In this document: in pieces, positions 1-55,559 of the stretch | How positions within the stretch are numbered: the first letter of the stretch is position 1 | Layout of the letters: the number at the start of each line of letters is the position of its first letter | Assembly (NCBI GenBank): GCA_017626845.1 | Contig: JAGAHX010000075.1 | Coordinates: 1 to 55,559 of the forward strand | From: Bacillota bacterium | GTDB taxonomy: Bacteria > Bacillota > Clostridia > Peptostreptococcales > Anaerovoracaceae | DNA length: 55,559 nt | Reading direction: 5' to 3' | Notes under the pieces: generated by a model | The model's input: only the letters and a program-made list of their open reading frames with translations | Database searches by the model: none | What the model was told of the DNA's origin: nothing | Program-made: the position numbers and the translations under genes

Positions 1-905
1 AAATGCAGCGCGCCCGCTGCAAACAGATCCAGCGGCTTTACTGCATTCCCTTCCATGCTGCTGTCCAGGGTCAGCGGCAGCCGCTTCGGCCAGGACAAGG
101 CATAGGCGATGGGCACCCGCATGTCGGGGTTCCCCATCTGCCCCAATACGGAGCCGTCTTCGAACTCCACGGCGGAGTGCAGGATGCTCTCCGGATGGAC
201 GTGCACTTCGATCTTGTCCGCAGGCATGTCGAACAGCCAGCTGGCTTCGATGATCTCCAGCCCCTTGTTCATCATGGTGGCGGAATCGATGGTGATCTTC
301 GCGCCCATGCTCCACCGGGGATGCTTTAAAGCCTGTTCCTTGGTTACGGAACGCATCTGTTCCCGGGTAAACCCGCGGAACGGACCGCCGGAAGCGGTCA
401 GGATGATGCGGCGCAGAGGATTGCCGGCCCTGCCCTGCAGGCACTGGAAGATGGCGGAATGCTCGCTGTCCACGGGAAGAAAATCGACGCCGTACTTCTT
501 TACGGCATCCATGATGAGGCTTCCCCCTGCCACCAGCGTCTCCTTGTTCGCGAACGCGATGGCTTTTCCCGCCTTTATGGCTTCGTAGGTAGGCGCAATG
601 CCCATCATGCCCAGCAGAGAATTGATGACCATCTCGCAATCGGAATGGACCGCGGCCTCCAGGATCCCATCCGGTCCGTACAGAAAACGGATGCCGGGGA
701 ATTCGGCTGCCAGACTTTCCGCATCGCTTTTCTTCGCACAAACAGCAAGAGCAGGCTTAAACTCCTTAAGCTGCTCCCGGAACAATGCGATATTTTTTCC
801 GCAGGTAAGCGCACTCACCGTGAATTCTGAGCGGTGAGCGCGGACAACGTCGAGGCTCTGCCTTCCTATGGAACCTGTGGAACCCAAAATAGTGATAACT
901 TTCAT
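1..905 (-). CDS. dxr: 1-deoxy-D-xylulose 5-phosphate reductoisomerase, C-terminus outside window
   Basis: DXR reduces and isomerises DXP to MEP with NADPH, the first committed step of the non-mevalonate isoprenoid pathway. About 301 codons are visible from ATG at 905. The gene runs off the left edge, so roughly the last 80 residues of a normal ~380-residue enzyme are missing. The N-terminus has the nucleotide-binding motif ILGSTGSIG. Further in are FANKETLVAGG, the metal and substrate motif VDSEHSAIFQC, and ASGGPFRGF, all typical of DXR. The start lies 18 nt after the cdsA stop, in the usual Firmicute order uppS-cdsA-dxr, so it is probably cotranscribed with them. The reading frame is intact throughout the visible part. 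Confidence 0.95.
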   Translation of the reverse strand, partial: MKVITILGSTGSIGRQSLDVVRAHRSEFTVSALTCGKNIALFREQLKEFKPALAVCAKKSDAESLAAEFPGIRFLYGPDGILEAAVHSDCEMVINSLLGMMGIAPTYEAIKAGKAIAFANKETLVAGGSLIMDAVKKYGVDFLPVDSEHSAIFQCLQGRAGNPLRRIILTASGGPFRGFTREQMRSVTKEQALKHPRWSMGAKITIDSATMMNKGLEIIEASWLFDMPADKIEVHVHPESILHSAVEFEDGSVLGQMGNPDMRVPIAYALSWPKRLPLTLDSSMEGNAVKPLDLFAAGALH

Positions 906-923
906 TATAGTTTACAGAAATAT

Positions 924-1733
924 TTATCTGTTAATAAACAGCACTACGTAATAATAGATGAACGGCGCCGTGAGCACCACGGAATCGAAGCGGTCCAGAA
1001 TGCCGCCATGACCCGGGATGAGATTGCCGTAGTCCTTGATGCCCATCTTTCTCTTGAACGAGCTGGCGATCAGGTCGCCGCACTGGGCGAAGAACGAGCC
1101 GAGAAAACCCATGACGATGCAGCCCGCCAGGTGCTGGGGAAAGACCAGCTGGCCGAACAGACCGCTGATGACCGTGCTGCCCAGGATGCCGCCGATGGAC
1201 CCTTCCACCGTCTTCTTCGGGCTGATGTCCGGGCACAGCTTATGCTTGCCCAGGAACACGCCGGCAAAATAGGCAAAGATATCCGTGCCGAACGCCGTAA
1301 TAAACACGAGCCAGATCATGTGGGAGCTCTCCGGCAGCTGCGCGATGAGCGATACGTGCATGAAGAAGAACGGCAGATAGATGACCCCGATAATGGTGAC
1401 GAGGCTGTCCACGATGTCGTGGTTTTTCATGAACAGGCTTAAGGACAGGCCTCCCGCCGTGGTGACAAAGACCCAGAGCAGCAGTCCCTCCGACAGTTTC
1501 GCCGTATCGGCGTCGGAAAACAGGAACACCGCGATAATGCCCAGCAGCATGGCACCGAAGATATACCCGGGGATGCGCATGGGATGGATGTTCATGTTCT
1601 CGAAGCCTTTGTAGAACTCGTGCATGGCGATAAGGCTGATGACGGCCACCGCGATAAAGAGCGGCACGCCGCCCAGCAGCACGAGGCCAAGAAGCGGCAC
1701 CATGATGAGCGAAGAGATGATCCTTGTCTTCAT
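924..1733 (-). CDS. cdsA: Phosphatidate cytidylyltransferase
   Basis: Integral membrane enzyme making CDP-diacylglycerol from phosphatidic acid and CTP for phospholipid synthesis. The 269-residue product has about seven or eight hydrophobic segments, starting right at the N-terminus (SSLIMVPLLGLVLLGG). The C-terminal half carries the CdsA signature: FGTDIFAYFAG, then SPKKTVEGSIGG, GDLIASSFKR and IPGHGGILDRFDS, which contain the conserved acidic and lysine residues. The ATG overlaps the uppS stop as ATGA (1730-1733), showing translational coupling. dxr follows 18 nt later. Confidence 0.95.
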   Translation of the reverse strand: MKTRIISSLIMVPLLGLVLLGGVPLFIAVAVISLIAMHEFYKGFENMNIHPMRIPGYIFGAMLLGIIAVFLFSDADTAKLSEGLLLWVFVTTAGGLSLSLFMKNHDIVDSLVTIIGVIYLPFFFMHVSLIAQLPESSHMIWLVFITAFGTDIFAYFAGVFLGKHKLCPDISPKKTVEGSIGGILGSTVISGLFGQLVFPQHLAGCIVMGFLGSFFAQCGDLIASSFKRKMGIKDYGNLIPGHGGILDRFDSVVLTAPFIYYYVVLFINR

Positions 1734-2434
1734 GCTTTGATGCCTCCGTACCTTCTGTCTCTGCCGTTGAACGCTTCGATCGCTTCCTTCAGCTTATCCG
1801 GCGTAAAGTCCGGCCAATAGGTGTCTGTTACGTACAGTTCGCTGTAGGCGCTCTGCCACGTCAGGAAATTGGAGAGACGCATCTCCCCTCCCGTGCGGAT
1901 GATGAGGTCCGGATCGGGCAGATCCGCCGTGTAGAGCTGCGATGCAAACATGGCCTCGTCGATGCTTCCTGGGTCGAGCTGCCCTTCCGCCGCCTGCTTT
2001 GCCAAAGCTTTGGCAGCCCGGACGATCTCCGCCCGGCCGCCGTAGTTGATGGCAATGCAAAATACCAGACCCGTATTGTCCTTCGTGCTGTCGACCGCCT
2101 GCTGCGCAGCCTTTTTCGCATCGGCAGGCAACGGGTCGATATCTCCCAGCATGCGGATCTGCACGTTATTTGCGTTTAATTCCTTTAATTCTTTCGCCAC
2201 GTACCGGACCAGCAGCGCGAAGATGCCGGAGACCTCGTCGATGGGACGTTTCCAGTTCTCCGTGGAAAAGGCATAGACCGTAAGGACCTTTACGCCCTTG
2301 TCGGAGCAGGCCCGCACGATCTCCCGCAGGGATTCCATGCCGGCCTGATGGCCCTTCAGGCGCACCATGCCCTTTTCCTTGGCCCAGCGCCCGTTGCCGT
2401 CCATAATGATGGCGATATGCTCCGGGACCTTCAT
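1730..2434 (-). CDS. uppS: Isoprenyl (undecaprenyl) diphosphate synthase
   Basis: Cis-prenyltransferase that extends farnesyl diphosphate with IPP to the C55 lipid carrier for peptidoglycan and surface polymers. The start is ATG at 2434, which overlaps the frr stop as ATGA. The longer open frame upstream lies inside frr and adds a non-homologous tail. The 234-residue product begins with the family signature IAIIMDGNGRWAKEKG, which holds the catalytic Asp, and has the FSTENWKRP loop and a C-terminal LIIRTGGEMRLSNFLTWQ block. Length is normal for UppS. It feeds the lipid carrier while the cdsA and dxr products supply phospholipid and isoprenoid precursor. Confidence 0.95.
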   Translation of the reverse strand: MKVPEHIAIIMDGNGRWAKEKGMVRLKGHQAGMESLREIVRACSDKGVKVLTVYAFSTENWKRPIDEVSGIFALLVRYVAKELKELNANNVQIRMLGDIDPLPADAKKAAQQAVDSTKDNTGLVFCIAINYGGRAEIVRAAKALAKQAAEGQLDPGSIDEAMFASQLYTADLPDPDLIIRTGGEMRLSNFLTWQSAYSELYVTDTYWPDFTPDKLKEAIEAFNGRDRRYGGIKA

Positions 2435-2988
2435 CAGATCTCCATCAGTTCCTTTTCTTTGGCTGCGACGATCTGGTCGATCTCTTTCATGCACTTTTCA
2501 GTCATCTTCTGGACTTCTTCCTGTTCGTCCTTCACGTCGTCTTCCGTGAGTTCGCCGGCCTTCTCCAGCTTCTTGATGGAGTCGTTGGCCTCTCTGCGGC
2601 TGTTGCGGACGGCGACCTTGCTGTCTTCGCCCATCTTCTTGATGACCTTCGTCAATTCTTTTCTTCTCTCCTCGGTGACCACGGGGATGACCAGGCGGAT
2701 GTTGCGTCCGTCATTGCTGGGGTTGATGCCCAGATTGGAGGTCATGATGGCCTTTTCGATCGCCTTGATGCTGGAAGGATCGAACGGGGTGATCATCAGC
2801 GTTCTGGGATCGGGTACGGAGATGTTGGACAGATTCTTGACCGGCGTCGGGGTGCCGTAATAATCTACGACGACCTGATCCAGCAGCGCTGCGTTGGCTC
2901 TGCCCGCTCTGACGGTGTTCAGGTCCTGCTTAAGGACGCTGATGGTTTTGTCCATGTGTTCCTTATAGTTGTCAGTTGTCGTGCTCAT
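2434..2988 (-). CDS. frr: Ribosome recycling factor
   Basis: With EF-G, RRF splits post-termination ribosomes. The 184-residue product has the usual length and layout. A long three-helix bundle holds the conserved block TVRAGRANAALLD (about residues 25-38), and a small beta domain contains YGTPTPVKNLSNIS and PFDPSSIKAIEKAI. An RBS (aggagg) lies 8 nt before ATG at 2988. It follows pyrH after a 60-nt gap that carries one degenerate copy of the cttcgaca-type repeat, and its stop overlaps the uppS start. Confidence 0.96.
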   Translation of the reverse strand: MSTTTDNYKEHMDKTISVLKQDLNTVRAGRANAALLDQVVVDYYGTPTPVKNLSNISVPDPRTLMITPFDPSSIKAIEKAIMTSNLGINPSNDGRNIRLVIPVVTEERRKELTKVIKKMGEDSKVAVRNSRREANDSIKKLEKAGELTEDDVKDEQEEVQKMTEKCMKEIDQIVAAKEKELMEI

Positions 2989-3048
2989 ATTATCCTCCTT
3001 TGTCGGTCCCTGCGGTTGCTGAACTTGTCGAAGCAGCCGAAGGGCCTC

Positions 3049-3762
3049 CTATTCGATGATCGTTCCGATCTCTTCTCCCGTGACCGCCTTGAAAATGCCG
3101 TTTTCTTCGGCAAGGCCGAACACGTGGATCCGGATCTTGTTGTCTCTGCAAAGGCTGGCTGCGGTGGAATCCATCACCTGCAGATTGTCCTCCAGCACCT
3201 GCTGGTGGGTCAGCCTGGTATACCGTTTCGCATTGGGATTCTTTTCCGGGTCGCTGTCGTAGACCGCATCCACCTTCTTCGCCAGCAGGATGACTTCCGC
3301 ATCCATCTCGGCCGCCCGGAGGGCCGCCGTGGTGTCCGTGGAGAAGAACGGAGAACCGATCCCTGCCGCAAAGATGACCACCCATCCGTTTTCCAGTTCG
3401 GAAAGAGCGCGTCTGCGGATATAGGGTTCTGCGATCTCACGCATCTCGATGGCGGTCTGCACTCTCGTGGGTACGCCCTGCCGTTCGAACGCGTCCTGCA
3501 GCGCCAGCGCGTTGATGCAGGTAGCCAGCATGCCCATGTAATCCGCCGTAGCGCGGTCCATGTCGCCGCTGGTGCGGCCTCTCCAGAAGTTGCCGCCGCC
3601 TACGACGATGGCGACTTCCACGCCCAGTTCTCTCAGCTGCTTTACGTCTTTTGCGACGCTGGCAAGCATGGCGTCGTCCAGACCGGTGTGGCCGGCCCCC
3701 GCAAGGGCTTCGCCGCTGATCTTCAGGATGACCCGTTTATATTTTGGTTGTTTGGATCCCAT
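3049..3762 (-). CDS. pyrH: Uridylate kinase
   Basis: Phosphorylates UMP to UDP in pyrimidine nucleotide synthesis; this is the bacterial amino-acid-kinase-fold enzyme, unrelated to eukaryotic UMP kinases. I place the start at ATG 3762 because aaggag sits five bases before it; an in-frame TTG further upstream lacks an RBS. The product is 237 residues with [10 protein letters not shown] at the N-terminus, [11 protein letters not shown], a [17 protein letters not shown] block, and TLMDS-like [12 protein letters not shown] near the C-terminus. It is the first gene of the pyrH-frr-uppS-cdsA-dxr run. The usual upstream partners rpsB-tsf are absent here and lie some 35 kb away. Confidence 0.95.
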
Positions 3763-3852
3763 AAAAACTCCTTGGTTCAACTTGATTTTACCCTAACGAA
3801 AAGTATAACATAGACAGTGAATAAATTCCATCAATTAATCGGCGGAGCGGCA

Positions 3853-3917
3853 CTTCGACAGGCTCAGTGCCCGTGACGGGCCCTGAGCCATCCAAGGTCC
3901 CTGAGCCTGTCGAAGGG
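3853..3917. repeat. Inverted pair of the cttcgacaggctcag palindromic repeat
   Basis: The unit cttcgacaggctcag at 3853-3867 is matched by its reverse complement ctgagcctgtcgaag at 3901-3915. A second partial copy, gggccctgagcca, lies between them, so the whole can fold into a long hairpin. It lies between pyrH and the plus-strand YbaK-like gene. The same unit recurs at about 3013, 18210-18268, 20537-20615, 46330-46560 and 49405. Confidence 0.85.
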
Positions 3918-3946
3918 ACATACGAAACCATACAGAAAGGACATCC

Positions 3947-4501
3947 ATGGAACAATACACCAAAAACGACCTTCGCAAAGGACGTCCCTCTCCGGAGGAA
4001 TGCACGGATGCAGAATACAAGGTCTTCGAATTTCTGGAGAGCACGGGAGCGGATTACACCTGGCTGGCTCACGGCGAAAAATTCGCCGTATCGGATTACG
4101 AGGAAGTGTGCCGGGCGCTGGGCATCAAGATCATCCGCAACATCTTCCTGGAAAACAAAAAAGGCCAGCTCTATCTGCTGATGATCCACGCGGACAAGAA
4201 ATTCGTCACGAAGGAAGTCAGCCATAAAGTCGGCTCTTCCCGCCTGCAGTTCGCATCGGCGGAGAAACTGATGGACGCCATGAACACGGAACCCGGCGGG
4301 GTCTCCAACCTGGCGCTCATTTTCGATACCGAGAACCGTGTGCAGCTGATCGTCGACAAAGACCTTCTCGACGCCCCCTACATGGGCATGGTCCCGGACA
4401 GCCGCACCAAATCCCTGCGCATGACCCCGCAGGATTGGCTGGAAAAAGTCGTTCCCGCCATGCACCACGAACCTATCGTTATTGAGATAGAAGGAGAATA
4501 G
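3947..4501 (+). CDS. YbaK/ProX-family prolyl-tRNA deacylase-like protein
   Basis: Proteins of the YbaK/aminoacyl-tRNA deacylase fold hydrolyse mischarged tRNAs such as Ala- or Cys-tRNA-Pro. The 184-residue product fits a free-standing ProX-type editing domain: YKVFEFLESTGADYTWLAHG near residue 25, IIRNIFLENKKGQLYLLMI in the middle strands, and a C-terminal VSNLALIFDTENRVQLIVDKDL block typical of the family. An RBS agaaagga precedes ATG at 3947. Two bases separate its stop from the aminotransferase gene, so the three plus-strand genes form one operon. The exact tRNA substrate cannot be told from sequence. Confidence 0.8.
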   Translation: MEQYTKNDLRKGRPSPEECTDAEYKVFEFLESTGADYTWLAHGEKFAVSDYEEVCRALGIKIIRNIFLENKKGQLYLLMIHADKKFVTKEVSHKVGSSRLQFASAEKLMDAMNTEPGGVSNLALIFDTENRVQLIVDKDLLDAPYMGMVPDSRTKSLRMTPQDWLEKVVPAMHHEPIVIEIEGE

Positions 4502-4503
4502 CA

Positions 4504-5718
4504 ATGTACAAAACCATCGCAGAAAAATTCGACCATCTGGGCGTAGACAACGCTCCTGGCCAGGAAAGCCAGCAGAAAGAGATCGCGCTGGACCTGAGAG
4601 GAGAAAAGTTGGAAGGTCCTGCTGTGGACTTCAGCCACGGCGACGTGGACGCCCACACCCCTACTCCCGGCAGTTTCGAAGTGTTTGCGGAAGGCGTAAA
4701 GGAAGGCGGCGCCCAGGCCTATACGCCGTATAAAGGCCGCCCGGCCATCCTGGAGATGGTGGCGAGCCGCATTTCCGCCTTTGCCGGCGTTTCCATCGAC
4801 CCCAAGAGCGAACTCATCCTGACGGCCGGCACGCAAGGCGCCCTGTTCCTCGCCATGGGCAGCAACATCATGCCCGGCGATAAGGTCGCTTTCGTCGAGC
4901 CCGACTATTTCGCAAACCGCAAGATGGTCGAGTTCTTCAACGGCGAAATGGTGCCCATCCACATGGCCTATGAAGAAGCCAAAGGCTGCAGCGGCATCGA
5001 TCTGGAAGAACTGGAGAAAGCATTCCAGGACGGCGCGAAGCTGTTTATCTTCTCCAACCCGAACAACCCCGTCGGCTGCATCTATTCCCCCGAAGAGATC
5101 CGCAGCATCGCGGCCATGGCGAAGCGCTACGGTGCCACTCTCATCGTAGACGAGCTCTACTCCCGCCAGGTCTACCCCGGTCTCCCCTATACGCATCTGT
5201 GCGCGCAGGAGGATGCGCCTGACAATATCATTACGATCATGGGTCCGTCCAAGACCGAATCTCTCAGCGGCTACCGTCTCGGTGCAGCCTTCGGCAACGC
5301 GGCCATCATCGAACGCATGGAGAAGCTGCAGGCCATCATGGCTCTGCGCTGCAGCGGCTACAACCAGGCGGTTCTGAAGACCTGGTTCAACGAGCCGGAA
5401 GGCTGGCTGGCAGACCGCGTCGCCCAGCACCAGCAGATCCGCGACGACATCCTGAAGGTCATCGAAGGCGTTCCCGGGGTCACCGCGCGTCCTACGGAAG
5501 GCGGCAGCTACCTGTTCGTGACCATCCCGGAACTGGAAGTTTCCCTGCACGACTTTATCCGCATCGTCCGGGAGCTGGCCGGTGTAATCGTGACCCCGGG
5601 CACCGAATTCGGCCCGCAGTACCTGCACAGCTTCCGTATCAATTTCTCCCAGGATCACGATAAGGCCGTCGACGCCATGAAGCGCCTGTTCACCGTCATG
5701 GAGAGGTACAGAAAATGA
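4504..5718 (+). CDS. PLP-dependent class I/II aminotransferase
   Basis: Fold-type I aminotransferase, 404 residues. Visible landmarks are TAGTQGALFLAMG (cofactor phosphate region), FSNPNNPVGCIYS with the substrate-contacting Asn, IVDELYSRQVYPG with the PLP-ring Asp, and MGPSKTESLSGYRLG, whose Lys should form the Schiff base. Amino-acid specificity is not evident; the closest general class is the aspartate/alanine aminotransferase-like group. An RBS aaggag lies before the ATG, and its stop overlaps the ridA start as ATGA. RidA proteins remove reactive enamine products of PLP enzymes, so the pairing makes biochemical sense. Confidence 0.85.
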   Translation: MYKTIAEKFDHLGVDNAPGQESQQKEIALDLRGEKLEGPAVDFSHGDVDAHTPTPGSFEVFAEGVKEGGAQAYTPYKGRPAILEMVASRISAFAGVSIDPKSELILTAGTQGALFLAMGSNIMPGDKVAFVEPDYFANRKMVEFFNGEMVPIHMAYEEAKGCSGIDLEELEKAFQDGAKLFIFSNPNNPVGCIYSPEEIRSIAAMAKRYGATLIVDELYSRQVYPGLPYTHLCAQEDAPDNIITIMGPSKTESLSGYRLGAAFGNAAIIERMEKLQAIMALRCSGYNQAVLKTWFNEPEGWLADRVAQHQQIRDDILKVIEGVPGVTARPTEGGSYLFVTIPELEVSLHDFIRIVRELAGVIVTPGTEFGPQYLHSFRINFSQDHDKAVDAMKRLFTVMERYRK

Positions 5719-6146
5719 TCGAAAAGAAAGCGAATCCCATCCCTCAGGGCAAATATGTGCCGGCAACGCGATTCGGCGATCTGATCGTCACCGCCGGGAT
5801 GACCCCGCGCAAAAACGGCCAGCTGAGCCAGACCGGCCGGGTCGGCAAAGATGCCCCGCTGGAAGATTATAAAGACGCTGTGCGGCAGGCGGCGGAGAAC
5901 GCGCTCACCGCAGCCCGCAACCAACTTGCGGAGGACGAACGCATCGTCCGCGTACTGAGCATGACGGTCTACGTGAACGCGGAGGACGGCTTCACATCCC
6001 ACGCAAAGATCGCGGACTTCGCTTCGGACTATCTGAACGAAGAACTGGGAGACGCCTCCTCCATGGCCCGTGTTTCCATCGGCGTCGCCACCCTGCCCGG
6101 CAATGCGCCGGTGGAGATCCAGCTGACCTGCGGCGCTGGAAAATAA
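5715..6146 (+). CDS. RidA family enamine/imine deaminase
   Basis: RidA hydrolyses 2-aminoacrylate and similar intermediates released by PLP enzymes. The 143-residue protein shows the YjgF/RidA layout: VPATRFGDLIVTAGMTP in the first strands, AAENALTAARNQL, VLSMTVYVNAEDGF, and a C-terminal block SMARVSIGVATLPGNAPVEIQLTC. The usual catalytic Arg before the V-x-V strand is present as MARVSIGV. The start codon overlaps the aminotransferase stop, so the two are made together. A stem-loop terminator follows 15-40 nt downstream. Confidence 0.85.
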   Translation: MIEKKANPIPQGKYVPATRFGDLIVTAGMTPRKNGQLSQTGRVGKDAPLEDYKDAVRQAAENALTAARNQLAEDERIVRVLSMTVYVNAEDGFTSHAKIADFASDYLNEELGDASSMARVSIGVATLPGNAPVEIQLTCGAGK

Positions 6147-6162
6147 AAAACTATTCATACGA

Positions 6163-6194
6163 AAAGGACGCCCCCTTGCGGGGGCGTTCTTTTG
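6163..6194. terminator. Bidirectional rho-independent terminator
   Basis: An 8-bp stem, acgccccc (6168-6175) with gggggcgt (6180-6187), is flanked by A-rich sequence on the left and T-rich sequence on the right. It can therefore serve both the ridA operon (plus) and the 6216-8591 surface gene (minus). Confidence 0.8.
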
Positions 6195-6215
6195 TGTAAC
6201 GAGGCTCTGTTTAGC

Positions 6216-8591
6216 CTATTCGGTAACCTTTCTCTTTCTGCTCAGGTACAGGATTCCCAGGAGGGATGCGAGGCTGAGGCCTGCCCAGGCGCCGGTGTTT
6301 CTGTTGTCGCCGGTGAGCGGGGAGTTGACCAGGACTTCTGCGGTCTCGGTGGTCTCTGCTTCTGCCACTTCGAAGGATGCCAGAGGAGCTTCCTCATCTG
6401 CGATCTCTTCTTCCAGGTCTTCTGCGATCTCTTCTATCTCTTCTGCTTCTTCGATCTTGGTCTCTTCGGTGCTGGTCTCTGCGACGGGCTCTGCCTTTTC
6501 GCTCTTGTGTCTGGGTCTGGAGGTCTCTTCGATCTCGACTTCTTCGACGACCGGTGCTGCTTCGGGAACTTCCTCGTCTTCGATGATCTCGGGCTCTTCT
6601 ACGACCGGTTCTTCGATGACCGGTTCCTCAACTGCGGGCTCTTCGATGACCGGTTCCTCAACTATGGGCTCTTCGACCGGCTTGATCTCGGAGAAGTACA
6701 TGTTGATGGTGTTGTCCTTGCTCTCTTCGCTCCAGGGCTTTTCGATGTCGCCTTCGGCTCTTACGAATTCGTATCCTTCGAATGCGGTCTGCTTCTTTGC
6801 GAGGAAGCTTGCTACATTGTAGGGCATTTCGATGTATCCCTGCTGGCATTCATACTTCCAGTTGTAGGCGTCTGCGATCGCTTCGTTGGTGTCTGCGTTC
6901 AGATAGTTGATCGTCAAGGTGTAAGGAGCGATGGCGGAGTAGGTGAAGATAATGTCGATGTCGGAGGTTGCTTCGAAGACGTCTCCGTAAGCGCCCTTGG
7001 CTGCTACGTAGGAGCTGCCCATCATGTACTTCTGACCGTTGTAGGTGAAGATGTGGGGCCAGCGCTGGGGACCATCCATGATGTAGTCGGTTGCGTCTAC
7101 GGTCTCGCCGTGCTTTACGGTGCTGGTCTCGCCTTCTACCATGAATTCGTAGGGGCTGGGTACGCCGTTGTACATTTCGTCGCAGGCGAAGGTCTTGGTG
7201 AAGTAGTGCTTTACAGTGACGGTGTATTTCTTGTTGTTCAGGTCTTCGACAGTGATGGTAGCGGTGGCGGTCACGTCCGGGTTTCCTTCGGAGGCTGCGG
7301 TGATGACTGCGGTGCCTTCGCCTACTGCGGTGACCACGCCGTTGCTGTTAACGGTTGCTACGTTCTCATCGCTGGAGGTCCAGGTGATGTTCTTGTTGGT
7401 GGCGTTGTAGGGGCTTACGGAAGCGCTCAGGGTCTTTGTGGGGACCTTCTCGCCTTCGATCTTCAGGGTCACGTTTGCGGGGCTGATGCTCAGCTTGTTC
7501 ACCAGGATCGGCTCCTTGATGGTGATGTTCTTGGCTGCTGTGGCGCCGGTCTCGATGTTCAGGAGAGCCTTGACCTTGATCTTGCCCGGGGTGATCGGAT
7601 TGAGGACGCCGTCTTCGGAGATGGTGGCTTCGCTCTTTCCGTCGGTGGATTCTACGCTCCAGTAGATTTCCAGATCGTCGATCCCCAGTACGTCGAGTGC
7701 GTAGTTCGGAGTAAAGCTGATGCTGTATGCCTGCTCTGCACCTGCGTAAACGGTGATCGGAGTGGAGATCGTGTAGGTAACGTCCTTCAGGGTGAGGTGC
7801 TTGATGGTGATGTTCTTGGTGACCGGCTTGATGTCGGCGTTTGCCGGGGTCGCGGTGATCTTAACGGTGCCTTCGGTAGTCGCGTGGAAGGTGACCAGAC
7901 CGGTCTCATCTACGGTTGCCAGGGATTCGTCGGAGGAGGTCCAGGTGATGTTCTGGTCTTCCGCGTTCTTGTTGGATGCGTTCTTGTTTACTGCGGTAAA
8001 CTTTGTGGTGTTTTCCGGAGCTTCCAGGTAGTACTTGGAGAGTCCGCCGGATACGGTCATCTTGACTGCGTCGGATACGAAGACGGGTTCTTCTTCGACC
8101 ATCTCTTCTGCGATCTCTTCGACGATCTGCTGCTCTTCCTGTGCGGTCTCGACGATCACCGGAGTGGATTCTGCAACGATCTCTGCCTTGGGGAGCTCTT
8201 CCTTGATGGCTTTCATCTCGGCGGGAAGTTCTTTCTTCTCGGCTTCGAGGGAGATCTCTTCGAGCTTCTTTTCTGCGGGAGCTTCGGCCTTCTCTTCTGC
8301 CTTGATCTCTTCTTTGATCTCTTCGATGGCTTCGACTTTCTCTTCAGCCTTTTCTTCAATCTGTTCTTCGATCTTTACTTCTTCTTTGAGTTCTTCTTTA
8401 ACTTCTTCTTTGAGCTCTTCAGCGGGAGCTTCGATCTTGATCTCTTCGACCTTTTCGATCTGTTCGATCGCAACTTCCTGCTTAACTTCTTCTGCGGGCA
8501 TCTCATCGTTTGCAAACACAGCGGGAGCCATGCTGAGGTTGAGTGCGAGTGCCAGGGTCAGTGCGATTGCGCGTCTTTTGATGTCCTTCAT
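6216..8591 (-). CDS. Wall-sorted surface protein with Ig-like (BIG2) and MucBP-like domains, SPLTG signal
   Basis: A 791-residue secreted adhesin-like protein. ATG at 8591 is chosen because aaagga lies 8 nt before it; an ATG 18 nt upstream has no RBS. A signal peptide (RRAIALTLALALNLSMAPAVFA) comes first. Then there is a ~120-residue Glu/Lys-rich stretch of repeated EEIK/EELKEEV pattern, probably helical. At least two BIG2 Ig-like domains follow (each with an ITWTSSDE...ATV motif), then MucBP-like repeats starting YTVTVKHYF and YTLTINYLN. A repetitive VEEPVIEEP region precedes the C-terminal signal NSPLTGDN, a hydrophobic helix and the RKRK tail. SPLTG matches the (S/N)PXTG form used by C. 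difficile sortase B rather than classical LPXTG. Confidence 0.9.
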   Translation of the reverse strand: MKDIKRRAIALTLALALNLSMAPAVFANDEMPAEEVKQEVAIEQIEKVEEIKIEAPAEELKEEVKEELKEEVKIEEQIEEKAEEKVEAIEEIKEEIKAEEKAEAPAEKKLEEISLEAEKKELPAEMKAIKEELPKAEIVAESTPVIVETAQEEQQIVEEIAEEMVEEEPVFVSDAVKMTVSGGLSKYYLEAPENTTKFTAVNKNASNKNAEDQNITWTSSDESLATVDETGLVTFHATTEGTVKITATPANADIKPVTKNITIKHLTLKDVTYTISTPITVYAGAEQAYSISFTPNYALDVLGIDDLEIYWSVESTDGKSEATISEDGVLNPITPGKIKVKALLNIETGATAAKNITIKEPILVNKLSISPANVTLKIEGEKVPTKTLSASVSPYNATNKNITWTSSDENVATVNSNGVVTAVGEGTAVITAASEGNPDVTATATITVEDLNNKKYTVTVKHYFTKTFACDEMYNGVPSPYEFMVEGETSTVKHGETVDATDYIMDGPQRWPHIFTYNGQKYMMGSSYVAAKGAYGDVFEATSDIDIIFTYSAIAPYTLTINYLNADTNEAIADAYNWKYECQQGYIEMPYNVASFLAKKQTAFEGYEFVRAEGDIEKPWSEESKDNTINMYFSEIKPVEEPIVEEPVIEEPAVEEPVIEEPVVEEPEIIEDEEVPEAAPVVEEVEIEETSRPRHKSEKAEPVAETSTEETKIEEAEEIEEIAEDLEEEIADEEAPLASFEVAEAETTETAEVLVNSPLTGDNRNTGAWAGLSLASLLGILYLSRKRKVTE

Positions 8592-8683
8592 TTTCTTTAT
8601 CCTTTCCATCTTTTGCGGTGGCTGTTTAACTTGCTTACACCTGTTAGACGGGAGGGATCCGGATTTGTTCCAATGATTTAAAA

Positions 8684-8719
8684 AAAAATTTCAGGGCCGG
8701 GATCTCCGGTCCTGAAAGC
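8684..8719 (-). terminator. Rho-independent terminator after SGNH hydrolase gene
   Basis: Read on the minus strand, tttcaggaccgg and ccggccctgaaa form a stem around a short gatc-containing loop, followed by a run of at least eight T. It lies about 30 nt beyond the stop at 8747. Confidence 0.85.
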
Positions 8720-8746
8720 CATGTATTAAGCCCATCGTTGTTCTTA

Positions 8747-9382
8747 TTACTTTATGCCGCGAATTACCCCTGCCAATACTTCCGCCAGTTTCGCATGAGC
8801 CTCCGGATCCAGATGCAGCGAGTCTTCTTTCGACGGACGGATGTGATCCGTAGCATTCACGAAGATGCAGCCGTACCGTTCTGCGATGCGCCGGTAGTGC
8901 GCCGGCAGTTCCCGGGATCTTGCGACGGCGTTCTCATAGAATGACCCGTAGAACGGCGAATCGACTATTCCCTCTCCGATCTCCGGCGGACAGATCAGGA
9001 CGATCTTCGGGTCAAACCCCTGCTTTTCTTTTGTAAACGTCTGGATCGTCTCCACCAGCACCCCGGCACCCTCCGCGATCTGCTGTGGCGCCGCATGGAA
9101 CGTTTCCTTCAGATCGTTTGACCCCAGCATCATCACGACGATGTCCACGGGCTTATGGGAATTCAGGCAAGGCTTCAGATAGCCTAGCCCGTTCTTCCAG
9201 CCTTCGATGGGATCGTCGAAGACCGTGGTACGGCCGTTGCACCCTTCTTCGATCAGATGATAATCCGGCCCCAGCAGCGCTGCCAGCCGACAGGTCCAGC
9301 GGATGGATGCCGGATAACGGAATCCGGTGCGCGGATCGTAGCCGTAAGTATTCGAATCGCCGTAGCACAATACTGTTTTCAT
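8747..9382 (-). CDS. SGNH/GDSL-family hydrolase
   Basis: Serine esterase/lipase of the SGNH fold, 211 residues, with no signal peptide, so probably cytoplasmic. Block I is CYGDSNTYGY with the catalytic Ser, block III is MMLGSNDLKETF, and block V is DSLHLDPEAHAKLA with the Asp-x-x-His pair, so all catalytic residues are present. ATG at 9382 has aaggag 9 nt upstream; the open frame continues upstream only through non-coding repeat sequence. It resembles the small arylesterase/acyl-CoA-thioesterase-like clade. The natural substrate is unknown. It stands alone between two terminators. Confidence 0.85.
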   Translation of the reverse strand: MKTVLCYGDSNTYGYDPRTGFRYPASIRWTCRLAALLGPDYHLIEEGCNGRTTVFDDPIEGWKNGLGYLKPCLNSHKPVDIVVMMLGSNDLKETFHAAPQQIAEGAGVLVETIQTFTKEKQGFDPKIVLICPPEIGEGIVDSPFYGSFYENAVARSRELPAHYRRIAERYGCIFVNATDHIRPSKEDSLHLDPEAHAKLAEVLAGVIRGIK

Positions 9383-9430
9383 TGTTTCGGTCTCCTTCTT
9401 CTGCATTATATAAAACGACGGCGTTTCCGT

Positions 9431-9477
9431 AAAGATACAGAAAGGACGGCCTTGCGGCCGCCCCTTTTGCCCTATTG
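9431..9477. repeat. ggacggcc-ggccgcccc hairpin repeat, copy 1
   Basis: The sequence gatacagaaaggacggcct followed by a ggccgcccctttt arm forms a GC-rich hairpin. A close copy lies at 10502-10545 and a looser one at 10604-10634. Read on the minus strand each ends in ccttt/tctg, so they may be weak terminators spread as a repeat. This copy lies in the 235-nt spacer upstream of the SGNH gene. Confidence 0.6.
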
Positions 9478-9571
9478 TTGTCAACAAAATGATATCAGAG
9501 AATAATTTTGTATGGATGGCACATAAAAATCGGAAATGTTGCAAAATGGAAAATGGGAAGTAAAAGAAGAA

Positions 9572-9600
9572 TAAAAAAACCGCCGGTCTTCCGGCGGAGT
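9572..9600 (-). terminator. Rho-independent terminator after Rpn-type gene
   Basis: On the minus strand ccgccgg (complement of 9591-9597) pairs with ccggcgg (complement of 9580-9586) across a short loop, followed by seven T. It lies 18 nt past the stop at 9618. Confidence 0.9.
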
Positions 9601-9617
9601 GTGCAGACATAGATAGC

Positions 9618-10406
9618 TTAAGAATCCAAAAGAGCTTGCAGTTGTGCTTCAGGAATATTCATGGCATGTGAAAGCTTTTGGATCGTTTCCTTACGAGCTT
9701 CTATCCGACCCTCTTCACGGCCTTTCGCCTCACCTTCCAGCAAAGCTTCCTGCCGACTTATTTCTTTTTCTTTGTCGATTATCTCTTGAAACGTCACGTA
9801 TTCCCTCCTGAGATCCCTGCGGTCTCTAAGGACTTCCACTGCTGCAGCGATGTCGCGGGTCAACGGATCCGTTGGCATTGGATTCTTCAGATATGCCATA
9901 AGGTTGGCGTATTCCTCGCCCTGCTCCCGAAGCAATCCGGATGCATTCACAAAGATCGTGTGCGTTCCGTCGTTGACCCCGGGCAGATCCGGACAGATCT
10001 TCTCGAACCGGTAGCAGCTGAGTCCTGCAGAAAAGAAATCTTGTAATCCTATGAAAATTATATAGGATTCCTTGAGATCCGTAAAGAGTTCGCCGCGTTC
10101 CAGACACGCAAGGTCGTTTAGGGATTGGTAGTAACGGCTTCTGCGCAATGGGGATTTTTCCCGGTAGGTCTGCATTTCAATGTCGTACATATTGTCCTCA
10201 TCGTCTTCAAAGTACACATCGAATCGCACACCACGGTTTCCATCTGTGATCTCGATTGTTTTTTGAGCCTCAATCGGCACGATCGTGCGAATCTTTCTAC
10301 CGGTCAGGACTTCCGTGATCCGTTTGCAGATGTCGGGATACAGTTCCATAACTTTACAAAACATAAAGTTATCGACGAACTGCAGGTCTTCATATTTTTT
10401 TGCCAT
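9618..10406 (-). CDS. Rpn/PD-(D/E)XK nuclease family putative transposase-related protein
   Basis: A 262-residue member of the Rpn / PD-(D/E)XK nuclease-transposase family (PF12784 type). Such proteins are linked to RecA-independent recombination and often occur in many copies. The N-terminus reads FVDNFMFCKVMELYPDICKR. The nuclease core shows GVRFDVYFEDDEDNMYDIEMQ, with the D...E-x-Q catalytic residues, followed by RRSRYYQSLNDLACLERG. The C-terminal ~60 residues are charged and helical (EGEAKGREEGRIEARKE), as in relatives. It has its own terminator and no obvious operon partner. Its cellular role is not settled. Confidence 0.8.
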   Translation of the reverse strand: MAKKYEDLQFVDNFMFCKVMELYPDICKRITEVLTGRKIRTIVPIEAQKTIEITDGNRGVRFDVYFEDDEDNMYDIEMQTYREKSPLRRSRYYQSLNDLACLERGELFTDLKESYIIFIGLQDFFSAGLSCYRFEKICPDLPGVNDGTHTIFVNASGLLREQGEEYANLMAYLKNPMPTDPLTRDIAAAVEVLRDRRDLRREYVTFQEIIDKEKEISRQEALLEGEAKGREEGRIEARKETIQKLSHAMNIPEAQLQALLDS

Positions 10407-10501
10407 AGTATCCTTTCCGCTCCCGCAGCCAGAAAGTAAATATATGTTAATTCATCGTTGTTAGATTGTCAACCATATTTTTACATATTTCTGATTTTTC
10501 A

Positions 10502-10545
10502 AGATACAGAAAGGACGGCCTTTCGGCCGCCCTTCTGCGAGAGAC
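10502..10545. repeat. ggacggcc-ggccgccc hairpin repeat, copy 2
   Basis: Nearly the same as copy 1 for its first 18 bases (gatacagaaaggacggcc), with loop tttc and arm ggccgccc. It lies in the 267-nt spacer between the Rpn-type gene and the von Willebrand surface gene. Apart from this repeat and the terminator at 10604-10634 I see no gene in that spacer. Confidence 0.6.
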
Positions 10546-10603
10546 ATCCAATAGGTCCGTTGTGTCGACTGTTCGGGGTCACCGCCCCCGCCATCCAGAA
10601 TGC

Positions 10604-10634
10604 ACAAAGGGCAGCCTTACGGCCGCCCCTTTTG
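10604..10634 (-). terminator. Rho-independent terminator after VWA surface gene
   Basis: Minus-strand ggggcggcc / ggctgcccttt hairpin with loop gtaa followed by a short T-run, 40 nt past the stop at 10674. It is related in sequence to the dispersed ggacggcc hairpins. Confidence 0.65.
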
Positions 10635-10673
10635 CCCTACCTGGTAGGAATGCTGTATGAGGTTGTATGCGAA

Positions 10674-13600
10674 TTAGTGTTTTGCAGGCTTTCTGCGGCG
10701 CTTGCTCAGCAGCGCGATTCCAGCAAGGGATGCAATGCTGATGCCAGCCCAGAGACCTGTGTGTCTGTTGTCGCCGGTGAACGGGCTCAGCGGAGTCTCC
10801 TCATCGTCGATCTCGGTTTCCTCGTCGATCGTTCCGGGAGCCAGTGGAGTATCCGGATCGTCGATATTGGTTTCGTCATCCGTGGGCGGAGCCAGCGGAG
10901 TGTCCGGATCGTCGATGGGTTCATCTGCAGACCAGCTGCCGGTGACCGTTACATCGTGATTCGGCATGGTGCTGACCTCACCGCTCCAACCGGAGAAGGT
11001 GTAGCCGTCCATGGAAGGAACCTTTGCAGCAGGTACGGAAGCGCCTACCGCATAAGTCCTTGAAGCAGGAACGGAAGGCGCGCCAGCAGGTACGGTTCCG
11101 GTGTACTGGTAGGTTACGGTGTACCTCGTGGTTCCTGTCGGAGTGCCACCGCCGTTGTCGCCATTTTTGCTATAGTAAAGTTTCAAAACAAGTCCATCTT
11201 CACTGACGGTTCCCTTCGTTGCCCCCAATTCATTGGTGACCTCAGCATCATAATGATACCCATCAGGAATCGGATTCAACCGTTCAGCCGTAAATTCCGT
11301 TCCAAATTTCTGGTCTTCGAAAGTATCTGTCTGATACAGTCCATAGTCGGATGCATCTGTCGTAGTAAATGCAACGGCGAGTCCGGCAGTCTCTACAGCG
11401 GATCTGGAAGAAGTTGTTTCGTTAGACCGACCTGATACATCATTAGAAGTCCATCCCTCAAGCCAATGTTCAACATAAACAGTGAAACGCTTTGCTCTAT
11501 AGAGGAACTCGATCACATTATCGTCTGCATTCTCAGTGATTTCGATTTCTTTTACTTCATCCTGCTGTGGAGATAACTCATAACCCTTGAACTGGATCGC
11601 AGAACCGGACACATATTTGCCTACCTGGACCTCTTCGCCATTCTCTGTCAGCAGGATCTCGTCGGTGTCCTCATCAATATGATTGATCTTATACGAACTC
11701 TTCAGAGCCTTGTACAGGAATGTGATCACATTATCTGCAGCGACCTTTGTAATCTTCAGAGACTGCGATTCTGCCTGACCCTCTGCAAGAACATATCCCT
11801 TGATTTGGATAGCTGCTTCGGAAACAAACGAGCCGATTATCTTCTCGCCACCATCTTTCTGTTCATGAACAGGAGTGTTTGTCCCTTCTTCGAGGTACTT
11901 TACGATATACGAAGACATCGCATTATATGTTACCTCCGGAACTTCAAATGTATACGATCCGTCGCTCTTGCCATCAGTGGAAGTATAGTCGAGAATCGCC
12001 GATACATTAGTATCATGTGTATCGTTCTCTGCATCTTCGTCGATGATCAGATCATAGGAAAGCGTGACAGGTTTCATGTTCTCGACTGGAACGTTGATCT
12101 GCCACTTGATCGTCTTGCTATCCGCGTCATACTCTACGACATATGGATATACCTGATCGACAGCTTCACCAAAGTTCCATTTACCATCCTCAAATGTAAC
12201 GTTCAGTGCATTACCGTTTAAAGTCATGCGGAAAGCATTTGCGTTGTCCGCATTCTTCAGTGTAAATTCATCGGTGATCTGGTCGGTTACAACACCTTTG
12301 GAGATCATGTAAAGAATATCTTCTTTAACAGAATTAAAAATTGCTTTAACCGAATTGACGTCAGCAATATCGGCAGCATAATCGCTGATTCCTTTTGATT
12401 TGATCCACTCGTTGAAACTCTTGGCAATCTCTAGACCAGAACCACTACCCCAACCATTATAGTTAATGACGGCACCGTTATATTTTTCGACCATGTCAGT
12501 CCAGAGGTGACCTGTCAAATACAGAGCTTTCTGCAGCTGATCGGGATGAAGCTGATAGAAATCTGGGTTAACAGTTGTAGTATAACTATAAACACCGTCA
12601 TTATTTGCAACGGTATATGGGTTCGCCTGAAGCCATACCAGATCAGCAAAAGCTGCATCCGGAGTAAATTCATAATACTTCTTATGCAGGTTGTAAGTGT
12701 AGTTTGCGTTTGTCAGAGTATGCTCGCTAACTGTTCCGCTAATGGTGCCAGACTCCTTATATGCATAGCCACAACGATAATCATACTTGGTAGGTTTGCT
12801 CAATTCTTCGTTCGTGCTAGCATAAAGTTTCGCATAATCGTTGGCATAGAAGTTGCCGGTCTTGGCGAAATAAGCATCGAAACTCATATTAGCCAATTCT
12901 TCTGCAGTAGCGCTAAAGAAGTTGACATTATCAGTAAATTTGTACGCACTCTTAGAATAGGCAATCGTCTGCTGTCCTACCACAGGTTTGGGATAAACAA
13001 CACTTTTAGCCATGTACTGACCATAAACAGAAGTCGGAATGTCTTTCTCATCGTTCCAAATATAGGTCTTACCATCAAGTAAGAAGAATACAAACTTGTG
13101 GTCATCCGCAACATCCTTATCAGCAGAAAGCCATTTATCAGCCATGACCAAACCGCCGTGCATATTAGTACCACTGCTCAGTTTCTTGAGGTCAGCTTCA
13201 GCGAAGTCGATTGCATCCTCGATATCTTTCTTGTTTTCTTCGGAATACCTAATCATTCCGCTCTTCTTTTCATCTGTAACAAGGCTGATAGTATCGAATG
13301 CCAATCCTCTGCACTTAATGACGCCGACATTCAGATCGATATTCTTATCTTTAACCTCGTTGAACATAGCAAGAGCATACTCGCTGAAATCGATATCGCT
13401 ATTCACTGTCGATGACGACGAGTCCATCACGAAAACAATATCATATTCATTTTTGTACTCACCCGCCGGCAGCTGAAGCGTCACAGTCGTCTCACGGTTT
13501 TCCGGATCCAATTCTGTCGGAGCGGCAGTCTTTGAACCTTGAACGTCAAATGACTGCCCTTCAGCAGGATCTTCCGCCGGGTCCGCTGTTGCAGCATAAG

Positions 13601-13688
13601 CATCCACACGGAACATACCGACTGGCACCATTCCGAGCAGCAGCGCAGCAACGAGCAGAACGCTTAGAAATGTAATTTTCTTTCTCAT
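10674..13688 (-). CDS. Large surface adhesin with von Willebrand A, MucBP repeats and SPFTG sorting signal
   Basis: About 1004 residues from ATG 13688. A signal peptide ending near VDAYAA is followed by a von Willebrand A domain with the MIDAS start YDIVFVMDSSSSTV, the DxSxS metal site. The domain runs to roughly residue 480 with a large insertion. Next come a DUF11-like beta domain and two to three MucBP repeats (YIVKYLEEGTNTPVHE; YKINHIDEDTDEIL; FTVYVEHWLEGW). A Listeria-Bacteroides repeat follows (GYTFSGWSGEVST), then a stalk with repeated DDPDTPLAP, and the sorting signal LSPFTGDN, hydrophobic helix and KRRRK tail. This fits a pilin-tip or adhesin with metal-dependent binding. The VWA part (about 11200-13500) is markedly more AT-rich than the flanks, suggesting transfer or rapid variation. 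Confidence 0.9.
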   Translation of the reverse strand: MRKKITFLSVLLVAALLLGMVPVGMFRVDAYAATADPAEDPAEGQSFDVQGSKTAAPTELDPENRETTVTLQLPAGEYKNEYDIVFVMDSSSSTVNSDIDFSEYALAMFNEVKDKNIDLNVGVIKCRGLAFDTISLVTDEKKSGMIRYSEENKKDIEDAIDFAEADLKKLSSGTNMHGGLVMADKWLSADKDVADDHKFVFFLLDGKTYIWNDEKDIPTSVYGQYMAKSVVYPKPVVGQQTIAYSKSAYKFTDNVNFFSATAEELANMSFDAYFAKTGNFYANDYAKLYASTNEELSKPTKYDYRCGYAYKESGTISGTVSEHTLTNANYTYNLHKKYYEFTPDAAFADLVWLQANPYTVANNDGVYSYTTTVNPDFYQLHPDQLQKALYLTGHLWTDMVEKYNGAVINYNGWGSGSGLEIAKSFNEWIKSKGISDYAADIADVNSVKAIFNSVKEDILYMISKGVVTDQITDEFTLKNADNANAFRMTLNGNALNVTFEDGKWNFGEAVDQVYPYVVEYDADSKTIKWQINVPVENMKPVTLSYDLIIDEDAENDTHDTNVSAILDYTSTDGKSDGSYTFEVPEVTYNAMSSYIVKYLEEGTNTPVHEQKDGGEKIIGSFVSEAAIQIKGYVLAEGQAESQSLKITKVAADNVITFLYKALKSSYKINHIDEDTDEILLTENGEEVQVGKYVSGSAIQFKGYELSPQQDEVKEIEITENADDNVIEFLYRAKRFTVYVEHWLEGWTSNDVSGRSNETTSSRSAVETAGLAVAFTTTDASDYGLYQTDTFEDQKFGTEFTAERLNPIPDGYHYDAEVTNELGATKGTVSEDGLVLKLYYSKNGDNGGGTPTGTTRYTVTYQYTGTVPAGAPSVPASRTYAVGASVPAAKVPSMDGYTFSGWSGEVSTMPNHDVTVTGSWSADEPIDDPDTPLAPPTDDETNIDDPDTPLAPGTIDEETEIDDEETPLSPFTGDNRHTGLWAGISIASLAGIALLSKRRRKPAKH

Positions 13689-13720
13689 ACGCAGCTTCAC
13701 ACCTTTCTGGAAAACGCAGA

Positions 13721-13769
13721 TTACCCCCCCCCCTGGAAATTTTTTCTAAATCCAGGGAGGGGTAATCGC
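13721..13769. promoter_or_regulatory. Stem-loop with ten-C/G homopolymer in leader of VWA adhesin
   Basis: gattacccc and ggggtaatc arms flank ccctgga / tccaggg, forming a long imperfect hairpin. It ends about 30 nt upstream of the adhesin start. The distal arm holds ten consecutive C on the plus strand (13724-13733), that is G10 in the mRNA leader. See findings for phase variation. Confidence 0.55.
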
Positions 13770-13892
13770 AAGTTAATATAAAATGATCTACCAGATCAAT
13801 TGTTGATTGCATTTATCATAGCAATTTGAGCAGAATAATTCAATAGTTCCTGCATAAAATGCCATAAAATAGCACGAACGGCACGAACAAAT

Positions 13893-14372
13893 TTACTTTC
13901 CCGGCGTCCAGTCGATCTGGGGCGCAAGCCGCACGGTTCTCGCCTTTTCTTCCGTATCGTCGTCCTCGACGTAGCCGTCATAAGGCGCTGCCGGATCATC
14001 CACGGCGACTTTTTTAAAGAGATTGCAGAGCTCCGTCCGGTGCCGGAAGGCGAAGTCCAGGTCCTGGGTCCAGCCCGTGTGACCCGTAATGATCTTCGGG
14101 GTCAAGCCCCGGGTCCGAAGCCGTGCCTCCAGCGCTGCCAACGACTTTACCGCAAGCGCGTTGTCTTCCGCCAGCCCGTTGATAAAGCTGTAGCCGGCAT
14201 CAATCATGATGGTCTGGCCATTCTTTGTGTAGAAGAAAATGTTTGCGATCCACTCCCGCACGCAGGCAACGTGTTCGTCGATCCAGCCGGTGTTCAGCGG
14301 CTTAAAGATCTGCTTGCCCTTGTAGATGCGGCTCATGACTTTTTTCTGAAAATTGGATGCTTGTTTGGACAT
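13893..14372 (-). pseudogene. Metallo-beta-lactamase-fold hydrolase with internal deletion
   Basis: The 159-residue open frame joins the N-terminal end of an MBL-fold protein (EWIANIFFYTKNGQTIMIDAGYS) straight to the C-terminal end of the same kind of protein (ALEARLRTRG, PKIITGHTGWTQDLDFAF, DDTEEKARTVRL). The central ~120 residues with the HxHxDH zinc motif and the following His/Asp ligands are absent, so hydrolase activity is not expected. The frame is still open and has an RBS (ggag, 7 nt from ATG 14372). It might be a recent in-frame deletion or a retained non-catalytic product. It sits 12 nt after the HMA protein gene. Confidence 0.65.
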
Positions 14373-14384
14373 GGGTATGCTCCG

Positions 14385-14771
14385 CTACTGCACTCCCTCG
14401 GAGAGGACTTTGCAGCCCGTCAGGGTGTAGGATTTCTTCTGAAGCGCTTCCGCAAAGCTGGCGGACTCCACAGGCGTTTTCGTCAGGACATCCGCTTCTT
14501 TTTTGCCCAGGTTCACCCTGCCCCAGACGCCGGGCATGCCGTTGAGCGTGTTCTCGACGGTCTTCGCGCAGTTGCTGCACATCATGCCGTCGATGGACAG
14601 CAGATAGTGGTGCGGATAATGGGAGACGTCCGTATCCTCCACTTTCTTTACGGTCACCGCTTCCGCCGAACCGCAGCAGCTGTTCTTCGCCTTGCCGCGG
14701 AATCTCTGGACGGTCTGCCACAGCGCAAAGGCGATCAGCAGAACGCCAACGATAATGATCAATGTATCCAT
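14385..14771 (-). CDS. Membrane-anchored heavy-metal-associated (HMA) domain protein
   Basis: A 128-residue protein with one N-terminal membrane helix (LIIIVGVLLIAFALW), a short Cys pair (NSCCGSA), and a CopZ/HMA ferredoxin-like domain. That domain has the metal-binding motif GMMCSNCAKTVENTL at about residues 62-76. HMA domains bind Cu(I), Zn(II) or similar soft metals. Its place just behind feoA-feoB and the FeoB-associated small gene, after a terminator, suggests a metal-homeostasis role near the membrane. The metal is not given by sequence. Confidence 0.8.
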   Translation of the reverse strand: MDTLIIIVGVLLIAFALWQTVQRFRGKAKNSCCGSAEAVTVKKVEDTDVSHYPHHYLLSIDGMMCSNCAKTVENTLNGMPGVWGRVNLGKKEADVLTKTPVESASFAEALQKKSYTLTGCKVLSEGVQ

Positions 14772-14801
14772 GTTCTTTCCTTTCCGACAATCGTTTTAAG
14801 T

Positions 14802-14830
14802 GGAAAAGAGGCGGAAGGTCCGCCTCTTTC
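14802..14830 (-). terminator. Rho-independent terminator after FeoB-associated gene
   Basis: Stem agaggcgga (14808-14816) with tccgcctct (14819-14827) read on the minus strand, followed by ttttcc. It closes the feo operon ahead of the HMA gene. Confidence 0.8.
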
Positions 14831-14831
14831 T

Positions 14832-15008
14832 TTACAGTTTGCTGAAGTCCGGTTTCGTGTGGTGCACAGAGCCGTGCTTTTCACAGGTGCCCGCGAACGG
14901 ACAGCCGATGCATTTGGTGCCGCGTCTTTTCTCGCGGACGATGTAACGGACCGCAAGGGAGACGATGAGCGCCAGGACAGCGATAGCCACAATAGTTGTC
15001 AAATTCAC
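14832..15008 (-). CDS. FeoB-associated Cys-rich membrane protein (small)
   Basis: A 58-residue gene starting at GTG 15008 with a strong RBS (aaaggaggg, 7 nt before the start). The product has a membrane helix from residue 2 (LTTIVAIAVLALIVSLAV), a basic segment (REKRRG) and the Cys motif CIGCPFAGTC, then HGSVHHTKPDF. This matches the FeoB_associated family of tiny proteins encoded after feoB in Firmicutes, thought to assist ferrous iron uptake at the membrane. It lies 24 nt downstream of feoB and is followed by a terminator. Confidence 0.85.
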   Translation of the reverse strand: MNLTTIVAIAVLALIVSLAVRYIVREKRRGTKCIGCPFAGTCEKHGSVHHTKPDFSKL

Positions 15009-15032
15009 AGAACTCCCTCCTTTCCGAAGAAG

Positions 15033-17042
15033 TTACTTTGCGCTCTGCGCAGCAGTCTGGTGCAGACGGTACTGTTCGTCGAAGTGGGAACGGATCCGCT
15101 TGCCGATCAGGACAACGGCTGCGGCCATGCACAGGACGGCGATGAGTCCGGGAACGAAAGCGTTGCCCAGGTGACCCTCGGTGATGAGCGTACCGATCTG
15201 GTAGATCAGGAATGCGACGGTGTAGCCGGTTCCCAGCTGCAGGCCGATGGCGCCCCACAGCCAGCCTTTGCTCTTCATTTCGGAGTTCATAGCGCCGATG
15301 GCTGCGAAGCAAGGCGGTGTGTACAGGTTGAAGAACAGGTAAGCCAGTGCGGTAACGGAAGTCAGACCCATAGCCATGGCGACTTCGTTGGCGCCGCCCA
15401 TCAGTTCCAGTTCATCCACATCGATGAAGGCGGTCAGGCCGTAAACGACAGCCAGCGTACCGACGACGTTCTCTTTGGCGATAAAGCCGGTGATCGCCGC
15501 AGCGGCGAGCTGCCATACGCCGAAGCCCAGGGGGATGAGCAGGATCGCGAAAGGAGAAGCGATGGACGCCAGGATGGAGGTGTTCTCCATGCCCTCTTCG
15601 ACGACCTGGAAGTGCCAGTTGAAGGTCTGCATGATCTGAACGACGGTGTTGCAGACCAGGATGATCGTAGCAGCTTTGATGATGTATGCTTTTGCACGTT
15701 CCATCATGGACTTGAAGGCGAACTTCAGGCTGGGAAGCTTAAACTTCGGCAGCTCCATGATGAAGAAGGACTTTCTGTACTTATAGCCGGTAATACCCTT
15801 GATGAGCAGTGCGCCGAGGAAGATCAGCACGAGGCCGAAGAAGTAGCTCAGGGTGCTCACCCAGCCTGCGCCGTTGAAGAATGCGCCGGCGAACAGAGCG
15901 ATGACGGGGATCTTCGCGCCGCAGGGAATGAAGGTCGCCAGCATGGAAGTGGCTCTTCTCTCTCTTTCGTCGCGGATGGTGCGGCAGGCCATGATGGCGG
16001 GGATGCCGCAGCCAGTGCCGATGACCACAGGGATGACCGACTTGCCGGACAGACCGACTCTCTTGAAGATCGGGTCCATAACGGCGCTTACGCGTGCCAT
16101 GTAGCCGCAGTCTTCCAGCAGAGCGATCAGGAAGTACATGACCATAACGAGGGGCAGGAAGCCGACAACGGCGCCTACACCGCCGACGATGCCGTCAGCC
16201 AGCAGCGCGGACACGATCGCGGGGCTGTTTTCCAGCTGACCCGCAACGAATTCCTGGAAGGTCTCGATGTAGCCGACCAGCCAGTCCGCCACGAGCGGTC
16301 CGAACCATGCCTGGGAGACCCAGAATACGAGCCACATGACGAGAGCGAAGATACCGATGCCGAGGATCGGATTCAGGAGGATCTTGTCCAGAGTATCCTG
16401 CTTGTTGACCTCTGCGGATCTCACCTCTCTCTTTTCCACGCTGGAAACGATATTGTTAACGAAGGCAAAACGCTTGCGGTCTTCCGCATCAACTGCGTTC
16501 TTATCGTGCAGGTCGATATCCGCCTGCACGTAAGGCGCCTTCTGCGTCGTTCCGTTGAGTGCGATCGCCTTTTCGACGACTTCGGCAAGGCCCTTGCCTT
16601 CGATCGCCGTGGTGTTGACCACCGGGCAGCCCAGCTTTGCTTCCAGTGCGGCAGCGTCGATGCTGGTGTGTTCCTTGGCATTGATGTCGGCCTTGTTCAG
16701 CGCTACGACAACGGGAATGCCCAGTTCCAGCAGCTGTGTGGTGAAGAACAAGCTGCGGCTTAAGTTCGTCGCGTCCACGATATTGATGATCGCATCGGGA
16801 TGTTCTTCACGGACATAATCACTGGTGATGCCTTCCTCCGGGGTAAACGGCGACATGGAATAGGCACCGGGCAGGTCGACGGCGATGGCCTCTACCCCTT
16901 TCGTGAACTCGTTCTTGATCGGGTATTCCTTGCGTCCGACCGTTACGCCGCCCCAGTTGCCCACTTTCTCGCTTCTGCCTGTTACGGCATTATAGATCGT
17001 GGTTTTGCCGCTGTTCGGGTTGCCGGCAAAAGCAATTCTCAT
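15033..17042 (-). CDS. feoB: Ferrous iron transport protein B
   Basis: Fe(II) permease with an N-terminal small GTPase domain. The 669-residue product begins with the G1 loop FAGNPNSGKTTIYNAVTG, then NWGGVTVGRKEY (switch I), VDLPGAYS (G3) and ALNKADIN (G4). The C-terminal ~430 residues contain the Gate motifs GTGCGIPAIMACRTI and FIPCGAKIPVIALF with their conserved cysteines, and about nine to eleven membrane helices. feoA lies 39 nt upstream and the FeoB-associated gene 24 nt downstream, so it is the middle gene of a three-gene iron operon. The boxes at 17335-17540 suggest iron- or metal-dependent repression. Confidence 0.96.
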   Translation of the reverse strand: MRIAFAGNPNSGKTTIYNAVTGRSEKVGNWGGVTVGRKEYPIKNEFTKGVEAIAVDLPGAYSMSPFTPEEGITSDYVREEHPDAIINIVDATNLSRSLFFTTQLLELGIPVVVALNKADINAKEHTSIDAAALEAKLGCPVVNTTAIEGKGLAEVVEKAIALNGTTQKAPYVQADIDLHDKNAVDAEDRKRFAFVNNIVSSVEKREVRSAEVNKQDTLDKILLNPILGIGIFALVMWLVFWVSQAWFGPLVADWLVGYIETFQEFVAGQLENSPAIVSALLADGIVGGVGAVVGFLPLVMVMYFLIALLEDCGYMARVSAVMDPIFKRVGLSGKSVIPVVIGTGCGIPAIMACRTIRDERERRATSMLATFIPCGAKIPVIALFAGAFFNGAGWVSTLSYFFGLVLIFLGALLIKGITGYKYRKSFFIMELPKFKLPSLKFAFKSMMERAKAYIIKAATIILVCNTVVQIMQTFNWHFQVVEEGMENTSILASIASPFAILLIPLGFGVWQLAAAAITGFIAKENVVGTLAVVYGLTAFIDVDELELMGGANEVAMAMGLTSVTALAYLFFNLYTPPCFAAIGAMNSEMKSKGWLWGAIGLQLGTGYTVAFLIYQIGTLITEGHLGNAFVPGLIAVLCMAAAVVLIGKRIRSHFDEQYRLHQTAAQSAK

Positions 17043-17081
17043 AGAAATTCCTCCTTGTATATATGTTCAGAAAATAATTGA

Positions 17082-17294
17082 CTAAATGATGACGGCTTCC
17101 GACAGAAGCTGATCCAGGCTGTAGCGGCCGTCCTTGATGACCACCACGCAGCTCTTCTTTTTCTTGGATACCACCGTGATCGGTTCTCCGCTGTAGCATC
17201 CAAGACGGAAGAGGAACGAATTCATATCATCGTCGTTGGTATTGATCTCTTTGATCACGTAAGTTTTACCGACTTCCGCATCCAATAACGTCAT
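17082..17294 (-). CDS. feoA: Ferrous iron transport protein A
   Basis: A 70-residue SH3-like protein that works with FeoB in Fe(II) uptake. It shows the family pattern: LLDAEVGKTYVIKEIN, then FLFRLGCYSGEPITVV and a closing GRYSLDQLLSEAVII. The ATG at 17294 follows aaggag with good spacing. It is the first gene of feoA-feoB-FeoB-associated. The spacer upstream carries four copies of a TT-gc-GCTAA box. Confidence 0.93.
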   Translation of the reverse strand: MTLLDAEVGKTYVIKEINTNDDDMNSFLFRLGCYSGEPITVVSKKKKSCVVVIKDGRYSLDQLLSEAVII

Positions 17295-17334
17295 AAAACA
17301 GTTCTCCTTTTTTCTATACTAAAAATATCCGAGG

Positions 17335-17540
17335 TTTGCCGTTGCTAACCATGGATATTGTAGTCCAGTCTATATACGTTTTGTGTTCAGTTGCCTGCTG
17401 CTAACCCGCAATATTTATCCTGATATTGACTATCTTTATTCTTTTCGTATTTTTATGGACATTTTGTTGAATTAGATTTATCATAAATACAGTTAGTTCG
17501 CGCTAACTTTATTTTTGACCCAGGGATTAGCATTCGCTAA
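17335..17540. promoter_or_regulatory. Four 14-bp boxes (TTnGCnnTnGCTAA-like) between feoA and Ada/AraC-like regulator
   Basis: Box 1 TTTGCCGTTGCTAA (17335-17348), box 2 TTGCCTGCTGCTAA (17391-17404), box 3 TTAGTTCGCGCTAA (17493-17506), box 4 TTAGCATTCGCTAA (17527-17540). Boxes 3 and 4 are good palindromes with TTAG/CTAA or TTAGC/GCTAA arms. Boxes 1-2 sit at the feoA side and boxes 3-4 just before the divergent gene. The pattern resembles operators of DtxR/IdeR-type metal repressors (TTAGG...CCTAA); the regulator itself is not encoded in this window. Confidence 0.6.
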
Positions 17541-17569
17541 CCCTCTTCTGAAACAGAAAGGCATATTCC

Positions 17570-18130
17570 GTGACCAAAGAACAATGGCTGGCGATCAAGA
17601 ATCACGACAAGACGTATGACGGGCAATTCTACTACGCCCTCAAGAGAAGCAAAAAGGTCTGCCGCCCGTCCTGCAAAAAGGCAGCGCTCCGGCCGGAACG
17701 CATCATCCTCTTCGATACGCTTCAGGATGCCCTGGACAAAGGCTATACCCCCTGCAGCAAATGCAGACCGGATAAGGAAAGCTGGGCCGGCGCCCGCATC
17801 GAGCTCGCAAATGCCGCAGAGCGCATGGTGCTGGAGAATTACAGAGAGAAGTTTTCGCTGGAGAACATGGCGAAGGAGCTGTTCGTAGACAAGTCCTATC
17901 TGCTGCGGACCTTCAAGGAGGTCAAGGGCTACACCCTGCTGGAGTTCCACAATCTCACCCGCTGCGAAAAAGCGAAGGAGCTGCTGCAGCGGCCGGAACT
18001 GTCCATCGCTTACATCGCTTCGGAAGTCGGATATGTTTCCGCCTCCCACTTTACCCAGGTGTTCCGCAAGGTCACCGGGCAGACGCCCTCCCAGTACAGG
18101 ACGTCCTACCTGCGCAGCCTGGACGAATAA
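17570..18130 (+). CDS. Ada-type Zn-finger plus AraC-type HTH regulator
   Basis: A 186-residue protein starting at GTG 17570 with agaaagg 8 nt upstream. Residues ~15-65 form an Ada N-terminal metal-binding domain: YYALKRSKKVCRPSCKK and later GYTPCSKCRPD give the four cysteines. In Ada one of these accepts the methyl group from DNA phosphotriesters. Residues ~80-180 form an AraC HTH pair ending SEVGYVSASHFTQVFRKVTG. The usual C-terminal O6-methylguanine methyltransferase of Ada is absent. It faces feoA across a shared operator region, which could mean joint metal-dependent control or a sensing role for the Cys4 site. Confidence 0.85.
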   Translation: MTKEQWLAIKNHDKTYDGQFYYALKRSKKVCRPSCKKAALRPERIILFDTLQDALDKGYTPCSKCRPDKESWAGARIELANAAERMVLENYREKFSLENMAKELFVDKSYLLRTFKEVKGYTLLEFHNLTRCEKAKELLQRPELSIAYIASEVGYVSASHFTQVFRKVTGQTPSQYRTSYLRSLDE

Positions 18131-18159
18131 ATCAGATAAACCAATAGACGTCATCATAA

Positions 18160-18202
18160 AAAGAGCGGATCCCCTTTTCTCCTTGGGGATCCGTTCTTTT
18201 AT
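18160..18202 (+). terminator. Rho-independent terminator after Ada/AraC-like gene
   Basis: Arms gagcggatcccc (18163-18174) and ggggatccgttc (18185-18196), with one wobble, are followed by tttt. Confidence 0.85.
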
Positions 18203-18207
18203 GCACG

Positions 18208-18270
18208 TTCGCTGAGCTTGTCGAAGCGAAATATATAATCTTTCTATGTCCCTTCGACAGGCTCAGGGAC
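18208..18270. repeat. cttcgacaggctcag-type repeat pair
   Basis: gctgagcttgtcgaagc at about 18211-18227 and its inverted partner ccttcgacaggctcaggg at about 18251-18268 flank an AT-rich core. They lie between the Ada-like gene and the end of the DUF1537 kinase gene. Confidence 0.8.
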
Positions 18271-18273
18271 CGT

Positions 18274-19632
18274 TCAGATTAGTTCTTCCACGATCTCTTT
18301 CAGCGTCGTCTCCGTTCCCACATTGCCGGGGAAGATGACGTACGCCAGGCCCGGGAACTTGCTCTCCGGCCCCGTTTTCCAGACCGGGATGCCGGCGGCC
18401 GCCTGACCCGCGACCAGTGCCTTCTTTACCCGGAGCGCCTTTACGCCCACGTCGCTGCTGGTGATGCCGCCTTTTGCGATAATGAACGCCGGCTTCGTCT
18501 TCAGATTGGCAGCGAAGCTCTGCACCGCGTCCGATATGGCGACGGAACGCAGCAGTGCCGCCTCTTTCGTGTCGTTCTCCAGCAGGAGGACCTTACGCTT
18601 TGTGTATACGCAGACCGTCGTGCCTTGCTCGATGTCGCTATCGATCTTCGCCTGTACCCGTTTCTTTTCCTGTTCAAAAGCCTCGGGCCGGAGCACCAGA
18701 TCCGAATCGAATTCGATAAAGTCGATGCCGGGGATCTGTTTGAGCGCTTCCAGCTGGGCTGTGGTCTTCTTCATGTGTGACCCGATCAGGATGAGTCCGC
18801 CCTTCTCTCTGGCGTCCGTCACCAGGTCGTCCCGGGTCAGATAAGGCTTGGTATCGATGCATCCCAGCGTTTTGACGATGCCTGCCGCGCTGCGGATGAT
18901 GAACTGCCGGCCTTCGCCCATGGCCAGATACAGCGCATAGCAGAAGACTTTCAGATCGTCATAGTCTTCAGAATTTACGACGATCTTGCCGAAACCGTGT
19001 ACGGACATCAGCTTCTCCACAATGCTGTCCACGTCCTGCGCGCGAAGCTCGTCCAGGCCGATGCTTACGACATCGGCAGCTTTATAGGCACCGCCCGTCT
19101 TCTCCTCCACGTACTCCTTCAGATCGGACTTGGTGTAGCCGAAGGTGGCGTCCTTCGCAAACTCCGTCTCTGCGGCCGGGACAAGCGTATCGCCCTGCTT
19201 TACGTAGTGGATGTCGCCGATCGTATAGCGGCCTCCTTCGGGGAAAAAGGGGCATAAAACTTCCCCGTCGATATCTTTACCCAGAGAAGCCCTTAACACC
19301 TCTGTTTCCAGCGGAAAATGGCCTCTGAGCGTGGAATCGCTGCGGGAGATCACCAGGTAGTCTTTGCCGGTCTTTGCAAAAGCATTCCGGATGGCCGCTG
19401 CGATATCCTGATGGACCTTCTTTGTCTGTTCCGCCGTAAAACTGCGGGAGTTCGTAAGAATGTAAAAGAGCTTTTCGTCCGAGCCAAACGCCTCGTCCAG
19501 GGTCTCCTGTGTCCAATCCGTATAGACGTGGATGTCGTGAACGGTCTGGCTGCCCGTTGGGTCGTCGTCGAGCACGACGATCTTGCGGTCAAATTTTGCG
19601 TACTGTTCCTGTAAGAGTCTGTCGATGTCCAT
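18274..19632 (-). CDS. Four-carbon acid sugar kinase family protein (DUF1537)
   Basis: A 452-residue kinase of the OtnK/DtnK/LtnK group, which phosphorylates threonate, erythronate or similar acids for later cleavage by an aldolase. The N-terminal domain has KIVVLDDDPTGSQTVHD and SRSDSTLRGHFPLE. The C-terminal domain has IAKGGITSSDVGVKALRV and a closing VIFPGNVGTETTL, the nucleotide-binding half. Its ATG overlaps the stop of the upstream dehydrogenase (ATGA at 19632). In known pathways the dehydrogenase first oxidises the acid and the kinase then phosphorylates the 2- or 3-keto product. No aldolase or isomerase gene is visible here. Confidence 0.88.
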   Translation of the reverse strand: MDIDRLLQEQYAKFDRKIVVLDDDPTGSQTVHDIHVYTDWTQETLDEAFGSDEKLFYILTNSRSFTAEQTKKVHQDIAAAIRNAFAKTGKDYLVISRSDSTLRGHFPLETEVLRASLGKDIDGEVLCPFFPEGGRYTIGDIHYVKQGDTLVPAAETEFAKDATFGYTKSDLKEYVEEKTGGAYKAADVVSIGLDELRAQDVDSIVEKLMSVHGFGKIVVNSEDYDDLKVFCYALYLAMGEGRQFIIRSAAGIVKTLGCIDTKPYLTRDDLVTDAREKGGLILIGSHMKKTTAQLEALKQIPGIDFIEFDSDLVLRPEAFEQEKKRVQAKIDSDIEQGTTVCVYTKRKVLLLENDTKEAALLRSVAISDAVQSFAANLKTKPAFIIAKGGITSSDVGVKALRVKKALVAGQAAAGIPVWKTGPESKFPGLAYVIFPGNVGTETTLKEIVEELI

Positions 19633-20513
19633 CAGTGTTCCCTCACCTGCACGCCCGCCAGATCTTCGAAGTACTGCACGATGCCGCCATGATCGTCCAT
19701 CAGATGGCCGTGAGCCGAAAGATACTGCATGATCTCAAAGAGCTGGGAACTTAGAGGCATGGGACACTCGCAGGCATGAGCAGTAGACAGAACGTTATTT
19801 ATGTCTTTACGGTTTACCTTAATGGTGCCGCCAGGCGCAAAATCGCCGGCCAGGATCTTGGGGATCTTGGCGTCCAGCACCGTGCTGCCGGCAAGGCCGC
19901 CGCGGATGGCGTCGTAGACCTTTCTGGGGTCCGCCCCCGCCTTTTCGCAGAGAACGAAGGCTTCGGAGACCGCTGCGATGTTCAGATTGACGATCACCTG
20001 GTTCACCAGTTTGGCGATGCTGCCGGAACCTACGTCTCCCACCAGGATCGCAGAGCTTCCCATGGCCAGAAAATGCGGCTTTAACGCATCGAAATCCGCC
20101 TGGCTGCCGCCTGCCATAAAGGCAAGCGTTCCGTCGATGGCCTTCGGTTCGCCGCCGGATACGGGGCAATCCACAAAGCCGATGCCCTTCGACGCAAGCT
20201 TTTCCGCGCAGTCTCTGGATTCTCCCGGGGTCACCGAGGAATGATCGCAGACATAGCGCAGCGCGCCCGCGTTTTCCAGCACGCCTCTTTTGCCGAACAG
20301 CACCTCCTGCACGATCTGCTCCGTCGGCAGGATGCAGTGGACCGCTTCGCAGTCCTTTGCCATCTCCGCAGGCGTTTTATAGACTGCGCCCAGATCCGTC
20401 AGTTCCTTTACGGGGCCTTCCTGCAGGTCGTAGACCGCCAGTTCGCCCAGCGCCGCCAATAAACGTTTTGCCATGGGCTTTCCCATGATGCCCAGTCCGA
20501 TAAATCCGGTCAT
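19632..20513 (-). CDS. 2-hydroxy-3-oxopropionate / threonate-type NAD(P)-dependent dehydrogenase
   Basis: Beta-hydroxyacid dehydrogenase family, 293 residues from ATG 20513 (aggag five bases upstream). It begins with the Rossmann glycine motif GFIGLGIMGKPMAKRL. Then come FVDCPVSGGEPKAIDGTLAFM, the substrate-binding block, and GSIAKLVNQVIVNLNIAAVSEA, whose Lys is the catalytic residue. It is translationally coupled to the DUF1537 kinase, as in LtnD-LtnK / DenD-like pairs, so I favour a four-carbon acid such as threonate or erythronate. Tartronate semialdehyde or 3-hydroxyisobutyrate remain possible substrates. Confidence 0.85.
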   Translation of the reverse strand: MTGFIGLGIMGKPMAKRLLAALGELAVYDLQEGPVKELTDLGAVYKTPAEMAKDCEAVHCILPTEQIVQEVLFGKRGVLENAGALRYVCDHSSVTPGESRDCAEKLASKGIGFVDCPVSGGEPKAIDGTLAFMAGGSQADFDALKPHFLAMGSSAILVGDVGSGSIAKLVNQVIVNLNIAAVSEAFVLCEKAGADPRKVYDAIRGGLAGSTVLDAKIPKILAGDFAPGGTIKVNRKDINNVLSTAHACECPMPLSSQLFEIMQYLSAHGHLMDDHGGIVQYFEDLAGVQVREH

Positions 20514-20536
20514 ATTAACTCCTATTGGACCCTTCG

Positions 20537-20615
20537 TGCTCTTCGACACTCTTGGACACCCTTCGACACCCTTCGACAAGCTCAGGGTCCGGCTCAGGGT
20601 TCGGCTCAGGGATCC
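20537..20615. repeat. Tandem and inverted cttcgaca / ggctcaggg repeat fragments
   Basis: Three cttcgaca-type starts (near 20540, 20561 and 20571) and three (g)ctcaggg endings (near 20581, 20592 and 20603) are packed in 80 nt. This is a scrambled cluster of the same repeat seen elsewhere, here between lysA-like and dehydrogenase genes. Confidence 0.75.
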
Positions 20616-20623
20616 GTAAATGT

Positions 20624-21898
20624 CTATTCTAAGTCCAGTTTCTTATAAAACTCCGTGTCATCCAGCGTCTTGAAGTAATCCGCCAGGGTCTCCGCCCTGC
20701 GGATCTGCACGACGCTGCCGTCTTCCTTCAGCAGCAGCTCCGCGTGGCGCAGCTTGCCGTTATAATTGCTTCCCATGGAATGGCCGTGGGCGCCCGCGTC
20801 GTGGATGGCGATATAGTCCCCCACTTCGATCTCAGGCAGCATCCGGTCGATGGCGAACCGGTCGTTGGATTCGCACAGAGAACCGGTAATGTCGTACTTG
20901 TGGTCGCAGGGTTCGTCTTCCTTGCCCAGAACTGTCACGTGGTGATATGCACCATACATGGCAGGCCGCATCAGGTCTACGCAGCACGCATCCAGTCCTA
21001 CGAATTCCTTATGGGTGTGTTTGATGTGCAGCACCTGACCGATCAGCAGGTCGTAGGGACCCGTAACAAAGCGGCCCATCTCGGTGTAGATGGCCACGTT
21101 CGTCATGCCGGCCGGACCGAAGATCCTGTCGTAGACTTCGTGGACCTTTGCGCCGATGATCTCGATATCGTTCGGCGTCTGGTCGGGCCGGTAGGCGATG
21201 CCTACCCCGCCAGACAGATTGACGAAAGGAATGTCCATGCCGGTCTCATCCCGCAGTTTTACGGCAAGTTCGAACAGCTCGCCTGCCAGCGTCGGATAGT
21301 AATCGTTCGTAACGGTGTTACTCGCCAAAAAAGCATGGATGCCGCAGTGCTTAACGCCCTTTTCCTTCAGCAGACGCATTCCTTCGAACATCTGCTCTGT
21401 CGTAAACCCATACTTTGCCTCGCCGGGATTGTCCATGATCGCCGTGTTGATCGTAAAGCTGCCGCCGGGGTTATACCGCACGGAGACCGTCTCCGGCAGT
21501 TTGCCGATCGCCTTTTCGCAGAAATCGATGTGGGAGATGTCGTCGAAATTGATGATCGCACCGATCTTCGCGGCATATTGAAATTCCGATGCCGGAGTCA
21601 CGTTCGACGTAAACATGATCTTTTCCCCCGGCAGATCCATGGCCTTCGCAAAGGACAGTTCCGCCCGGGACGCGCAGTCACAGCCGAAGCCGTAGTCTTT
21701 CAGAATAGCCATGATGGATGGATTCGGGCATGCCTTGACCGCGAAGAACTCCCGATACCCCGGATTCCAGGCAAACGCCCTTTTAATCCGTTCGCAGTTC
21801 TCCCGCAGCCCCTTTTCATCGTAGAGATGAAAAGGCGTCGGATACGTTTTTACGATCTCTTCGATCTGTTCTTTCGTAACGAAAGGTCTCTTTTCCAT
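20624..21898 (-). CDS. lysA: Diaminopimelate decarboxylase-like PLP enzyme (fold III)
   Basis: A 424-residue alanine-racemase-fold decarboxylase. YREFFAVKACPNPSIM carries the Schiff-base Lys; PGEKIMFTSNVTP, VNLSGGVGIAYRPDQ (phosphate-binding glycines) and DITGSLCESNDRFA, with the active-site Cys, match LysA/carboxynorspermidine-decarboxylase members. DAP decarboxylase makes lysine. It is fourth in an operon with a two-component system and another PLP decarboxylase. The stop of that upstream gene abuts its start at 21898, so a catabolic or polyamine-type substrate is also possible. I am sure of the family and less sure of the substrate. Confidence 0.75.
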   Translation of the reverse strand: MEKRPFVTKEQIEEIVKTYPTPFHLYDEKGLRENCERIKRAFAWNPGYREFFAVKACPNPSIMAILKDYGFGCDCASRAELSFAKAMDLPGEKIMFTSNVTPASEFQYAAKIGAIINFDDISHIDFCEKAIGKLPETVSVRYNPGGSFTINTAIMDNPGEAKYGFTTEQMFEGMRLLKEKGVKHCGIHAFLASNTVTNDYYPTLAGELFELAVKLRDETGMDIPFVNLSGGVGIAYRPDQTPNDIEIIGAKVHEVYDRIFGPAGMTNVAIYTEMGRFVTGPYDLLIGQVLHIKHTHKEFVGLDACCVDLMRPAMYGAYHHVTVLGKEDEPCDHKYDITGSLCESNDRFAIDRMLPEIEVGDYIAIHDAGAHGHSMGSNYNGKLRHAELLLKEDGSVVQIRRAETLADYFKTLDDTEFYKKLDLE

Positions 21899-23298
21899 TA
21901 CAGAAACTCCTTCCCCACGGCGATAACCGCAGCAGCGACTTTTTCTACATCCGACTCTTCGATGGACCAGTTAGACAGGCTGCAGCGCAGATGAGGCACA
22001 CCGCAGACGCCGGACGGATTGAGGTAAGTCGTACCTTCGGCGCGGATCGCTCTCTCCAGCGCGTGGATCTCCTCGTCCGTTACGTTCTCCTTGTTGAGCG
22101 TAAAGGCGAAGCCGTTGATCATAACGGGTTCATGAATCTTATATACGCCGCTTTCGGACAACAGTTTCGCAAATTTTTGCGCTAGTTCGCAATCTCTTTC
22201 CACCATCTCGCGGAAGCCTTCTTTTCCGTAGGCCATCAGGTTCATCCAGACGGCCAGCGCGCGGAAGCGGCGGCTGCCTTCGTTGCCGAGATGTTCGATG
22301 GCAGTGTTCTCCGTCCAGTGGTCCTGCACGTCCGTGCTCTGGGCGTAGGTGCGGTACTGCAGTTCTCTATGCTCCTTGCGGATCATGGTGATGGCGCAGT
22401 CGTAGTTCATGTTGACCCATTTATGGCCGTCGATCGTAAAGCTGTCCACTTCTTCCGCGCCGTCGAACAGTCCCCTGTACTTCGGAGAAGCCATGGCCAT
22501 GGAGCCGACCGCGCCGTCCACGTGGAGCCAGAAGCCATATTTCTTCTTCAGATCCGCGATCGCCCGCAGGTCGTCCATGTCGCCGCTGTTGGCGGTTCCC
22601 ATGTTGGCGATGACGATCACTGGCTTATCGCCTGCCAGTTTCAGCTGCTCTTCCAGCTTGGCCACGTCGCCGCGGTCTCTGTTCGGCAGTTTGCCGTATT
22701 CGATGATGGAGTTTCTGCCCAGGCCCAGCAGCGACAGTCCTTTATAGATCGATGCATGCGCGAAAGCGGACAGTACAATGGGTCTTTCCAGACCGTAAAT
22801 GCCGTCATTGGGGTTCTTTCCCTGCTTCATGGCAGCCCATTCTCTGGCGCAGGCCAGCGCATTGGTCGTCGCCATGGTGGCACCGGAGGTGAACGAACCG
22901 GTAAAATCAGCGCGAAGACCCAGCAGATCCTTTAACCCTTCGATGGCTTCGTCTTCGATCTGGCGGTCCATGCAGTCCATCTCGCCGAAGGCGTTCTGAT
23001 CGTATAGAGACGTGAGCCAGTCGCCCGCCAGGGCTGCCGGGGTCACGCCGCCGATGACGTATCCGAAGAACCGGGAACCGCTGTTGAGCGCCAGTCCTTC
23101 GCCGTAATCTTTTACGAACAGATCCATGGCAGCTTCCGCACCCATTCCCTGTTCGCCGATGCTTCTCAGAGGCTTTCTGTCCCAGAACGGCAGTGCCTTG
23201 CCGGTATTCCGCTGTTCGAAGAAGCGCTCAGCTTCCGCTTCGACCTTTTTCAGGATCTGCAGTTGATTTTCTCTGTCCTGTTTCATCCGTTCGTTCAT
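21898..23298 (-). CDS. Group II PLP-dependent amino-acid decarboxylase
   Basis: A 466-residue fold-I decarboxylase of the glutamate/tyrosine/aromatic family. TGSFTSGATMATTNALACAR is the cofactor region, FWLHVDGAVGSMAMAS has the Asp pairing with the pyridine nitrogen, and FTIDGHKWVNMNYDCA holds the Lys-PLP preceded by His. The substrate is not evident. Its ATG overlaps the kinase stop (ATGA at 23295-23298), so its production is tied to the sensor system. Such decarboxylases often give acid resistance or an exported amine. No antiporter is encoded beside it. Confidence 0.82.
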   Translation of the reverse strand: MNERMKQDRENQLQILKKVEAEAERFFEQRNTGKALPFWDRKPLRSIGEQGMGAEAAMDLFVKDYGEGLALNSGSRFFGYVIGGVTPAALAGDWLTSLYDQNAFGEMDCMDRQIEDEAIEGLKDLLGLRADFTGSFTSGATMATTNALACAREWAAMKQGKNPNDGIYGLERPIVLSAFAHASIYKGLSLLGLGRNSIIEYGKLPNRDRGDVAKLEEQLKLAGDKPVIVIANMGTANSGDMDDLRAIADLKKKYGFWLHVDGAVGSMAMASPKYRGLFDGAEEVDSFTIDGHKWVNMNYDCAITMIRKEHRELQYRTYAQSTDVQDHWTENTAIEHLGNEGSRRFRALAVWMNLMAYGKEGFREMVERDCELAQKFAKLLSESGVYKIHEPVMINGFAFTLNKENVTDEEIHALERAIRAEGTTYLNPSGVCGVPHLRCSLSNWSIEESDVEKVAAAVIAVGKEFL

Positions 23299-24638
23299 GA
23301 GATTTCCCCTTCCTTTTCGTGTTCTTTGTTTGTCAGATATAACATGATGCTGACGGAAAAGATCCCGTCTTTCGTCTTTATATCCAAAGTGCCGTTGTAC
23401 CGCTGCACGGTAGAAGCGATGGATGGCATACCGATGCCGTGTCCGGGTTCCCGGGAGACAGGGAGCCGGTCTTTGTTGAAGCGGATCTTGCCGGTATACG
23501 GATTGTCCACAGAAAGGCCGAGCATCGTATCGGTTATCATGCTGCAGACGACGTCGATGCGCCGTCTTTCTTCCGCCACCTTCGCCGTCGCATTCAGCGC
23601 ATTCTCGAGCAGATTACCGAGCATGGCACAGAAATCCATCTCCGGAAGCGGCAGCTCTCTCGGAAGTCGCAGATTCCATTCGATCTTTATGTTTTGGCTT
23701 TCCGCCAGTGTTGAATAATGGGAAGCGACGGCATCCACCGCCATATTTGCGCAGAATGGAGAATACCCTTTCTTTACGATGTCGGAGAACTGATTGACAT
23801 AGGCCTTCAGTTTATCGTATTCCTCCTCCGCCGCCAGTTCCGTGATGACCCGCATATGCTGCCGGAAATCGTGCCGCAGCGTACGGGTCTCATCCATGTA
23901 AAGGCGCAGTTCCTCGTAACGCTTCTGTTCCATGCTGAGTACGGTGTTTTCCTGCTTCAGTTCCGCTGTCTCATTCAATCGCACAGATGTCCACCAATAC
24001 AGATGATACAGCGCGAAGATCGCCACCGGATACATCGCCAAAGACACCAGACCGATCATACGGATGCGTTCGTCGTGCAAGAGGCTGATCTGTTCCGGAT
24101 TGATAAAATACAAAACGATACAGACTGCAAACAACACGAGGGAAAGGATGCCCCAGCTTCGGTTCAGCCTGTCTTCGTGCAGCAGATATGGGATCTTAAC
24201 GTTCAATGTTTTATAGAAGAATACGATAAGCAGCAAAGCCATTCCCAGACAGATCAGTCCGGACCGTATACTAAAAGGTCCGTCGTCATGTTCCAAAGGA
24301 GCGGTAAGAAAGACGGAGTATAACGTAGAAAATTCGCACAGCATGGCAGCGTTCAGGAAACAAAACAGTTTTTTCGCTGAGCTCAGATCCACCTGAAGGA
24401 GAAATATCTCCATGCATAACAGCAAGAGAGGCAGAAGAACAAAAGACGTGCCTACTTGAAATTGAACGCAGGCAGCCGCGCCAAGGGAGATCAGAAGGAT
24501 CAGTAGTATGCCGGTCGCCAAAAACGTTCGAAGAAAACCAAGTTTAAGATGGCGTCTTACAGGAAGAAAAGCCATGAAGGCGGCAGGCAGCATGATCGCC
24601 ATCTCCAGCGCATGCCGGAGCATCAGTTCCTGGTTCAT
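23295..24638 (-). CDS. GHKL-type sensor histidine kinase (AgrC-like)
   Basis: A 447-residue membrane kinase. About six helices occupy residues 10-220. A short coiled-coil linker (LNETAELKQENTVLSMEQKRYEELR) follows, then the H-box LRHDFRQHMRV with the phospho-His near residue 268, the N-box GNLLENALNATAK and the G-box GHGIGMPSIASTVQRYNG. This layout matches AgrC/VirS-type kinases that pair with LytTR regulators and often sense peptides. No precursor-peptide gene was found nearby. It overlaps the regulator stop (ATGA) and the decarboxylase start. Confidence 0.88.
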   Translation of the reverse strand: MNQELMLRHALEMAIMLPAAFMAFLPVRRHLKLGFLRTFLATGILLILLISLGAAACVQFQVGTSFVLLPLLLLCMEIFLLQVDLSSAKKLFCFLNAAMLCEFSTLYSVFLTAPLEHDDGPFSIRSGLICLGMALLLIVFFYKTLNVKIPYLLHEDRLNRSWGILSLVLFAVCIVLYFINPEQISLLHDERIRMIGLVSLAMYPVAIFALYHLYWWTSVRLNETAELKQENTVLSMEQKRYEELRLYMDETRTLRHDFRQHMRVITELAAEEEYDKLKAYVNQFSDIVKKGYSPFCANMAVDAVASHYSTLAESQNIKIEWNLRLPRELPLPEMDFCAMLGNLLENALNATAKVAEERRRIDVVCSMITDTMLGLSVDNPYTGKIRFNKDRLPVSREPGHGIGMPSIASTVQRYNGTLDIKTKDGIFSVSIMLYLTNKEHEKEGEIS

Positions 24639-25366
24639 CTTCCCCTCCTCATCCTGGTGATCTGATATTGAGAGAATTTTTTGATCAGATCCATACGGCC
24701 TTTTGTTCGCAGCGGATAATTGCTGTAATCGTCCATCAGGAACGTTTCTCCGTCCAGATTCTTTACATGATCCATATTGATGAGGATCCCCCGGTTGCAG
24801 AGCAGAAACCGTTCGTCTGCCGTCAGGAGTTTCTCCGTTTCACCGAAGGTCATGGTGCCTTTTACGGTACTGCCGTCGATCAGGTGGAAGCTTACGGTGT
24901 GACCCTGGGAGACCACGGAAACGATCTGTCCGAACGTGACCTGAAATTCGCCTCTTGCGATCCGCACCGTGATCTCCGGCTCACTGCCGGACAGCACCCG
25001 ATGCGCCTCGGAAAGAACGTGGTTGAGCTGCTCCTCTTTATAGGGCTTGATGAGATAATCGAAGGGATGGATGGGAAATGCGTCGAACGCGTATTCCCGG
25101 GAGGTCGTGAGGAAACAGATGAGGAGCGCTGCGTCTTTCTGACGGAGCTTTTCCGCCAGCTGGATGCCCGTCATGTCGTCCATGCGGATGTCCAGAAAAG
25201 CAATACGGAAGAAGCCCGGCTCGAATTCGCCCAGCATGGCTGTACCGCTTTCATATACTCGGATCTGTGCGTCGAGAGACTGGTGGGAGAACCACTTGGC
25301 CACATCTTTTTCCAGGCGGTCTCTGTCCATCTGCAGATCGTCGACGATGGCGATGTTCCAATCCAT
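24635..25366 (-). CDS. LytTR-family response regulator
   Basis: A 243-residue regulator. The receiver domain begins IAIVDDLQMDRDRL and contains FLDIRMDDMTGIQL (phospho-acceptor Asp near residue 57), TTSREYAFDAFPIHPFDYLIKPY with the conserved Thr/Lys, then a LytTR DNA-binding domain from about residue 135 (VRIARGEFQVTFGQIVSVVS ... NRGILINMDHVKNL). The start is ATG 25366, with ggaggaag 7 nt upstream. It is first in the operon regulator-kinase-decarboxylase-decarboxylase, so it probably controls that operon or an export partner elsewhere. Confidence 0.9.
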   Translation of the reverse strand: MDWNIAIVDDLQMDRDRLEKDVAKWFSHQSLDAQIRVYESGTAMLGEFEPGFFRIAFLDIRMDDMTGIQLAEKLRQKDAALLICFLTTSREYAFDAFPIHPFDYLIKPYKEEQLNHVLSEAHRVLSGSEPEITVRIARGEFQVTFGQIVSVVSQGHTVSFHLIDGSTVKGTMTFGETEKLLTADERFLLCNRGILINMDHVKNLDGETFLMDDYSNYPLRTKGRMDLIKKFSQYQITRMRRGR

Positions 25367-25373
25367 GAAAAAA

Positions 25374-25411
25374 CTTCCTCCCAACACGATTATACCACGT
25401 TTGGGAGGAAG
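25374..25411 (-). promoter_or_regulatory. Promoter inside an 11-bp inverted repeat, upstream of LytTR regulator
   Basis: Arms cttcctcccaa (25374-25384) and ttgggaggaag (25401-25411) flank a minus-strand extended -10 (TGGTATAAT, hexamer 25389-25394). The proximal arm contains the regulator gene's own ribosome binding site ggaggaag. It could be an operator palindrome, or an RBS-hiding hairpin in transcripts reading through from thiT. Confidence 0.55.
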
Positions 25412-25442
25412 TAATAGGATTATGAAACGTTACCTGCCAAAT

Positions 25443-26015
25443 TTACATGGCCTTGAAGAGTTTCGGTGCGCTCTTGTACAACAGCGCGATGACGACGACG
25501 GAGATGATGGTCTCCACGAGCATGTAACTGCCGTTGTAGGTCAGAGAATAGGTAACGGCGCCGATGCCGTCCTGTGCAATGGAACCCCAGACGATGATGC
25601 CGCTGAGGAAGTGAGCCAGGAAACGCAGGCAGCAGACGACGATCGTTCCGCAGATAATGCCCTGCAGCTTTCTGCTTTCCCCGAAGGGCTTGGCAAAGAT
25701 ATAGGCAAGGCCCAGCACCGTAAAGGGCATCAGGTAGTCCAGGATGACTTCCAGCGCCATGGCGCCGGCTGTTCCGGCAGGCGTCGGCCACAGGCCGCCC
25801 AGCAGCATCTGCAGCAGGCTGTTGGCGAAGCCGGTCAGAAGACCCCAGCGGGGACCATGACGCAGAGAGACCAGGATAAACGGCACCATGGAAGCCGCCG
25901 TAATGCTGCCGCCGTTGGGCAGCTCGTAGACCTTCAGCTGTGCCAGGATGGTCCCCAGTGCGATGAGAACGGCGCATTCCGCCAGCGTTCTCGTGTTGCT
26001 TGTCGTGTTGTTCAT
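25443..26015 (-). CDS. thiT: Thiamine-specific ECF transporter S component
   Basis: A 190-residue membrane protein of the ThiT family that binds thiamine and works with shared EcfT/EcfA modules. The loop KVYELPNGGSITAASMVPF matches the ThiT substrate loop, and N-terminal small residues (LAECAVLIALGTILAQ) form the helix that contacts EcfT. Six membrane segments are visible. A TPP riboswitch and terminator lie directly upstream, which independently supports thiamine. The RBS (aaagga) lies 10 nt before ATG 26015. The ECF ATPases encoded at 42274-44925 are fused to another S component, so ThiT probably uses a module encoded elsewhere. Confidence 0.92.
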   Translation of the reverse strand: MNNTTSNTRTLAECAVLIALGTILAQLKVYELPNGGSITAASMVPFILVSLRHGPRWGLLTGFANSLLQMLLGGLWPTPAGTAGAMALEVILDYLMPFTVLGLAYIFAKPFGESRKLQGIICGTIVVCCLRFLAHFLSGIIVWGSIAQDGIGAVTYSLTYNGSYMLVETIISVVVIALLYKSAPKLFKAM

Positions 26016-26043
26016 GATCGTTCAGTCCTTTCGATAAAAAAGC

Positions 26044-26066
26044 CGCACCCCTGGGGTAAGGGGTGC
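26044..26066 (-). terminator. Terminator of TPP riboswitch
   Basis: gcacccc and ggggtgc form the stem around ttacccca, followed by ggcttttttat on the minus strand. The gcacccc arm is also complementary to ggggtgc at the 5' edge of the aptamer, so the two structures can exclude each other. Confidence 0.85.
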
Positions 26067-26082
26067 AGCAAAAATACAAGTC

Positions 26083-26164
26083 AGAGTATGCTCCCTACGC
26101 CGGCATTACCCGGATCAGGTATAAGAGTATAATCTCAGCCGGACAGGAAAGGTCCAGCACCCCT
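26083..26164 (-). ncRNA. TPP (THI-box) riboswitch
   Basis: The minus strand reads ggggtgct near 26162-26155, then gctgagattatac, acctgatccgggtaatgcc and ggcgtagggagcat. These are the conserved THI-box blocks of the thiamine pyrophosphate aptamer, in order. A terminator follows and thiT begins 68 nt downstream, so high TPP should end transcription early. It starts just behind the grdCD stop. Confidence 0.96.
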
Positions 26165-26192
26165 GTTACTGTTCTATATTAGCACAAAAGAG

Positions 26193-28706
26193 CTAGGCGA
26201 TAAAGCCTTTTTCTTTCAAGATCGCGGAAGCTTTTTCCGCCTTGGCCTCGTTCACCATCACGACAGGACCGGTGCAGCCCATGCCGGATTCGGCGTAGAT
26301 GCCCTGTTCCCACAGAGATTCCACGGCAGCATCGATGTCGGTGACTTCCACGCCGTGGATGTCCACGGTGACGGTCTCCTTCGCCGGAGCCTTCACCTTG
26401 GCGGCAGGCTTCATGAAGGCGTTCTTGCCTTCGGACCTCATCTCTTCGATCACGTCGTTGAGTCCGGCCTGCTGGGCCTTTCTCAGCTCGTCGCCGGAGA
26501 TCTTGAGCCATCCGGCCTGGACCAGCTGGCTTGCGTACTGCACCGCATTGGCAATGACAGGCGCGCCGGACGCTCTGGAGATGATCAGGATGAGCTTGCC
26601 GTAGTTGCCGCCGATGCCGGGGCCGTAGCCGTAGCCGCTGGCCTCGAAGTTGCCGCCGGTATTGAAGGAAGAGAACATCTTCATCATCAGGTTGCCGGTG
26701 AGCGGGTCGCAGGCCATCACGTCGGGCGTTCCGCGCAGCACGTCGTTTCCGCGCATCATGTGGCCGCCGTCCGCACGGCAGGATTCCGCAAAGTTGATGG
26801 GATAGCCGTTCTCCTTGAGCTTGAGCAGCGCTCTTTCGCACCGTCTCGCATCGTCTGCGTTCAGGATGCCGACCGTCGGCTCTTCGATGCCGCAGGCCTT
26901 TGCCGCGATAATGCCGTAGATCGCATTCTTTACCATGGCCTCCGCTCTGTCCGTGGAGCTGGTGCCGGTCGTGCAGGCGATAAACATCTCCTTGCCCAGG
27001 GCCGGGGTAATGACCCGTCCAACGGTGGAAACGCCGATGGGGAATGGATAGTGGGACGTAACGGCGCCGTCGATCTCGCCGGACTTCAGCATGGCTTCCA
27101 TCTTGGCGTGGCAGTCTTCGCCATCGATCACGATGGCCTTGCAGCCCTTGTTCGCCGCGAATTCCACAGCGTCTGCCAGGTTCTGCGGGTCAAGCTCGTA
27201 ACCGGCCGCCGCGATGCCGATAACAGGTACCTTCGTGCTGGCTGCCGCCTTCTGCTCGTTCTTCTTCGTATTGGCCTGCACCAGGAAGGAAATGCCGTCG
27301 AACAGATTGGTCATGCGGCCCAGGAACAGCGATCCCTTGCCGATGATCATGGCGTTTTTGGTCTCGCCTGCCATGATGCTCTCTCTGGCATAGCCCAGGT
27401 AAGGCACGCCGGAGGGAATGTGACCCTGGGTAGGTGCATAGCCCTTCAGACCGTGCTCCTTGACGAAATTGGGCAGGTCCTTGCGCTCCATCTGGCCGAG
27501 TTTTACGCCCAGAGCGCCGATCATCTTGTAATTGGATTCGGGCACGTCCCCTGCCCCTGCGGGCTTGGTGATGTCCGGATTCTGCATCTCGGGAGAGTAT
27601 TTATCTACGTCCAGGATGGTCATGCCTGCTTCTGCCAGCGGATCCGTTACGAGAGATCCGATAACAGCCTGCGGTGCGGAACCGGTGTCCACTCTGTGGC
27701 GTCCCACGATATCCGTGTTGATCTCGGGGCTCTTGCCGTCGTTCTCCGAGATGAGCACGGCGAACCCGCCCAGGCAGTCCTCCAGGATGGGAAGACCCTT
27801 CTTGACATGGTCTTTGCCGTTCATGCCCAGCTTGGCCGTGCATCCGCCGCCGGCCACGACGACGTTCTTAAACGTGCCGGCCTTTACGAGGGATGCCGCT
27901 TCCACGATGGCGTGCGCGGGACCCGCGCAGAAGCCTCTGGTATCGGATCCGGTGGCATTGGAAAGCCCTGCGATCTCCGCAGCTGCCTTCGCGAAGTTGC
28001 CGCCGCCCCGCTGGTTCATGTCGCCGCAAGCTTCTTCGCTGCAGTCGATCATGTAATCCACGTCTGCCGCATCGATGCCTGCGTTGTGCAGCAGGTGCAG
28101 AACGGACAGGACTTCGGAAGCCTTGGAAACGAGATTTTCGAACATGACGTGGGCAGAAAGATTAACGTCCACGTCGTGGGCGCGCTTTACGTAACCCACG
28201 GCCTTATCCTCGAAGATGAGGGATTCCGCGTGTTCCTCTTCGATGACTCTGGCGATCTCTGCTGCGTCGTCCCCTTCCTTGATGAGTTCCAGAATGGAGG
28301 GCTTCATCAGGGGATGCGCCTGCAGCTTCGGCAGGGTCTTCGCGACGAATTCCTTATCCAGCCGCACGAGATCGAAGACGTCGCAGGCCTGCATCAGCAG
28401 GATAAACTCGTCTTCGGGCATGATCTCGCCGAATTTGCCGAACCGCGCCGGCTTTTCGACCTTCTTGTCCGCCCAGGGTTCGGGAATGGATGCCAGTTCT
28501 GCGATCGGCAGATTGCCGATATAGGTCTGGTTAGGCGGATAGGCTACGCAGTCCTCATAGGACCGCATGTGAGACGGAAGTTCTTTCAGATAGTCGGAGC
28601 CGGGATTGACGACCTTTTCCGTCGTCTGGGTCGTTCCATGATGCATCACCATGCCCGGTACGTGTACCAGCACATAGCCTGCTCCTTTGATCACACTGTA
28701 GCTCAT
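26193..28706 (-). CDS. grdCD: Glycine reductase protein C, fused GrdC-GrdD
   Basis: Protein C takes the acetyl group from the selenoprotein A thioester and passes it to phosphate, giving acetyl phosphate for ATP. It is normally two proteins: GrdC (FabH/thiolase-like, ~510 residues) and GrdD (PlsX-like, ~390). Here both lie in one 837-residue frame. Residues ~1-490 are GrdC (YVLVHVPGMVMHHGTTQT; MIDCSEEACGDMNQRGGGN; GFCAGPAHAIVEA). After a short AAASTKV linker, ~500-837 are GrdD (IGIAAAGYELDPQNLADA; MACDPLTGNLMMKMFSS). The C-terminal GMGCTGPVVMVNE holds the Cys about 27 residues from the end, which corresponds to the essential GrdD cysteine. ATG 28706 has aaagga 8 nt upstream. It is last in the grd operon, behind a hairpin. 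Confidence 0.92.
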   Translation of the reverse strand: MSYSVIKGAGYVLVHVPGMVMHHGTTQTTEKVVNPGSDYLKELPSHMRSYEDCVAYPPNQTYIGNLPIAELASIPEPWADKKVEKPARFGKFGEIMPEDEFILLMQACDVFDLVRLDKEFVAKTLPKLQAHPLMKPSILELIKEGDDAAEIARVIEEEHAESLIFEDKAVGYVKRAHDVDVNLSAHVMFENLVSKASEVLSVLHLLHNAGIDAADVDYMIDCSEEACGDMNQRGGGNFAKAAAEIAGLSNATGSDTRGFCAGPAHAIVEAASLVKAGTFKNVVVAGGGCTAKLGMNGKDHVKKGLPILEDCLGGFAVLISENDGKSPEINTDIVGRHRVDTGSAPQAVIGSLVTDPLAEAGMTILDVDKYSPEMQNPDITKPAGAGDVPESNYKMIGALGVKLGQMERKDLPNFVKEHGLKGYAPTQGHIPSGVPYLGYARESIMAGETKNAMIIGKGSLFLGRMTNLFDGISFLVQANTKKNEQKAAASTKVPVIGIAAAGYELDPQNLADAVEFAANKGCKAIVIDGEDCHAKMEAMLKSGEIDGAVTSHYPFPIGVSTVGRVITPALGKEMFIACTTGTSSTDRAEAMVKNAIYGIIAAKACGIEEPTVGILNADDARRCERALLKLKENGYPINFAESCRADGGHMMRGNDVLRGTPDVMACDPLTGNLMMKMFSSFNTGGNFEASGYGYGPGIGGNYGKLILIISRASGAPVIANAVQYASQLVQAGWLKISGDELRKAQQAGLNDVIEEMRSEGKNAFMKPAAKVKAPAKETVTVDIHGVEVTDIDAAVESLWEQGIYAESGMGCTGPVVMVNEAKAEKASAILKEKGFIA

Positions 28707-28723
28707 AATACAGTTCCTTTCAA

Positions 28724-28766
28724 AAAACAACAGCGGCGGGTGGGCTGATGCCTCGCCCGCCGCTAG
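28724..28766 (-). terminator. Hairpin terminator between grdA and grdCD
   Basis: agcggcggg (28732-28740) and cccgccgct (28756-28764) form a 9-bp GC stem that extends with wobble pairs. On the minus strand it is followed by gttgttttttg. It could end most transcripts after grdA and so lower grdCD relative to the selenoproteins. Confidence 0.75.
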
Positions 28767-28787
28767 CCTGCCTGTTAACCGGATCGG

Positions 28788-29249
28788 TTAAAGCTGGTCT
28801 CTGATGGCGTTCATCTCGCTGCAGATATCATCCACATCGAGTACCATCTCCATCATCGAGATCTGTTCGTCATAGACGTCCGGATCGAATTCAGCTTTGA
28901 CTTCGGGTTCACATACGTGATAACAAGTGAGTCCCAACGAGACTCCCGCCAACGGACCTGCATACGTGGGATCGCCAAGCGTTACGGTCTCTGCTGCCAG
29001 ACCTGCCGCTTCTCCTTCGGCTGCGCCTAAGAGAACGACGACGTTGTCTGCGCCGTACTGTTCCGCAAATTCCTTGACTCTCTTCTGATTTTCCAGATCC
29101 ATGGCACCTGCGGCCGTTCAGACGAAGCACTCTGTCGAAGCGAAGACGACTTCTGCTCCGGCAGATTCTGCGCAAGCGGCGATCGCAGGACCCGGAATGC
29201 CATCGCGGTCTCCGATGATGATGACCTTCTTATCTTGTAAGATTGCCAT
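28788..29249 (-). CDS. grdA: Glycine reductase selenoprotein A (Sec44)
   Basis: Small redox selenoprotein that carries the carboxymethyl group and delivers the acetyl thioester to protein C. The frame from ATG 29249 begins [20 protein letters not shown] and runs through an in-frame TGA at 29118-29120 (residue 44) in the motif [15 protein letters not shown]. It then continues to TAA at 28788, giving 153 residues. CFVU is the known GrdA active site, so the UGA is selenocysteine and not a stop. A plain ORF caller sees only the part after the UGA. It lies between trxA and grdCD. tRNA-Sec, selA and selB are encoded 5-8 kb upstream. Confidence 0.96.
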
Positions 29250-29315
29250 GCTACATTCCTCCTTTTCGATTCGTTACAGGTTACTATTTACAAGGGCGAC
29301 CGCCCTGTGCAAATC

Positions 29316-29633
29316 CTAGATATATTTCTGTACCATCGCGGCAACGTTTTCCGCGGTGGCGTCGTCCTTGACGAGTTCTTCCACCTTTTCGCCGTCCTTA
29401 TAGATGGTAATGGTGGGCAGACCCAGGACTTTCTGGCCGATGGCGAGGCGGCGGGCCTTCGAGGTGTTGATGGAGCAGAACTTCATCTTATCGCCGTATT
29501 CATCCGCCAGAGCGTGTACGTGGGGCATCAGCGCGGCGCAGGGCACGCAGCCGTCTCCGTAGAAGTCTACGAGCACGTAGCCTTCCGCCTTCAGCACTTC
29601 TTCTTCGAATGTAGTCTTATCTACTTCCAGCAT
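29316..29633 (-). CDS. trxA: Thioredoxin of the glycine reductase system
   Basis: A 105-residue thioredoxin whose active site is FYGDGCVPCAALMPH, CVPC rather than the usual CGPC. This variant is typical of thioredoxins encoded in clostridial grd operons. It passes electrons from TrxB to the selenenylsulfide of protein A. The fold is complete: N-terminal strands (VLVDFY), IGQKVLGLPTITIYKDGEKV with the cis-Pro, and a final helix. It lies 9 nt after trxB. Confidence 0.94.
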   Translation of the reverse strand: MLEVDKTTFEEEVLKAEGYVLVDFYGDGCVPCAALMPHVHALADEYGDKMKFCSINTSKARRLAIGQKVLGLPTITIYKDGEKVEELVKDDATAENVAAMVQKYI

Positions 29634-29642
29634 AATTTCCTC

Positions 29643-30581
29643 CTACGCTAATTCATCCACATATCTTGCTGCCTGCCAGGCGGCGATGGCGCCGTCGGAA
29701 GCAGCCGTGATGACCTGACGGAGATCCTTGACTCTGCAGTCGCCTGCAGCGTAAACGCCGGGCACGTTCGTGCGCATCTCCTGGTCCGTAACGATGTAGC
29801 CCTTCTCCATGTTCACCTTGCCCTCGAAAACGGCGGTAGCCGGCTTAAAGCCGATGAACACGAAGATGCCGAAGATGCCGTCTTCCTCGTCCGCGACGAT
29901 CTCGGTCTGTTCGCCGGTCTTGGTATTTTCCACGATCATGGAATTCACCAGGCCTTCGCCCCGGATCTCCTTGATGACGCTGTTCCACATGAACTCCAGT
30001 TTGTCGTTCTTAAACGCTTTCTCCTGGATGGACTTGGCGGCACGCAGTTCGTCTCTTCTATGGATGATAGTGACCTTTCTTGCGAATTTTGTCAAGTACA
30101 TCGCTTCTTCCACCGCAGCATCGCCGCCGCCCACCACGTAGACTTCGAAATCTTCGAAGAACGCAGCGTCGCAGGTGGCGCAGTAGGACACGCCCTTGCC
30201 AGTAAAGTCCGCTTCGCCGGGGCATCCGATATGGGAAGGAGAAGCGCCGGATGCGATGATGACGGCCTTCGCTTCGTAGGTCTCCTTGTTACAGACGATC
30301 TTTTTAACGGGACCGTCCAGCTCCACTTCCCTGACGGTATCCAGCACCTTTTCGCAGCCGAACTTCTCCGCCTGGGCGGAAAAACGGGCTACGAGAGACG
30401 GACCGGAATCCTCCAGCAGACCGCCGGGATAGTTTTCGATCTCCGCAGTCTGGACAATCTGTCCGCCGTCCTTTTCCTTTTCGATGATGAGGGTGGACAT
30501 GCGGGCTCTGCCTGCGTAAAGTCCTGCGGCAAGCCCTGCGGGGCCTGCGCCGATGATCACGATGTCGTACTGTTTTGCCAT
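29643..30581 (-). CDS. trxB: Thioredoxin reductase
   Basis: FAD/NADPH disulfide reductase, 312 residues. It has an N-terminal FAD motif (IVIIGAGPAGLAAGLYAGR), the redox pair in SYCATCDAAFFEDF, the NADPH motif VVGGGDAAVEEAMYL, and the C-terminal FAD block YAAGDCRVKDLRQVITAASDGAIAA. It supplies electrons to TrxA and so to glycine reductase protein A. It starts 3 nt after the grdB stop. This order, grdE-grdB-trxB-trxA-grdA, differs from the frequent grdX-trxB-trxA-grdE-grdA-grdB layout. Confidence 0.95.
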   Translation of the reverse strand: MAKQYDIVIIGAGPAGLAAGLYAGRARMSTLIIEKEKDGGQIVQTAEIENYPGGLLEDSGPSLVARFSAQAEKFGCEKVLDTVREVELDGPVKKIVCNKETYEAKAVIIASGASPSHIGCPGEADFTGKGVSYCATCDAAFFEDFEVYVVGGGDAAVEEAMYLTKFARKVTIIHRRDELRAAKSIQEKAFKNDKLEFMWNSVIKEIRGEGLVNSMIVENTKTGEQTEIVADEEDGIFGIFVFIGFKPATAVFEGKVNMEKGYIVTDQEMRTNVPGVYAAGDCRVKDLRQVITAASDGAIAAWQAARYVDELA

Positions 30582-30584
30582 AGA

Positions 30585-31886
30585 TTACTCCTCAAATACT
30601 GTCTGTCCGTCCACCGGGGTCTCCAGAGCCTTGAGCGCTCTGCCGACCAGCTTTTTACGAAGGTCGTGCTCCTCTTCGTGAGACAGAGCGGGGTTGCCCA
30701 GCGGATGCGGGATCGCGACCGTCGGAACGATACGGTTCGCACCGACGGTGAGAGAGATGGGCACGACCGTGCACATATGTACGACGGGGATGCCGGCTCT
30801 TTCGATTTCTTTGACCATTGTTGCACCGCAACGTGTACAGGTTCCTCAGGTGGAGGTGAGGATAACAGCCTGCACGCCGTCCGCGATCAGCTCCTTGCTG
30901 AAGGTATCCGCGAATTTCTTGGCGGATGCCACGGCGGTGCCGTTTCCTACCGTTGCGTAATAGTAATGGGAAAGTTCGCCGATGCGCCCTTCCTTTTCGA
31001 ACTCTCTCATGACGTCTACGGGCAGGACTCTGTTCGGGTCAGCGTTGGCATAGACCGGGTCATAGCCGCCGTGAGCGGTCTCGTAGGTCTTGTCCGTCAG
31101 GACTTCCACGCCGTCGATGTCGTACTTGCCGTAGTGGGATGCAGAGGAAGATTCGATGTGGTCGGGGTTGCCCTTGGGCACGATGCCACCGGAGGTGACC
31201 AGCGCGACCTTAGCGTGGGCCAGGTCGACGACCGCCGGATTCGGGGCCACTCTATCGAACTGGGGCATGGGATATTCGGTCTCGAATTCCTCGCCCTTGA
31301 GCTTCTTAAGGAGCATATCCACGGCTCTTGCGGAACCGCGCTTCTCTTCGAACAGGCCCTTGCGGATGCCGGTGGGGAAATACCCTTCCGCCGCTGCGCT
31401 TCCCAGTTCTTCTCCCTTCGCCATCTTCAAAGCCACCGGAGCCATTGCAGCGACGGCCTTTCTCATGCCGGCCGCGTTGTCCTTGGTCTTCATGATGATG
31501 GTCTTGGACTTGAACATGTCCACGCCCGGGTTTTCGTCGTACATGCCGGTGAGCGTGGGGATGCCCAGCTGCGCCTTCACTTCGCTGGCGACGGTGCCGC
31601 AGGCGACGCCGTAACGGCCTGCGTTGAACGCGGGGCCGCAGATGACGATGTCGGGCTGTTCTTCTTTGATCATGGCGATGACGGTGTCGACCGCCTCTTT
31701 GTTTTCGTTGAAATAGCTGTCGCCGCAGTAGACCGTGGCGACGATCTCGGCTTCACCCTTGAACGCGGCGTTGAACGCCATGCCCGGGCCCACGAAGCCC
31801 TTTACCTTCTCGGGAGGAAGGTTCGCCATCTCTTCTCCGCCCTTGCCGGCGTAGAACTGGTTGATATAGTGTACTACTTTTATCAT
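30585..31886 (-). CDS. grdB: Glycine reductase protein B, selenoprotein subunit (Sec347)
   Basis: The ~47-kDa subunit of protein B that activates glycine for reductive deamination. The frame from ATG 31886 (VVHYINQFYAGKGGEEM) passes an in-frame TGA at 30846-30848, residue 347, in VILTST-U-GTCTRCGATM, and ends at 30585; 433 residues in all. U-x-x-C-x-x-C is the known GrdB centre. Read conventionally it would look like two broken genes of 346 and 77 residues. A short hairpin (gttgc-ggt-gcaac, 30820-30832) starts about 13 nt after the UGA, where bacterial SECIS elements lie. grdE ends 15 nt upstream. Confidence 0.96.
30820..30832 (-). promoter_or_regulatory. Putative bacterial SECIS apical hairpin in grdB
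   Basis: On the minus strand gttgc and gcaac pair around a ggt loop, starting 13 nt after the UGA. SelB-recognised elements in bacteria lie at this distance and often expose G-U in the apical loop. Folding was judged by eye only. Confidence 0.5.
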
Positions 31887-31901
31887 GCTGCCTCCTCCTT
31901 T

Positions 31902-33182
31902 CTATCTTGCGCTGAACTTGTTGAAGCCCATCTCGTTGGTGGCTCCGGTGATCACCTGGAGCTCCGCGACGATGGAACCGTCTTCCTGCAGAGAACCGCT
32001 CCAGCCGCCGGCGATCTTGTCCACATATTCGATGTGGCCGATCACCTTATCCATCTTCGGCAGATGGATGACGGTGTTGGCGTTGCCGCCGGTGACGCAG
32101 GCGTTGGCCGCGATGTCGGCGTCCGCCAGAGACTGGGAAGCGCCGTCCTGACCCGCGTATTCGTCGGTGATGATGACGGTCTTGACGCCCTTGGCTTCGA
32201 TCTTCTTACAGTTCATGATGAGGTCGGTATCGGGGTTGCCGAAGCCTTCCTGGGAGATGATGACGCCGTCCAGGCCCAGGTATTCGCAGAGTTTTGCGGA
32301 CCAGTCGGAGGATCTCTCCTTATCGGCCAGGTAGACGTTCTCGTTCGTGATGATGACCCCTACAAAGTTGAGATCCTTGCCGTGGCGGGCGTACAGATCT
32401 TCGATGACGGGGTTGTTCAGGTGATGATACGTGGTGTTCTTGTCGCAGGCGGATACGCAGTTGCCGCTGATGATGGCACCGTCCATGGTCTCGGTCGGAT
32501 AGATCATCGTGGTGAGGGACTGCTTGGCGTCCACGCCGTAGACGTAGGTGTCGTGCAGCAGGCCCTGGGACTGCAGCATCAGGACGTAGCCTACTCTGGG
32601 CAGATCCGGATAGAGTTTGATGCCTTCCGTGATGCTCGGGGTCTCGTAGGTGCGGATCTCCTCCGCTTCGATGTCCTTCGCCAGCTTGCCCAGGTAGGTG
32701 GCGGTCTTCAGCCCGGCCAGGCGGACAGCCTTCTCGTAGGCGTGCTGCAGGGTGCCCTCTACGGGCTCCAGGCACAGCACCAGGTTGTTGAGCTGGGAGA
32801 ACGGCGTATATTTGGCGCCCTCTCCGCACATGTCGATGATCCCTTCCTGGAATCCGACGATCTTACCGGTGGTGACCACGGCAGCGCCCTTCAGAACGTT
32901 GGTGCGGCCGCTTCCGACGGTCTTCACCTTCGCCATCCAGCCGGGGAAGACGCCGCCTTCGCCGGATACCTTGACCCGGGGTTCGATGACGTCCTTCACC
33001 GGAGCGATGCGCACGGATTCACCGGGTCTCGCGATGTCCAGTTCGCAGCTCACAAAGGTCTCGTCCTCCAGGATGAGGGCCTTCAGTTCGTCCTTGTTGA
33101 CATACAAAGTCGAACCTTCCACTTTGCTTTCGGCAGCGAACTGAATATCCGAGATCTTGATGATACCCAATTCTAATTTCAT
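31902..33182 (-). CDS. grdE: Glycine reductase protein B proprotein (GrdE)
   Basis: Precursor of the two small subunits of protein B. It cleaves itself at an Asn-Cys bond, and the Cys becomes a pyruvoyl group that binds glycine as a Schiff base. The 426-residue sequence begins LELGIIKISDIQFA and has Asn241-Cys242 in the motif ISGNCVSACDKNTT, the expected cleavage site. Other family blocks are GWMAKVKTVGSGRTNVLKG and EYAGQDGASQSLADAD. It overlaps the grdX stop by 4 nt (ATGA), so grdX and grdE are translated together. Confidence 0.94.
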   Translation of the reverse strand: MKLELGIIKISDIQFAAESKVEGSTLYVNKDELKALILEDETFVSCELDIARPGESVRIAPVKDVIEPRVKVSGEGGVFPGWMAKVKTVGSGRTNVLKGAAVVTTGKIVGFQEGIIDMCGEGAKYTPFSQLNNLVLCLEPVEGTLQHAYEKAVRLAGLKTATYLGKLAKDIEAEEIRTYETPSITEGIKLYPDLPRVGYVLMLQSQGLLHDTYVYGVDAKQSLTTMIYPTETMDGAIISGNCVSACDKNTTYHHLNNPVIEDLYARHGKDLNFVGVIITNENVYLADKERSSDWSAKLCEYLGLDGVIISQEGFGNPDTDLIMNCKKIEAKGVKTVIITDEYAGQDGASQSLADADIAANACVTGGNANTVIHLPKMDKVIGHIEYVDKIAGGWSGSLQEDGSIVAELQVITGATNEMGFNKFSAR

Positions 33183-33553
33183 TCATTTACCTCCATACTC
33201 TGTATGAGACTTAAGTCGATGAGCCGGAAATCCGCCAGCATCTCCTGCGGGGTGTTGATGCCCCGGTCCGGGCGAACGACCTTTGCAAACTTATCGAAGG
33301 TTTCGATTGCGTTTTCGATCAGCAGCAGGCTGTCCGTATCCAGGGGACCCGCAGAATCGCTGAGGGCGATGGTGCGGTACGGGGTCTCGTTGGGCTTTAA
33401 GCTACCCATCAGCGGATGGGAGAACAGCCGGTGACCCTGGTGCACCAGATCCCTCGCCTTGATGAGAACGTCCCGGTAGGTTCCGTCGATAAAGCGGACA
33501 TCGCAGTCCGTCATCGCTTTCATTACATCCGGGTTGTTCGTAAGAATGATCAA
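33179..33553 (-). CDS. grdX: GrdX family protein
   Basis: A small protein, always linked to glycine/betaine reductase genes, of unproven function. I take TTG 33553 as the start because aaagga sits 7 nt upstream and the frame before it lies in the riboswitch leader. The product is then 124 residues: IILTNNPDVMKAM, DVRFIDGTYRDVLIKARDLVHQG, RLFSHPLMGSLKPNETPYRT. It is the first gene behind the glycine riboswitch and overlaps the grdE start. Confidence 0.85.
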   Translation of the reverse strand: MIILTNNPDVMKAMTDCDVRFIDGTYRDVLIKARDLVHQGHRLFSHPLMGSLKPNETPYRTIALSDSAGPLDTDSLLLIENAIETFDKFAKVVRPDRGINTPQEMLADFRLIDLSLIQSMEVNE

Positions 33554-33603
33554 GGCAGTGTCCTTTCGGCAAAACAAAAAGAACAGGAAAACAAACTGCC
33601 TTC

Positions 33604-33802
33604 CTGCTCTGTACACTAACCTGAGAGTTTCTTTCCACAAATCTGCTTTGGAAATTGTGTCCGGAAATTGCCCCTTCGGTGCTTACGCTCTCCAGAGTTT
33701 CGTCCGATTGCGGTCCTGTTACCTGAGATAATCGCTCTCCGCCCTGGCCGGGGACAGAGAACTTACGCCTTCGGTGCGCTCTTCGCGCTCTCCCGCAATC
33801 AT
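33604..33802 (-). ncRNA. Tandem glycine riboswitch
   Basis: Two glycine aptamers follow one another on the minus strand. The first (about 33802-33711) has gcgggagagcgc, gcaccgaaggcg and ctctcaggtaacaggaccgc. The second (about 33706-33604) has ctctggagagcg, gcaccgaaggggcaa and gaaactctcaggttagtgtacagagc. These are the conserved gcvT-type blocks. It ends about 50 nt before grdX, so glycine should switch on its own reductase, a logical substrate-induction circuit. Confidence 0.96.
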
Positions 33803-33827
33803 CAACCGAATGTTCTGCTTTCAATTC

Positions 33828-33856
33828 ATTTTATCATCTTCCGATTTATCGGACAA
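33828..33856 (-). promoter_or_regulatory. Promoter of the grd operon
   Basis: Minus strand -35 TTGTCC (33851-33856), 17-bp spacer, -10 TAAAAT (33828-33833), placed just upstream of the first glycine aptamer. Confidence 0.55.
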
Positions 33857-33887
33857 TGCAAAGCGGCTTATAAATTTATAAATAATT

Positions 33888-35795
33888 CTAATAGAACACT
33901 CTCCTGTCCTCCTGCAGCCTGGTGATCTTCGCATTGTCGCAATACTCGAGGATCATGAGGGCATATTTGCGGGAAGTGTTTAGGTGGTCGCGCAGTTCCG
34001 CCAGCGTAATGGAACCTTCTTTTTGGATCTTTTCCCGGATCCAGGCGATGGTCTGCTTCAGGAATTCGGAATCGAGGCAGAATTTGCCGCTTACGCGGGT
34101 GAGCCGGCCATCGGCGCACAGCGCCGCAACGAGGCGCTTGCAGTCTTCTTTGTCCTTGCGGCCGGCAAAAGCCTCATCGGGATCTGGGCTCTCACAGCTT
34201 GCCTGCTTATACAGCTTTACAAGCTCGTCGATCAGCCGCAGCTGGGCCTTCGTATATTGCACGGCATAGCCCTGCTTGCCTGCCGTCGAGGGCGTTAGGG
34301 CCAGTACACCGGTCTCTCCCAGATACTGCAGCACCCGGTCCAGATTTCTGGTGTCGGTCACCTTGACGGCGCCGCCCAGCTTGCTGCGCAGTTCCTCTCT
34401 GGGCATGGCGGCCAGCAGCGGATTTTTGGCATAATAGGTGTCCAGGATCGAAAAGACGGAATCTTTGATATAGGTTACATAATCTTGATGTACGTAAACA
34501 TCCTCCGCGATCTGCACCGCTTTCCCCTGCAATGAAAGGCTCTGCAGCTGATGCTGCCCCTCTTCGGCGGTCAGGCCCAGCTGTTTCGCCAGTTTCTCCG
34601 CCGCCGGGAACGTCTTGCTCTCGTCCCGCAGGATCTGCTCCATCTGCGCGCTGTCGTCCCCGCTTTCCCGCACAGAAAGCGCCTTTACGACCGCCGCATC
34701 TCCCCTCTTATGCTTCGGTGCATTGGGATTCAGCACGATGCCGCCGCCAACCGTCTCCACCGGGGAATAGTAACGCACAACGAAGGGATCGCCTTGCTTT
34801 AAGACGACCGGCTCTTCCGTACGCAGCTGCGCATAGCCGCTCTCTCCCGGGTCAAGCGCATCTTTGTCCAGCAGCACCGCCTTGCACAGTACCTGTGCCG
34901 AACCGTAATGCAGATGCAGCCGCGACCCGCTGAGGATCGTCCGTTTGGAATCGCCCAGGACCTGCAGCTTTACGTCGATCATGGAAGAAGGCTGCAGACT
35001 GTCCTTCGCCGCCAGCACATTGCCCCGGGCGATGTCTTCTTTTTTGACCCCGGTAAGGTTGACCGCCGTCCGCTGGCCCGCATAGGCCGCATCTACAGAC
35101 TTGCCGTGCACCTGCAGACCCCGGACCTTGGCGTTCAGGCCTTCCGGATAGATCGTCACCTCGTCTCCTGTGCGGATCATCCCCTGGGTCAGGGTGCCGG
35201 TGACCACCGTCCCGAACCCCTGGATCGTAAACACCCGGTCCATGGGGATGCGCAGCAGCGCCGGATTGTTGTTTTTCTCGCCGACCTGCGCCACTTCCGA
35301 GAAGATCAACTGCCGCAGTTCCTCGATGCCCTCTCCCGTCTGGGACGACACCCTAAGGCATGGCGCGTTTTCCAGGAACGTTCCCTTAACGGCATCGCGA
35401 ACGTCGGACTCCACCATGTCCATCCAGTCTTCATCCGCCATGTCGGCTTTCGTTATCACGAGAATGCCGCGGCGGATGTTGAGCAGGCGCATGATGTCCA
35501 GATGTTCCACGGTCTGGGGCATTACGCCTTCGTCCGCAGCCACCACCAGAAGCACCAGATCGATGCCGCCGATGCCCGCCAGCATGTTGCGGATGAATTT
35601 TTCGTGACCCGGCACGTCGATGATGCCGATATCCGTGCCGTCCGGCGCCTGCATGTCCGCAAAGCCCAGTTCAATCGTGATGCCGCGCTGCTTTTCTTCT
35701 TTTAAGCGGTCCGCGTCGATCCCGGTGAGCGCCTTGATAAGGCAGGTCTTGCCGTGATCCACATGGCCGGCTGTACCGACGATTACATTTCTCAT
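33888..35795 (-). CDS. selB: Selenocysteine-specific elongation factor
   Basis: SelB brings Sec-tRNA-Sec to the ribosome at UGA codons marked by a SECIS hairpin. ATG 35795 starts the conserved [20 protein letters not shown] (G1); the upstream open frame runs through tRNA-Sec and is not coding. Further motifs are [15 protein letters not shown] (switch I), [13 protein letters not shown] (G3) and ITKADMAD (G4). EF-Tu-like beta domains follow, then C-terminal winged-helix repeats that bind SECIS RNA ([21 protein letters not shown]). At 635 residues it is of normal length. Confidence 0.95.
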
Positions 35796-35823
35796 AGTAT
35801 CTTTCGCGTTCCAAAAAATAAAA

Positions 35824-35920
35824 TGGCGGGAGCATGTGAGAATCGAACTCACCAGGCAGGCTCCTAACCTGCTACAACGGTTTTGAAGACCGCGGGGCAC
35901 ACCGGCACCCATCTGCTCCC
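35824..35920 (-). tRNA. selC: Selenocysteine tRNA (anticodon UCA)
   Basis: The 97-nt minus-strand sequence starts gggagcagatgggtgccgg and ends with an encoded CCA (atgctcccgcca). It has the anticodon loop cttcaaa (UCA), a long variable arm (gcaggttaggagcctgc) and a T-arm gtgagttcgattctcac. The long variable arm, extended acceptor and UCA anticodon identify tRNA-Sec. It sits between selA and selB in the same orientation, so all Sec genes except selD are here. Confidence 0.96.
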
Positions 35921-35952
35921 GGAAAAAGGCGGATAAAACCGCCTCGTTTATT

Positions 35953-37350
35953 TTAGTTTCTTATACCCAGGATGTCAATGAGCGCGATGCGCACGGCGAC
36001 CAGATCGCCTGTCGTCATGGTCCGCAGATCCAGCAGAAGCTCGCCTTCCGAGATCCGGGCAACGATGGGCATCTCCCAATGCCGCAGCTTCTCCTGCAGC
36101 TCGTCCACGGACATCGCTTCCGGGCGGACGAACACGCACCAGGTCTTAAGGTCCAGCATCGGAGCGGAACCGCCGCCGACTCTGGCCACATCCTGCCGGA
36201 TGCCGACGGAAGCCTTCAGACCTTCTGCCGCCAGCCCAGCCGCAAATCCCTGGGCTTCTTCCCGGAGTTCTTCCGCAGGCCGCGTGACCATATCCAGCAC
36301 CGGGATCTTCCGCAGAGCCTCCTTGGGATCGCGGTAGATGCGGAGGGTCTCTTCCAGGGCTGCCAGGGTCATCTTATCCACGCGCACCACCCGCGCCAGC
36401 GGATGCTTCTTCATTCTGTCGATGAACTCTTTTTTGCCCGCGATAATGCCCGCCTGAGGACCGCCCAGGAGCTTGTCGCCGGAGAACAGGATAACATCTG
36501 CGCCCGCCGCCAGCGCCTTCTGCGCCGTAGGTTCGTCCAGACCGTAACTGCTGAGGTCGTGCAGCAGGCCGCTGCCCAGGTCGTAGATCAGAGGAAGGCC
36601 ATTGCGGTGGGCCAGTTCCGCCAGTTTTTCCGCAGGAACGTCTTCCGTAAAGCCGATCACCCGGTAGTTGCTGGGATGGACCTTCAGGAGCGCCGCCGTA
36701 TCCGGGCCGATGGCCCGCTCATAATCCGCAAAATGCGTCTTGTTGGTGGTGCCGATCTCCTTTAAAACGGTGCCGCCCTGCTCCATGATCTCCGGCACGC
36801 GAAAACTGCCGCCGATCTCCACCAGCTCGCCCCGGGAGACGACGACTTCCTTTTTATAAGCCAGCGATACCAGGCACAGCAGCGTGGCCGCCGCGTTGTT
36901 GTTGACCACCATGGCGTCTTCCGCACCGGTCACCTGCGCGATGAGCTTTCCCACGTGGTCGTGGCGGCTGCCCCGTTCTCCCTTTTCCGGATCGTATTCC
37001 AGCGTCGAATAGGAACAGGCGATCTTCGCCGCCTGCTGCGCCGCCCGGGGGGTGAGCCGGGCACGGCCCAGATTCGTGTGCAGGATGACCCCGGTCGCAT
37101 TGATGACGGGCCGCAGAGAAGGTCTGTCCTCCTTCGCTAGGATCTCGCAGGCTCTGGCTGCCGCAGTCTCGGCAGAGATGTCCGGGTCAGCGCCGGACAG
37201 CAGCTCGCTGCGCATCTCCTCTACCGCCTTCCGCACCGCTTCTAAGGCCGTTTTCCGGTCCGTAGACGCGAGAAACGGCTGCAGGACAGGTAAATCCATG
37301 ATGACGTCTGCCTTGGGCAGATTTCTGAGTTTTTCGTGTTTCGTATCCAT
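35953..37350 (-). CDS. selA: L-seryl-tRNA(Sec) selenium transferase
   Basis: PLP enzyme converting Ser-tRNA-Sec to Sec-tRNA-Sec using selenophosphate. From ATG 37350 the product is 465 residues. Motifs: RPVINATGVILHTNLGRARL near the N-terminus, CSYSTLEYDPEKGERGSRHDH, GSGLLHDLSSYG, and LFSGDKLLGGPQAGIIAG with the Lys for PLP. There is no clear RBS. An extended -10 (TGTTATACT) ends only six bases before the ATG, so the message may be leaderless. It lies 32 nt upstream of tRNA-Sec. Confidence 0.95.
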   Translation of the reverse strand: MDTKHEKLRNLPKADVIMDLPVLQPFLASTDRKTALEAVRKAVEEMRSELLSGADPDISAETAAARACEILAKEDRPSLRPVINATGVILHTNLGRARLTPRAAQQAAKIACSYSTLEYDPEKGERGSRHDHVGKLIAQVTGAEDAMVVNNNAAATLLCLVSLAYKKEVVVSRGELVEIGGSFRVPEIMEQGGTVLKEIGTTNKTHFADYERAIGPDTAALLKVHPSNYRVIGFTEDVPAEKLAELAHRNGLPLIYDLGSGLLHDLSSYGLDEPTAQKALAAGADVILFSGDKLLGGPQAGIIAGKKEFIDRMKKHPLARVVRVDKMTLAALEETLRIYRDPKEALRKIPVLDMVTRPAEELREEAQGFAAGLAAEGLKASVGIRQDVARVGGGSAPMLDLKTWCVFVRPEAMSVDELQEKLRHWEMPIVARISEGELLLDLRTMTTGDLVAVRIALIDILGIRN

Positions 37351-37356
37351 GGCACA

Positions 37357-37365
37357 AGTATAACA
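37357..37365 (-). promoter_or_regulatory. Extended -10 promoter element of selA
   Basis: Minus strand TGT-TATACT with the hexamer at 37357-37362, six bases before the selA ATG and next to the upstream terminator. There is no convincing -35. A transcript from here would begin at or next to the AUG. Confidence 0.45.
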
Positions 37366-37396
37366 TAAAAGAACTCCCGGCATGCAGCCGGGAGTC
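37364..37396 (-). terminator. Rho-independent terminator after 128-residue protein gene
   Basis: actcccggc (37373-37381) pairs with gccgggagt (37387-37395); on the minus strand it is followed by tcttttatg. Its sequence is close to the tsf terminator at 37903-37937. Confidence 0.85.
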
Positions 37397-37409
37397 CAGG
37401 GTTTTCGAT

Positions 37410-37796
37410 TTATTTATTTTCTTGTCTCTTGGATTCGACCTGATCCTGGATGTAGAGCTCGATTCTTCTCTTACGGATGTTGGCCTGTCTTTCTCTGAAG
37501 TACTGCTCCATCTCGTCCTGGATGTGGCTGCGGATCTCGCCCATCTCTTCGATGTCCTTGATCTCGGCAGCAGCTTCTTCGAAGGATTCCTTCAGATACC
37601 GGTCTTCCATGGCGGTCTGATCCGCGATGAATTCCGTGATCTGGTCGCTGTTGAGACCCACCGCTGCGGTGAGGATGTAATCGATCATCGCGGCCTTGAT
37701 ATCGGGGTCTGCATTATCGGTCTGGTTCTCTTTGACTACTTTTGTCTGCAGCGCCATGTCGAATGCGGCCTGCAACAGTCTTTCCTTATCGTTCAT
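37410..37796 (-). CDS. Hypothetical helical protein
   Basis: I do not recognise this 128-residue protein. It is very charged, has no signal peptide or membrane segment, and appears almost wholly alpha-helical. The first part carries NDKERLLQAAFDMALQT and the last 50 residues are likely coiled coil (GEIRSHIQDEMEQYFRERQANIRKRRIEL). The gene is a single transcription unit: a TATAAT -10 (37849-37854), a leader with the hairpin atgagcgctgctcat, an RBS aaggaa and a terminator. It lies between tsf and selA. A chaperone-like or regulatory role is possible but not supported by any motif. Confidence 0.7.
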   Translation of the reverse strand: MNDKERLLQAAFDMALQTKVVKENQTDNADPDIKAAMIDYILTAAVGLNSDQITEFIADQTAMEDRYLKESFEEAAAEIKDIEEMGEIRSHIQDEMEQYFRERQANIRKRRIELYIQDQVESKRQENK

Positions 37797-37902
37797 TTTG
37801 TGTTCCTTCCTTTAAGATCATGAGCAGCGCTCATCTTTCTGTACTGCTATTATATACCATTTTTCGGGAAATGAACAGAGAAGCGTAAAATTTATCCAAA
37901 AA

Positions 37903-37937
37903 GGCGAAAAAACTCCCGGCAAAAATACCGGGAGTTT
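37903..37937 (-). terminator. Rho-independent terminator after tsf
   Basis: aactcccgg (37911-37919) and ccgggagtt (37928-37936) form a 9-bp stem; on the minus strand it is followed by ttttttcgcc. Confidence 0.9.
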
Positions 37938-37959
37938 GAGGTTTGGTCAGATTTGCTGA

Positions 37960-38901
37960 TTAGCCCTGCATCTGCTTGGCAACTTCTTCTGCGAAGTTTT
38001 CCTGTCTCTTTTCGATGCCTTCGCCTACTTCGTAGCGGACCATTTCCACGACCTGGATGTCCTTGCCCAGCGCCTTGGCGCAGGAAGCGACGTACTCTCT
38101 GACGTTCATGTTGGAATCCTTAACGAACGGCTGGTCCAGAAGGCAGACTTCCTTCAGGGACTTCTTAACGCGGCCGACGATCATCTTTTCGATGATCTCC
38201 TGGGGCTTTCTCTTGCCTTCGGGCAGTTCGTTGTTCTCGTTGATCGCCTGAGCCAGGATGACTTCCTTTTCATGAGCCAGATATTCGGGATCGACGCTTG
38301 CTTCGTCCACGAACTGGGGTCTCATGGAAGCTGCCTGCATGGCAACGTCCTTGCCGCAGACGGTGATCTCGTCCACGGAAGCCTCGGTCTTCAGACCGAT
38401 GATGACGCCGATGCGGCCGCCGCCGTGGGCATAACCGACGTACTTGACGCCCGGCGTATTGCACTTAACGGCTCTGCGGATGTTCATGTTCTCACCGATC
38501 TTAGCGATCTTGGCGGTGAGTGCTTCGGCAACGGTGCCTTCTTCGCCGTAGGGCATCTCTTTCAGGCACTCAGCGCAGACCTTTTCTGCATTCAGAGAAA
38601 TGTCTGCCAGCTTTTCGACGAATTCGACGAATTCTTCGTTCTTAGCGACGAAGTCGGTCTCGGAGTTTACTTCGACCATGGCGGCTGCGGTGCCGTCTGC
38701 TGCGAACGCCATTCTGGTGAGACCTTCGGCTGCAACACGGCCGGCCTTCTTGGCGGCCTTGGCGAGTCCGTTCTCTCTCAGATAGTCGACTGCCTTTTCG
38801 ATATCGCCTTCGGTAGCAACGAGGGCCTTCTTGCAGTCCATCATGCCGGCGCCGGTCATTTCACGGAGTTCTTTTACGAGTGCTGCTGTTACTGCTGCCA
38901 T
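37960..38901 (-). CDS. tsf: Elongation factor Ts
   Basis: Guanine-nucleotide exchange factor for EF-Tu, 313 residues. The N-terminal UBA-like domain has LVKELREMTGAGMMDCKKAL, followed by ENGLAKAAKKAGRVAAEG. The core carries VEVNSETDFVAKNEEF, which holds the Asp-Phe pair that disrupts Mg binding in EF-Tu. The C-terminus contains MNVREYVASCAKALG. The gene follows rpsB with a 16-nt gap, forming the conserved rpsB-tsf pair, and ends at a strong terminator. Confidence 0.97.
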   Translation of the reverse strand: MAAVTAALVKELREMTGAGMMDCKKALVATEGDIEKAVDYLRENGLAKAAKKAGRVAAEGLTRMAFAADGTAAAMVEVNSETDFVAKNEEFVEFVEKLADISLNAEKVCAECLKEMPYGEEGTVAEALTAKIAKIGENMNIRRAVKCNTPGVKYVGYAHGGGRIGVIIGLKTEASVDEITVCGKDVAMQAASMRPQFVDEASVDPEYLAHEKEVILAQAINENNELPEGKRKPQEIIEKMIVGRVKKSLKEVCLLDQPFVKDSNMNVREYVASCAKALGKDIQVVEMVRYEVGEGIEKRQENFAEEVAKQMQG

Positions 38902-38917
38902 TGTATTTCTCCTTTAA

Positions 38918-39685
38918 TTACTCTTCGACTTTAGCTTCTTCTGCTTCTGCGGGGGTCTCTTCGGCGGGAGCTGCTTCCTCAGCGGGAGCGTCTGCGAAGG
39001 ATTCGCCCTGCTTGCCTTCGATAACGGCTTCTGCCATCTTGCCGGCGATCAGCTTGACCGCACGGATAGCGTCGTCGTTAGCGGGGATAACGTAATCTAC
39101 GTCGTCCGGGTCGCAGTTGGTATCGCACATACCGACGATGGGAATGCCCAGAACTCTGGCTTCCTTAACAGCGATTTTTTCCTTCTTGGGGTCAACCACG
39201 AACATAGCGCCGGGCATACCCTTCATATCCTTGATGCCGTTCAGATACTTCTCCAGCTTTTCCATTTCCTTGCGCAGGGTCTGGACTTCCTTCTTGGAGA
39301 GGAGATCGAAGGTGCCGTTGGCTTCCATTTCCTTGATCTCGGCCAGTCTCTTGATTCTGGTGGAGATGGTCTTGTAGTTGGTGAGCATGCCGCCCAGCCA
39401 TCTCTCGTTTACGTAGAACATGCCGCATCTTTCGGCTTCGTCCTTGATCGCGGCCTGCGCCTGCTTCTTCGTACCTACGAAGAGAACGGGCTTGCCTTCT
39501 GCTGCAACGCTCTTGACGAATTCATAAGCGTCGTCCATCTTGTGAACTGTCTTGGACAGGTCGATGATGTAGATGCCGTTTCTTTCAGTGAAGATGTACG
39601 GAGCCATCTTGGGGTTCCATCTTCTGGTCTGATGTCCGAAATGAACACCGGCTTCCAGCAACTGTTTCATAGAAACTACTGACAT
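38918..39685 (-). CDS. rpsB: 30S ribosomal protein S2
   Basis: A 255-residue S2. It begins [26 protein letters not shown] and contains [49 protein letters not shown] and the closing [21 protein letters not shown]. The last ~30 residues form an acidic Ala/Glu/Pro tail beyond the normal fold, seen in several clostridia. A ~120-nt leader with a nested hairpin (39711-39767) precedes it, a probable autoregulatory site. Confidence 0.97.
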
Positions 39686-39710
39686 TTGTTTACCTCCCGG
39701 TTAAAACTTC

Positions 39711-39767
39711 CACCTGTTTGTTCCTGCAGAAAACCCTTGCGGGCACCGAAATGCAGGCCTTCAGGTG
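39711..39767 (-). ncRNA. Structured rpsB leader (candidate S2 autoregulatory element)
   Basis: Three nested helices are seen on the minus strand: cacctg/caggtg (39762-39767 with 39711-39716), cctgca/tgcagg (39752-39757 with 39723-39728), and an apical ccc-gcaa-ggg hairpin (39734-39743). It ends about 25 nt before the rpsB start. Ribosomal-protein operons often carry such mimics of the protein's rRNA site. Confidence 0.55.
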
Positions 39768-39795
39768 TGCGAAATAAAATACTGTCACGCAAAAA

Positions 39796-39838
39796 GGAGC
39801 GCAACCTCAAATATTATACACAGGTGCTGCACTCCTTG
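39796..39838 (-). terminator. Terminator of the B12 operon / tcdA
   Basis: On the minus strand ggagtgca-gc-acct pairs with aggttgcgctcc (a G-T wobble and a 2-nt bulge), then tttttgcg. It lies just behind the tcdA stop. Its loop contains the -10 of the rpsB promoter. Confidence 0.65.
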
Positions 39839-39841
39839 CAA
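39813..39841 (-). promoter_or_regulatory. rpsB-tsf promoter
   Basis: Minus strand -35 TTGCAA (39836-39841), 17-bp spacer, -10 TATAAT (39813-39818). The near-consensus -10 and exact spacing suit a ribosomal-protein promoter. It overlaps the terminator of the upstream operon. Confidence 0.65.
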
Positions 39842-39844
39842 GCG

Positions 39845-40531
39845 TTATTTTATAAGGTTTTGAATGATCTCCCCCGCTATCCTCAGGCCTGCCGTTGCAG
39901 GCATATAGGAGATACTGGGGATGATGCCGTTTTGGATGTCCGTTACGGGCGGTTCCGGCGAATACACCACGGTGACCCCTTCATCAATGCCTTCGTCCCG
40001 AAGGCGTTTCCGCATGACCTTGGCCAGCCTGTCCTGTTCGGTCTTTTTGATGTTGGTCACCTTAAACGCAGAGGCATCGAGCTTGTTCCCCGTTCCCATG
40101 GAACACAGGATGGGCACGCCGGCTTCTCGCGCCTTTTTGATCAGGAGGACCTTCGCATCCACGTCGTCGATGCAGTCCGCGATATAGTCCCAGGACGGGA
40201 TATCCAGATCCGCTATGGTCGTTTCGTCGATGCGGAGCGCGAATTTGCGCAGCTGCACGTCAGGATTGATGTCCCGGACCCGCACTTCTGCGACATCCGC
40301 CTTTAATTGCCCGATGGTGGACTGCAGCGCCAGGATCTGCCGGTTGCAGTTGGTGGGATCAACGCGGTCCATGTCGCAGAGCCCCAGAGTGCCTACGCCT
40401 GCCCGCGCCAGAGCTTCGCAGGTAAAGCCGCCCACACCGCCCAGTCCGCAGATGAGGACTTTTGCATTCTTCAGTTTTTCGATGGCATCTTCGCCCAGCA
40501 GCGCCTGCGTGCGCTGATATAAAGAACACAT
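39845..40531 (-). CDS. tcdA: tRNA threonylcarbamoyladenosine dehydratase (TcdA/CsdL, ThiF-MoeB fold)
   Basis: E1-like ATP-dependent enzyme that cyclises t6A37 of tRNA to ct6A. The 228-residue product starts YQRTQALLGEDAIEKL and has the ATP motif VLICGLGGVGGFTCEALARAG, then DMDRVDPTNCNRQILALQ with the adenylation Arg and Asn, and later ADCIDDVDAKVLLI. The C-terminus (VTDIQNGIIPSISYMPATAGL) fits TcdA rather than MoeB. It follows the SLH phosphodiester glycosidase by 18 nt, so it appears to be the last gene of the B12-riboswitch operon. A functional link to cobalamin is not known. Confidence 0.88.
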   Translation of the reverse strand: MCSLYQRTQALLGEDAIEKLKNAKVLICGLGGVGGFTCEALARAGVGTLGLCDMDRVDPTNCNRQILALQSTIGQLKADVAEVRVRDINPDVQLRKFALRIDETTIADLDIPSWDYIADCIDDVDAKVLLIKKAREAGVPILCSMGTGNKLDASAFKVTNIKKTEQDRLAKVMRKRLRDEGIDEGVTVVYSPEPPVTDIQNGIIPSISYMPATAGLRIAGEIIQNLIK

Positions 40532-40549
40532 TGTACCTGTCCCCCTGCG

Positions 40550-42253
40550 TTATGGAAGCAGATTGCACATGGTGGTGAGGGCCTGCTCCTGGGTGTAATA
40601 GCCCAGGGGATTGAACAGCGCCCTGCCGGTGGACGTGGAACCCATGATCCCTGCGCGGGTCACGAAGTCCACGTAGGTGGCGGCCCAGGCGATATCCGCA
40701 GCATCTTCGTAGTCCAGTGCGTCGCCGTCCAGCGAGTCTTTGCCCACCAGTTTCGCCGCATTGGTAAGCATAACGGCCGCTTCGCGCCGGCTGATGGATT
40801 CGTTTGGCTCGAATTTTCCGGGACTCTTGCCTGCCACGATGCCCAGCTGGTAAGCCTGCAGCACGTCCAGCAGGTAGGTGTCGTTAAAGGCTGCTCTAGC
40901 CGCATCGTAATCGATGCCGTTTTTCGTCAGCAGAGAATTATAACTGCTGCCCGAATAATATTGCTTTACGAGGGATACTGCAAGGCTGGCAAATTCCGCC
41001 CGGGTGATGTTGGCCTTCGGCATCAGGTTGAACCCGTCAGGGATCAGACCTACGTTCTGTGCCTTTTCCACATAGGCTTTCGCCCAGGCGGATGGTTCTC
41101 CCGCCATGGGGTTCTGGCCCTTTTTGGGGATCGCATCCGCAGATCCGTAATCTACGAAATGCAGCATGCTGGCCAGTTTTCTTCCGGCAGGCTGCACATA
41201 GCCGCTTCCGGATACGTACAGCGTGGAAGAAGCGCCGCCGTCCAGCGCCAAGGCATCCACCGCACCGATGCCCTTCAGATAGTCGATGATCTGGCCGAAT
41301 GTGGCCGTGCACTCTCCGATCATCAAGCTGCCGTCTCCCAGGATGGCCGCAAAGGTGCGCTGTGCTTTATAATCCCGGCCCATCTTGGGATCGGAGCTCA
41401 CGTTTTCCGCGAATTTGTCCACGCCGCCTTCCAAAAGCCAGGGGGAACATCCGACGGCAGTCACGACCCTGTCCCAATCGCTTTGCGTTCCAGCCTTTTC
41501 CGGTGTAAGGATGGTCTCGATCTCCGCCAGGTTGCCGACGTGGGGTTCGGTGTTCCAGGTGCAGGCGTTGGCCCAGGCATTGGCATTGAAGACCATCACC
41601 TTTTCCCCTGCCGCTGGAACGTTCAGCCGGCTCTGCCCGGTCTGCACATCCGTTACCATGCCTCCCTGCATGCGGACCACGACGGCGCCGCTCTGCAGCG
41701 CAAAAGAGTAACCCATCTCGGAAGTAAACAGATCGATGGCGGAGGCGTCCGTATGATAGGTGTTGACCGCCCAGGCCGTAAACTTATCCTTTCCGCGGAA
41801 CTTTGCCGCCACGGACACGCTCACCCGGTCGATCAGGAATTTACCCGTATCGGTGACCCCCAGCAGCACGTTCTTGCCTGACCCCCGGGAGATCACTTCT
41901 CCCCGGCTCATCAGCATACCCATGATCTGAGCGCAGTTATCCGGATAGCTGAGCGTCTTACCGGCATTGTAGTATGCATTGAACAGAGCGCCGTTGACCG
42001 AAGCGAGCAGACTGCCGCTGCCTGCATTGGCTTTCGCCACATGGTCTGCAGCGGGCATGTCCTTGTTGACGCTGTTCTGCCCTGTGGTGATGACCGCTCC
42101 AACGGTTCCGTTCGCCGGGATCGTCACCGCATTGCCGGCATTGCCGCCAATAGTGATGGCATAAGGCGAAGCCGCATAGGCAGGCGCAGCAAAAAACGGC
42201 ATGCAAAGCAGTGCCGTTAATAGGATTGCAGATATTTTCCGGATCGTCTTCAT
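40550..42253 (-). CDS. SLH-anchored phosphodiester glycosidase (NAGPA-domain) protein
   Basis: A 567-residue secreted protein. A signal peptide (LLTALLCMPFFAAPAYA) is followed by a NAGPA/phosphodiester-glycosidase domain to about residue 365 (GSLLASVNGALFNAYYN; DGSLMIGECTATFGQIIDYL; ALDGGASSTLYVSGSG). Members of this family remove GlcNAc from phosphodiesters or act on bacterial wall polymers. Three SLH repeats follow (PKANITRAEFASLAVSLV; KFEPNESISRREAAVML; a weaker last one), so it attaches to secondary wall polymer. RBS aggagg lies before ATG 42253. It lies 20 nt after the fused ECF gene. Confidence 0.85.
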   Translation of the reverse strand: MKTIRKISAILLTALLCMPFFAAPAYAASPYAITIGGNAGNAVTIPANGTVGAVITTGQNSVNKDMPAADHVAKANAGSGSLLASVNGALFNAYYNAGKTLSYPDNCAQIMGMLMSRGEVISRGSGKNVLLGVTDTGKFLIDRVSVSVAAKFRGKDKFTAWAVNTYHTDASAIDLFTSEMGYSFALQSGAVVVRMQGGMVTDVQTGQSRLNVPAAGEKVMVFNANAWANACTWNTEPHVGNLAEIETILTPEKAGTQSDWDRVVTAVGCSPWLLEGGVDKFAENVSSDPKMGRDYKAQRTFAAILGDGSLMIGECTATFGQIIDYLKGIGAVDALALDGGASSTLYVSGSGYVQPAGRKLASMLHFVDYGSADAIPKKGQNPMAGEPSAWAKAYVEKAQNVGLIPDGFNLMPKANITRAEFASLAVSLVKQYYSGSSYNSLLTKNGIDYDAARAAFNDTYLLDVLQAYQLGIVAGKSPGKFEPNESISRREAAVMLTNAAKLVGKDSLDGDALDYEDAADIAWAATYVDFVTRAGIMGSTSTGRALFNPLGYYTQEQALTTMCNLLP

Positions 42254-42273
42254 GGTGGGACCTCCTTGCTATC

Positions 42274-44925
42274 TTATTCTATGATAGCATACTTCACCTT
42301 GATGCGGTCCAGTTTTTCCAACATGGGCTCCGCACCGAACCACAGAAAGATCCAGGTCGTAGCCGCATGTACGCAGTCCACGGGGAAGCCCGTCAGATAA
42401 TAGGTGATCAGGATCTCCTTATTCAAAGTATGTGCCCACATGAGCGCGGCTGCCGGGTTCATAATGCCGCCGTAGATGAGGATCGCGCACAAAGCGCCGA
42501 AAATGCACAGCGACAGACGGCTTCTGCGCAGCACGCCTTTACGGTACAGCACACCGGCCAGGAAGCCTATAATGCCCATGGCAAACATCTGCCAGGGCGT
42601 CCAGGGCCCCTGGGAGAACAACACGTTGGACACGAGCATCGTGACCGCCCCCACGAGAAAGCCGGTCTCGCCGCCGAAAGCGACGCCTGCCAGGATCGTG
42701 ACCGCCATCACAGGTTTAAAACCCGGCAGCATGAAGAACGCCGCCCGGCCGGCCACACCGATGGCGCACAGGGCCGCAATCGTCACCAGTTCCCGGGCCT
42801 GGGGTTTTCGCCCTTCGAAGATCAGGAAGAACGGCATCATGCACTCCAGCAGCACGAGAAGCGAGATAAAGTAATATTTGCGGCCGCCCAGCCAGGTCTC
42901 TCCTGCAAACAGGGTGACCGGGATGAGAAACAGGATGAGCGCAGAAGCCGCCGCAGTGCGCTTCGACAATTTTCGCTTATCCGCTGGCGTCTGGAGCGCC
43001 GTATCCTTTCTCGTGCTGCGACCGCCGATGCAGAAGGCAAACACGAGCAGCAGCGCGATAAAGATGCCGTACTGCAGCATCTGACCGCCTGCCATGGAGG
43101 CAACGCCCTTCTCGTTCAGAAGCGAACTCAGGTCCTGTCCCTTCATAAAGCGCAGGAACATTATAACTGCACAGAGTCCGGAAGCAAAGGCTCCGAGTTT
43201 GCGCACGGGAGCGAGTCTAGTTTTATCCATAGCGGAACTTTCCTGCTTTGGGAGCGGCATGCGGTAAGCTCCTGCCGGCATCTTCTTTTCTTCAGGAACC
43301 TCCGCGCCGAGTGCCGCCATCACATCCTCTGCCGTGACTGCACCGGGCATAATGTCCCTGGCCATACGGCTCACAGAAGTCGTGTAAAACGTGTTGCCGG
43401 GGAAGAAAGCCGATGGGACACCCTCCGAAACGATGCCGCCGTCAAAGACAAGACCGCAGCGGTCCGCATATTTGGCGCAGAACTCCACGTCGTGACTCAC
43501 CATCACGATGGTAACGCCCTTTCTCTGCAGCGCCTTCAGGATCTGCGCGAAGATCTGTTTGAATTTCGCATCCATGCCCTTGGTCGGTTCATCCAGGAGC
43601 AGTATATCCGGTTCCAACAGCAAGACCTTCGCCAGCGCTGCCCGCTGCTGTTCGCCGCCGGACAGGTCGTAGGGATGACGGTCCAGCAGTTCCTGCAGAG
43701 AGCAGAGCTGCACGACACGGGCAGTCTTTTCTTCCCGGTCCGGATCGCTTTTGGGCAGCATCTCCAGCAGGTCCTCCCGCACCGTCTTTTTGACGAACAA
43801 CGTTTTTGGATCCTGCGGCAGCATGCGCACGCTGTCCTTTGCTGCGATCTCGCCGCGGTATGGCTTTAGCAGACCGCACAGCAGCTTTAAAGAAGTCGTC
43901 TTACCGCTTCCGTTTCCTCCCAGCATCGCGTAAAATTCGCCCCGCCGTACTTCCAGCGACAGGTCTTTTACGACATCGGGAGCATCTTTTTCGTAGCGGA
44001 AGTAGAGATCTTTGGCGGAGAGGACGATATCACCTTCTGCGTTCTCTTCGACAGGTTCGGGGAACGTTTTGGGACCCAATCCCTCCTTCTCCACGTACTT
44101 CTTCAGCCAATCCTTACCTTCCCGCACGGTAAGGGGCACCTGTGCGAAATTCGCTCCATCCGGCACAGCAACCCAGATGCGCATGGCGGCAGGCATCGCA
44201 AGAAACATGGCGCTGCCTTTGTCCCGCAGTGCAAGCCCCGCGTCCCGAGGGGTTCCGCAGAACACCACTTCTCCCTGATCCATGACGACAGCGCGGTCCG
44301 CCAGGGCAAATGCCTCTTCCAACCTATGTTCTGTCAGAAGCACCGTTGTGCCCAGCTCCCGGTTGATCTTTCCCAGGGTCGCCAGAAAATCCGACGCCGC
44401 GATAGGATCCAACTGGCTGGTGGGTTCATCCAGGATGAGCAGAGACGGACGCATCACCATGATGGATGCCAGATTCAGAAGCTGCTTCTGACCCCCGGAC
44501 AGCTCCGACACATTTTTGTAAAACCAGTTCTGAATGCCGAAAAACGACGCCATCTCCGCCACCCTTCTGCGGATCTCCGAGGTTTCGACGCCCAGGCTCT
44601 CCAGTCCGAAGGCAAGCTCGTGCCAGACCTTATCCGTTACGACCTGATTATCCGGATCCTGCTGCACGAAGCCGATCCGTTCGCTCTGGGTCCGGAGATC
44701 CATGTCCGCAAGCGGCATACCGTCTACGAGGATCTCGCCTGTCAGCGTGCCCTTCGGCGCCAGTACGCTCTTCAGCTGGCGAAGCAGTGTTGTTTTGCCG
44801 CATCCGGACGGACCGCAGAGCACAGCAAACTCGCCCTGCTGTACGGCAAAGGCTGCATGTTTTACGGCAGGGGTTTCCTGCTGCGGATAGGTAAATGTCA
44901 GATCCCGGACGACAAGCGCTTCCAT
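42274..44925 (-). CDS. ECF transporter: two EcfA ATPase domains fused to an S component (CbrT-like)
   Basis: Energy-coupling-factor importers normally use two ATPases, EcfT and a separate substrate-binding S protein. This 883-residue chain joins three parts. ATPase 1 spans ~1-240 (Walker A LCGPSGCGKTTLLRQL, signature ELSGGQKQLLNLASIM, Walker B LLILDEPTSQLDP). ATPase 2 spans ~305-530 (MLGGNGSGKTTSLKLL, DLSGGEQQRAALAKVL, ILLLDEPTKGMDA). A membrane region from ~600 to 883 has about eight helices and the S-component pattern FKPVMAVTILAGVAFGGETGFLVGA. The second Walker A reads GGNGSGKT in place of the usual G(R/P)NGSGKT. The cobalamin riboswitch controlling the operon suggests B12 or a corrinoid precursor as substrate. 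Its start overlaps the EcfT end by 28 nt. Confidence 0.88.
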   Translation of the reverse strand: MEALVVRDLTFTYPQQETPAVKHAAFAVQQGEFAVLCGPSGCGKTTLLRQLKSVLAPKGTLTGEILVDGMPLADMDLRTQSERIGFVQQDPDNQVVTDKVWHELAFGLESLGVETSEIRRRVAEMASFFGIQNWFYKNVSELSGGQKQLLNLASIMVMRPSLLILDEPTSQLDPIAASDFLATLGKINRELGTTVLLTEHRLEEAFALADRAVVMDQGEVVFCGTPRDAGLALRDKGSAMFLAMPAAMRIWVAVPDGANFAQVPLTVREGKDWLKKYVEKEGLGPKTFPEPVEENAEGDIVLSAKDLYFRYEKDAPDVVKDLSLEVRRGEFYAMLGGNGSGKTTSLKLLCGLLKPYRGEIAAKDSVRMLPQDPKTLFVKKTVREDLLEMLPKSDPDREEKTARVVQLCSLQELLDRHPYDLSGGEQQRAALAKVLLLEPDILLLDEPTKGMDAKFKQIFAQILKALQRKGVTIVMVSHDVEFCAKYADRCGLVFDGGIVSEGVPSAFFPGNTFYTTSVSRMARDIMPGAVTAEDVMAALGAEVPEEKKMPAGAYRMPLPKQESSAMDKTRLAPVRKLGAFASGLCAVIMFLRFMKGQDLSSLLNEKGVASMAGGQMLQYGIFIALLLVFAFCIGGRSTRKDTALQTPADKRKLSKRTAAASALILFLIPVTLFAGETWLGGRKYYFISLLVLLECMMPFFLIFEGRKPQARELVTIAALCAIGVAGRAAFFMLPGFKPVMAVTILAGVAFGGETGFLVGAVTMLVSNVLFSQGPWTPWQMFAMGIIGFLAGVLYRKGVLRRSRLSLCIFGALCAILIYGGIMNPAAALMWAHTLNKEILITYYLTGFPVDCVHAATTWIFLWFGAEPMLEKLDRIKVKYAIIE

Positions 44926-45791
44926 ATACGATCCTCTCGAAGGTCAAGAAATAAGGGGGTAAAACAAAGGGCAGCATAAACGGCCTGGAAAGCGAACGGC
45001 AGCAAACCCCAGGCGCCCTTCACCGTTGGATAATACCGCCAGGCGAAGGCGCCGGCTGCCCAGCCTCCGGCCAGAAACAGGCCGCAAAAGACGAGCCACA
45101 GCAGCGCCAGCTTATCCCGTTCCTCAAAGCGGTAGATCGAAAACGCCGTGCGCCCGGGCTGTCCGTAGTCGCGGCAGCGCATGGAATCCGCCGTTTCGAT
45201 GCCATTTTCCAGCGCCCACGTCACCAGAATGGACAGGATCGTGACCGCCTTCTTCAGCCGCTGCAGCAGGCCGCCCGCGCTCACATCCCGGCCTATGCCG
45301 GCCTGGGCCTCCCGCACCGCATCCAGCTGTGTTTTAAACCGGGGCACGAACCGCAGGGTCATGGAAAGAACCAGGGAAAGCGCCGGGATGATGCGCCCGA
45401 ACAGATATACGAACTTATCCGAGGTCATGACAGCCGTGTAACAGGAAAACCAGGAGATGACCGCCGCCAGCATCAGCGCTGCTGCGATGCCGTAATAAAT
45501 GCTCTCCGCTGTAAGCGGGTTGCCTGTGGGCAGATAGGTAAGGATTGTCGCCCCTTCGTGGTTAAACACGGGGTTGACCACCGCAGCGAGAAGCATTATG
45601 GGCAGCAGAAAACCGGCGGAAAAGCGCGCACCCTTCCGCCCATTCAGATACACGTTATAGCTGATGGCTGCTGCCAGGGTCACACCCAGAGAGACCGGGT
45701 GCATCAGGCACATGGCAAACAGCAGCACCAGGGCGAAATACAGAAAGTTGACCGCCGGATGATAACTTGCAAAGGCATCCCGGTTCTTCAC
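44898..45791 (-). CDS. ecfT: ECF transporter transmembrane protein EcfT
   Basis: Membrane scaffold coupling EcfA ATP hydrolysis to S-component toppling. 297 residues with five to seven helices; it begins at GTG 45791, 1 nt after the DUF4430 gene. The cytoplasmic coupling helices carry MTLRFVPRFKTQLDAVREAQA and NGIETADSMRCRDYGQPGR. The latter stands where the usual A-R-G/Arg coupling motif is found. With the next gene it makes a complete T-A-A'-S module from just two polypeptides. Confidence 0.88.
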   Translation of the reverse strand: MKNRDAFASYHPAVNFLYFALVLLFAMCLMHPVSLGVTLAAAISYNVYLNGRKGARFSAGFLLPIMLLAAVVNPVFNHEGATILTYLPTGNPLTAESIYYGIAAALMLAAVISWFSCYTAVMTSDKFVYLFGRIIPALSLVLSMTLRFVPRFKTQLDAVREAQAGIGRDVSAGGLLQRLKKAVTILSILVTWALENGIETADSMRCRDYGQPGRTAFSIYRFEERDKLALLWLVFCGLFLAGGWAAGAFAWRYYPTVKGAWGLLPFAFQAVYAALCFTPLFLDLREDRIWKRLSSGI

Positions 45792-45792
45792 G

Positions 45793-46665
45793 TCAGTTCC
45801 CTACCGCATAATGACCGCCCACATCGTAGCCCAGATCGCAGGTATAGACCCAGCAGACCACGTCGCCTTCCTGCAGCGCGTAACGGCTGCACCCGTAATT
45901 GGGAAACCATCCGTTGACGGAATACATCCAGCCGGACAATTCGCCGCAGTCGAATTCATAGAGGTTGTGGATCCCTTCGATATAGGCGCTGTTGTACATG
46001 GGCGTGTTCTCGAATTCCATGTGGATCGCGTTTTGCCGGCAGACCCGCTGCAGCAGGTTAAACACGCTCTCCCCTTCGTAAAAGGTTACGGCTGCCGCCG
46101 GAAGGATGACCCCATCATCGGGCACTAGTTCGACCTTTTCCGGATCCAGCCAGTCCATGTGGTCTAAGATCGTGTCGCAGCGGATGGAAATGGTGCAGGT
46201 GTGGGGAACGTCCGTAACTTCTGCATCCTGGGGCTCTACCGGGACCGGTTTGCCTTCGGGCACGGGCGTTGTGTTGTACTGGTCCATGCCGGTGGCAGGG
46301 TCGATGTCTTGTTTTGGAGCTTCCTCTGTCGCTTCGACGGGCTCAGCGACCGTCTGTTCTTCCACGGGCCCTGAGCCTGTCGAAGGGCCAATTGGATCTA
46401 TTTCTTCTTCCGTCGCTTCGACAGGCTCAGCGACCGTCTCTTCGGACTCAGCGATCGTCTCTCCGGGCTCAGCGACCGTCTGCTCGGGCCCTGAGCCTGT
46501 CGAAGGGCCATCTGAATCTATTTCTTCTTCTGTCGCTTCGACATGCTCAGCGACCGTCTCCGCCTTCCACCCATGCAGGCTCGGTGCACCGCCGCCATAC
46601 CAGAACGCTGCTGCCAGAACTGCCAGGATCACAACACCGGCAATGAGTTTTGTTCTCGTCTTCAT
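45793..46665 (-). CDS. Membrane-anchored DUF4430 (transcobalamin-C-like) protein with repeat-derived linker
   Basis: A 290-residue surface protein. An N-terminal helix (LIAGVVILAVLAAAFWYGG) anchors it. Residues ~35-120 are a low-complexity linker in which the DNA repeat cttcgacaggctcag is translated as VAEPVEATEEEID / GPSTGSGP units. Residues ~155-288 are a DUF4430 domain (CTISIRCDTILDH; YEGESVFNLLQRVCRQ; GELSGWMYSVNGWFPNYG; LQEGDVVCWVYTCDLG). DUF4430 is related to the C-terminal beta domain of intrinsic factor and transcobalamin. It overlaps the upstream SLH barrel gene (ATGA) and abuts ecfT, so I infer that it hands cobalamin to the importer. Confidence 0.82.
   Translation of the reverse strand: MKTRTKLIAGVVILAVLAAAFWYGGGAPSLHGWKAETVAEHVEATEEEIDSDGPSTGSGPEQTVAEPGETIAESEETVAEPVEATEEEIDPIGPSTGSGPVEEQTVAEPVEATEEAPKQDIDPATGMDQYNTTPVPEGKPVPVEPQDAEVTDVPHTCTISIRCDTILDHMDWLDPEKVELVPDDGVILPAAAVTFYEGESVFNLLQRVCRQNAIHMEFENTPMYNSAYIEGIHNLYEFDCGELSGWMYSVNGWFPNYGCSRYALQEGDVVCWVYTCDLGYDVGGHYAVGN
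46330..46560. repeat. cttcgacaggctcag repeats inside a coding sequence
   Basis: At least four direct or inverted copies of the unit (gcttcgac-ggctcagcgaccgtct and gggccctgagcctgtcgaagggcca) alternate, with degenerate partial copies between them, in the linker of the DUF4430 gene. All keep the reading frame, as the unit plus spacers are multiples of three. Confidence 0.85.
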
Positions 46666-48326
46666 AACAGATCCGCCTCTCCCAGCAGATTAAACAGCAT
46701 CTGCGCAACTTCCGCCCGGGTGACCGCTTTCAGCGGCTCAATATTTACGGCGCTGTCGTCCAAAATTCCGCTGTCATAGCAAAATGCCAGGAATTTTCTT
46801 GCCCACTGCGCGGACTTTGTGTAGTCGCCGAAGACAGCCAGCGTATCGCGGATCTGCACAGCATCCCGTTCGATGTCCATGCCGCACAGCTTCGCCGCTG
46901 CAGCTACCATAACAGCAGCCTCCTGTCTGGTGATCGTCCCGCCGGGATTAAACTTTCCGCCTCCTGTTCCGGCAGCGATCCCATATTTGTAAGCCGCCGC
47001 AATGCGTCCCGAAGCCCAGTGGCCTTCCGTATCCGTAAAGGCATTGGCTGATTCTGCAGGCAGTCCCAATGCTGCCGTTACCATGGCGCAGAACTCCGCT
47101 CGGGTAAGCGTGCGGTCCGGCCGGAACGTCCCATCCGGATAACCCGTCACGATGCCACGCGCCGCCATGGCTTCGATGGCCGCCACATGGTCGTTCAGAT
47201 TGGCGTCATCGAAGGTGGTTCCCGGCGCCGTGACCGGCACATTTTTCACCGCCGGATCTTTTCCGGGCAATCCCTGGCCGCGTCCGGTTTCCGATGCGTC
47301 GGCATCGGGGACCGTGCGGGCATCGCTCATGCGATACAGGCTGCTCTTGCCCTGCTGCATCCGCAGCGCAGCCACGATGCCGTAAAACCCCTGTTCCGCC
47401 GACATCTGGCTGTTGCCGTCTCCGCTGGCTGTGTGCCGGAAACCGCCGTTCGCCGTCTGATAGCTCAGTACGTTATCCAGCAGCGTATGACCATTTTTCA
47501 CAAAGCGGGGATCGTCCAAGGGAATGCCCAGTTCGCACAATCCCACCAGCACCTGCACCACACTTTCCGAATTGGTCGTGCCCCAGGAACCGTAGCCGCC
47601 GTCCGCGTTCTGCCGTTTGCTCATGCAGTCCAGGGCTTTTTCCACAGCCTCCGCGACCGCCGGCTGACCCATATATTTCGCCAATGCCTGCAGCGCCATA
47701 CCGGTAATATCCGGATCGGCCACCGCATCGGATGCTCCCGCAGATTCCGTGCCGCCGAACAGGCTCCAGCCTCCGTCCGGCAGCTGGCACGCCAGGATGC
47801 GGTCCACGTACATCTGCCGCGTCGCCTGCGTCTTTGCTTCCGGATTCATTGGCATCGGATAATTCCGGGAATCCAGGGCAATGAGCGCCCAGATCGGCCC
47901 ATTGAGACCCTGCCAGATGGTCTTATCGTAGTCGCCCAAAGGTTTCGTCAGATCGTAGCCCGCTACACTGCGGGCATCCTTTCCGATCGCGGATAGTCCG
48001 ATGATCGCCCGGGAATAGTCCGTATACTTTTTCTCGTGCAGCACACCATCGCAGGCTTTTACATATTCCTCTACCGCGCTGTAATATCTCTGATAGTAAG
48101 TATCCGGAACGTCGATACCGCTGCGGGCAAGGCCGAGGATCGCCCACTCCCCGCCTACGGTACCCGGCTGAGGGTCTTTTACTGCCTTTTGCATATAGGC
48201 TGCGGACAATGCTGCAGCTTTCTGCAGATCCGCCGTATCCACGCCAAAAACCGTTGACGGCAAACAGCCGATCAGCAAAGCTAAAACCAGAAGAAGCACA
48301 CCGGTCCGTTTCTTGCGATCCTTCAT
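46662..48326 (-). CDS. SLH-anchored prenyltransferase/squalene-oxidase-repeat (alpha/alpha barrel) protein
   Basis: A 554-residue protein. It has a signal peptide (VLLLVLALLIGCLPSTVFG). An alpha-alpha barrel follows to about residue 340, with repeats typical of this fold (GGEWAILGLARSG; QLPDGGWSLFGG; QNADGGYGSWGTTNSESV; TANGGFRHTASG). Then come three SLH repeats (TFRPDRTLTRAEFCAMV; KFNPGGTITRQEAAVMV; EPLKAVTRAEVAQML). The terpene-cyclase catalytic DxDD is not seen, so it is unlikely to be an enzyme of that class. Intrinsic factor and transcobalamin use the same barrel for cobalamin binding. It is the first gene after a cobalamin riboswitch, with the DUF4430 partner next. Confidence 0.85.
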   Translation of the reverse strand: MKDRKKRTGVLLLVLALLIGCLPSTVFGVDTADLQKAAALSAAYMQKAVKDPQPGTVGGEWAILGLARSGIDVPDTYYQRYYSAVEEYVKACDGVLHEKKYTDYSRAIIGLSAIGKDARSVAGYDLTKPLGDYDKTIWQGLNGPIWALIALDSRNYPMPMNPEAKTQATRQMYVDRILACQLPDGGWSLFGGTESAGASDAVADPDITGMALQALAKYMGQPAVAEAVEKALDCMSKRQNADGGYGSWGTTNSESVVQVLVGLCELGIPLDDPRFVKNGHTLLDNVLSYQTANGGFRHTASGDGNSQMSAEQGFYGIVAALRMQQGKSSLYRMSDARTVPDADASETGRGQGLPGKDPAVKNVPVTAPGTTFDDANLNDHVAAIEAMAARGIVTGYPDGTFRPDRTLTRAEFCAMVTAALGLPAESANAFTDTEGHWASGRIAAAYKYGIAAGTGGGKFNPGGTITRQEAAVMVAAAAKLCGMDIERDAVQIRDTLAVFGDYTKSAQWARKFLAFCYDSGILDDSAVNIEPLKAVTRAEVAQMLFNLLGEADLL

Positions 48327-48343
48327 AAACTCTCCTCACCCGA

Positions 48344-48374
48344 TAAAAAAACTGCAGTACAAACGTACTGCAGT
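48344..48374 (-). terminator. Terminator of cobalamin riboswitch 1
   Basis: actgcagtac (48351-48360) pairs with gtactgcagt (48365-48374), followed on the minus strand by seven T. It lies 18 nt before the SLH barrel gene. Confidence 0.92.
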
Positions 48375-48384
48375 CCGTATTTAC

Positions 48385-48540
48385 TGCGTATGCCTTCCGG
48401 ATCATCGCCTGAAAGGCACAGCGCATGCAGGAGTCCTGACTTATGAACGGCAAGCGTTCAATCACAGTAGCGGGTCTGTTCCGGGTTTGCACCGGATTCG
48501 CTTTTAACCGCTTCCAACGAAGAGGCACATGCGCCTTTTA
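48385..48540 (-). ncRNA. Cobalamin riboswitch 1
   Basis: The minus strand carries the conserved B12 elements in order: ggcgcatgtgcc, ccggtgcaaacccgg, acagacccgctactgtga, gtcaggactcctgcatgc, and the closing stem region. The terminator lies directly downstream, so cobalamin should turn off the six-gene uptake operon. Confidence 0.95.
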
Positions 48541-48543
48541 TCT

Positions 48544-48572
48544 ATTTTAGCATGGTTATCTTATGTGTTCAA
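48544..48572 (-). promoter_or_regulatory. Promoter of B12 operon 1
   Basis: Minus strand -35 TTGAAC (48567-48572), 17-bp spacer, -10 TAAAAT (48544-48549), a few bases before the aptamer. Confidence 0.6.
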
Positions 48573-48588
48573 GCAAGCGGTTTTCTGA

Positions 48589-48996
48589 TTAAAACATTGC
48601 ACACAATTGTTCCGGAAGAATGGCCGGAACCGGGCTTTGTTTGTAGTCTTTCAGATTTCGGGTCACGATATAGTCTGCTGCGACGGCCTTCGCTGCGGTC
48701 ACCTGGACCGCATCCTCATAATCTCCCCAGCGCATTCCCGCGGCTTTCTGCAGATCCTTAAAACGAAGATCGGCGAATAAAAAGATCTGGGCAAGACTTC
48801 TCAGTAAAGATTCTGTCTTATCGGGGCTAAGAGACTTGCGCATGATATATACGATATCGGCAAAAGACAACACGCTTACATATCCGCGAACAAGTCCGGT
48901 CTCGCACAGTTTCCACACCAAAGAAGAAGATTTCGTAAACGGCTGCCGATCCATCAGTACATCCAGCAGGATATTGGCATCAATCAGCAACGTCAT
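48589..48996 (-). CDS. PIN-domain toxin (VapC-like)
   Basis: A PIN-domain ribonuclease, 135 residues from ATG 48996. It starts LLIDANILLDVL with the first catalytic Asp. Later acidic sites include FADIVYIMRK and GDYEDAVQVTAAKA, then YIVTRNLKDYK. It overlaps the Phd-like antitoxin by 17 nt. The pair lies between the two B12 loci and may stabilise this region. Confidence 0.85.
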   Translation of the reverse strand: MTLLIDANILLDVLMDRQPFTKSSSLVWKLCETGLVRGYVSVLSFADIVYIMRKSLSPDKTESLLRSLAQIFLFADLRFKDLQKAAGMRWGDYEDAVQVTAAKAVAADYIVTRNLKDYKQSPVPAILPEQLCAMF

Positions 48997-49222
48997 AATG
49001 TTCCCGTATCCTCTCTTCCCTGGGATCTTCCATATCGGATGCATGTTTTAAAGCACCGACCAAAGAATCTGTCAAAAAAGTGACAGAAGCATCTTTGGGA
49101 AGCATGCGCCCAACTTCCTGTCCGTTTTTCGTTATGATAACCTGATTTCCATTCATGATCATGGCGAGATATTTCCCGAAATTATTCTGAATTTCCGTAG
49201 CGGTTGCAACAATATGAGTCAT
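48980..49222 (-). CDS. Phd/YefM-family antitoxin
   Basis: An 80-residue antitoxin. The N-terminal DNA-binding part has ATEIQNNFGKYLAMIMNGNQVIITKNGQEVGRMLP, typical of Phd/YefM. The C-terminal tail (LKHASDMEDPREERIREHYD) should wrap the toxin. ATG 49222 has an RBS (ggaggtgg) upstream; the longer frame has no homologous residues. Promoter autoregulation is usual for the family. Confidence 0.85.
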   Translation of the reverse strand: MTHIVATATEIQNNFGKYLAMIMNGNQVIITKNGQEVGRMLPKDASVTFLTDSLVGALKHASDMEDPREERIREHYDVAD

Positions 49223-49358
49223 TCGGCCACCTCCATAATAGCTAATTTTATTATATATTATTTTAGCCATTATTCAATGTGCCTTCGACAATACTGGCAG
49301 AATGATGATAACACACATATTTTACCATGTCAATATATTCCTGTCATATCTTTCCATC

Positions 49359-49384
49359 AAAAGACCGGCCCCGAAGGGCCGGCT
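49359..49384 (-). terminator. Rho-independent terminator after giant SLH gene
   Basis: ccggccc (49365-49371) and gggccgg (49376-49382) form the stem; on the minus strand it is followed by tcttttgatgg. A single cttgtcgaagg repeat copy lies at about 49405-49422, between this and the stop at 49441. Confidence 0.75.
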
Positions 49385-49440
49385 TCTGCTCTTTTCTACG
49401 TTCCCTGAGCTTGTCGAAGGGAACAATACAATCTCACTAG

Positions 49441-52400
49441 TTATTTCGCCACATTCTCCAGGAAATTCCGGAGGATCGTAGCCGCTTCCGCGCGGGTCGT
49501 GGTGCCCTTCGGCGCCAGCAGATCCGCGCTCCGTCCGGTGATCAGATTTGCACCCTTCGCCCACCGAACTGCTTCCAGTGCCCAGGCGCTTATCTCATCC
49601 ACATCTTTGTATGCGGACAGATCCGCACCTTCCGCCAGCGTATAGCCCTTCAGCTTCGCATAGCCGTACAGCATCACGACCATCTGCTCGCGGGTGATGT
49701 CGTCATTGGGGCCAAAATTCTCGCCATAGCCTGCGGCCACGCCGTTTTCCACGGCCCAATCCACGCCTTTGGCAAACCAGTCGCTCGTCTTGACGTCGTC
49801 GAATTCCGTCTTGCCGTCCTCTGCCGGTACGCCTTCCAGGCTGTACAGCATGGAGACCAGCATGCCGCGGCTAAGCTCCTTGTCCGGGCTGAAGGTGTTT
49901 GCACCGGTACCGGTCATAAAGCCCTTCTCCACCGCATAATCCACAGAGCCGGCGAACCAGTCGTTCGACTCTACGTCGATAAACCGATCGGCCACGCTGC
50001 CCGGGTTCTCGGGAGTCGTACCAGGCTGTTCCGTTGCCGGATCGACCGGCGTCGTTCCTCCCTGACTGCCGGGACGCACGTCCGCAGCCTCCAGCCAGCG
50101 GTTATAGAATTCTCCATCTGTCTGAGCTGCCGGGTAAGCCGGCTCATCGAACCAATCTTTCACCTCGTAGCGGTAGTCGTTTACGTAGTGGAAGATCACC
50201 TCCGCGCCATCCTTCAGTTTCTGGTCCTTAATGGCGTTCGTGTGTTTACCGTCCATGGTGTACATCCAGCCGGAATATTTACCGTTCGTAAATTCGGAGA
50301 GCCAATACCCACCTAAAGATTCAGGAGCTTTAATAGAACTCACGTACCCCTTATTTGCGCCCTTAGATTCAATTCCCGCATCGCTGGTCGCCTTCACGAA
50401 CAGGTCGTATACGGAATCGTCGGAGTGCATGGTATAGGTCCGGGTCTTGATCCAGTTCTGGTATTCCGCAGTGTAGTAGCCCTCTTCGCCTTTGCTCAGA
50501 TCTACGTCCTGCGTGGACTTCGTTGACCCGATCAACCGGAACGTCACCTTAATGGTATCGTCGCTGCCGCTGCCGCTCTTCAGGTCTTCCAGGGCTTTTT
50601 CCGCCGCTTCCAGCACGGCCAGATTGCCGACGAGTGCTTTCTGGGAATCTGTCAGCGCGTCGTAAGCTGCTCTTGCCGCCTGGATCTCTTCTTCTTTGTA
50701 CTTTGTGATCTCACCAATGGCCGCGATCTGCTTTTCCACAGCCTGCGCCTTCGGTGTGTCTGCCTTCAGCTGCGCGATCTTTGCTTCTGCAACTTTCAGA
50801 GCATCTTCGTTCGTAACGAGTGCTTTCTGGTCGTCCGTCAGTGCGTTATAGGCTGCTCTGGCAGATTCCACAGCTTTTTCATCGTCCAGAGAGATATCAT
50901 CTCCCAAGGCAGTGATCGCGTCAGAAACGACCTTCGCAGCTGCTGCATCCGCTTCTTCCTTCGACGCAGCATCCTGCAGTTCTTTCAGTTTGGTTTCTGC
51001 TGCCGTCAGCGTATCCAGCTTTTCGACTTTGGCCTTGGCTGCATCGTCCAGCGCTTCGTAAGCATCTCTTGCTGCCTTGATCGCTGCGGCGCTTTCCAGT
51101 GTTACATCGCCGATCGCTTCGATATTATCGTCCACTGTTTTTGCAGCTTCTGCAGCCGCGGCATCCGCCTTCTCCTCGTCGGTCATCTGCCGCAGGTTAA
51201 AGACGTAGATCAGGGGTTCGCATTCGTCGTTCTGCACGATCACGCGCACAATCTCGTGGTCGGGGATCTTATCGTACGTTACGCTCGCCTCGGGATTGTT
51301 ATTGATGTAAACATGGGAGCCTTCCGGCGCATCCACCTTCACCTCGAATTCACCGTCGACGGCAACTGCCGCATCTCCCGTAAAGGAGAACACGTTGTTT
51401 CTCTCGCTCACGGCTGTGCCGGTGCTCAGGTCCACTTCTTTTCCGTCGAAACTGATGCTGGCCGGTGCCTCGCTGACCCCGACAGCGCTGTTATTCGCCT
51501 GCGCCACGCGGACCATGTTGACTTCGGTGGATTTTTCGCCGATGGCACCAGCATCAATATTACTGGCTGTAACGATTTTTACATAATGGATGCCATTATC
51601 AAATATAACTGGCTGACCATCCGCGTCAACTGCCCACGCAAGATCCATACCGTCCGTCACAGACAGAGTTTTAAAAGTACCCGTACTGGTTTCTTTTTCT
51701 GTCCATCCTAAATAGGGATTGCCTGCAATATTTCTAGCGAACTTGTCGTTAGCAGAATCCCCAAAATCGGATGTAGATTCTCCTTCCAAGACTGTTCGGC
51801 GCATACCAACATCAGTATATCCGAAACCAGGGAATAAAGTTTCAGTTGCGTCCCGTGATCCTAAATGGATAGATTTTAGAACAATTGTATCTGGATTATT
51901 GCCAAAATCATAGAGAGGATATAATGTCGCATCTGGAAATAGATAGTTACTACTTCTGGGAGTAGATGTATACCAATAGTTATCTGTCCAGGTATACTTT
52001 CCGTCATCTGTCTTCCTATAGGTTATTTCATAATCCCATATGACATCATCGTCATAATGAACAGAACCTGCCAATGCATAGTAGTTGACACCATCCTCAG
52101 AAACCCAAACCTGACCGGGTTCAGCGAAATCACTATTAGCTCCCACCGAATTGCCAAAGGTAATAAAGTCAATTCCATAAGGATTGTCGGAATTATCATA
52201 GATGGCATCTTTGTAATAATAAACAATATAACCGCCGAACCCCCCTAATGATACAGGCCCGCTGAAACCGCCGCCAACATCTGTATTGCTTCCAACTAGA
52301 GAACGGACACCACGCAACCCATAATCACCAGACATAATGCCTACTGGCAGGAGATTGTCACCTAAATAATTCGTATATTGGGATGCAATACATAAATAGT

Positions 52401-53427
52401 CCGTAACACTGTCTGGCAAACCAGAAAACCTTTTTTGTATAACATATACAGTATATGTTATGCTTTTGTCACCGGCATCAATGACAGAAATAGTATTTAC
52501 GTTTGCGTTTAGGCTTTCATTTTTATATAAAGAAGTTAATTTTGACTCGAATAAAACAGTTGCTTCTCCATTATCATCCGTAAAAAATGGAGCACCTTCA
52601 TTTATAGATACTTCTGTTTTGCTTGAAAATTTTAGTGTTGCTTTTATATTGTCCTTACCATTTGGTACAATCAAAAACGTTTTATTTCCTTTTGTTACAT
52701 CGTAAAGCCATTCTTCATATTCAAATTGACCTTGAGTTGTGACAATCGATTCTAATTGAACAGATTGTTTTATCTGAAAGCGCAACGAAATTGGATACGG
52801 AACCCATTCAAAATTATCAACATCCGTGCAAATTATATAAAAGACTAGTTCCTTTTCTCCGTTTTTCAAAGATGTGGTGATATTAAAAGTATTAGTTGAA
52901 TTATCGTAAAGCGAGTTGCTTTCAGAAAAAGCAACATTTTTAGGATACATGTCATCCTGTGTCACCTCATCCATTACTTCAGCCAATATACTGAATGGAA
53001 GAGTTGGTGCGTCTATTTTATTTTGCACGATCATTGGAGATGGTCCATACTCCGCTACTTGTACTTCATATAAATATGCAAAATATGGATCGTTCATGCA
53101 GCTTTCTAAATCTTCTGGATCAAAAAGAAATTCAGGGGGTGCAGTCTCTTCCGCAAGAGCGAGAAATGGATCTTGCGCTGCTATTTTAAGAGTTATTGTT
53201 TCATCAACAGCTGTATTCGAATCAAGCGTAATGACATATGTTCCTTTTTGATCCTTTACAACCTCATCACAAATAATTGCCCCTTCTAATTTGATGGAAC
53301 CGAACGGATCGATACTAAAACTATTTGTAGCCGAATCAGCATATACAATGCTGCCACCAAAAGATGGAAAGACTATTGTCAATAGTAATGCAATTGTAAG
53401 GAGCCATGGAATAATTTTTTGTTTCAT
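49441..53427 (-). CDS. Giant SLH surface protein with DUF4430 domain and helical repeats
   Basis: 1328 residues. Signal peptide (LLTIALLLTIVFPSFGGSIVYA). Residues ~30-340 are beta-rich and unrecognised. Residues ~345-640 form a domain with VGGGFSGPVSLGG, YGIDFITFGNS and EPGQVWVSEDGVNYYALAG, similar in pattern to surface domains of gut bacteria. Three ~65-residue helical repeats span ~750-950 (AARDAYEALDDAAKAKV; SARAAYNALTDDQKALV; AARAAYDALTDSQKALV). A DUF4430 domain spans ~955-1080 (SVYDLFVKATSDAGIE; YWLSEFTNGKYSGWMYTMDG; LKDGAEVIFHYVNDY). Three SLH repeats end it. The part coded by 51600-53427 is AT-rich and the rest GC-rich. It is the second gene of the riboswitch-2 operon. Confidence 0.88.
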   Translation of the reverse strand: MKQKIIPWLLTIALLLTIVFPSFGGSIVYADSATNSFSIDPFGSIKLEGAIICDEVVKDQKGTYVITLDSNTAVDETITLKIAAQDPFLALAEETAPPEFLFDPEDLESCMNDPYFAYLYEVQVAEYGPSPMIVQNKIDAPTLPFSILAEVMDEVTQDDMYPKNVAFSESNSLYDNSTNTFNITTSLKNGEKELVFYIICTDVDNFEWVPYPISLRFQIKQSVQLESIVTTQGQFEYEEWLYDVTKGNKTFLIVPNGKDNIKATLKFSSKTEVSINEGAPFFTDDNGEATVLFESKLTSLYKNESLNANVNTISVIDAGDKSITYTVYVIQKRFSGLPDSVTDYLCIASQYTNYLGDNLLPVGIMSGDYGLRGVRSLVGSNTDVGGGFSGPVSLGGFGGYIVYYYKDAIYDNSDNPYGIDFITFGNSVGANSDFAEPGQVWVSEDGVNYYALAGSVHYDDDVIWDYEITYRKTDDGKYTWTDNYWYTSTPRSSNYLFPDATLYPLYDFGNNPDTIVLKSIHLGSRDATETLFPGFGYTDVGMRRTVLEGESTSDFGDSANDKFARNIAGNPYLGWTEKETSTGTFKTLSVTDGMDLAWAVDADGQPVIFDNGIHYVKIVTASNIDAGAIGEKSTEVNMVRVAQANNSAVGVSEAPASISFDGKEVDLSTGTAVSERNNVFSFTGDAAVAVDGEFEVKVDAPEGSHVYINNNPEASVTYDKIPDHEIVRVIVQNDECEPLIYVFNLRQMTDEEKADAAAAEAAKTVDDNIEAIGDVTLESAAAIKAARDAYEALDDAAKAKVEKLDTLTAAETKLKELQDAASKEEADAAAAKVVSDAITALGDDISLDDEKAVESARAAYNALTDDQKALVTNEDALKVAEAKIAQLKADTPKAQAVEKQIAAIGEITKYKEEEIQAARAAYDALTDSQKALVGNLAVLEAAEKALEDLKSGSGSDDTIKVTFRLIGSTKSTQDVDLSKGEEGYYTAEYQNWIKTRTYTMHSDDSVYDLFVKATSDAGIESKGANKGYVSSIKAPESLGGYWLSEFTNGKYSGWMYTMDGKHTNAIKDQKLKDGAEVIFHYVNDYRYEVKDWFDEPAYPAAQTDGEFYNRWLEAADVRPGSQGGTTPVDPATEQPGTTPENPGSVADRFIDVESNDWFAGSVDYAVEKGFMTGTGANTFSPDKELSRGMLVSMLYSLEGVPAEDGKTEFDDVKTSDWFAKGVDWAVENGVAAGYGENFGPNDDITREQMVVMLYGYAKLKGYTLAEGADLSAYKDVDEISAWALEAVRWAKGANLITGRSADLLAPKGTTTRAEAATILRNFLENVAK

Positions 53428-53445
53428 ACTGCATTCCTTTCAAAG

Positions 53446-53476
53446 TGGAGTGATAGGAAATATGCCTATCACTCCA
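53446..53476 (-). promoter_or_regulatory. 12-bp perfect intercistronic stem-loop
   Basis: tggagtgatagg (53446-53457) and cctatcactcca (53465-53476) around a 7-nt loop, between the two genes of the second B12 operon. No U-run follows (ctttgaaagg), so it is probably not a strong terminator. An mRNA stability or processing site is likely. Confidence 0.55.
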
Positions 53477-53488
53477 TCCACGCATTAT

Positions 53489-54454
53489 TTATTCAACAGT
53501 TATTGTATAGGTTGTTCCTAAATATTTTGGGAATTTGTAATATACACCACCTAAAGTGTACCAAGCTGAATAGACTGTAACTAACTCAATAGTGTGATCT
53601 CCAGGAGATAATGTTACGCCACTCTTTGTAATGGTACCATTGGTAATAGTCACGTAACTTTGGCTATTATCCACCTTCATATATACTTTCTGAGACGTAA
53701 TGGGGTTATAATTATATTTGTCGTTATCAGTTACATGCCAATAATACAAGATATCTTCTGTTATTTCTTCATCCCATGAATATGCAGAAGCCACAGCAAC
53801 AGTTAACATGTTGCTGAAAGCATTGTAATTAGCATCAGTAATATACATTGTACGAGTTGCCGTTGATTCACTTGCGGTACTATCCCCAAAGTATAGATCA
53901 ATAACATCGCCGGCCACTACATATGCTTCATGAACTTTCGCACAGCAAGGGCCTTCTGTAGATACATTGTGATCAGAAGGAATATCAATTGCGTTCAGAA
54001 GAGGATACTGCCCATTTATTTTATACAGCCAACCTCTGAATTTTGTTAGATTTGTAAAATCAGGAGCAAACACCGTGTTTCCTTGTGCTGTATCTTTTAC
54101 CCCATATACAAATGTCGAAGTATTTGTAAAAGGATCAAGATTCGCATTCTTATAAATGCTTAACCAAGAATATTGAGTTGATGCTGCATAAAGTACATCA
54201 GCAACTGTGTAAGTAGTCGCAGGGCTACTAGATGAGCCAAGCGTTACAGGTAAATTTGTTCGTTTAATAACTACTGAACCAATCGTATCGCTCACGATGT
54301 TTAGGGTCACTGTAAATTGTCCAGAAACTGTCGGAGGATTAGTGCTGGCTGCTTGGTTATATGTTCCAGGCCGTACAGAAGTAGCAAACGAAGGCACCGC
54401 ACAGGCAAAGACCATCGTCAATGCTAGCAATAAAGTGATAAGTTTCTTTGTCAT
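53489..54454 (-). CDS. Secreted DUF4430-containing protein without anchor
   Basis: 321 residues from ATG 54454; ggag lies 9 nt before this ATG but touches an earlier in-frame one. A signal peptide (LITLLLALTMVFACAVPSFA) is followed by a DUF4430-like domain, ~35-190 (FTVTLNIVSDTIGSVVI; YTVADVLYAASTQYSWL; TKFRGWLYKINGQYPLLNAI; VAGDVIDLYFGD). The end is a beta domain of unknown type (WHVTDNDKYNYN; LSPGDHTIELVTVYS). There is no SLH, sortase signal or lipobox, so it should be free in the wall or medium. A vicinal Cys pair (GPCCAKVHEAY) is notable. It is the first gene behind cobalamin riboswitch 2. Confidence 0.8.
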   Translation of the reverse strand: MTKKLITLLLALTMVFACAVPSFATSVRPGTYNQAASTNPPTVSGQFTVTLNIVSDTIGSVVIKRTNLPVTLGSSSSPATTYTVADVLYAASTQYSWLSIYKNANLDPFTNTSTFVYGVKDTAQGNTVFAPDFTNLTKFRGWLYKINGQYPLLNAIDIPSDHNVSTEGPCCAKVHEAYVVAGDVIDLYFGDSTASESTATRTMYITDANYNAFSNMLTVAVASAYSWDEEITEDILYYWHVTDNDKYNYNPITSQKVYMKVDNSQSYVTITNGTITKSGVTLSPGDHTIELVTVYSAWYTLGGVYYKFPKYLGTTYTITVE

Positions 54455-54577
54455 CTTGGGCATCTCCTTTCGATAACCAAATGGGACTTCGCAATGCGGT
54501 TCCACACTGCGATCTATCAAAACAGCGATACAGCAACCGCTGCCTGCAGACTGTTGTTGGGCGGGTCACGCCCCGGA

Positions 54578-54612
54578 ACAAAAAAAGAACAGTAGAGCGA
54601 TTCTACTGTTCC
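54578..54612 (-). terminator. Terminator of cobalamin riboswitch 2
   Basis: gaacagtaga (54587-54596) pairs with tctactgttc (54602-54611), followed on the minus strand by seven or more T. The 120 nt between it and the gene start hold another small hairpin (gggcgggtcacgcccc) and the RBS. Confidence 0.92.
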
Positions 54613-54624
54613 GAATTTACAGTC

Positions 54625-54840
54625 CATCACAGGCCCGATCTCCGCAGGACTGTGGATTCATACGCAAGCCATGCAGGTTTCCTGGCTGATGGATCGACGC
54701 GGACGGTCCCCTTCCCGGCCTGTCGGCCAGTGGGCGGCTTTCGCCGTGAACGTCCGCTCCCCAATTACAGTAGCGGGTCTGCACCGGATTTGCACCGGTT
54801 TCTCTTTTGACCCCGGATAAGGGGCACATGGCTCGTATTT
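54625..54840 (-). ncRNA. Cobalamin riboswitch 2
   Basis: Minus strand elements: catgtgcccctta, accggtgcaaatccggtgcagacccgctactg split over the aptamer core, a long extension stem (gagcggacgttcacggcgaaagcc), and gccaggaaacctgcatgg. The layout matches riboswitch 1 but with a longer peripheral stem. It controls the two DUF4430 genes downstream. Confidence 0.95.
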
Positions 54841-54856
54841 AGTTATGTTGGAATTT

Positions 54857-54886
54857 ATTTTATCATAAGATGACGGCGATTGGCAA
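54857..54886 (-). promoter_or_regulatory. Promoter of B12 operon 2
   Basis: Minus strand -35 TTGCCA (54881-54886), 18-bp spacer, -10 TAAAAT (54857-54862), about 20 nt before the aptamer. Confidence 0.55.
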
Positions 54887-54901
54887 GGTGGAAGGTAATG
54901 C

Positions 54902-55195
54902 TTAGACAACTGCTGCCGGGATCAGCGGCAATTCACTTATCAGTTGCATTCTTGCATTACGCAGGTCGATATCGTTTTGAATGTTAAGGAAATATGCATC
55001 CGATACGCCAAAATATTTGGCAAGGCGGATAGACGTATCTGCTGTGATTTTTCTTCTGCCGTGCAGAATATCCTGGATACGGGAAACCGGTACACGGATG
55101 TCCATAGCCAGCCGGTACGCCGAAATGTTGAGAGGTTTCATGAATTCCTCTGAAAGGATCTCTCCGGCGGTTGGCGTAATCAGGTAATCGTTCAT
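54902..55195 (-). CDS. higA: HigA-type antitoxin (HTH)
   Basis: A 97-residue XRE-type HTH antitoxin. It starts MNDYLITPTAGEILSEEFM and contains the HTH core NISAYRLAMDIRVPVSRIQDIL, then RRKITADTSIRLAKYFGVSDAYFLNIQ, as in HigA/VapI addiction proteins. It follows the HigB-like toxin by 12 nt, the usual toxin-first order of higBA. Confidence 0.88.
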   Translation of the reverse strand: MNDYLITPTAGEILSEEFMKPLNISAYRLAMDIRVPVSRIQDILHGRRKITADTSIRLAKYFGVSDAYFLNIQNDIDLRNARMQLISELPLIPAAVV

Positions 55196-55207
55196 ATTTA
55201 ACCTCTT

Positions 55208-55468
55208 CTAGTGATAATCACAGATTTCAACATCGAAATAATAGCCATTTTCATATCGAAAACAGATTCGATATTTCGCATTGATCCTAATACTGTATTG
55301 CCCTGTTCGGTCCCCTTTTAACTTTTCCAGGTGGTTAGCCGGCGGAAGCCGCAGATCTTCCAAGGTTTCTGCATGATCCAGCAAAATCAATTTACGCAGC
55401 GCAATATGCTGAATTTCAAAGGTTAATTGTAAAATCAAATTGAACAACTGAATAAAAAAGTGATCCAT
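55208..55468 (-). CDS. higB: HigB-type RelE-like toxin, altered N-terminus
   Basis: A RelE-fold mRNA interferase partner of HigA. From ATG 55468 (aaagga, 5 nt) the product is 86 residues. From EIQHIALRKLILLDHAETLEDLRLPP through LKGDRTGQYSIRINAKYRICF to the terminal DVEICDYH it matches HigB very well. The first ~18 residues (MDHFFIQLFNLILQ) do not resemble the usual HigB start (I-x-S-F-K...), and the DNA there is part of an inverted repeat with the end of the next gene. The natural start may have been replaced by an insertion. Confidence 0.75.
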   Translation of the reverse strand: MDHFFIQLFNLILQLTFEIQHIALRKLILLDHAETLEDLRLPPANHLEKLKGDRTGQYSIRINAKYRICFRYENGYYFDVEICDYH

Positions 55469-55534
55469 AGGATTCCTTTGGTAGAATTGAGTTACCACAC
55501 TAACAAAACTTCCGAAGGAGAACGCTATGGATCA
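55451..55534. repeat. Imperfect inverted repeat at higB / plus-strand gene junction
   Basis: ctatggatca at 55525-55534 is mirrored by tgatccatag at 55460-55469, and the neighbouring aagga RBS cores also mirror each other. Each arm thus contains an RBS and ATGGATCA start, one for each divergent gene. It may be an insertion-sequence boundary. Confidence 0.5.
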
Positions 55535-55559
55535 ACTCAATGCTACCACATTTACACCC
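55527..55559 (+). CDS. Start of a plus-strand gene, possibly an IS transposase (partial)
   Basis: ATG 55527 is preceded by aaggag at the right distance and opens a frame, MDQLNATTFTP, that runs off the window. The short N-terminus recalls IS30-family transposases, but eleven residues are too few to name it. Confidence 0.4.
   Translation, partial: MDQLNATTFTP

Follow-up and report, generated by a model that had tools for sequence, protein, structure and literature searches.

Why should genes for two extracellular-type proteins stand between a cobalamin riboswitch and the genes of an ECF importer? The question was raised by a Bacillota bacterium (Clostridia; Peptostreptococcales; Anaerovoracaceae; assembly GCA_017626845.1, 2.28 Mb in 82 contigs, completeness 94.8%), of which the whole of the analysed stretch of contig JAGAHX010000075.1 (positions 1-55,559, forward strand) is hereafter called the window. 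An earlier note on this DNA had proposed that the two proteins are the separated halves of the vitamin B12 clamp of animal carriers.

Organization of the locus

The features of the window are listed in Table 1. On the minus strand the order is cobalamin riboswitch match with terminator, barrel-SLH gene, DUF4430 gene, ECF T gene and ATPase-ATPase-S (A-A-S) fusion gene, and the barrel and DUF4430 genes overlap by 4 bases. All features named in the earlier note for 44898..48572 lie where it had placed them, but the operon is longer: the A-A-S gene reaches 42274 and is followed 20 bases farther on by a NAGPA-SLH gene, which is possibly the last gene of the operon. An SLH gene occupies the equivalent place in the same-genus loci L040 and L041.

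Table 1. Features of the operon and of the neighbouring riboswitch unit in the window
Position	Strand	Feature	Basis
40550..42253	-	NAGPA (phosphodiester-glycosidase) + SLH protein, 567 aa	Pfam NAGPA 58.7 bits, SLH 49 bits
42274..44925	-	Two ECF ATPases and CbrT-type S component (last 193 aa) in one 883-aa chain	Pfam, two ABC ATPases and ECF S domain
44898..45791	-	Putative ECF T component, 297 aa	CbiQ 22.7 bits, below cut-off 111.8; no Pfam match; position
45793..46665	-	DUF4430 (transcobalamin-beta-type) protein, 290 aa, predicted N-terminal membrane anchor, long linker	Pfam DUF4430 64.8 bits (cut-off 23.8); hydrophobic N-terminus
46662..48326	-	Barrel-SLH protein, 554 aa, export-type N-terminus, predicted alpha/alpha barrel, three C-terminal SLH	ORF, Pfam, hydropathy, model
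48349..48376	-	Intrinsic-terminator-like hairpin, aptamer-to-first-gene interval	12 pairs, loop of 4, T-run
48409..48547	-	Cobalamin riboswitch, head of capture/import operon	Rfam RF00174, 68.8 bits (gathering 31.5)
49441..53427	-	Surface protein, 1328 aa, DUF4430 near residues 1004-1082, three SLH matches	Pfam DUF4430 26.4 bits (cut-off 23.8), SLH 110 bits
53489..54520	-	DUF4430-like protein, 343 aa, hydrophobic N-terminal stretch	Weak home-made DUF4430 profile match, 19.3 bits
54586..54612	-	Intrinsic-terminator-like hairpin past second riboswitch	11 pairs then T-run; consensus scan only
54655..54846	-	Cobalamin riboswitch, head of second unit with DUF4430-type surface proteins	Rfam RF00174, 117.4 bits (gathering 31.5)

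The riboswitch that the earlier note had seen ahead of the barrel and DUF4430 genes was recovered with an alignment covering the model at full length (1-189), and the 61 nt around the hairpin that follows it folded at -19.7 kcal/mol (z -3.3 against shuffles). The second riboswitch, with two more DUF4430-type protein genes in its unit, had been missed. Both matches exceed the curated gathering score and belong to the family by sequence; genome-wide, 7 matches to RF00174 were listed, 6 of them above the cut-off. The membrane DUF4430 protein of the earlier note was likewise recognized by Pfam, the anchor being predicted from the hydrophobic N-terminus. The 290-aa and 1328-aa proteins both pass the DUF4430 cut-off, which places them in the family, and are the only two Pfam DUF4430 matches in the whole genome. 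For the 343-aa protein nothing was found in Pfam above the cut-off, and its true start is probably a later ATG; a 329-aa protein at the corresponding place in L041 scored 36.6 bits with the home-made profile.

The importer, the surface proteins and their likeness to animal carriers

The genes directly after the DUF4430 gene are ECF importer genes, as had been noted, in the order T and A-A-S. The 297-aa protein was assigned as a putative T component from a weak match and its position, and relatives carry the T gene at the same place ahead of the ATPase gene. The CbrT-type character of the S part, which the earlier note had not recognized, was apparent in searches of PDB sequences: 6fnp_A was the sole significant match of the single S domain (1.6e-6) and the best match of a 22-row S profile (A4, the window with 21 of 45 S domains; 62.3 bits, 5.1e-16), followed by RibU 3p5n (25.6 bits, 8.6e-5) and 4hzu (18.7 bits). 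The S part is thus nearer by sequence to CbrT than to the other solved S components. 6FNP is the ECF-CbrT complex of Lactobacillus delbrueckii, for which transport of cobalamin and cobinamide was shown experimentally, as reported in PMC5997447, where an E. coli strain type without metE and btuF/btuC was employed. A cobalt importer is not favoured because of this match of the S domain to CbrT.

The 554-aa ORF gave three SLH matches in Pfam (111.9 bits) and one to SQHop_cyclase_C (29.4 bits, cut-off 26.1), and a hydrophobic N-terminus, judged by hydropathy only, is shared by the window protein and 78 of 80 homologues; with SLH above the cut-off and a predicted export signal it is classed as an SLH-anchored cell-wall protein. 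The model of its barrel was of high confidence (pLDDT 95.9, pTM 0.93), and squalene-hopene cyclase was ranked first by VIA-align. A barrel profile (A2, 65 split and 14 of 16 fused barrels besides that of the window) retrieved squalene/terpene cyclases and alpha-2-macroglobulin-type toroids from PDB sequences, and neither this profile nor the single protein gave a transcobalamin match at the thresholds used. Transcobalamin was also absent among the 50 VIA-align matches listed for either model, that of the window barrel or that of a natural fusion, an absence that excludes nothing. The barrel structure is as like the toroids of GH88/GH105, epimerases and cyclases as it is like transcobalamin. 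The SLH domains and predicted barrel described in the earlier note stand, but judged by model and sequence the barrel of the window, taken by itself, looks like a generic toroid of the alpha/alpha type.

No transcobalamin match was obtained at the thresholds used with the single DUF4430 protein or with a narrow DUF4430 profile; a broader profile had the transcobalamin beta domain as its best match (E 0.012), with an anti-CRISPR protein level at 0.013. Sixteen natural proteins among the 80 loci (the best 80 of 528 relatives) carry both domains on a single chain. In a Foldseek search of the PDB with a model of one such fusion (460 aa, pLDDT 91.4, pTM 0.85), ranks 1-15 were taken by transcobalamin, intrinsic factor and haptocorrin (6.2e-12 to 1.2e-9), the next match being at 4.8e-5, and the natural bacterial fusion matched both domains of the animal carriers in order. 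A fusion profile (A5, 11 of 16 fusions, those spanning <560 residues between the start of the barrel and the end of DUF4430) reached transcobalamin-2 with its DUF4430 part at 0.0013, below cyclase and Ig-like matches to other parts, and was the only sequence search to reach transcobalamin at that level.

The animal carriers (2BB5, 2PMV, 4KKI) contain the same pair of domain types as the window proteins, but in one chain with a closed two-domain geometry, whereas in the window the barrel and beta domain are on separate genes, outside the one-chain definition of the transcobalamin/intrinsic factor/haptocorrin family. The claim that the halves are separate proteins here is thereby borne out. The comparison with transcobalamin that the earlier note had suggested, carried out on the fusion model, was favourable in the ranking of matches and unfavourable in domain placement: the closed clamp was not reproduced, and the rmsd over both domains was about 23 A.

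Conservation of the operon and alternative readings

A search of public data gave 4705 barrel matches. The loci were surveyed with gene profiles seeded from the window's own proteins, in 80 named loci representing the best 80 of 528 relatives, and the first possible start codon was taken as the start of each gene; locus L164 was not included in the counts. In 70/73 loci of this set with room, the barrel gene comes first and the DUF4430 gene next (68 in the main count; the other two, L140 and L161, have called frames with a larger overlap), and 59 of the 71 measured gaps are of at most 31 bases. The T gene is present in 54/67 loci, one-chain A-A-S in 38/49, and an upstream riboswitch in 30/42, or 29/42 without L122, which Rfam fails to confirm (the weak nhmmer matches of nine loci were rechecked with Rfam and 8 confirmed). 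Homologous operons consistently lacking cobalamin riboswitches, named beforehand as counterevidence, were therefore not encountered. The gene order with the importer genes is kept across Clostridia-labelled loci and four Paenibacillus loci, and many loci derive from gut and rumen samples according to their sequence-record titles.

Co-occurrence, which the earlier note had suggested surveying, was further counted in 61 genomes (the window's own and 60 relatives, several <90% complete). For 44/103 DUF4430 matches, a listed cobalamin riboswitch lay on the same strand no more than 10 kb upstream, against 9/103 in a mirrored control; the riboswitches comprised 150 listed matches out of a larger number and the window's site at 48409, without which the count stays at 44 and the control is one lower. 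A barrel without DUF4430 was found in none of 31 genomes, and a CbrT-like S was accompanied by DUF4430 in 33/35 (36/38 counting three weak S matches). Of the 41 genomes with DUF4430, 10 have no barrel (7/28 among the more complete), 6 of the 10 carrying a CbrT-like S, and the barrel is for that reason regarded as optional. In trees of a sample fetched by similarity to split barrels, 80/81 split barrels formed one cluster (support 0.47), as did 73/74 small DUF4430 domains (support 0.77).

The barrel-less genomes also suit a reading in which DUF4430 alone binds the corrinoid for the CbrT-type importer, the barrel-SLH protein being a wall or S-layer scaffold or a glycan-binding toroid that makes no contact with B12. 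The generic toroid fold agrees with this, as does the higher mean column identity of the operon DUF4430 (82%, 38 rows; profile A3 combined 37 of 74 small DUF4430 domains with that of the window) than of the barrel (49%, 80 rows), although that comparison is weak, as the row sets differ in breadth and the barrel set includes 14 fused copies. Against it stand the strict dependence of the barrel on DUF4430 in the genomes searched, the kept gene order and the natural fusions, and we regard it as unlikely. That the surface proteins do unrelated work (adhesion, or chemistry on glycans or terpenoids) and have no more than the riboswitch operon in common with the importer is very improbable. In its favour, toroids are found alike in cyclases, epimerases and glycosidases, and SLH proteins are often wall proteins; yet the order with the importer genes is kept from Clostridia to Paenibacillus, and the fusion jointly matches the animal B12 carriers.

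A third reading overlaps with a capture device and differs in the ligand alone: the main cargo may be corrinoids other than B12 itself (cobinamide, foreign cobamides or what the cell has leaked), the same machinery serving to salvage or recapture precursors for remodelling. The genome has matches to CobA, CbiL, CbiK, CbiD, CbiB, CbiA, CbiC, CbiG, CbiJ and corrin methylases, and therefore probably makes corrinoids; CbrT carries cobinamide besides cobalamin, as described in PMC5997447; and DUF4430 occurs in 18/29 genomes with cbiD and 23/32 without (p 0.59, Fisher, 61 genomes, relatedness ignored). On the other side, riboswitch control suits B12 shortage generally, ligands are not told apart by sequence, and a producer may still prefer import; we judge this alternative less likely than not.

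A candidate split capture device and its relation to known systems

From the genes, the homology of riboswitch and S component, the conservation and the natural fusions, together with predicted folds, export and anchoring, each of the two surface proteins of the operon is likely one half of a transcobalamin-like capture device, in which they would bind cobamides as a complex and hand them to the CbrT-related ECF importer. When adenosylcobalamin is short, the leader would read through its terminator, as its anatomy suggests, and the operon would be expressed. SLH domains would fix the barrel protein to the cell wall, and a transmembrane helix with a long linker would keep the DUF4430 protein close to the S component. 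Barrel and DUF4430 domain would enclose a corrinoid much as the two transcobalamin domains do, and would then let it go to the S component. The importer's constant partner is probably DUF4430, since the genomes searched include some with DUF4430 and no barrel but none with the reverse; the barrel would improve affinity or reach. The second riboswitch unit would contribute its 343-aa and 1328-aa proteins as additional catchers farther out.

The core idea, a toroid and a transcobalamin-like beta-grasp domain scavenging B12 in Gram-positives, is already published: Burroughs et al. 2007 (PMC1796856) proposed it for toroid and SLBB proteins and proposed that the animal B12 carriers derive from Gram-positive proteins. 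The systems described there resemble the present one in having secreted DUF4430/SLBB-type proteins, toroids and predicted B12 scavenging; their operons likewise pair a CbiO-like ATPase with a CbiQ-like membrane protein and include a further SLBB protein. They differ, as far as PMC1796856 describes them, in that toroid and SLBB are fused in one chain, whereas the window has two chains, SLH domains, cobalamin riboswitches and a CbrT-type S; the terms 'riboswitch' and 'S-layer' have zero occurrences in the main text of that paper. Its hosts are described as usually without key B12 synthesis enzymes, while the window genome is apparently a producer. A lack of B12 synthesis as the setting of such proteins fails here: cbiD is unrelated to DUF4430 over the 61 genomes, and the own genome has much of the anaerobic corrin pathway. 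ECF-CbrT (PDB 6FNP) is a sequence relative in its S component and likewise has an ECF module of T and two ATPases; here both ATPases and S form one 883-aa chain and extracellular-type proteins are co-encoded, no such partner being named in the available text of PMC5997447. The two-chain form, the riboswitch, the CbrT link and the dependence of the barrel on DUF4430 were not found in the published literature.

The BtuG fold is a beta-propeller unrelated to the window proteins, and its partner BtuB is an outer-membrane transporter, in place of which the present locus has an ECF importer together with a wall protein of Gram-positive type. The BtuG surface lipoproteins of gut Bacteroides capture B12 at the surface, and B12-riboswitch terms occur in the same source (PMC6143338); the likeness lies in anchored surface proteins for B12 capture, a function that is predicted for the window.

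We judge it evenly balanced whether the device amounts to an ECF importer with extracellular binding machinery of its own, in use across the Clostridia and in some Bacilli, in which a split transcobalamin (S-layer barrel and membrane-tethered beta-grasp half) closes on a cobamide for delivery to a CbrT-type S. Gram-positive bacteria would then have their equivalent of surface B12 capture, and alongside the one-chain type from which the animal carriers are thought to derive there would be one made of two chains. ECF importers are described in PMC2667541 as capturing substrate with membrane proteins, and a conserved operon adding extracellular catchers to a B12-type ECF importer would, if true, be an exception to that description. 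It would be a candidate surface system for Clostridia and Paenibacillus in the competition for B12 and would provide function candidates for DUF4430 and SLH proteins that lack an assigned role, and the 2007 proposal for the origin of the animal B12 carriers would become testable with present-day split and fused relatives.

Organization of the two riboswitch-headed units

The layout claimed in the earlier note, a cobalamin riboswitch followed by genes for a barrel-SLH protein (barrel, a predicted alpha/alpha toroid domain), a DUF4430 protein and an ECF importer, was found on the minus strand by Rfam and domain searches. In both riboswitch leaders, promoter-like sites were located at the 5' ends by consensus scans only, and the sequence around the main-operon hairpin gave a folding z of -3.3 against shuffles. 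Aptamer, terminator-like hairpin and gene follow one another as in an OFF switch that attenuates transcription, and from this we infer the response to ligand. The NAGPA+SLH gene may be part of the main operon. By whole-genome search, Pfam DUF4430 matches in this genome were two only, one per riboswitch unit.

In place of the PIN_3/Phd pair, many relatives have a giant DUF4430 gene as the first gene detected upstream of the barrel. REP-like palindromic repeats were present in 12 copies (≤3 mismatches) against 0.18 expected in the window; five of them fall in the linker-coding part of the DUF4430 gene, which they may have lengthened in frame.

Features of the window, with sites of a minimal form of the module in relatives
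Feature	Position	Strand	Evidence or remark
Cobalamin riboswitch, second unit	54846-54655	minus	Rfam 117.4 bits; gathering score 31.5
Intrinsic-terminator-like hairpin, second unit, between aptamer and first gene	54612-54586	minus	computed scan
343-aa DUF4430-like protein, second unit	53489-54520	minus	behind riboswitch 54846-54655
1328-aa protein with DUF4430 and SLH, second unit	49441-53427	minus	behind riboswitch 54846-54655
PIN_3 toxin-like and Phd/YefM-like genes	48589-49270		between the two units; Phd/YefM-like under Pfam cut-off
Cobalamin riboswitch, main operon	48547-48409	minus	Rfam 68.8 bits; gathering score 31.5
Intrinsic-terminator-like hairpin, main operon, between aptamer and first gene	48376-48349	minus	computed scan
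554-aa barrel-SLH protein, first gene of main operon	46662-48326	minus	hydrophobic N-terminus, toroid-type domain, three SLH matches
290-aa DUF4430 protein	45793-46665	minus	hydrophobic stretch at N-terminus
297-aa T component	44898-45791	minus	CbiQ match weak, under cut-off
883-aa A-A-S chain (two ECF ATPases + S domain)	42274-44925	minus	domain search
567-aa phosphodiester glycosidase (NAGPA)+SLH	40550-42253	minus	20 bases past importer gene
REP-like repeat copies	46333-46553 (five, DUF4430 linker), 3854-3914, 18209-18269, 20572, 44047, 49402		window scan, core TTCGACAGGCTCAGGGC
SECIS-type element	30808-30845		
Selenocysteine tRNA	35828-35920		
TPP riboswitch	26074-26174		
Two adjoining glycine riboswitch aptamers	33607-33805		
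Minimal-form sites	G042:C1:78392-80256, G053:C86:47683-49549, G060:C17:6297-7492		relatives' genomes

Conservation and co-occurrence in relatives

Named genomes were scanned with the barrel profile, the best 80 of 528 relatives were taken as 80 loci, and genes in these were called by home-made profiles. The loci include Flavonifractor plautii, Butyricicoccus, Sporobacter termitidis, Anaerovorax, Candidatus Formimonas warabiya and four from Paenibacillus. Within this best-80 set, the barrel-SLH gene was present in 80/80 (expected, the barrel being the query), the DUF4430 gene came next in 70 of the 73 loci with room, at a gap of ≤31 bases in 59/71 measured, and the T gene and one-chain A-A-S were found in 54/67 and 38/49 loci, respectively. 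A riboswitch lay upstream in 30 of the 42 loci having ≥7 kb of upstream DNA, so the survey proposed in the earlier note, for barrel-SLH and DUF4430 genes together under cobalamin riboswitches, came out in favor of the linkage. Weak riboswitch matches were rechecked with Rfam and confirmed in 8/9 cases (exception, locus L122); among the 12 loci lacking an upstream riboswitch, 10 had no RF00174 match, L132 had one on the opposite strand and L136 one downstream. A giant DUF4430+SLH protein, at times with its own barrel, is often encoded upstream of the barrel gene in the 80 loci.

In a set of 61 genomes (this one and 60 relatives), DUF4430 was detected in 41, the barrel in 31, a CbrT-like S component in 35 (and weakly in 3 more) and cbiD in 29. 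At least 44 of the 103 listed DUF4430 matches had a cobalamin riboswitch on the same strand ≤10 kb upstream, vs 9/103 in the mirrored control, using 150 strictly filtered riboswitch rows among the matches listed and the window's own site at 48409. The module is real, widespread and riboswitch-linked.

The barrel never occurred without DUF4430 (0/31 genomes), DUF4430 occurred without the barrel in 10/41 (7/28 at ≥90% completeness), and 33 of the 35 genomes with CbrT-like S carried DUF4430; therefore the importer appears to have DUF4430 as its fixed partner, and the barrel appears to be an optional half that requires DUF4430. CbrT-like S was present in six of the ten genomes with DUF4430 and no barrel. 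DUF4430 and cbiD were not associated over the 61 genomes (p 0.59; this and all other co-occurrence p-values ignore the relatedness of the genomes). In the minimal form, seen in genomes with no barrel match, a riboswitch and a DUF4430 gene are accompanied by a short S gene with a weak CbrT-like match.

Importer type, domain arrangement and prior proposals

As a single query, the S domain gave 6fnp_A as its sole significant PDB sequence match (E 1.6e-6), and its profile (22 rows) matched 6fnp at 5.1e-16, RibU at 8.6e-5 and 4hzu at 0.012. 6FNP is ECF-CbrT of Lactobacillus delbrueckii, for which transport of cobalamin and cobinamide was shown (PMC5997447); CbrT was predicted in 2009, as cited there, and CbrUVT is assigned a B12 uptake role in PMC6593275. 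This sequence similarity to CbrT, absent from the earlier note, is the firmest single tie of the operon to B12.

Barrel and DUF4430 were joined in one chain in 16 proteins from the 80 loci (best of 528 relatives). In trees, 80/81 split barrels (support 0.47) and 73/74 small DUF4430 domains (support 0.77) each formed one cluster apart from fused or giant copies.

In 2007, Burroughs et al. (PMC1796856) put forward transcobalamin-like SLBB domains of Gram-positives, often toroid-fused and encoded with CbiO and CbiQ, as B12 scavengers, and proposed that animal B12 carriers were acquired from such bacteria; the words 'riboswitch' and 'S-layer' do not occur in its main text. No publication on this operon was found by title or abstract opening in the literature searched, which holds few subscription papers. 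The general purpose of the module was foreseen in 2007, and its two-chain form with a CbrT-type importer was not found described in that literature. The mechanism of the earlier note, in which two halves of a transcobalamin-like clamp would capture B12 and relay it to the importer, is the best reading and a reasonably probable one, judged by homology, context and predicted folds.

Corrinoid metabolism of the host genome

Other cobalamin riboswitches of this genome were upstream of corrinoid-synthesis and BtuF-type genes. Contig C1 encodes CobA, CbiL, CbiK, a precorrin-2 dehydrogenase-type protein, a binding protein, CbiB, CbiD and a CobD-like aminotransferase (under cut-off) and, further along, CbiA, CbiC, CbiG, CbiJ and corrin methylases; contig C60 encodes a Peripla_BP_2 binding protein. 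BtuC- and BtuD-type neighbors were recognized by eye. Directly behind a cobalamin riboswitch on C1, two CbiK cobaltochelatase copies stand in tandem in a single chain (L079:9932-11725, 436.8 bits). This chain has an N-terminus that appears lipoprotein-like by eye and would be a candidate exported chelatase. B12-binding domains of user enzymes were also detected, one 805-aa frame carrying both domains. From the synthesis genes, BtuF-type genes and user enzymes, the cell therefore probably both makes and imports corrinoids, and the ligand may be foreign cobamides or cobinamide.
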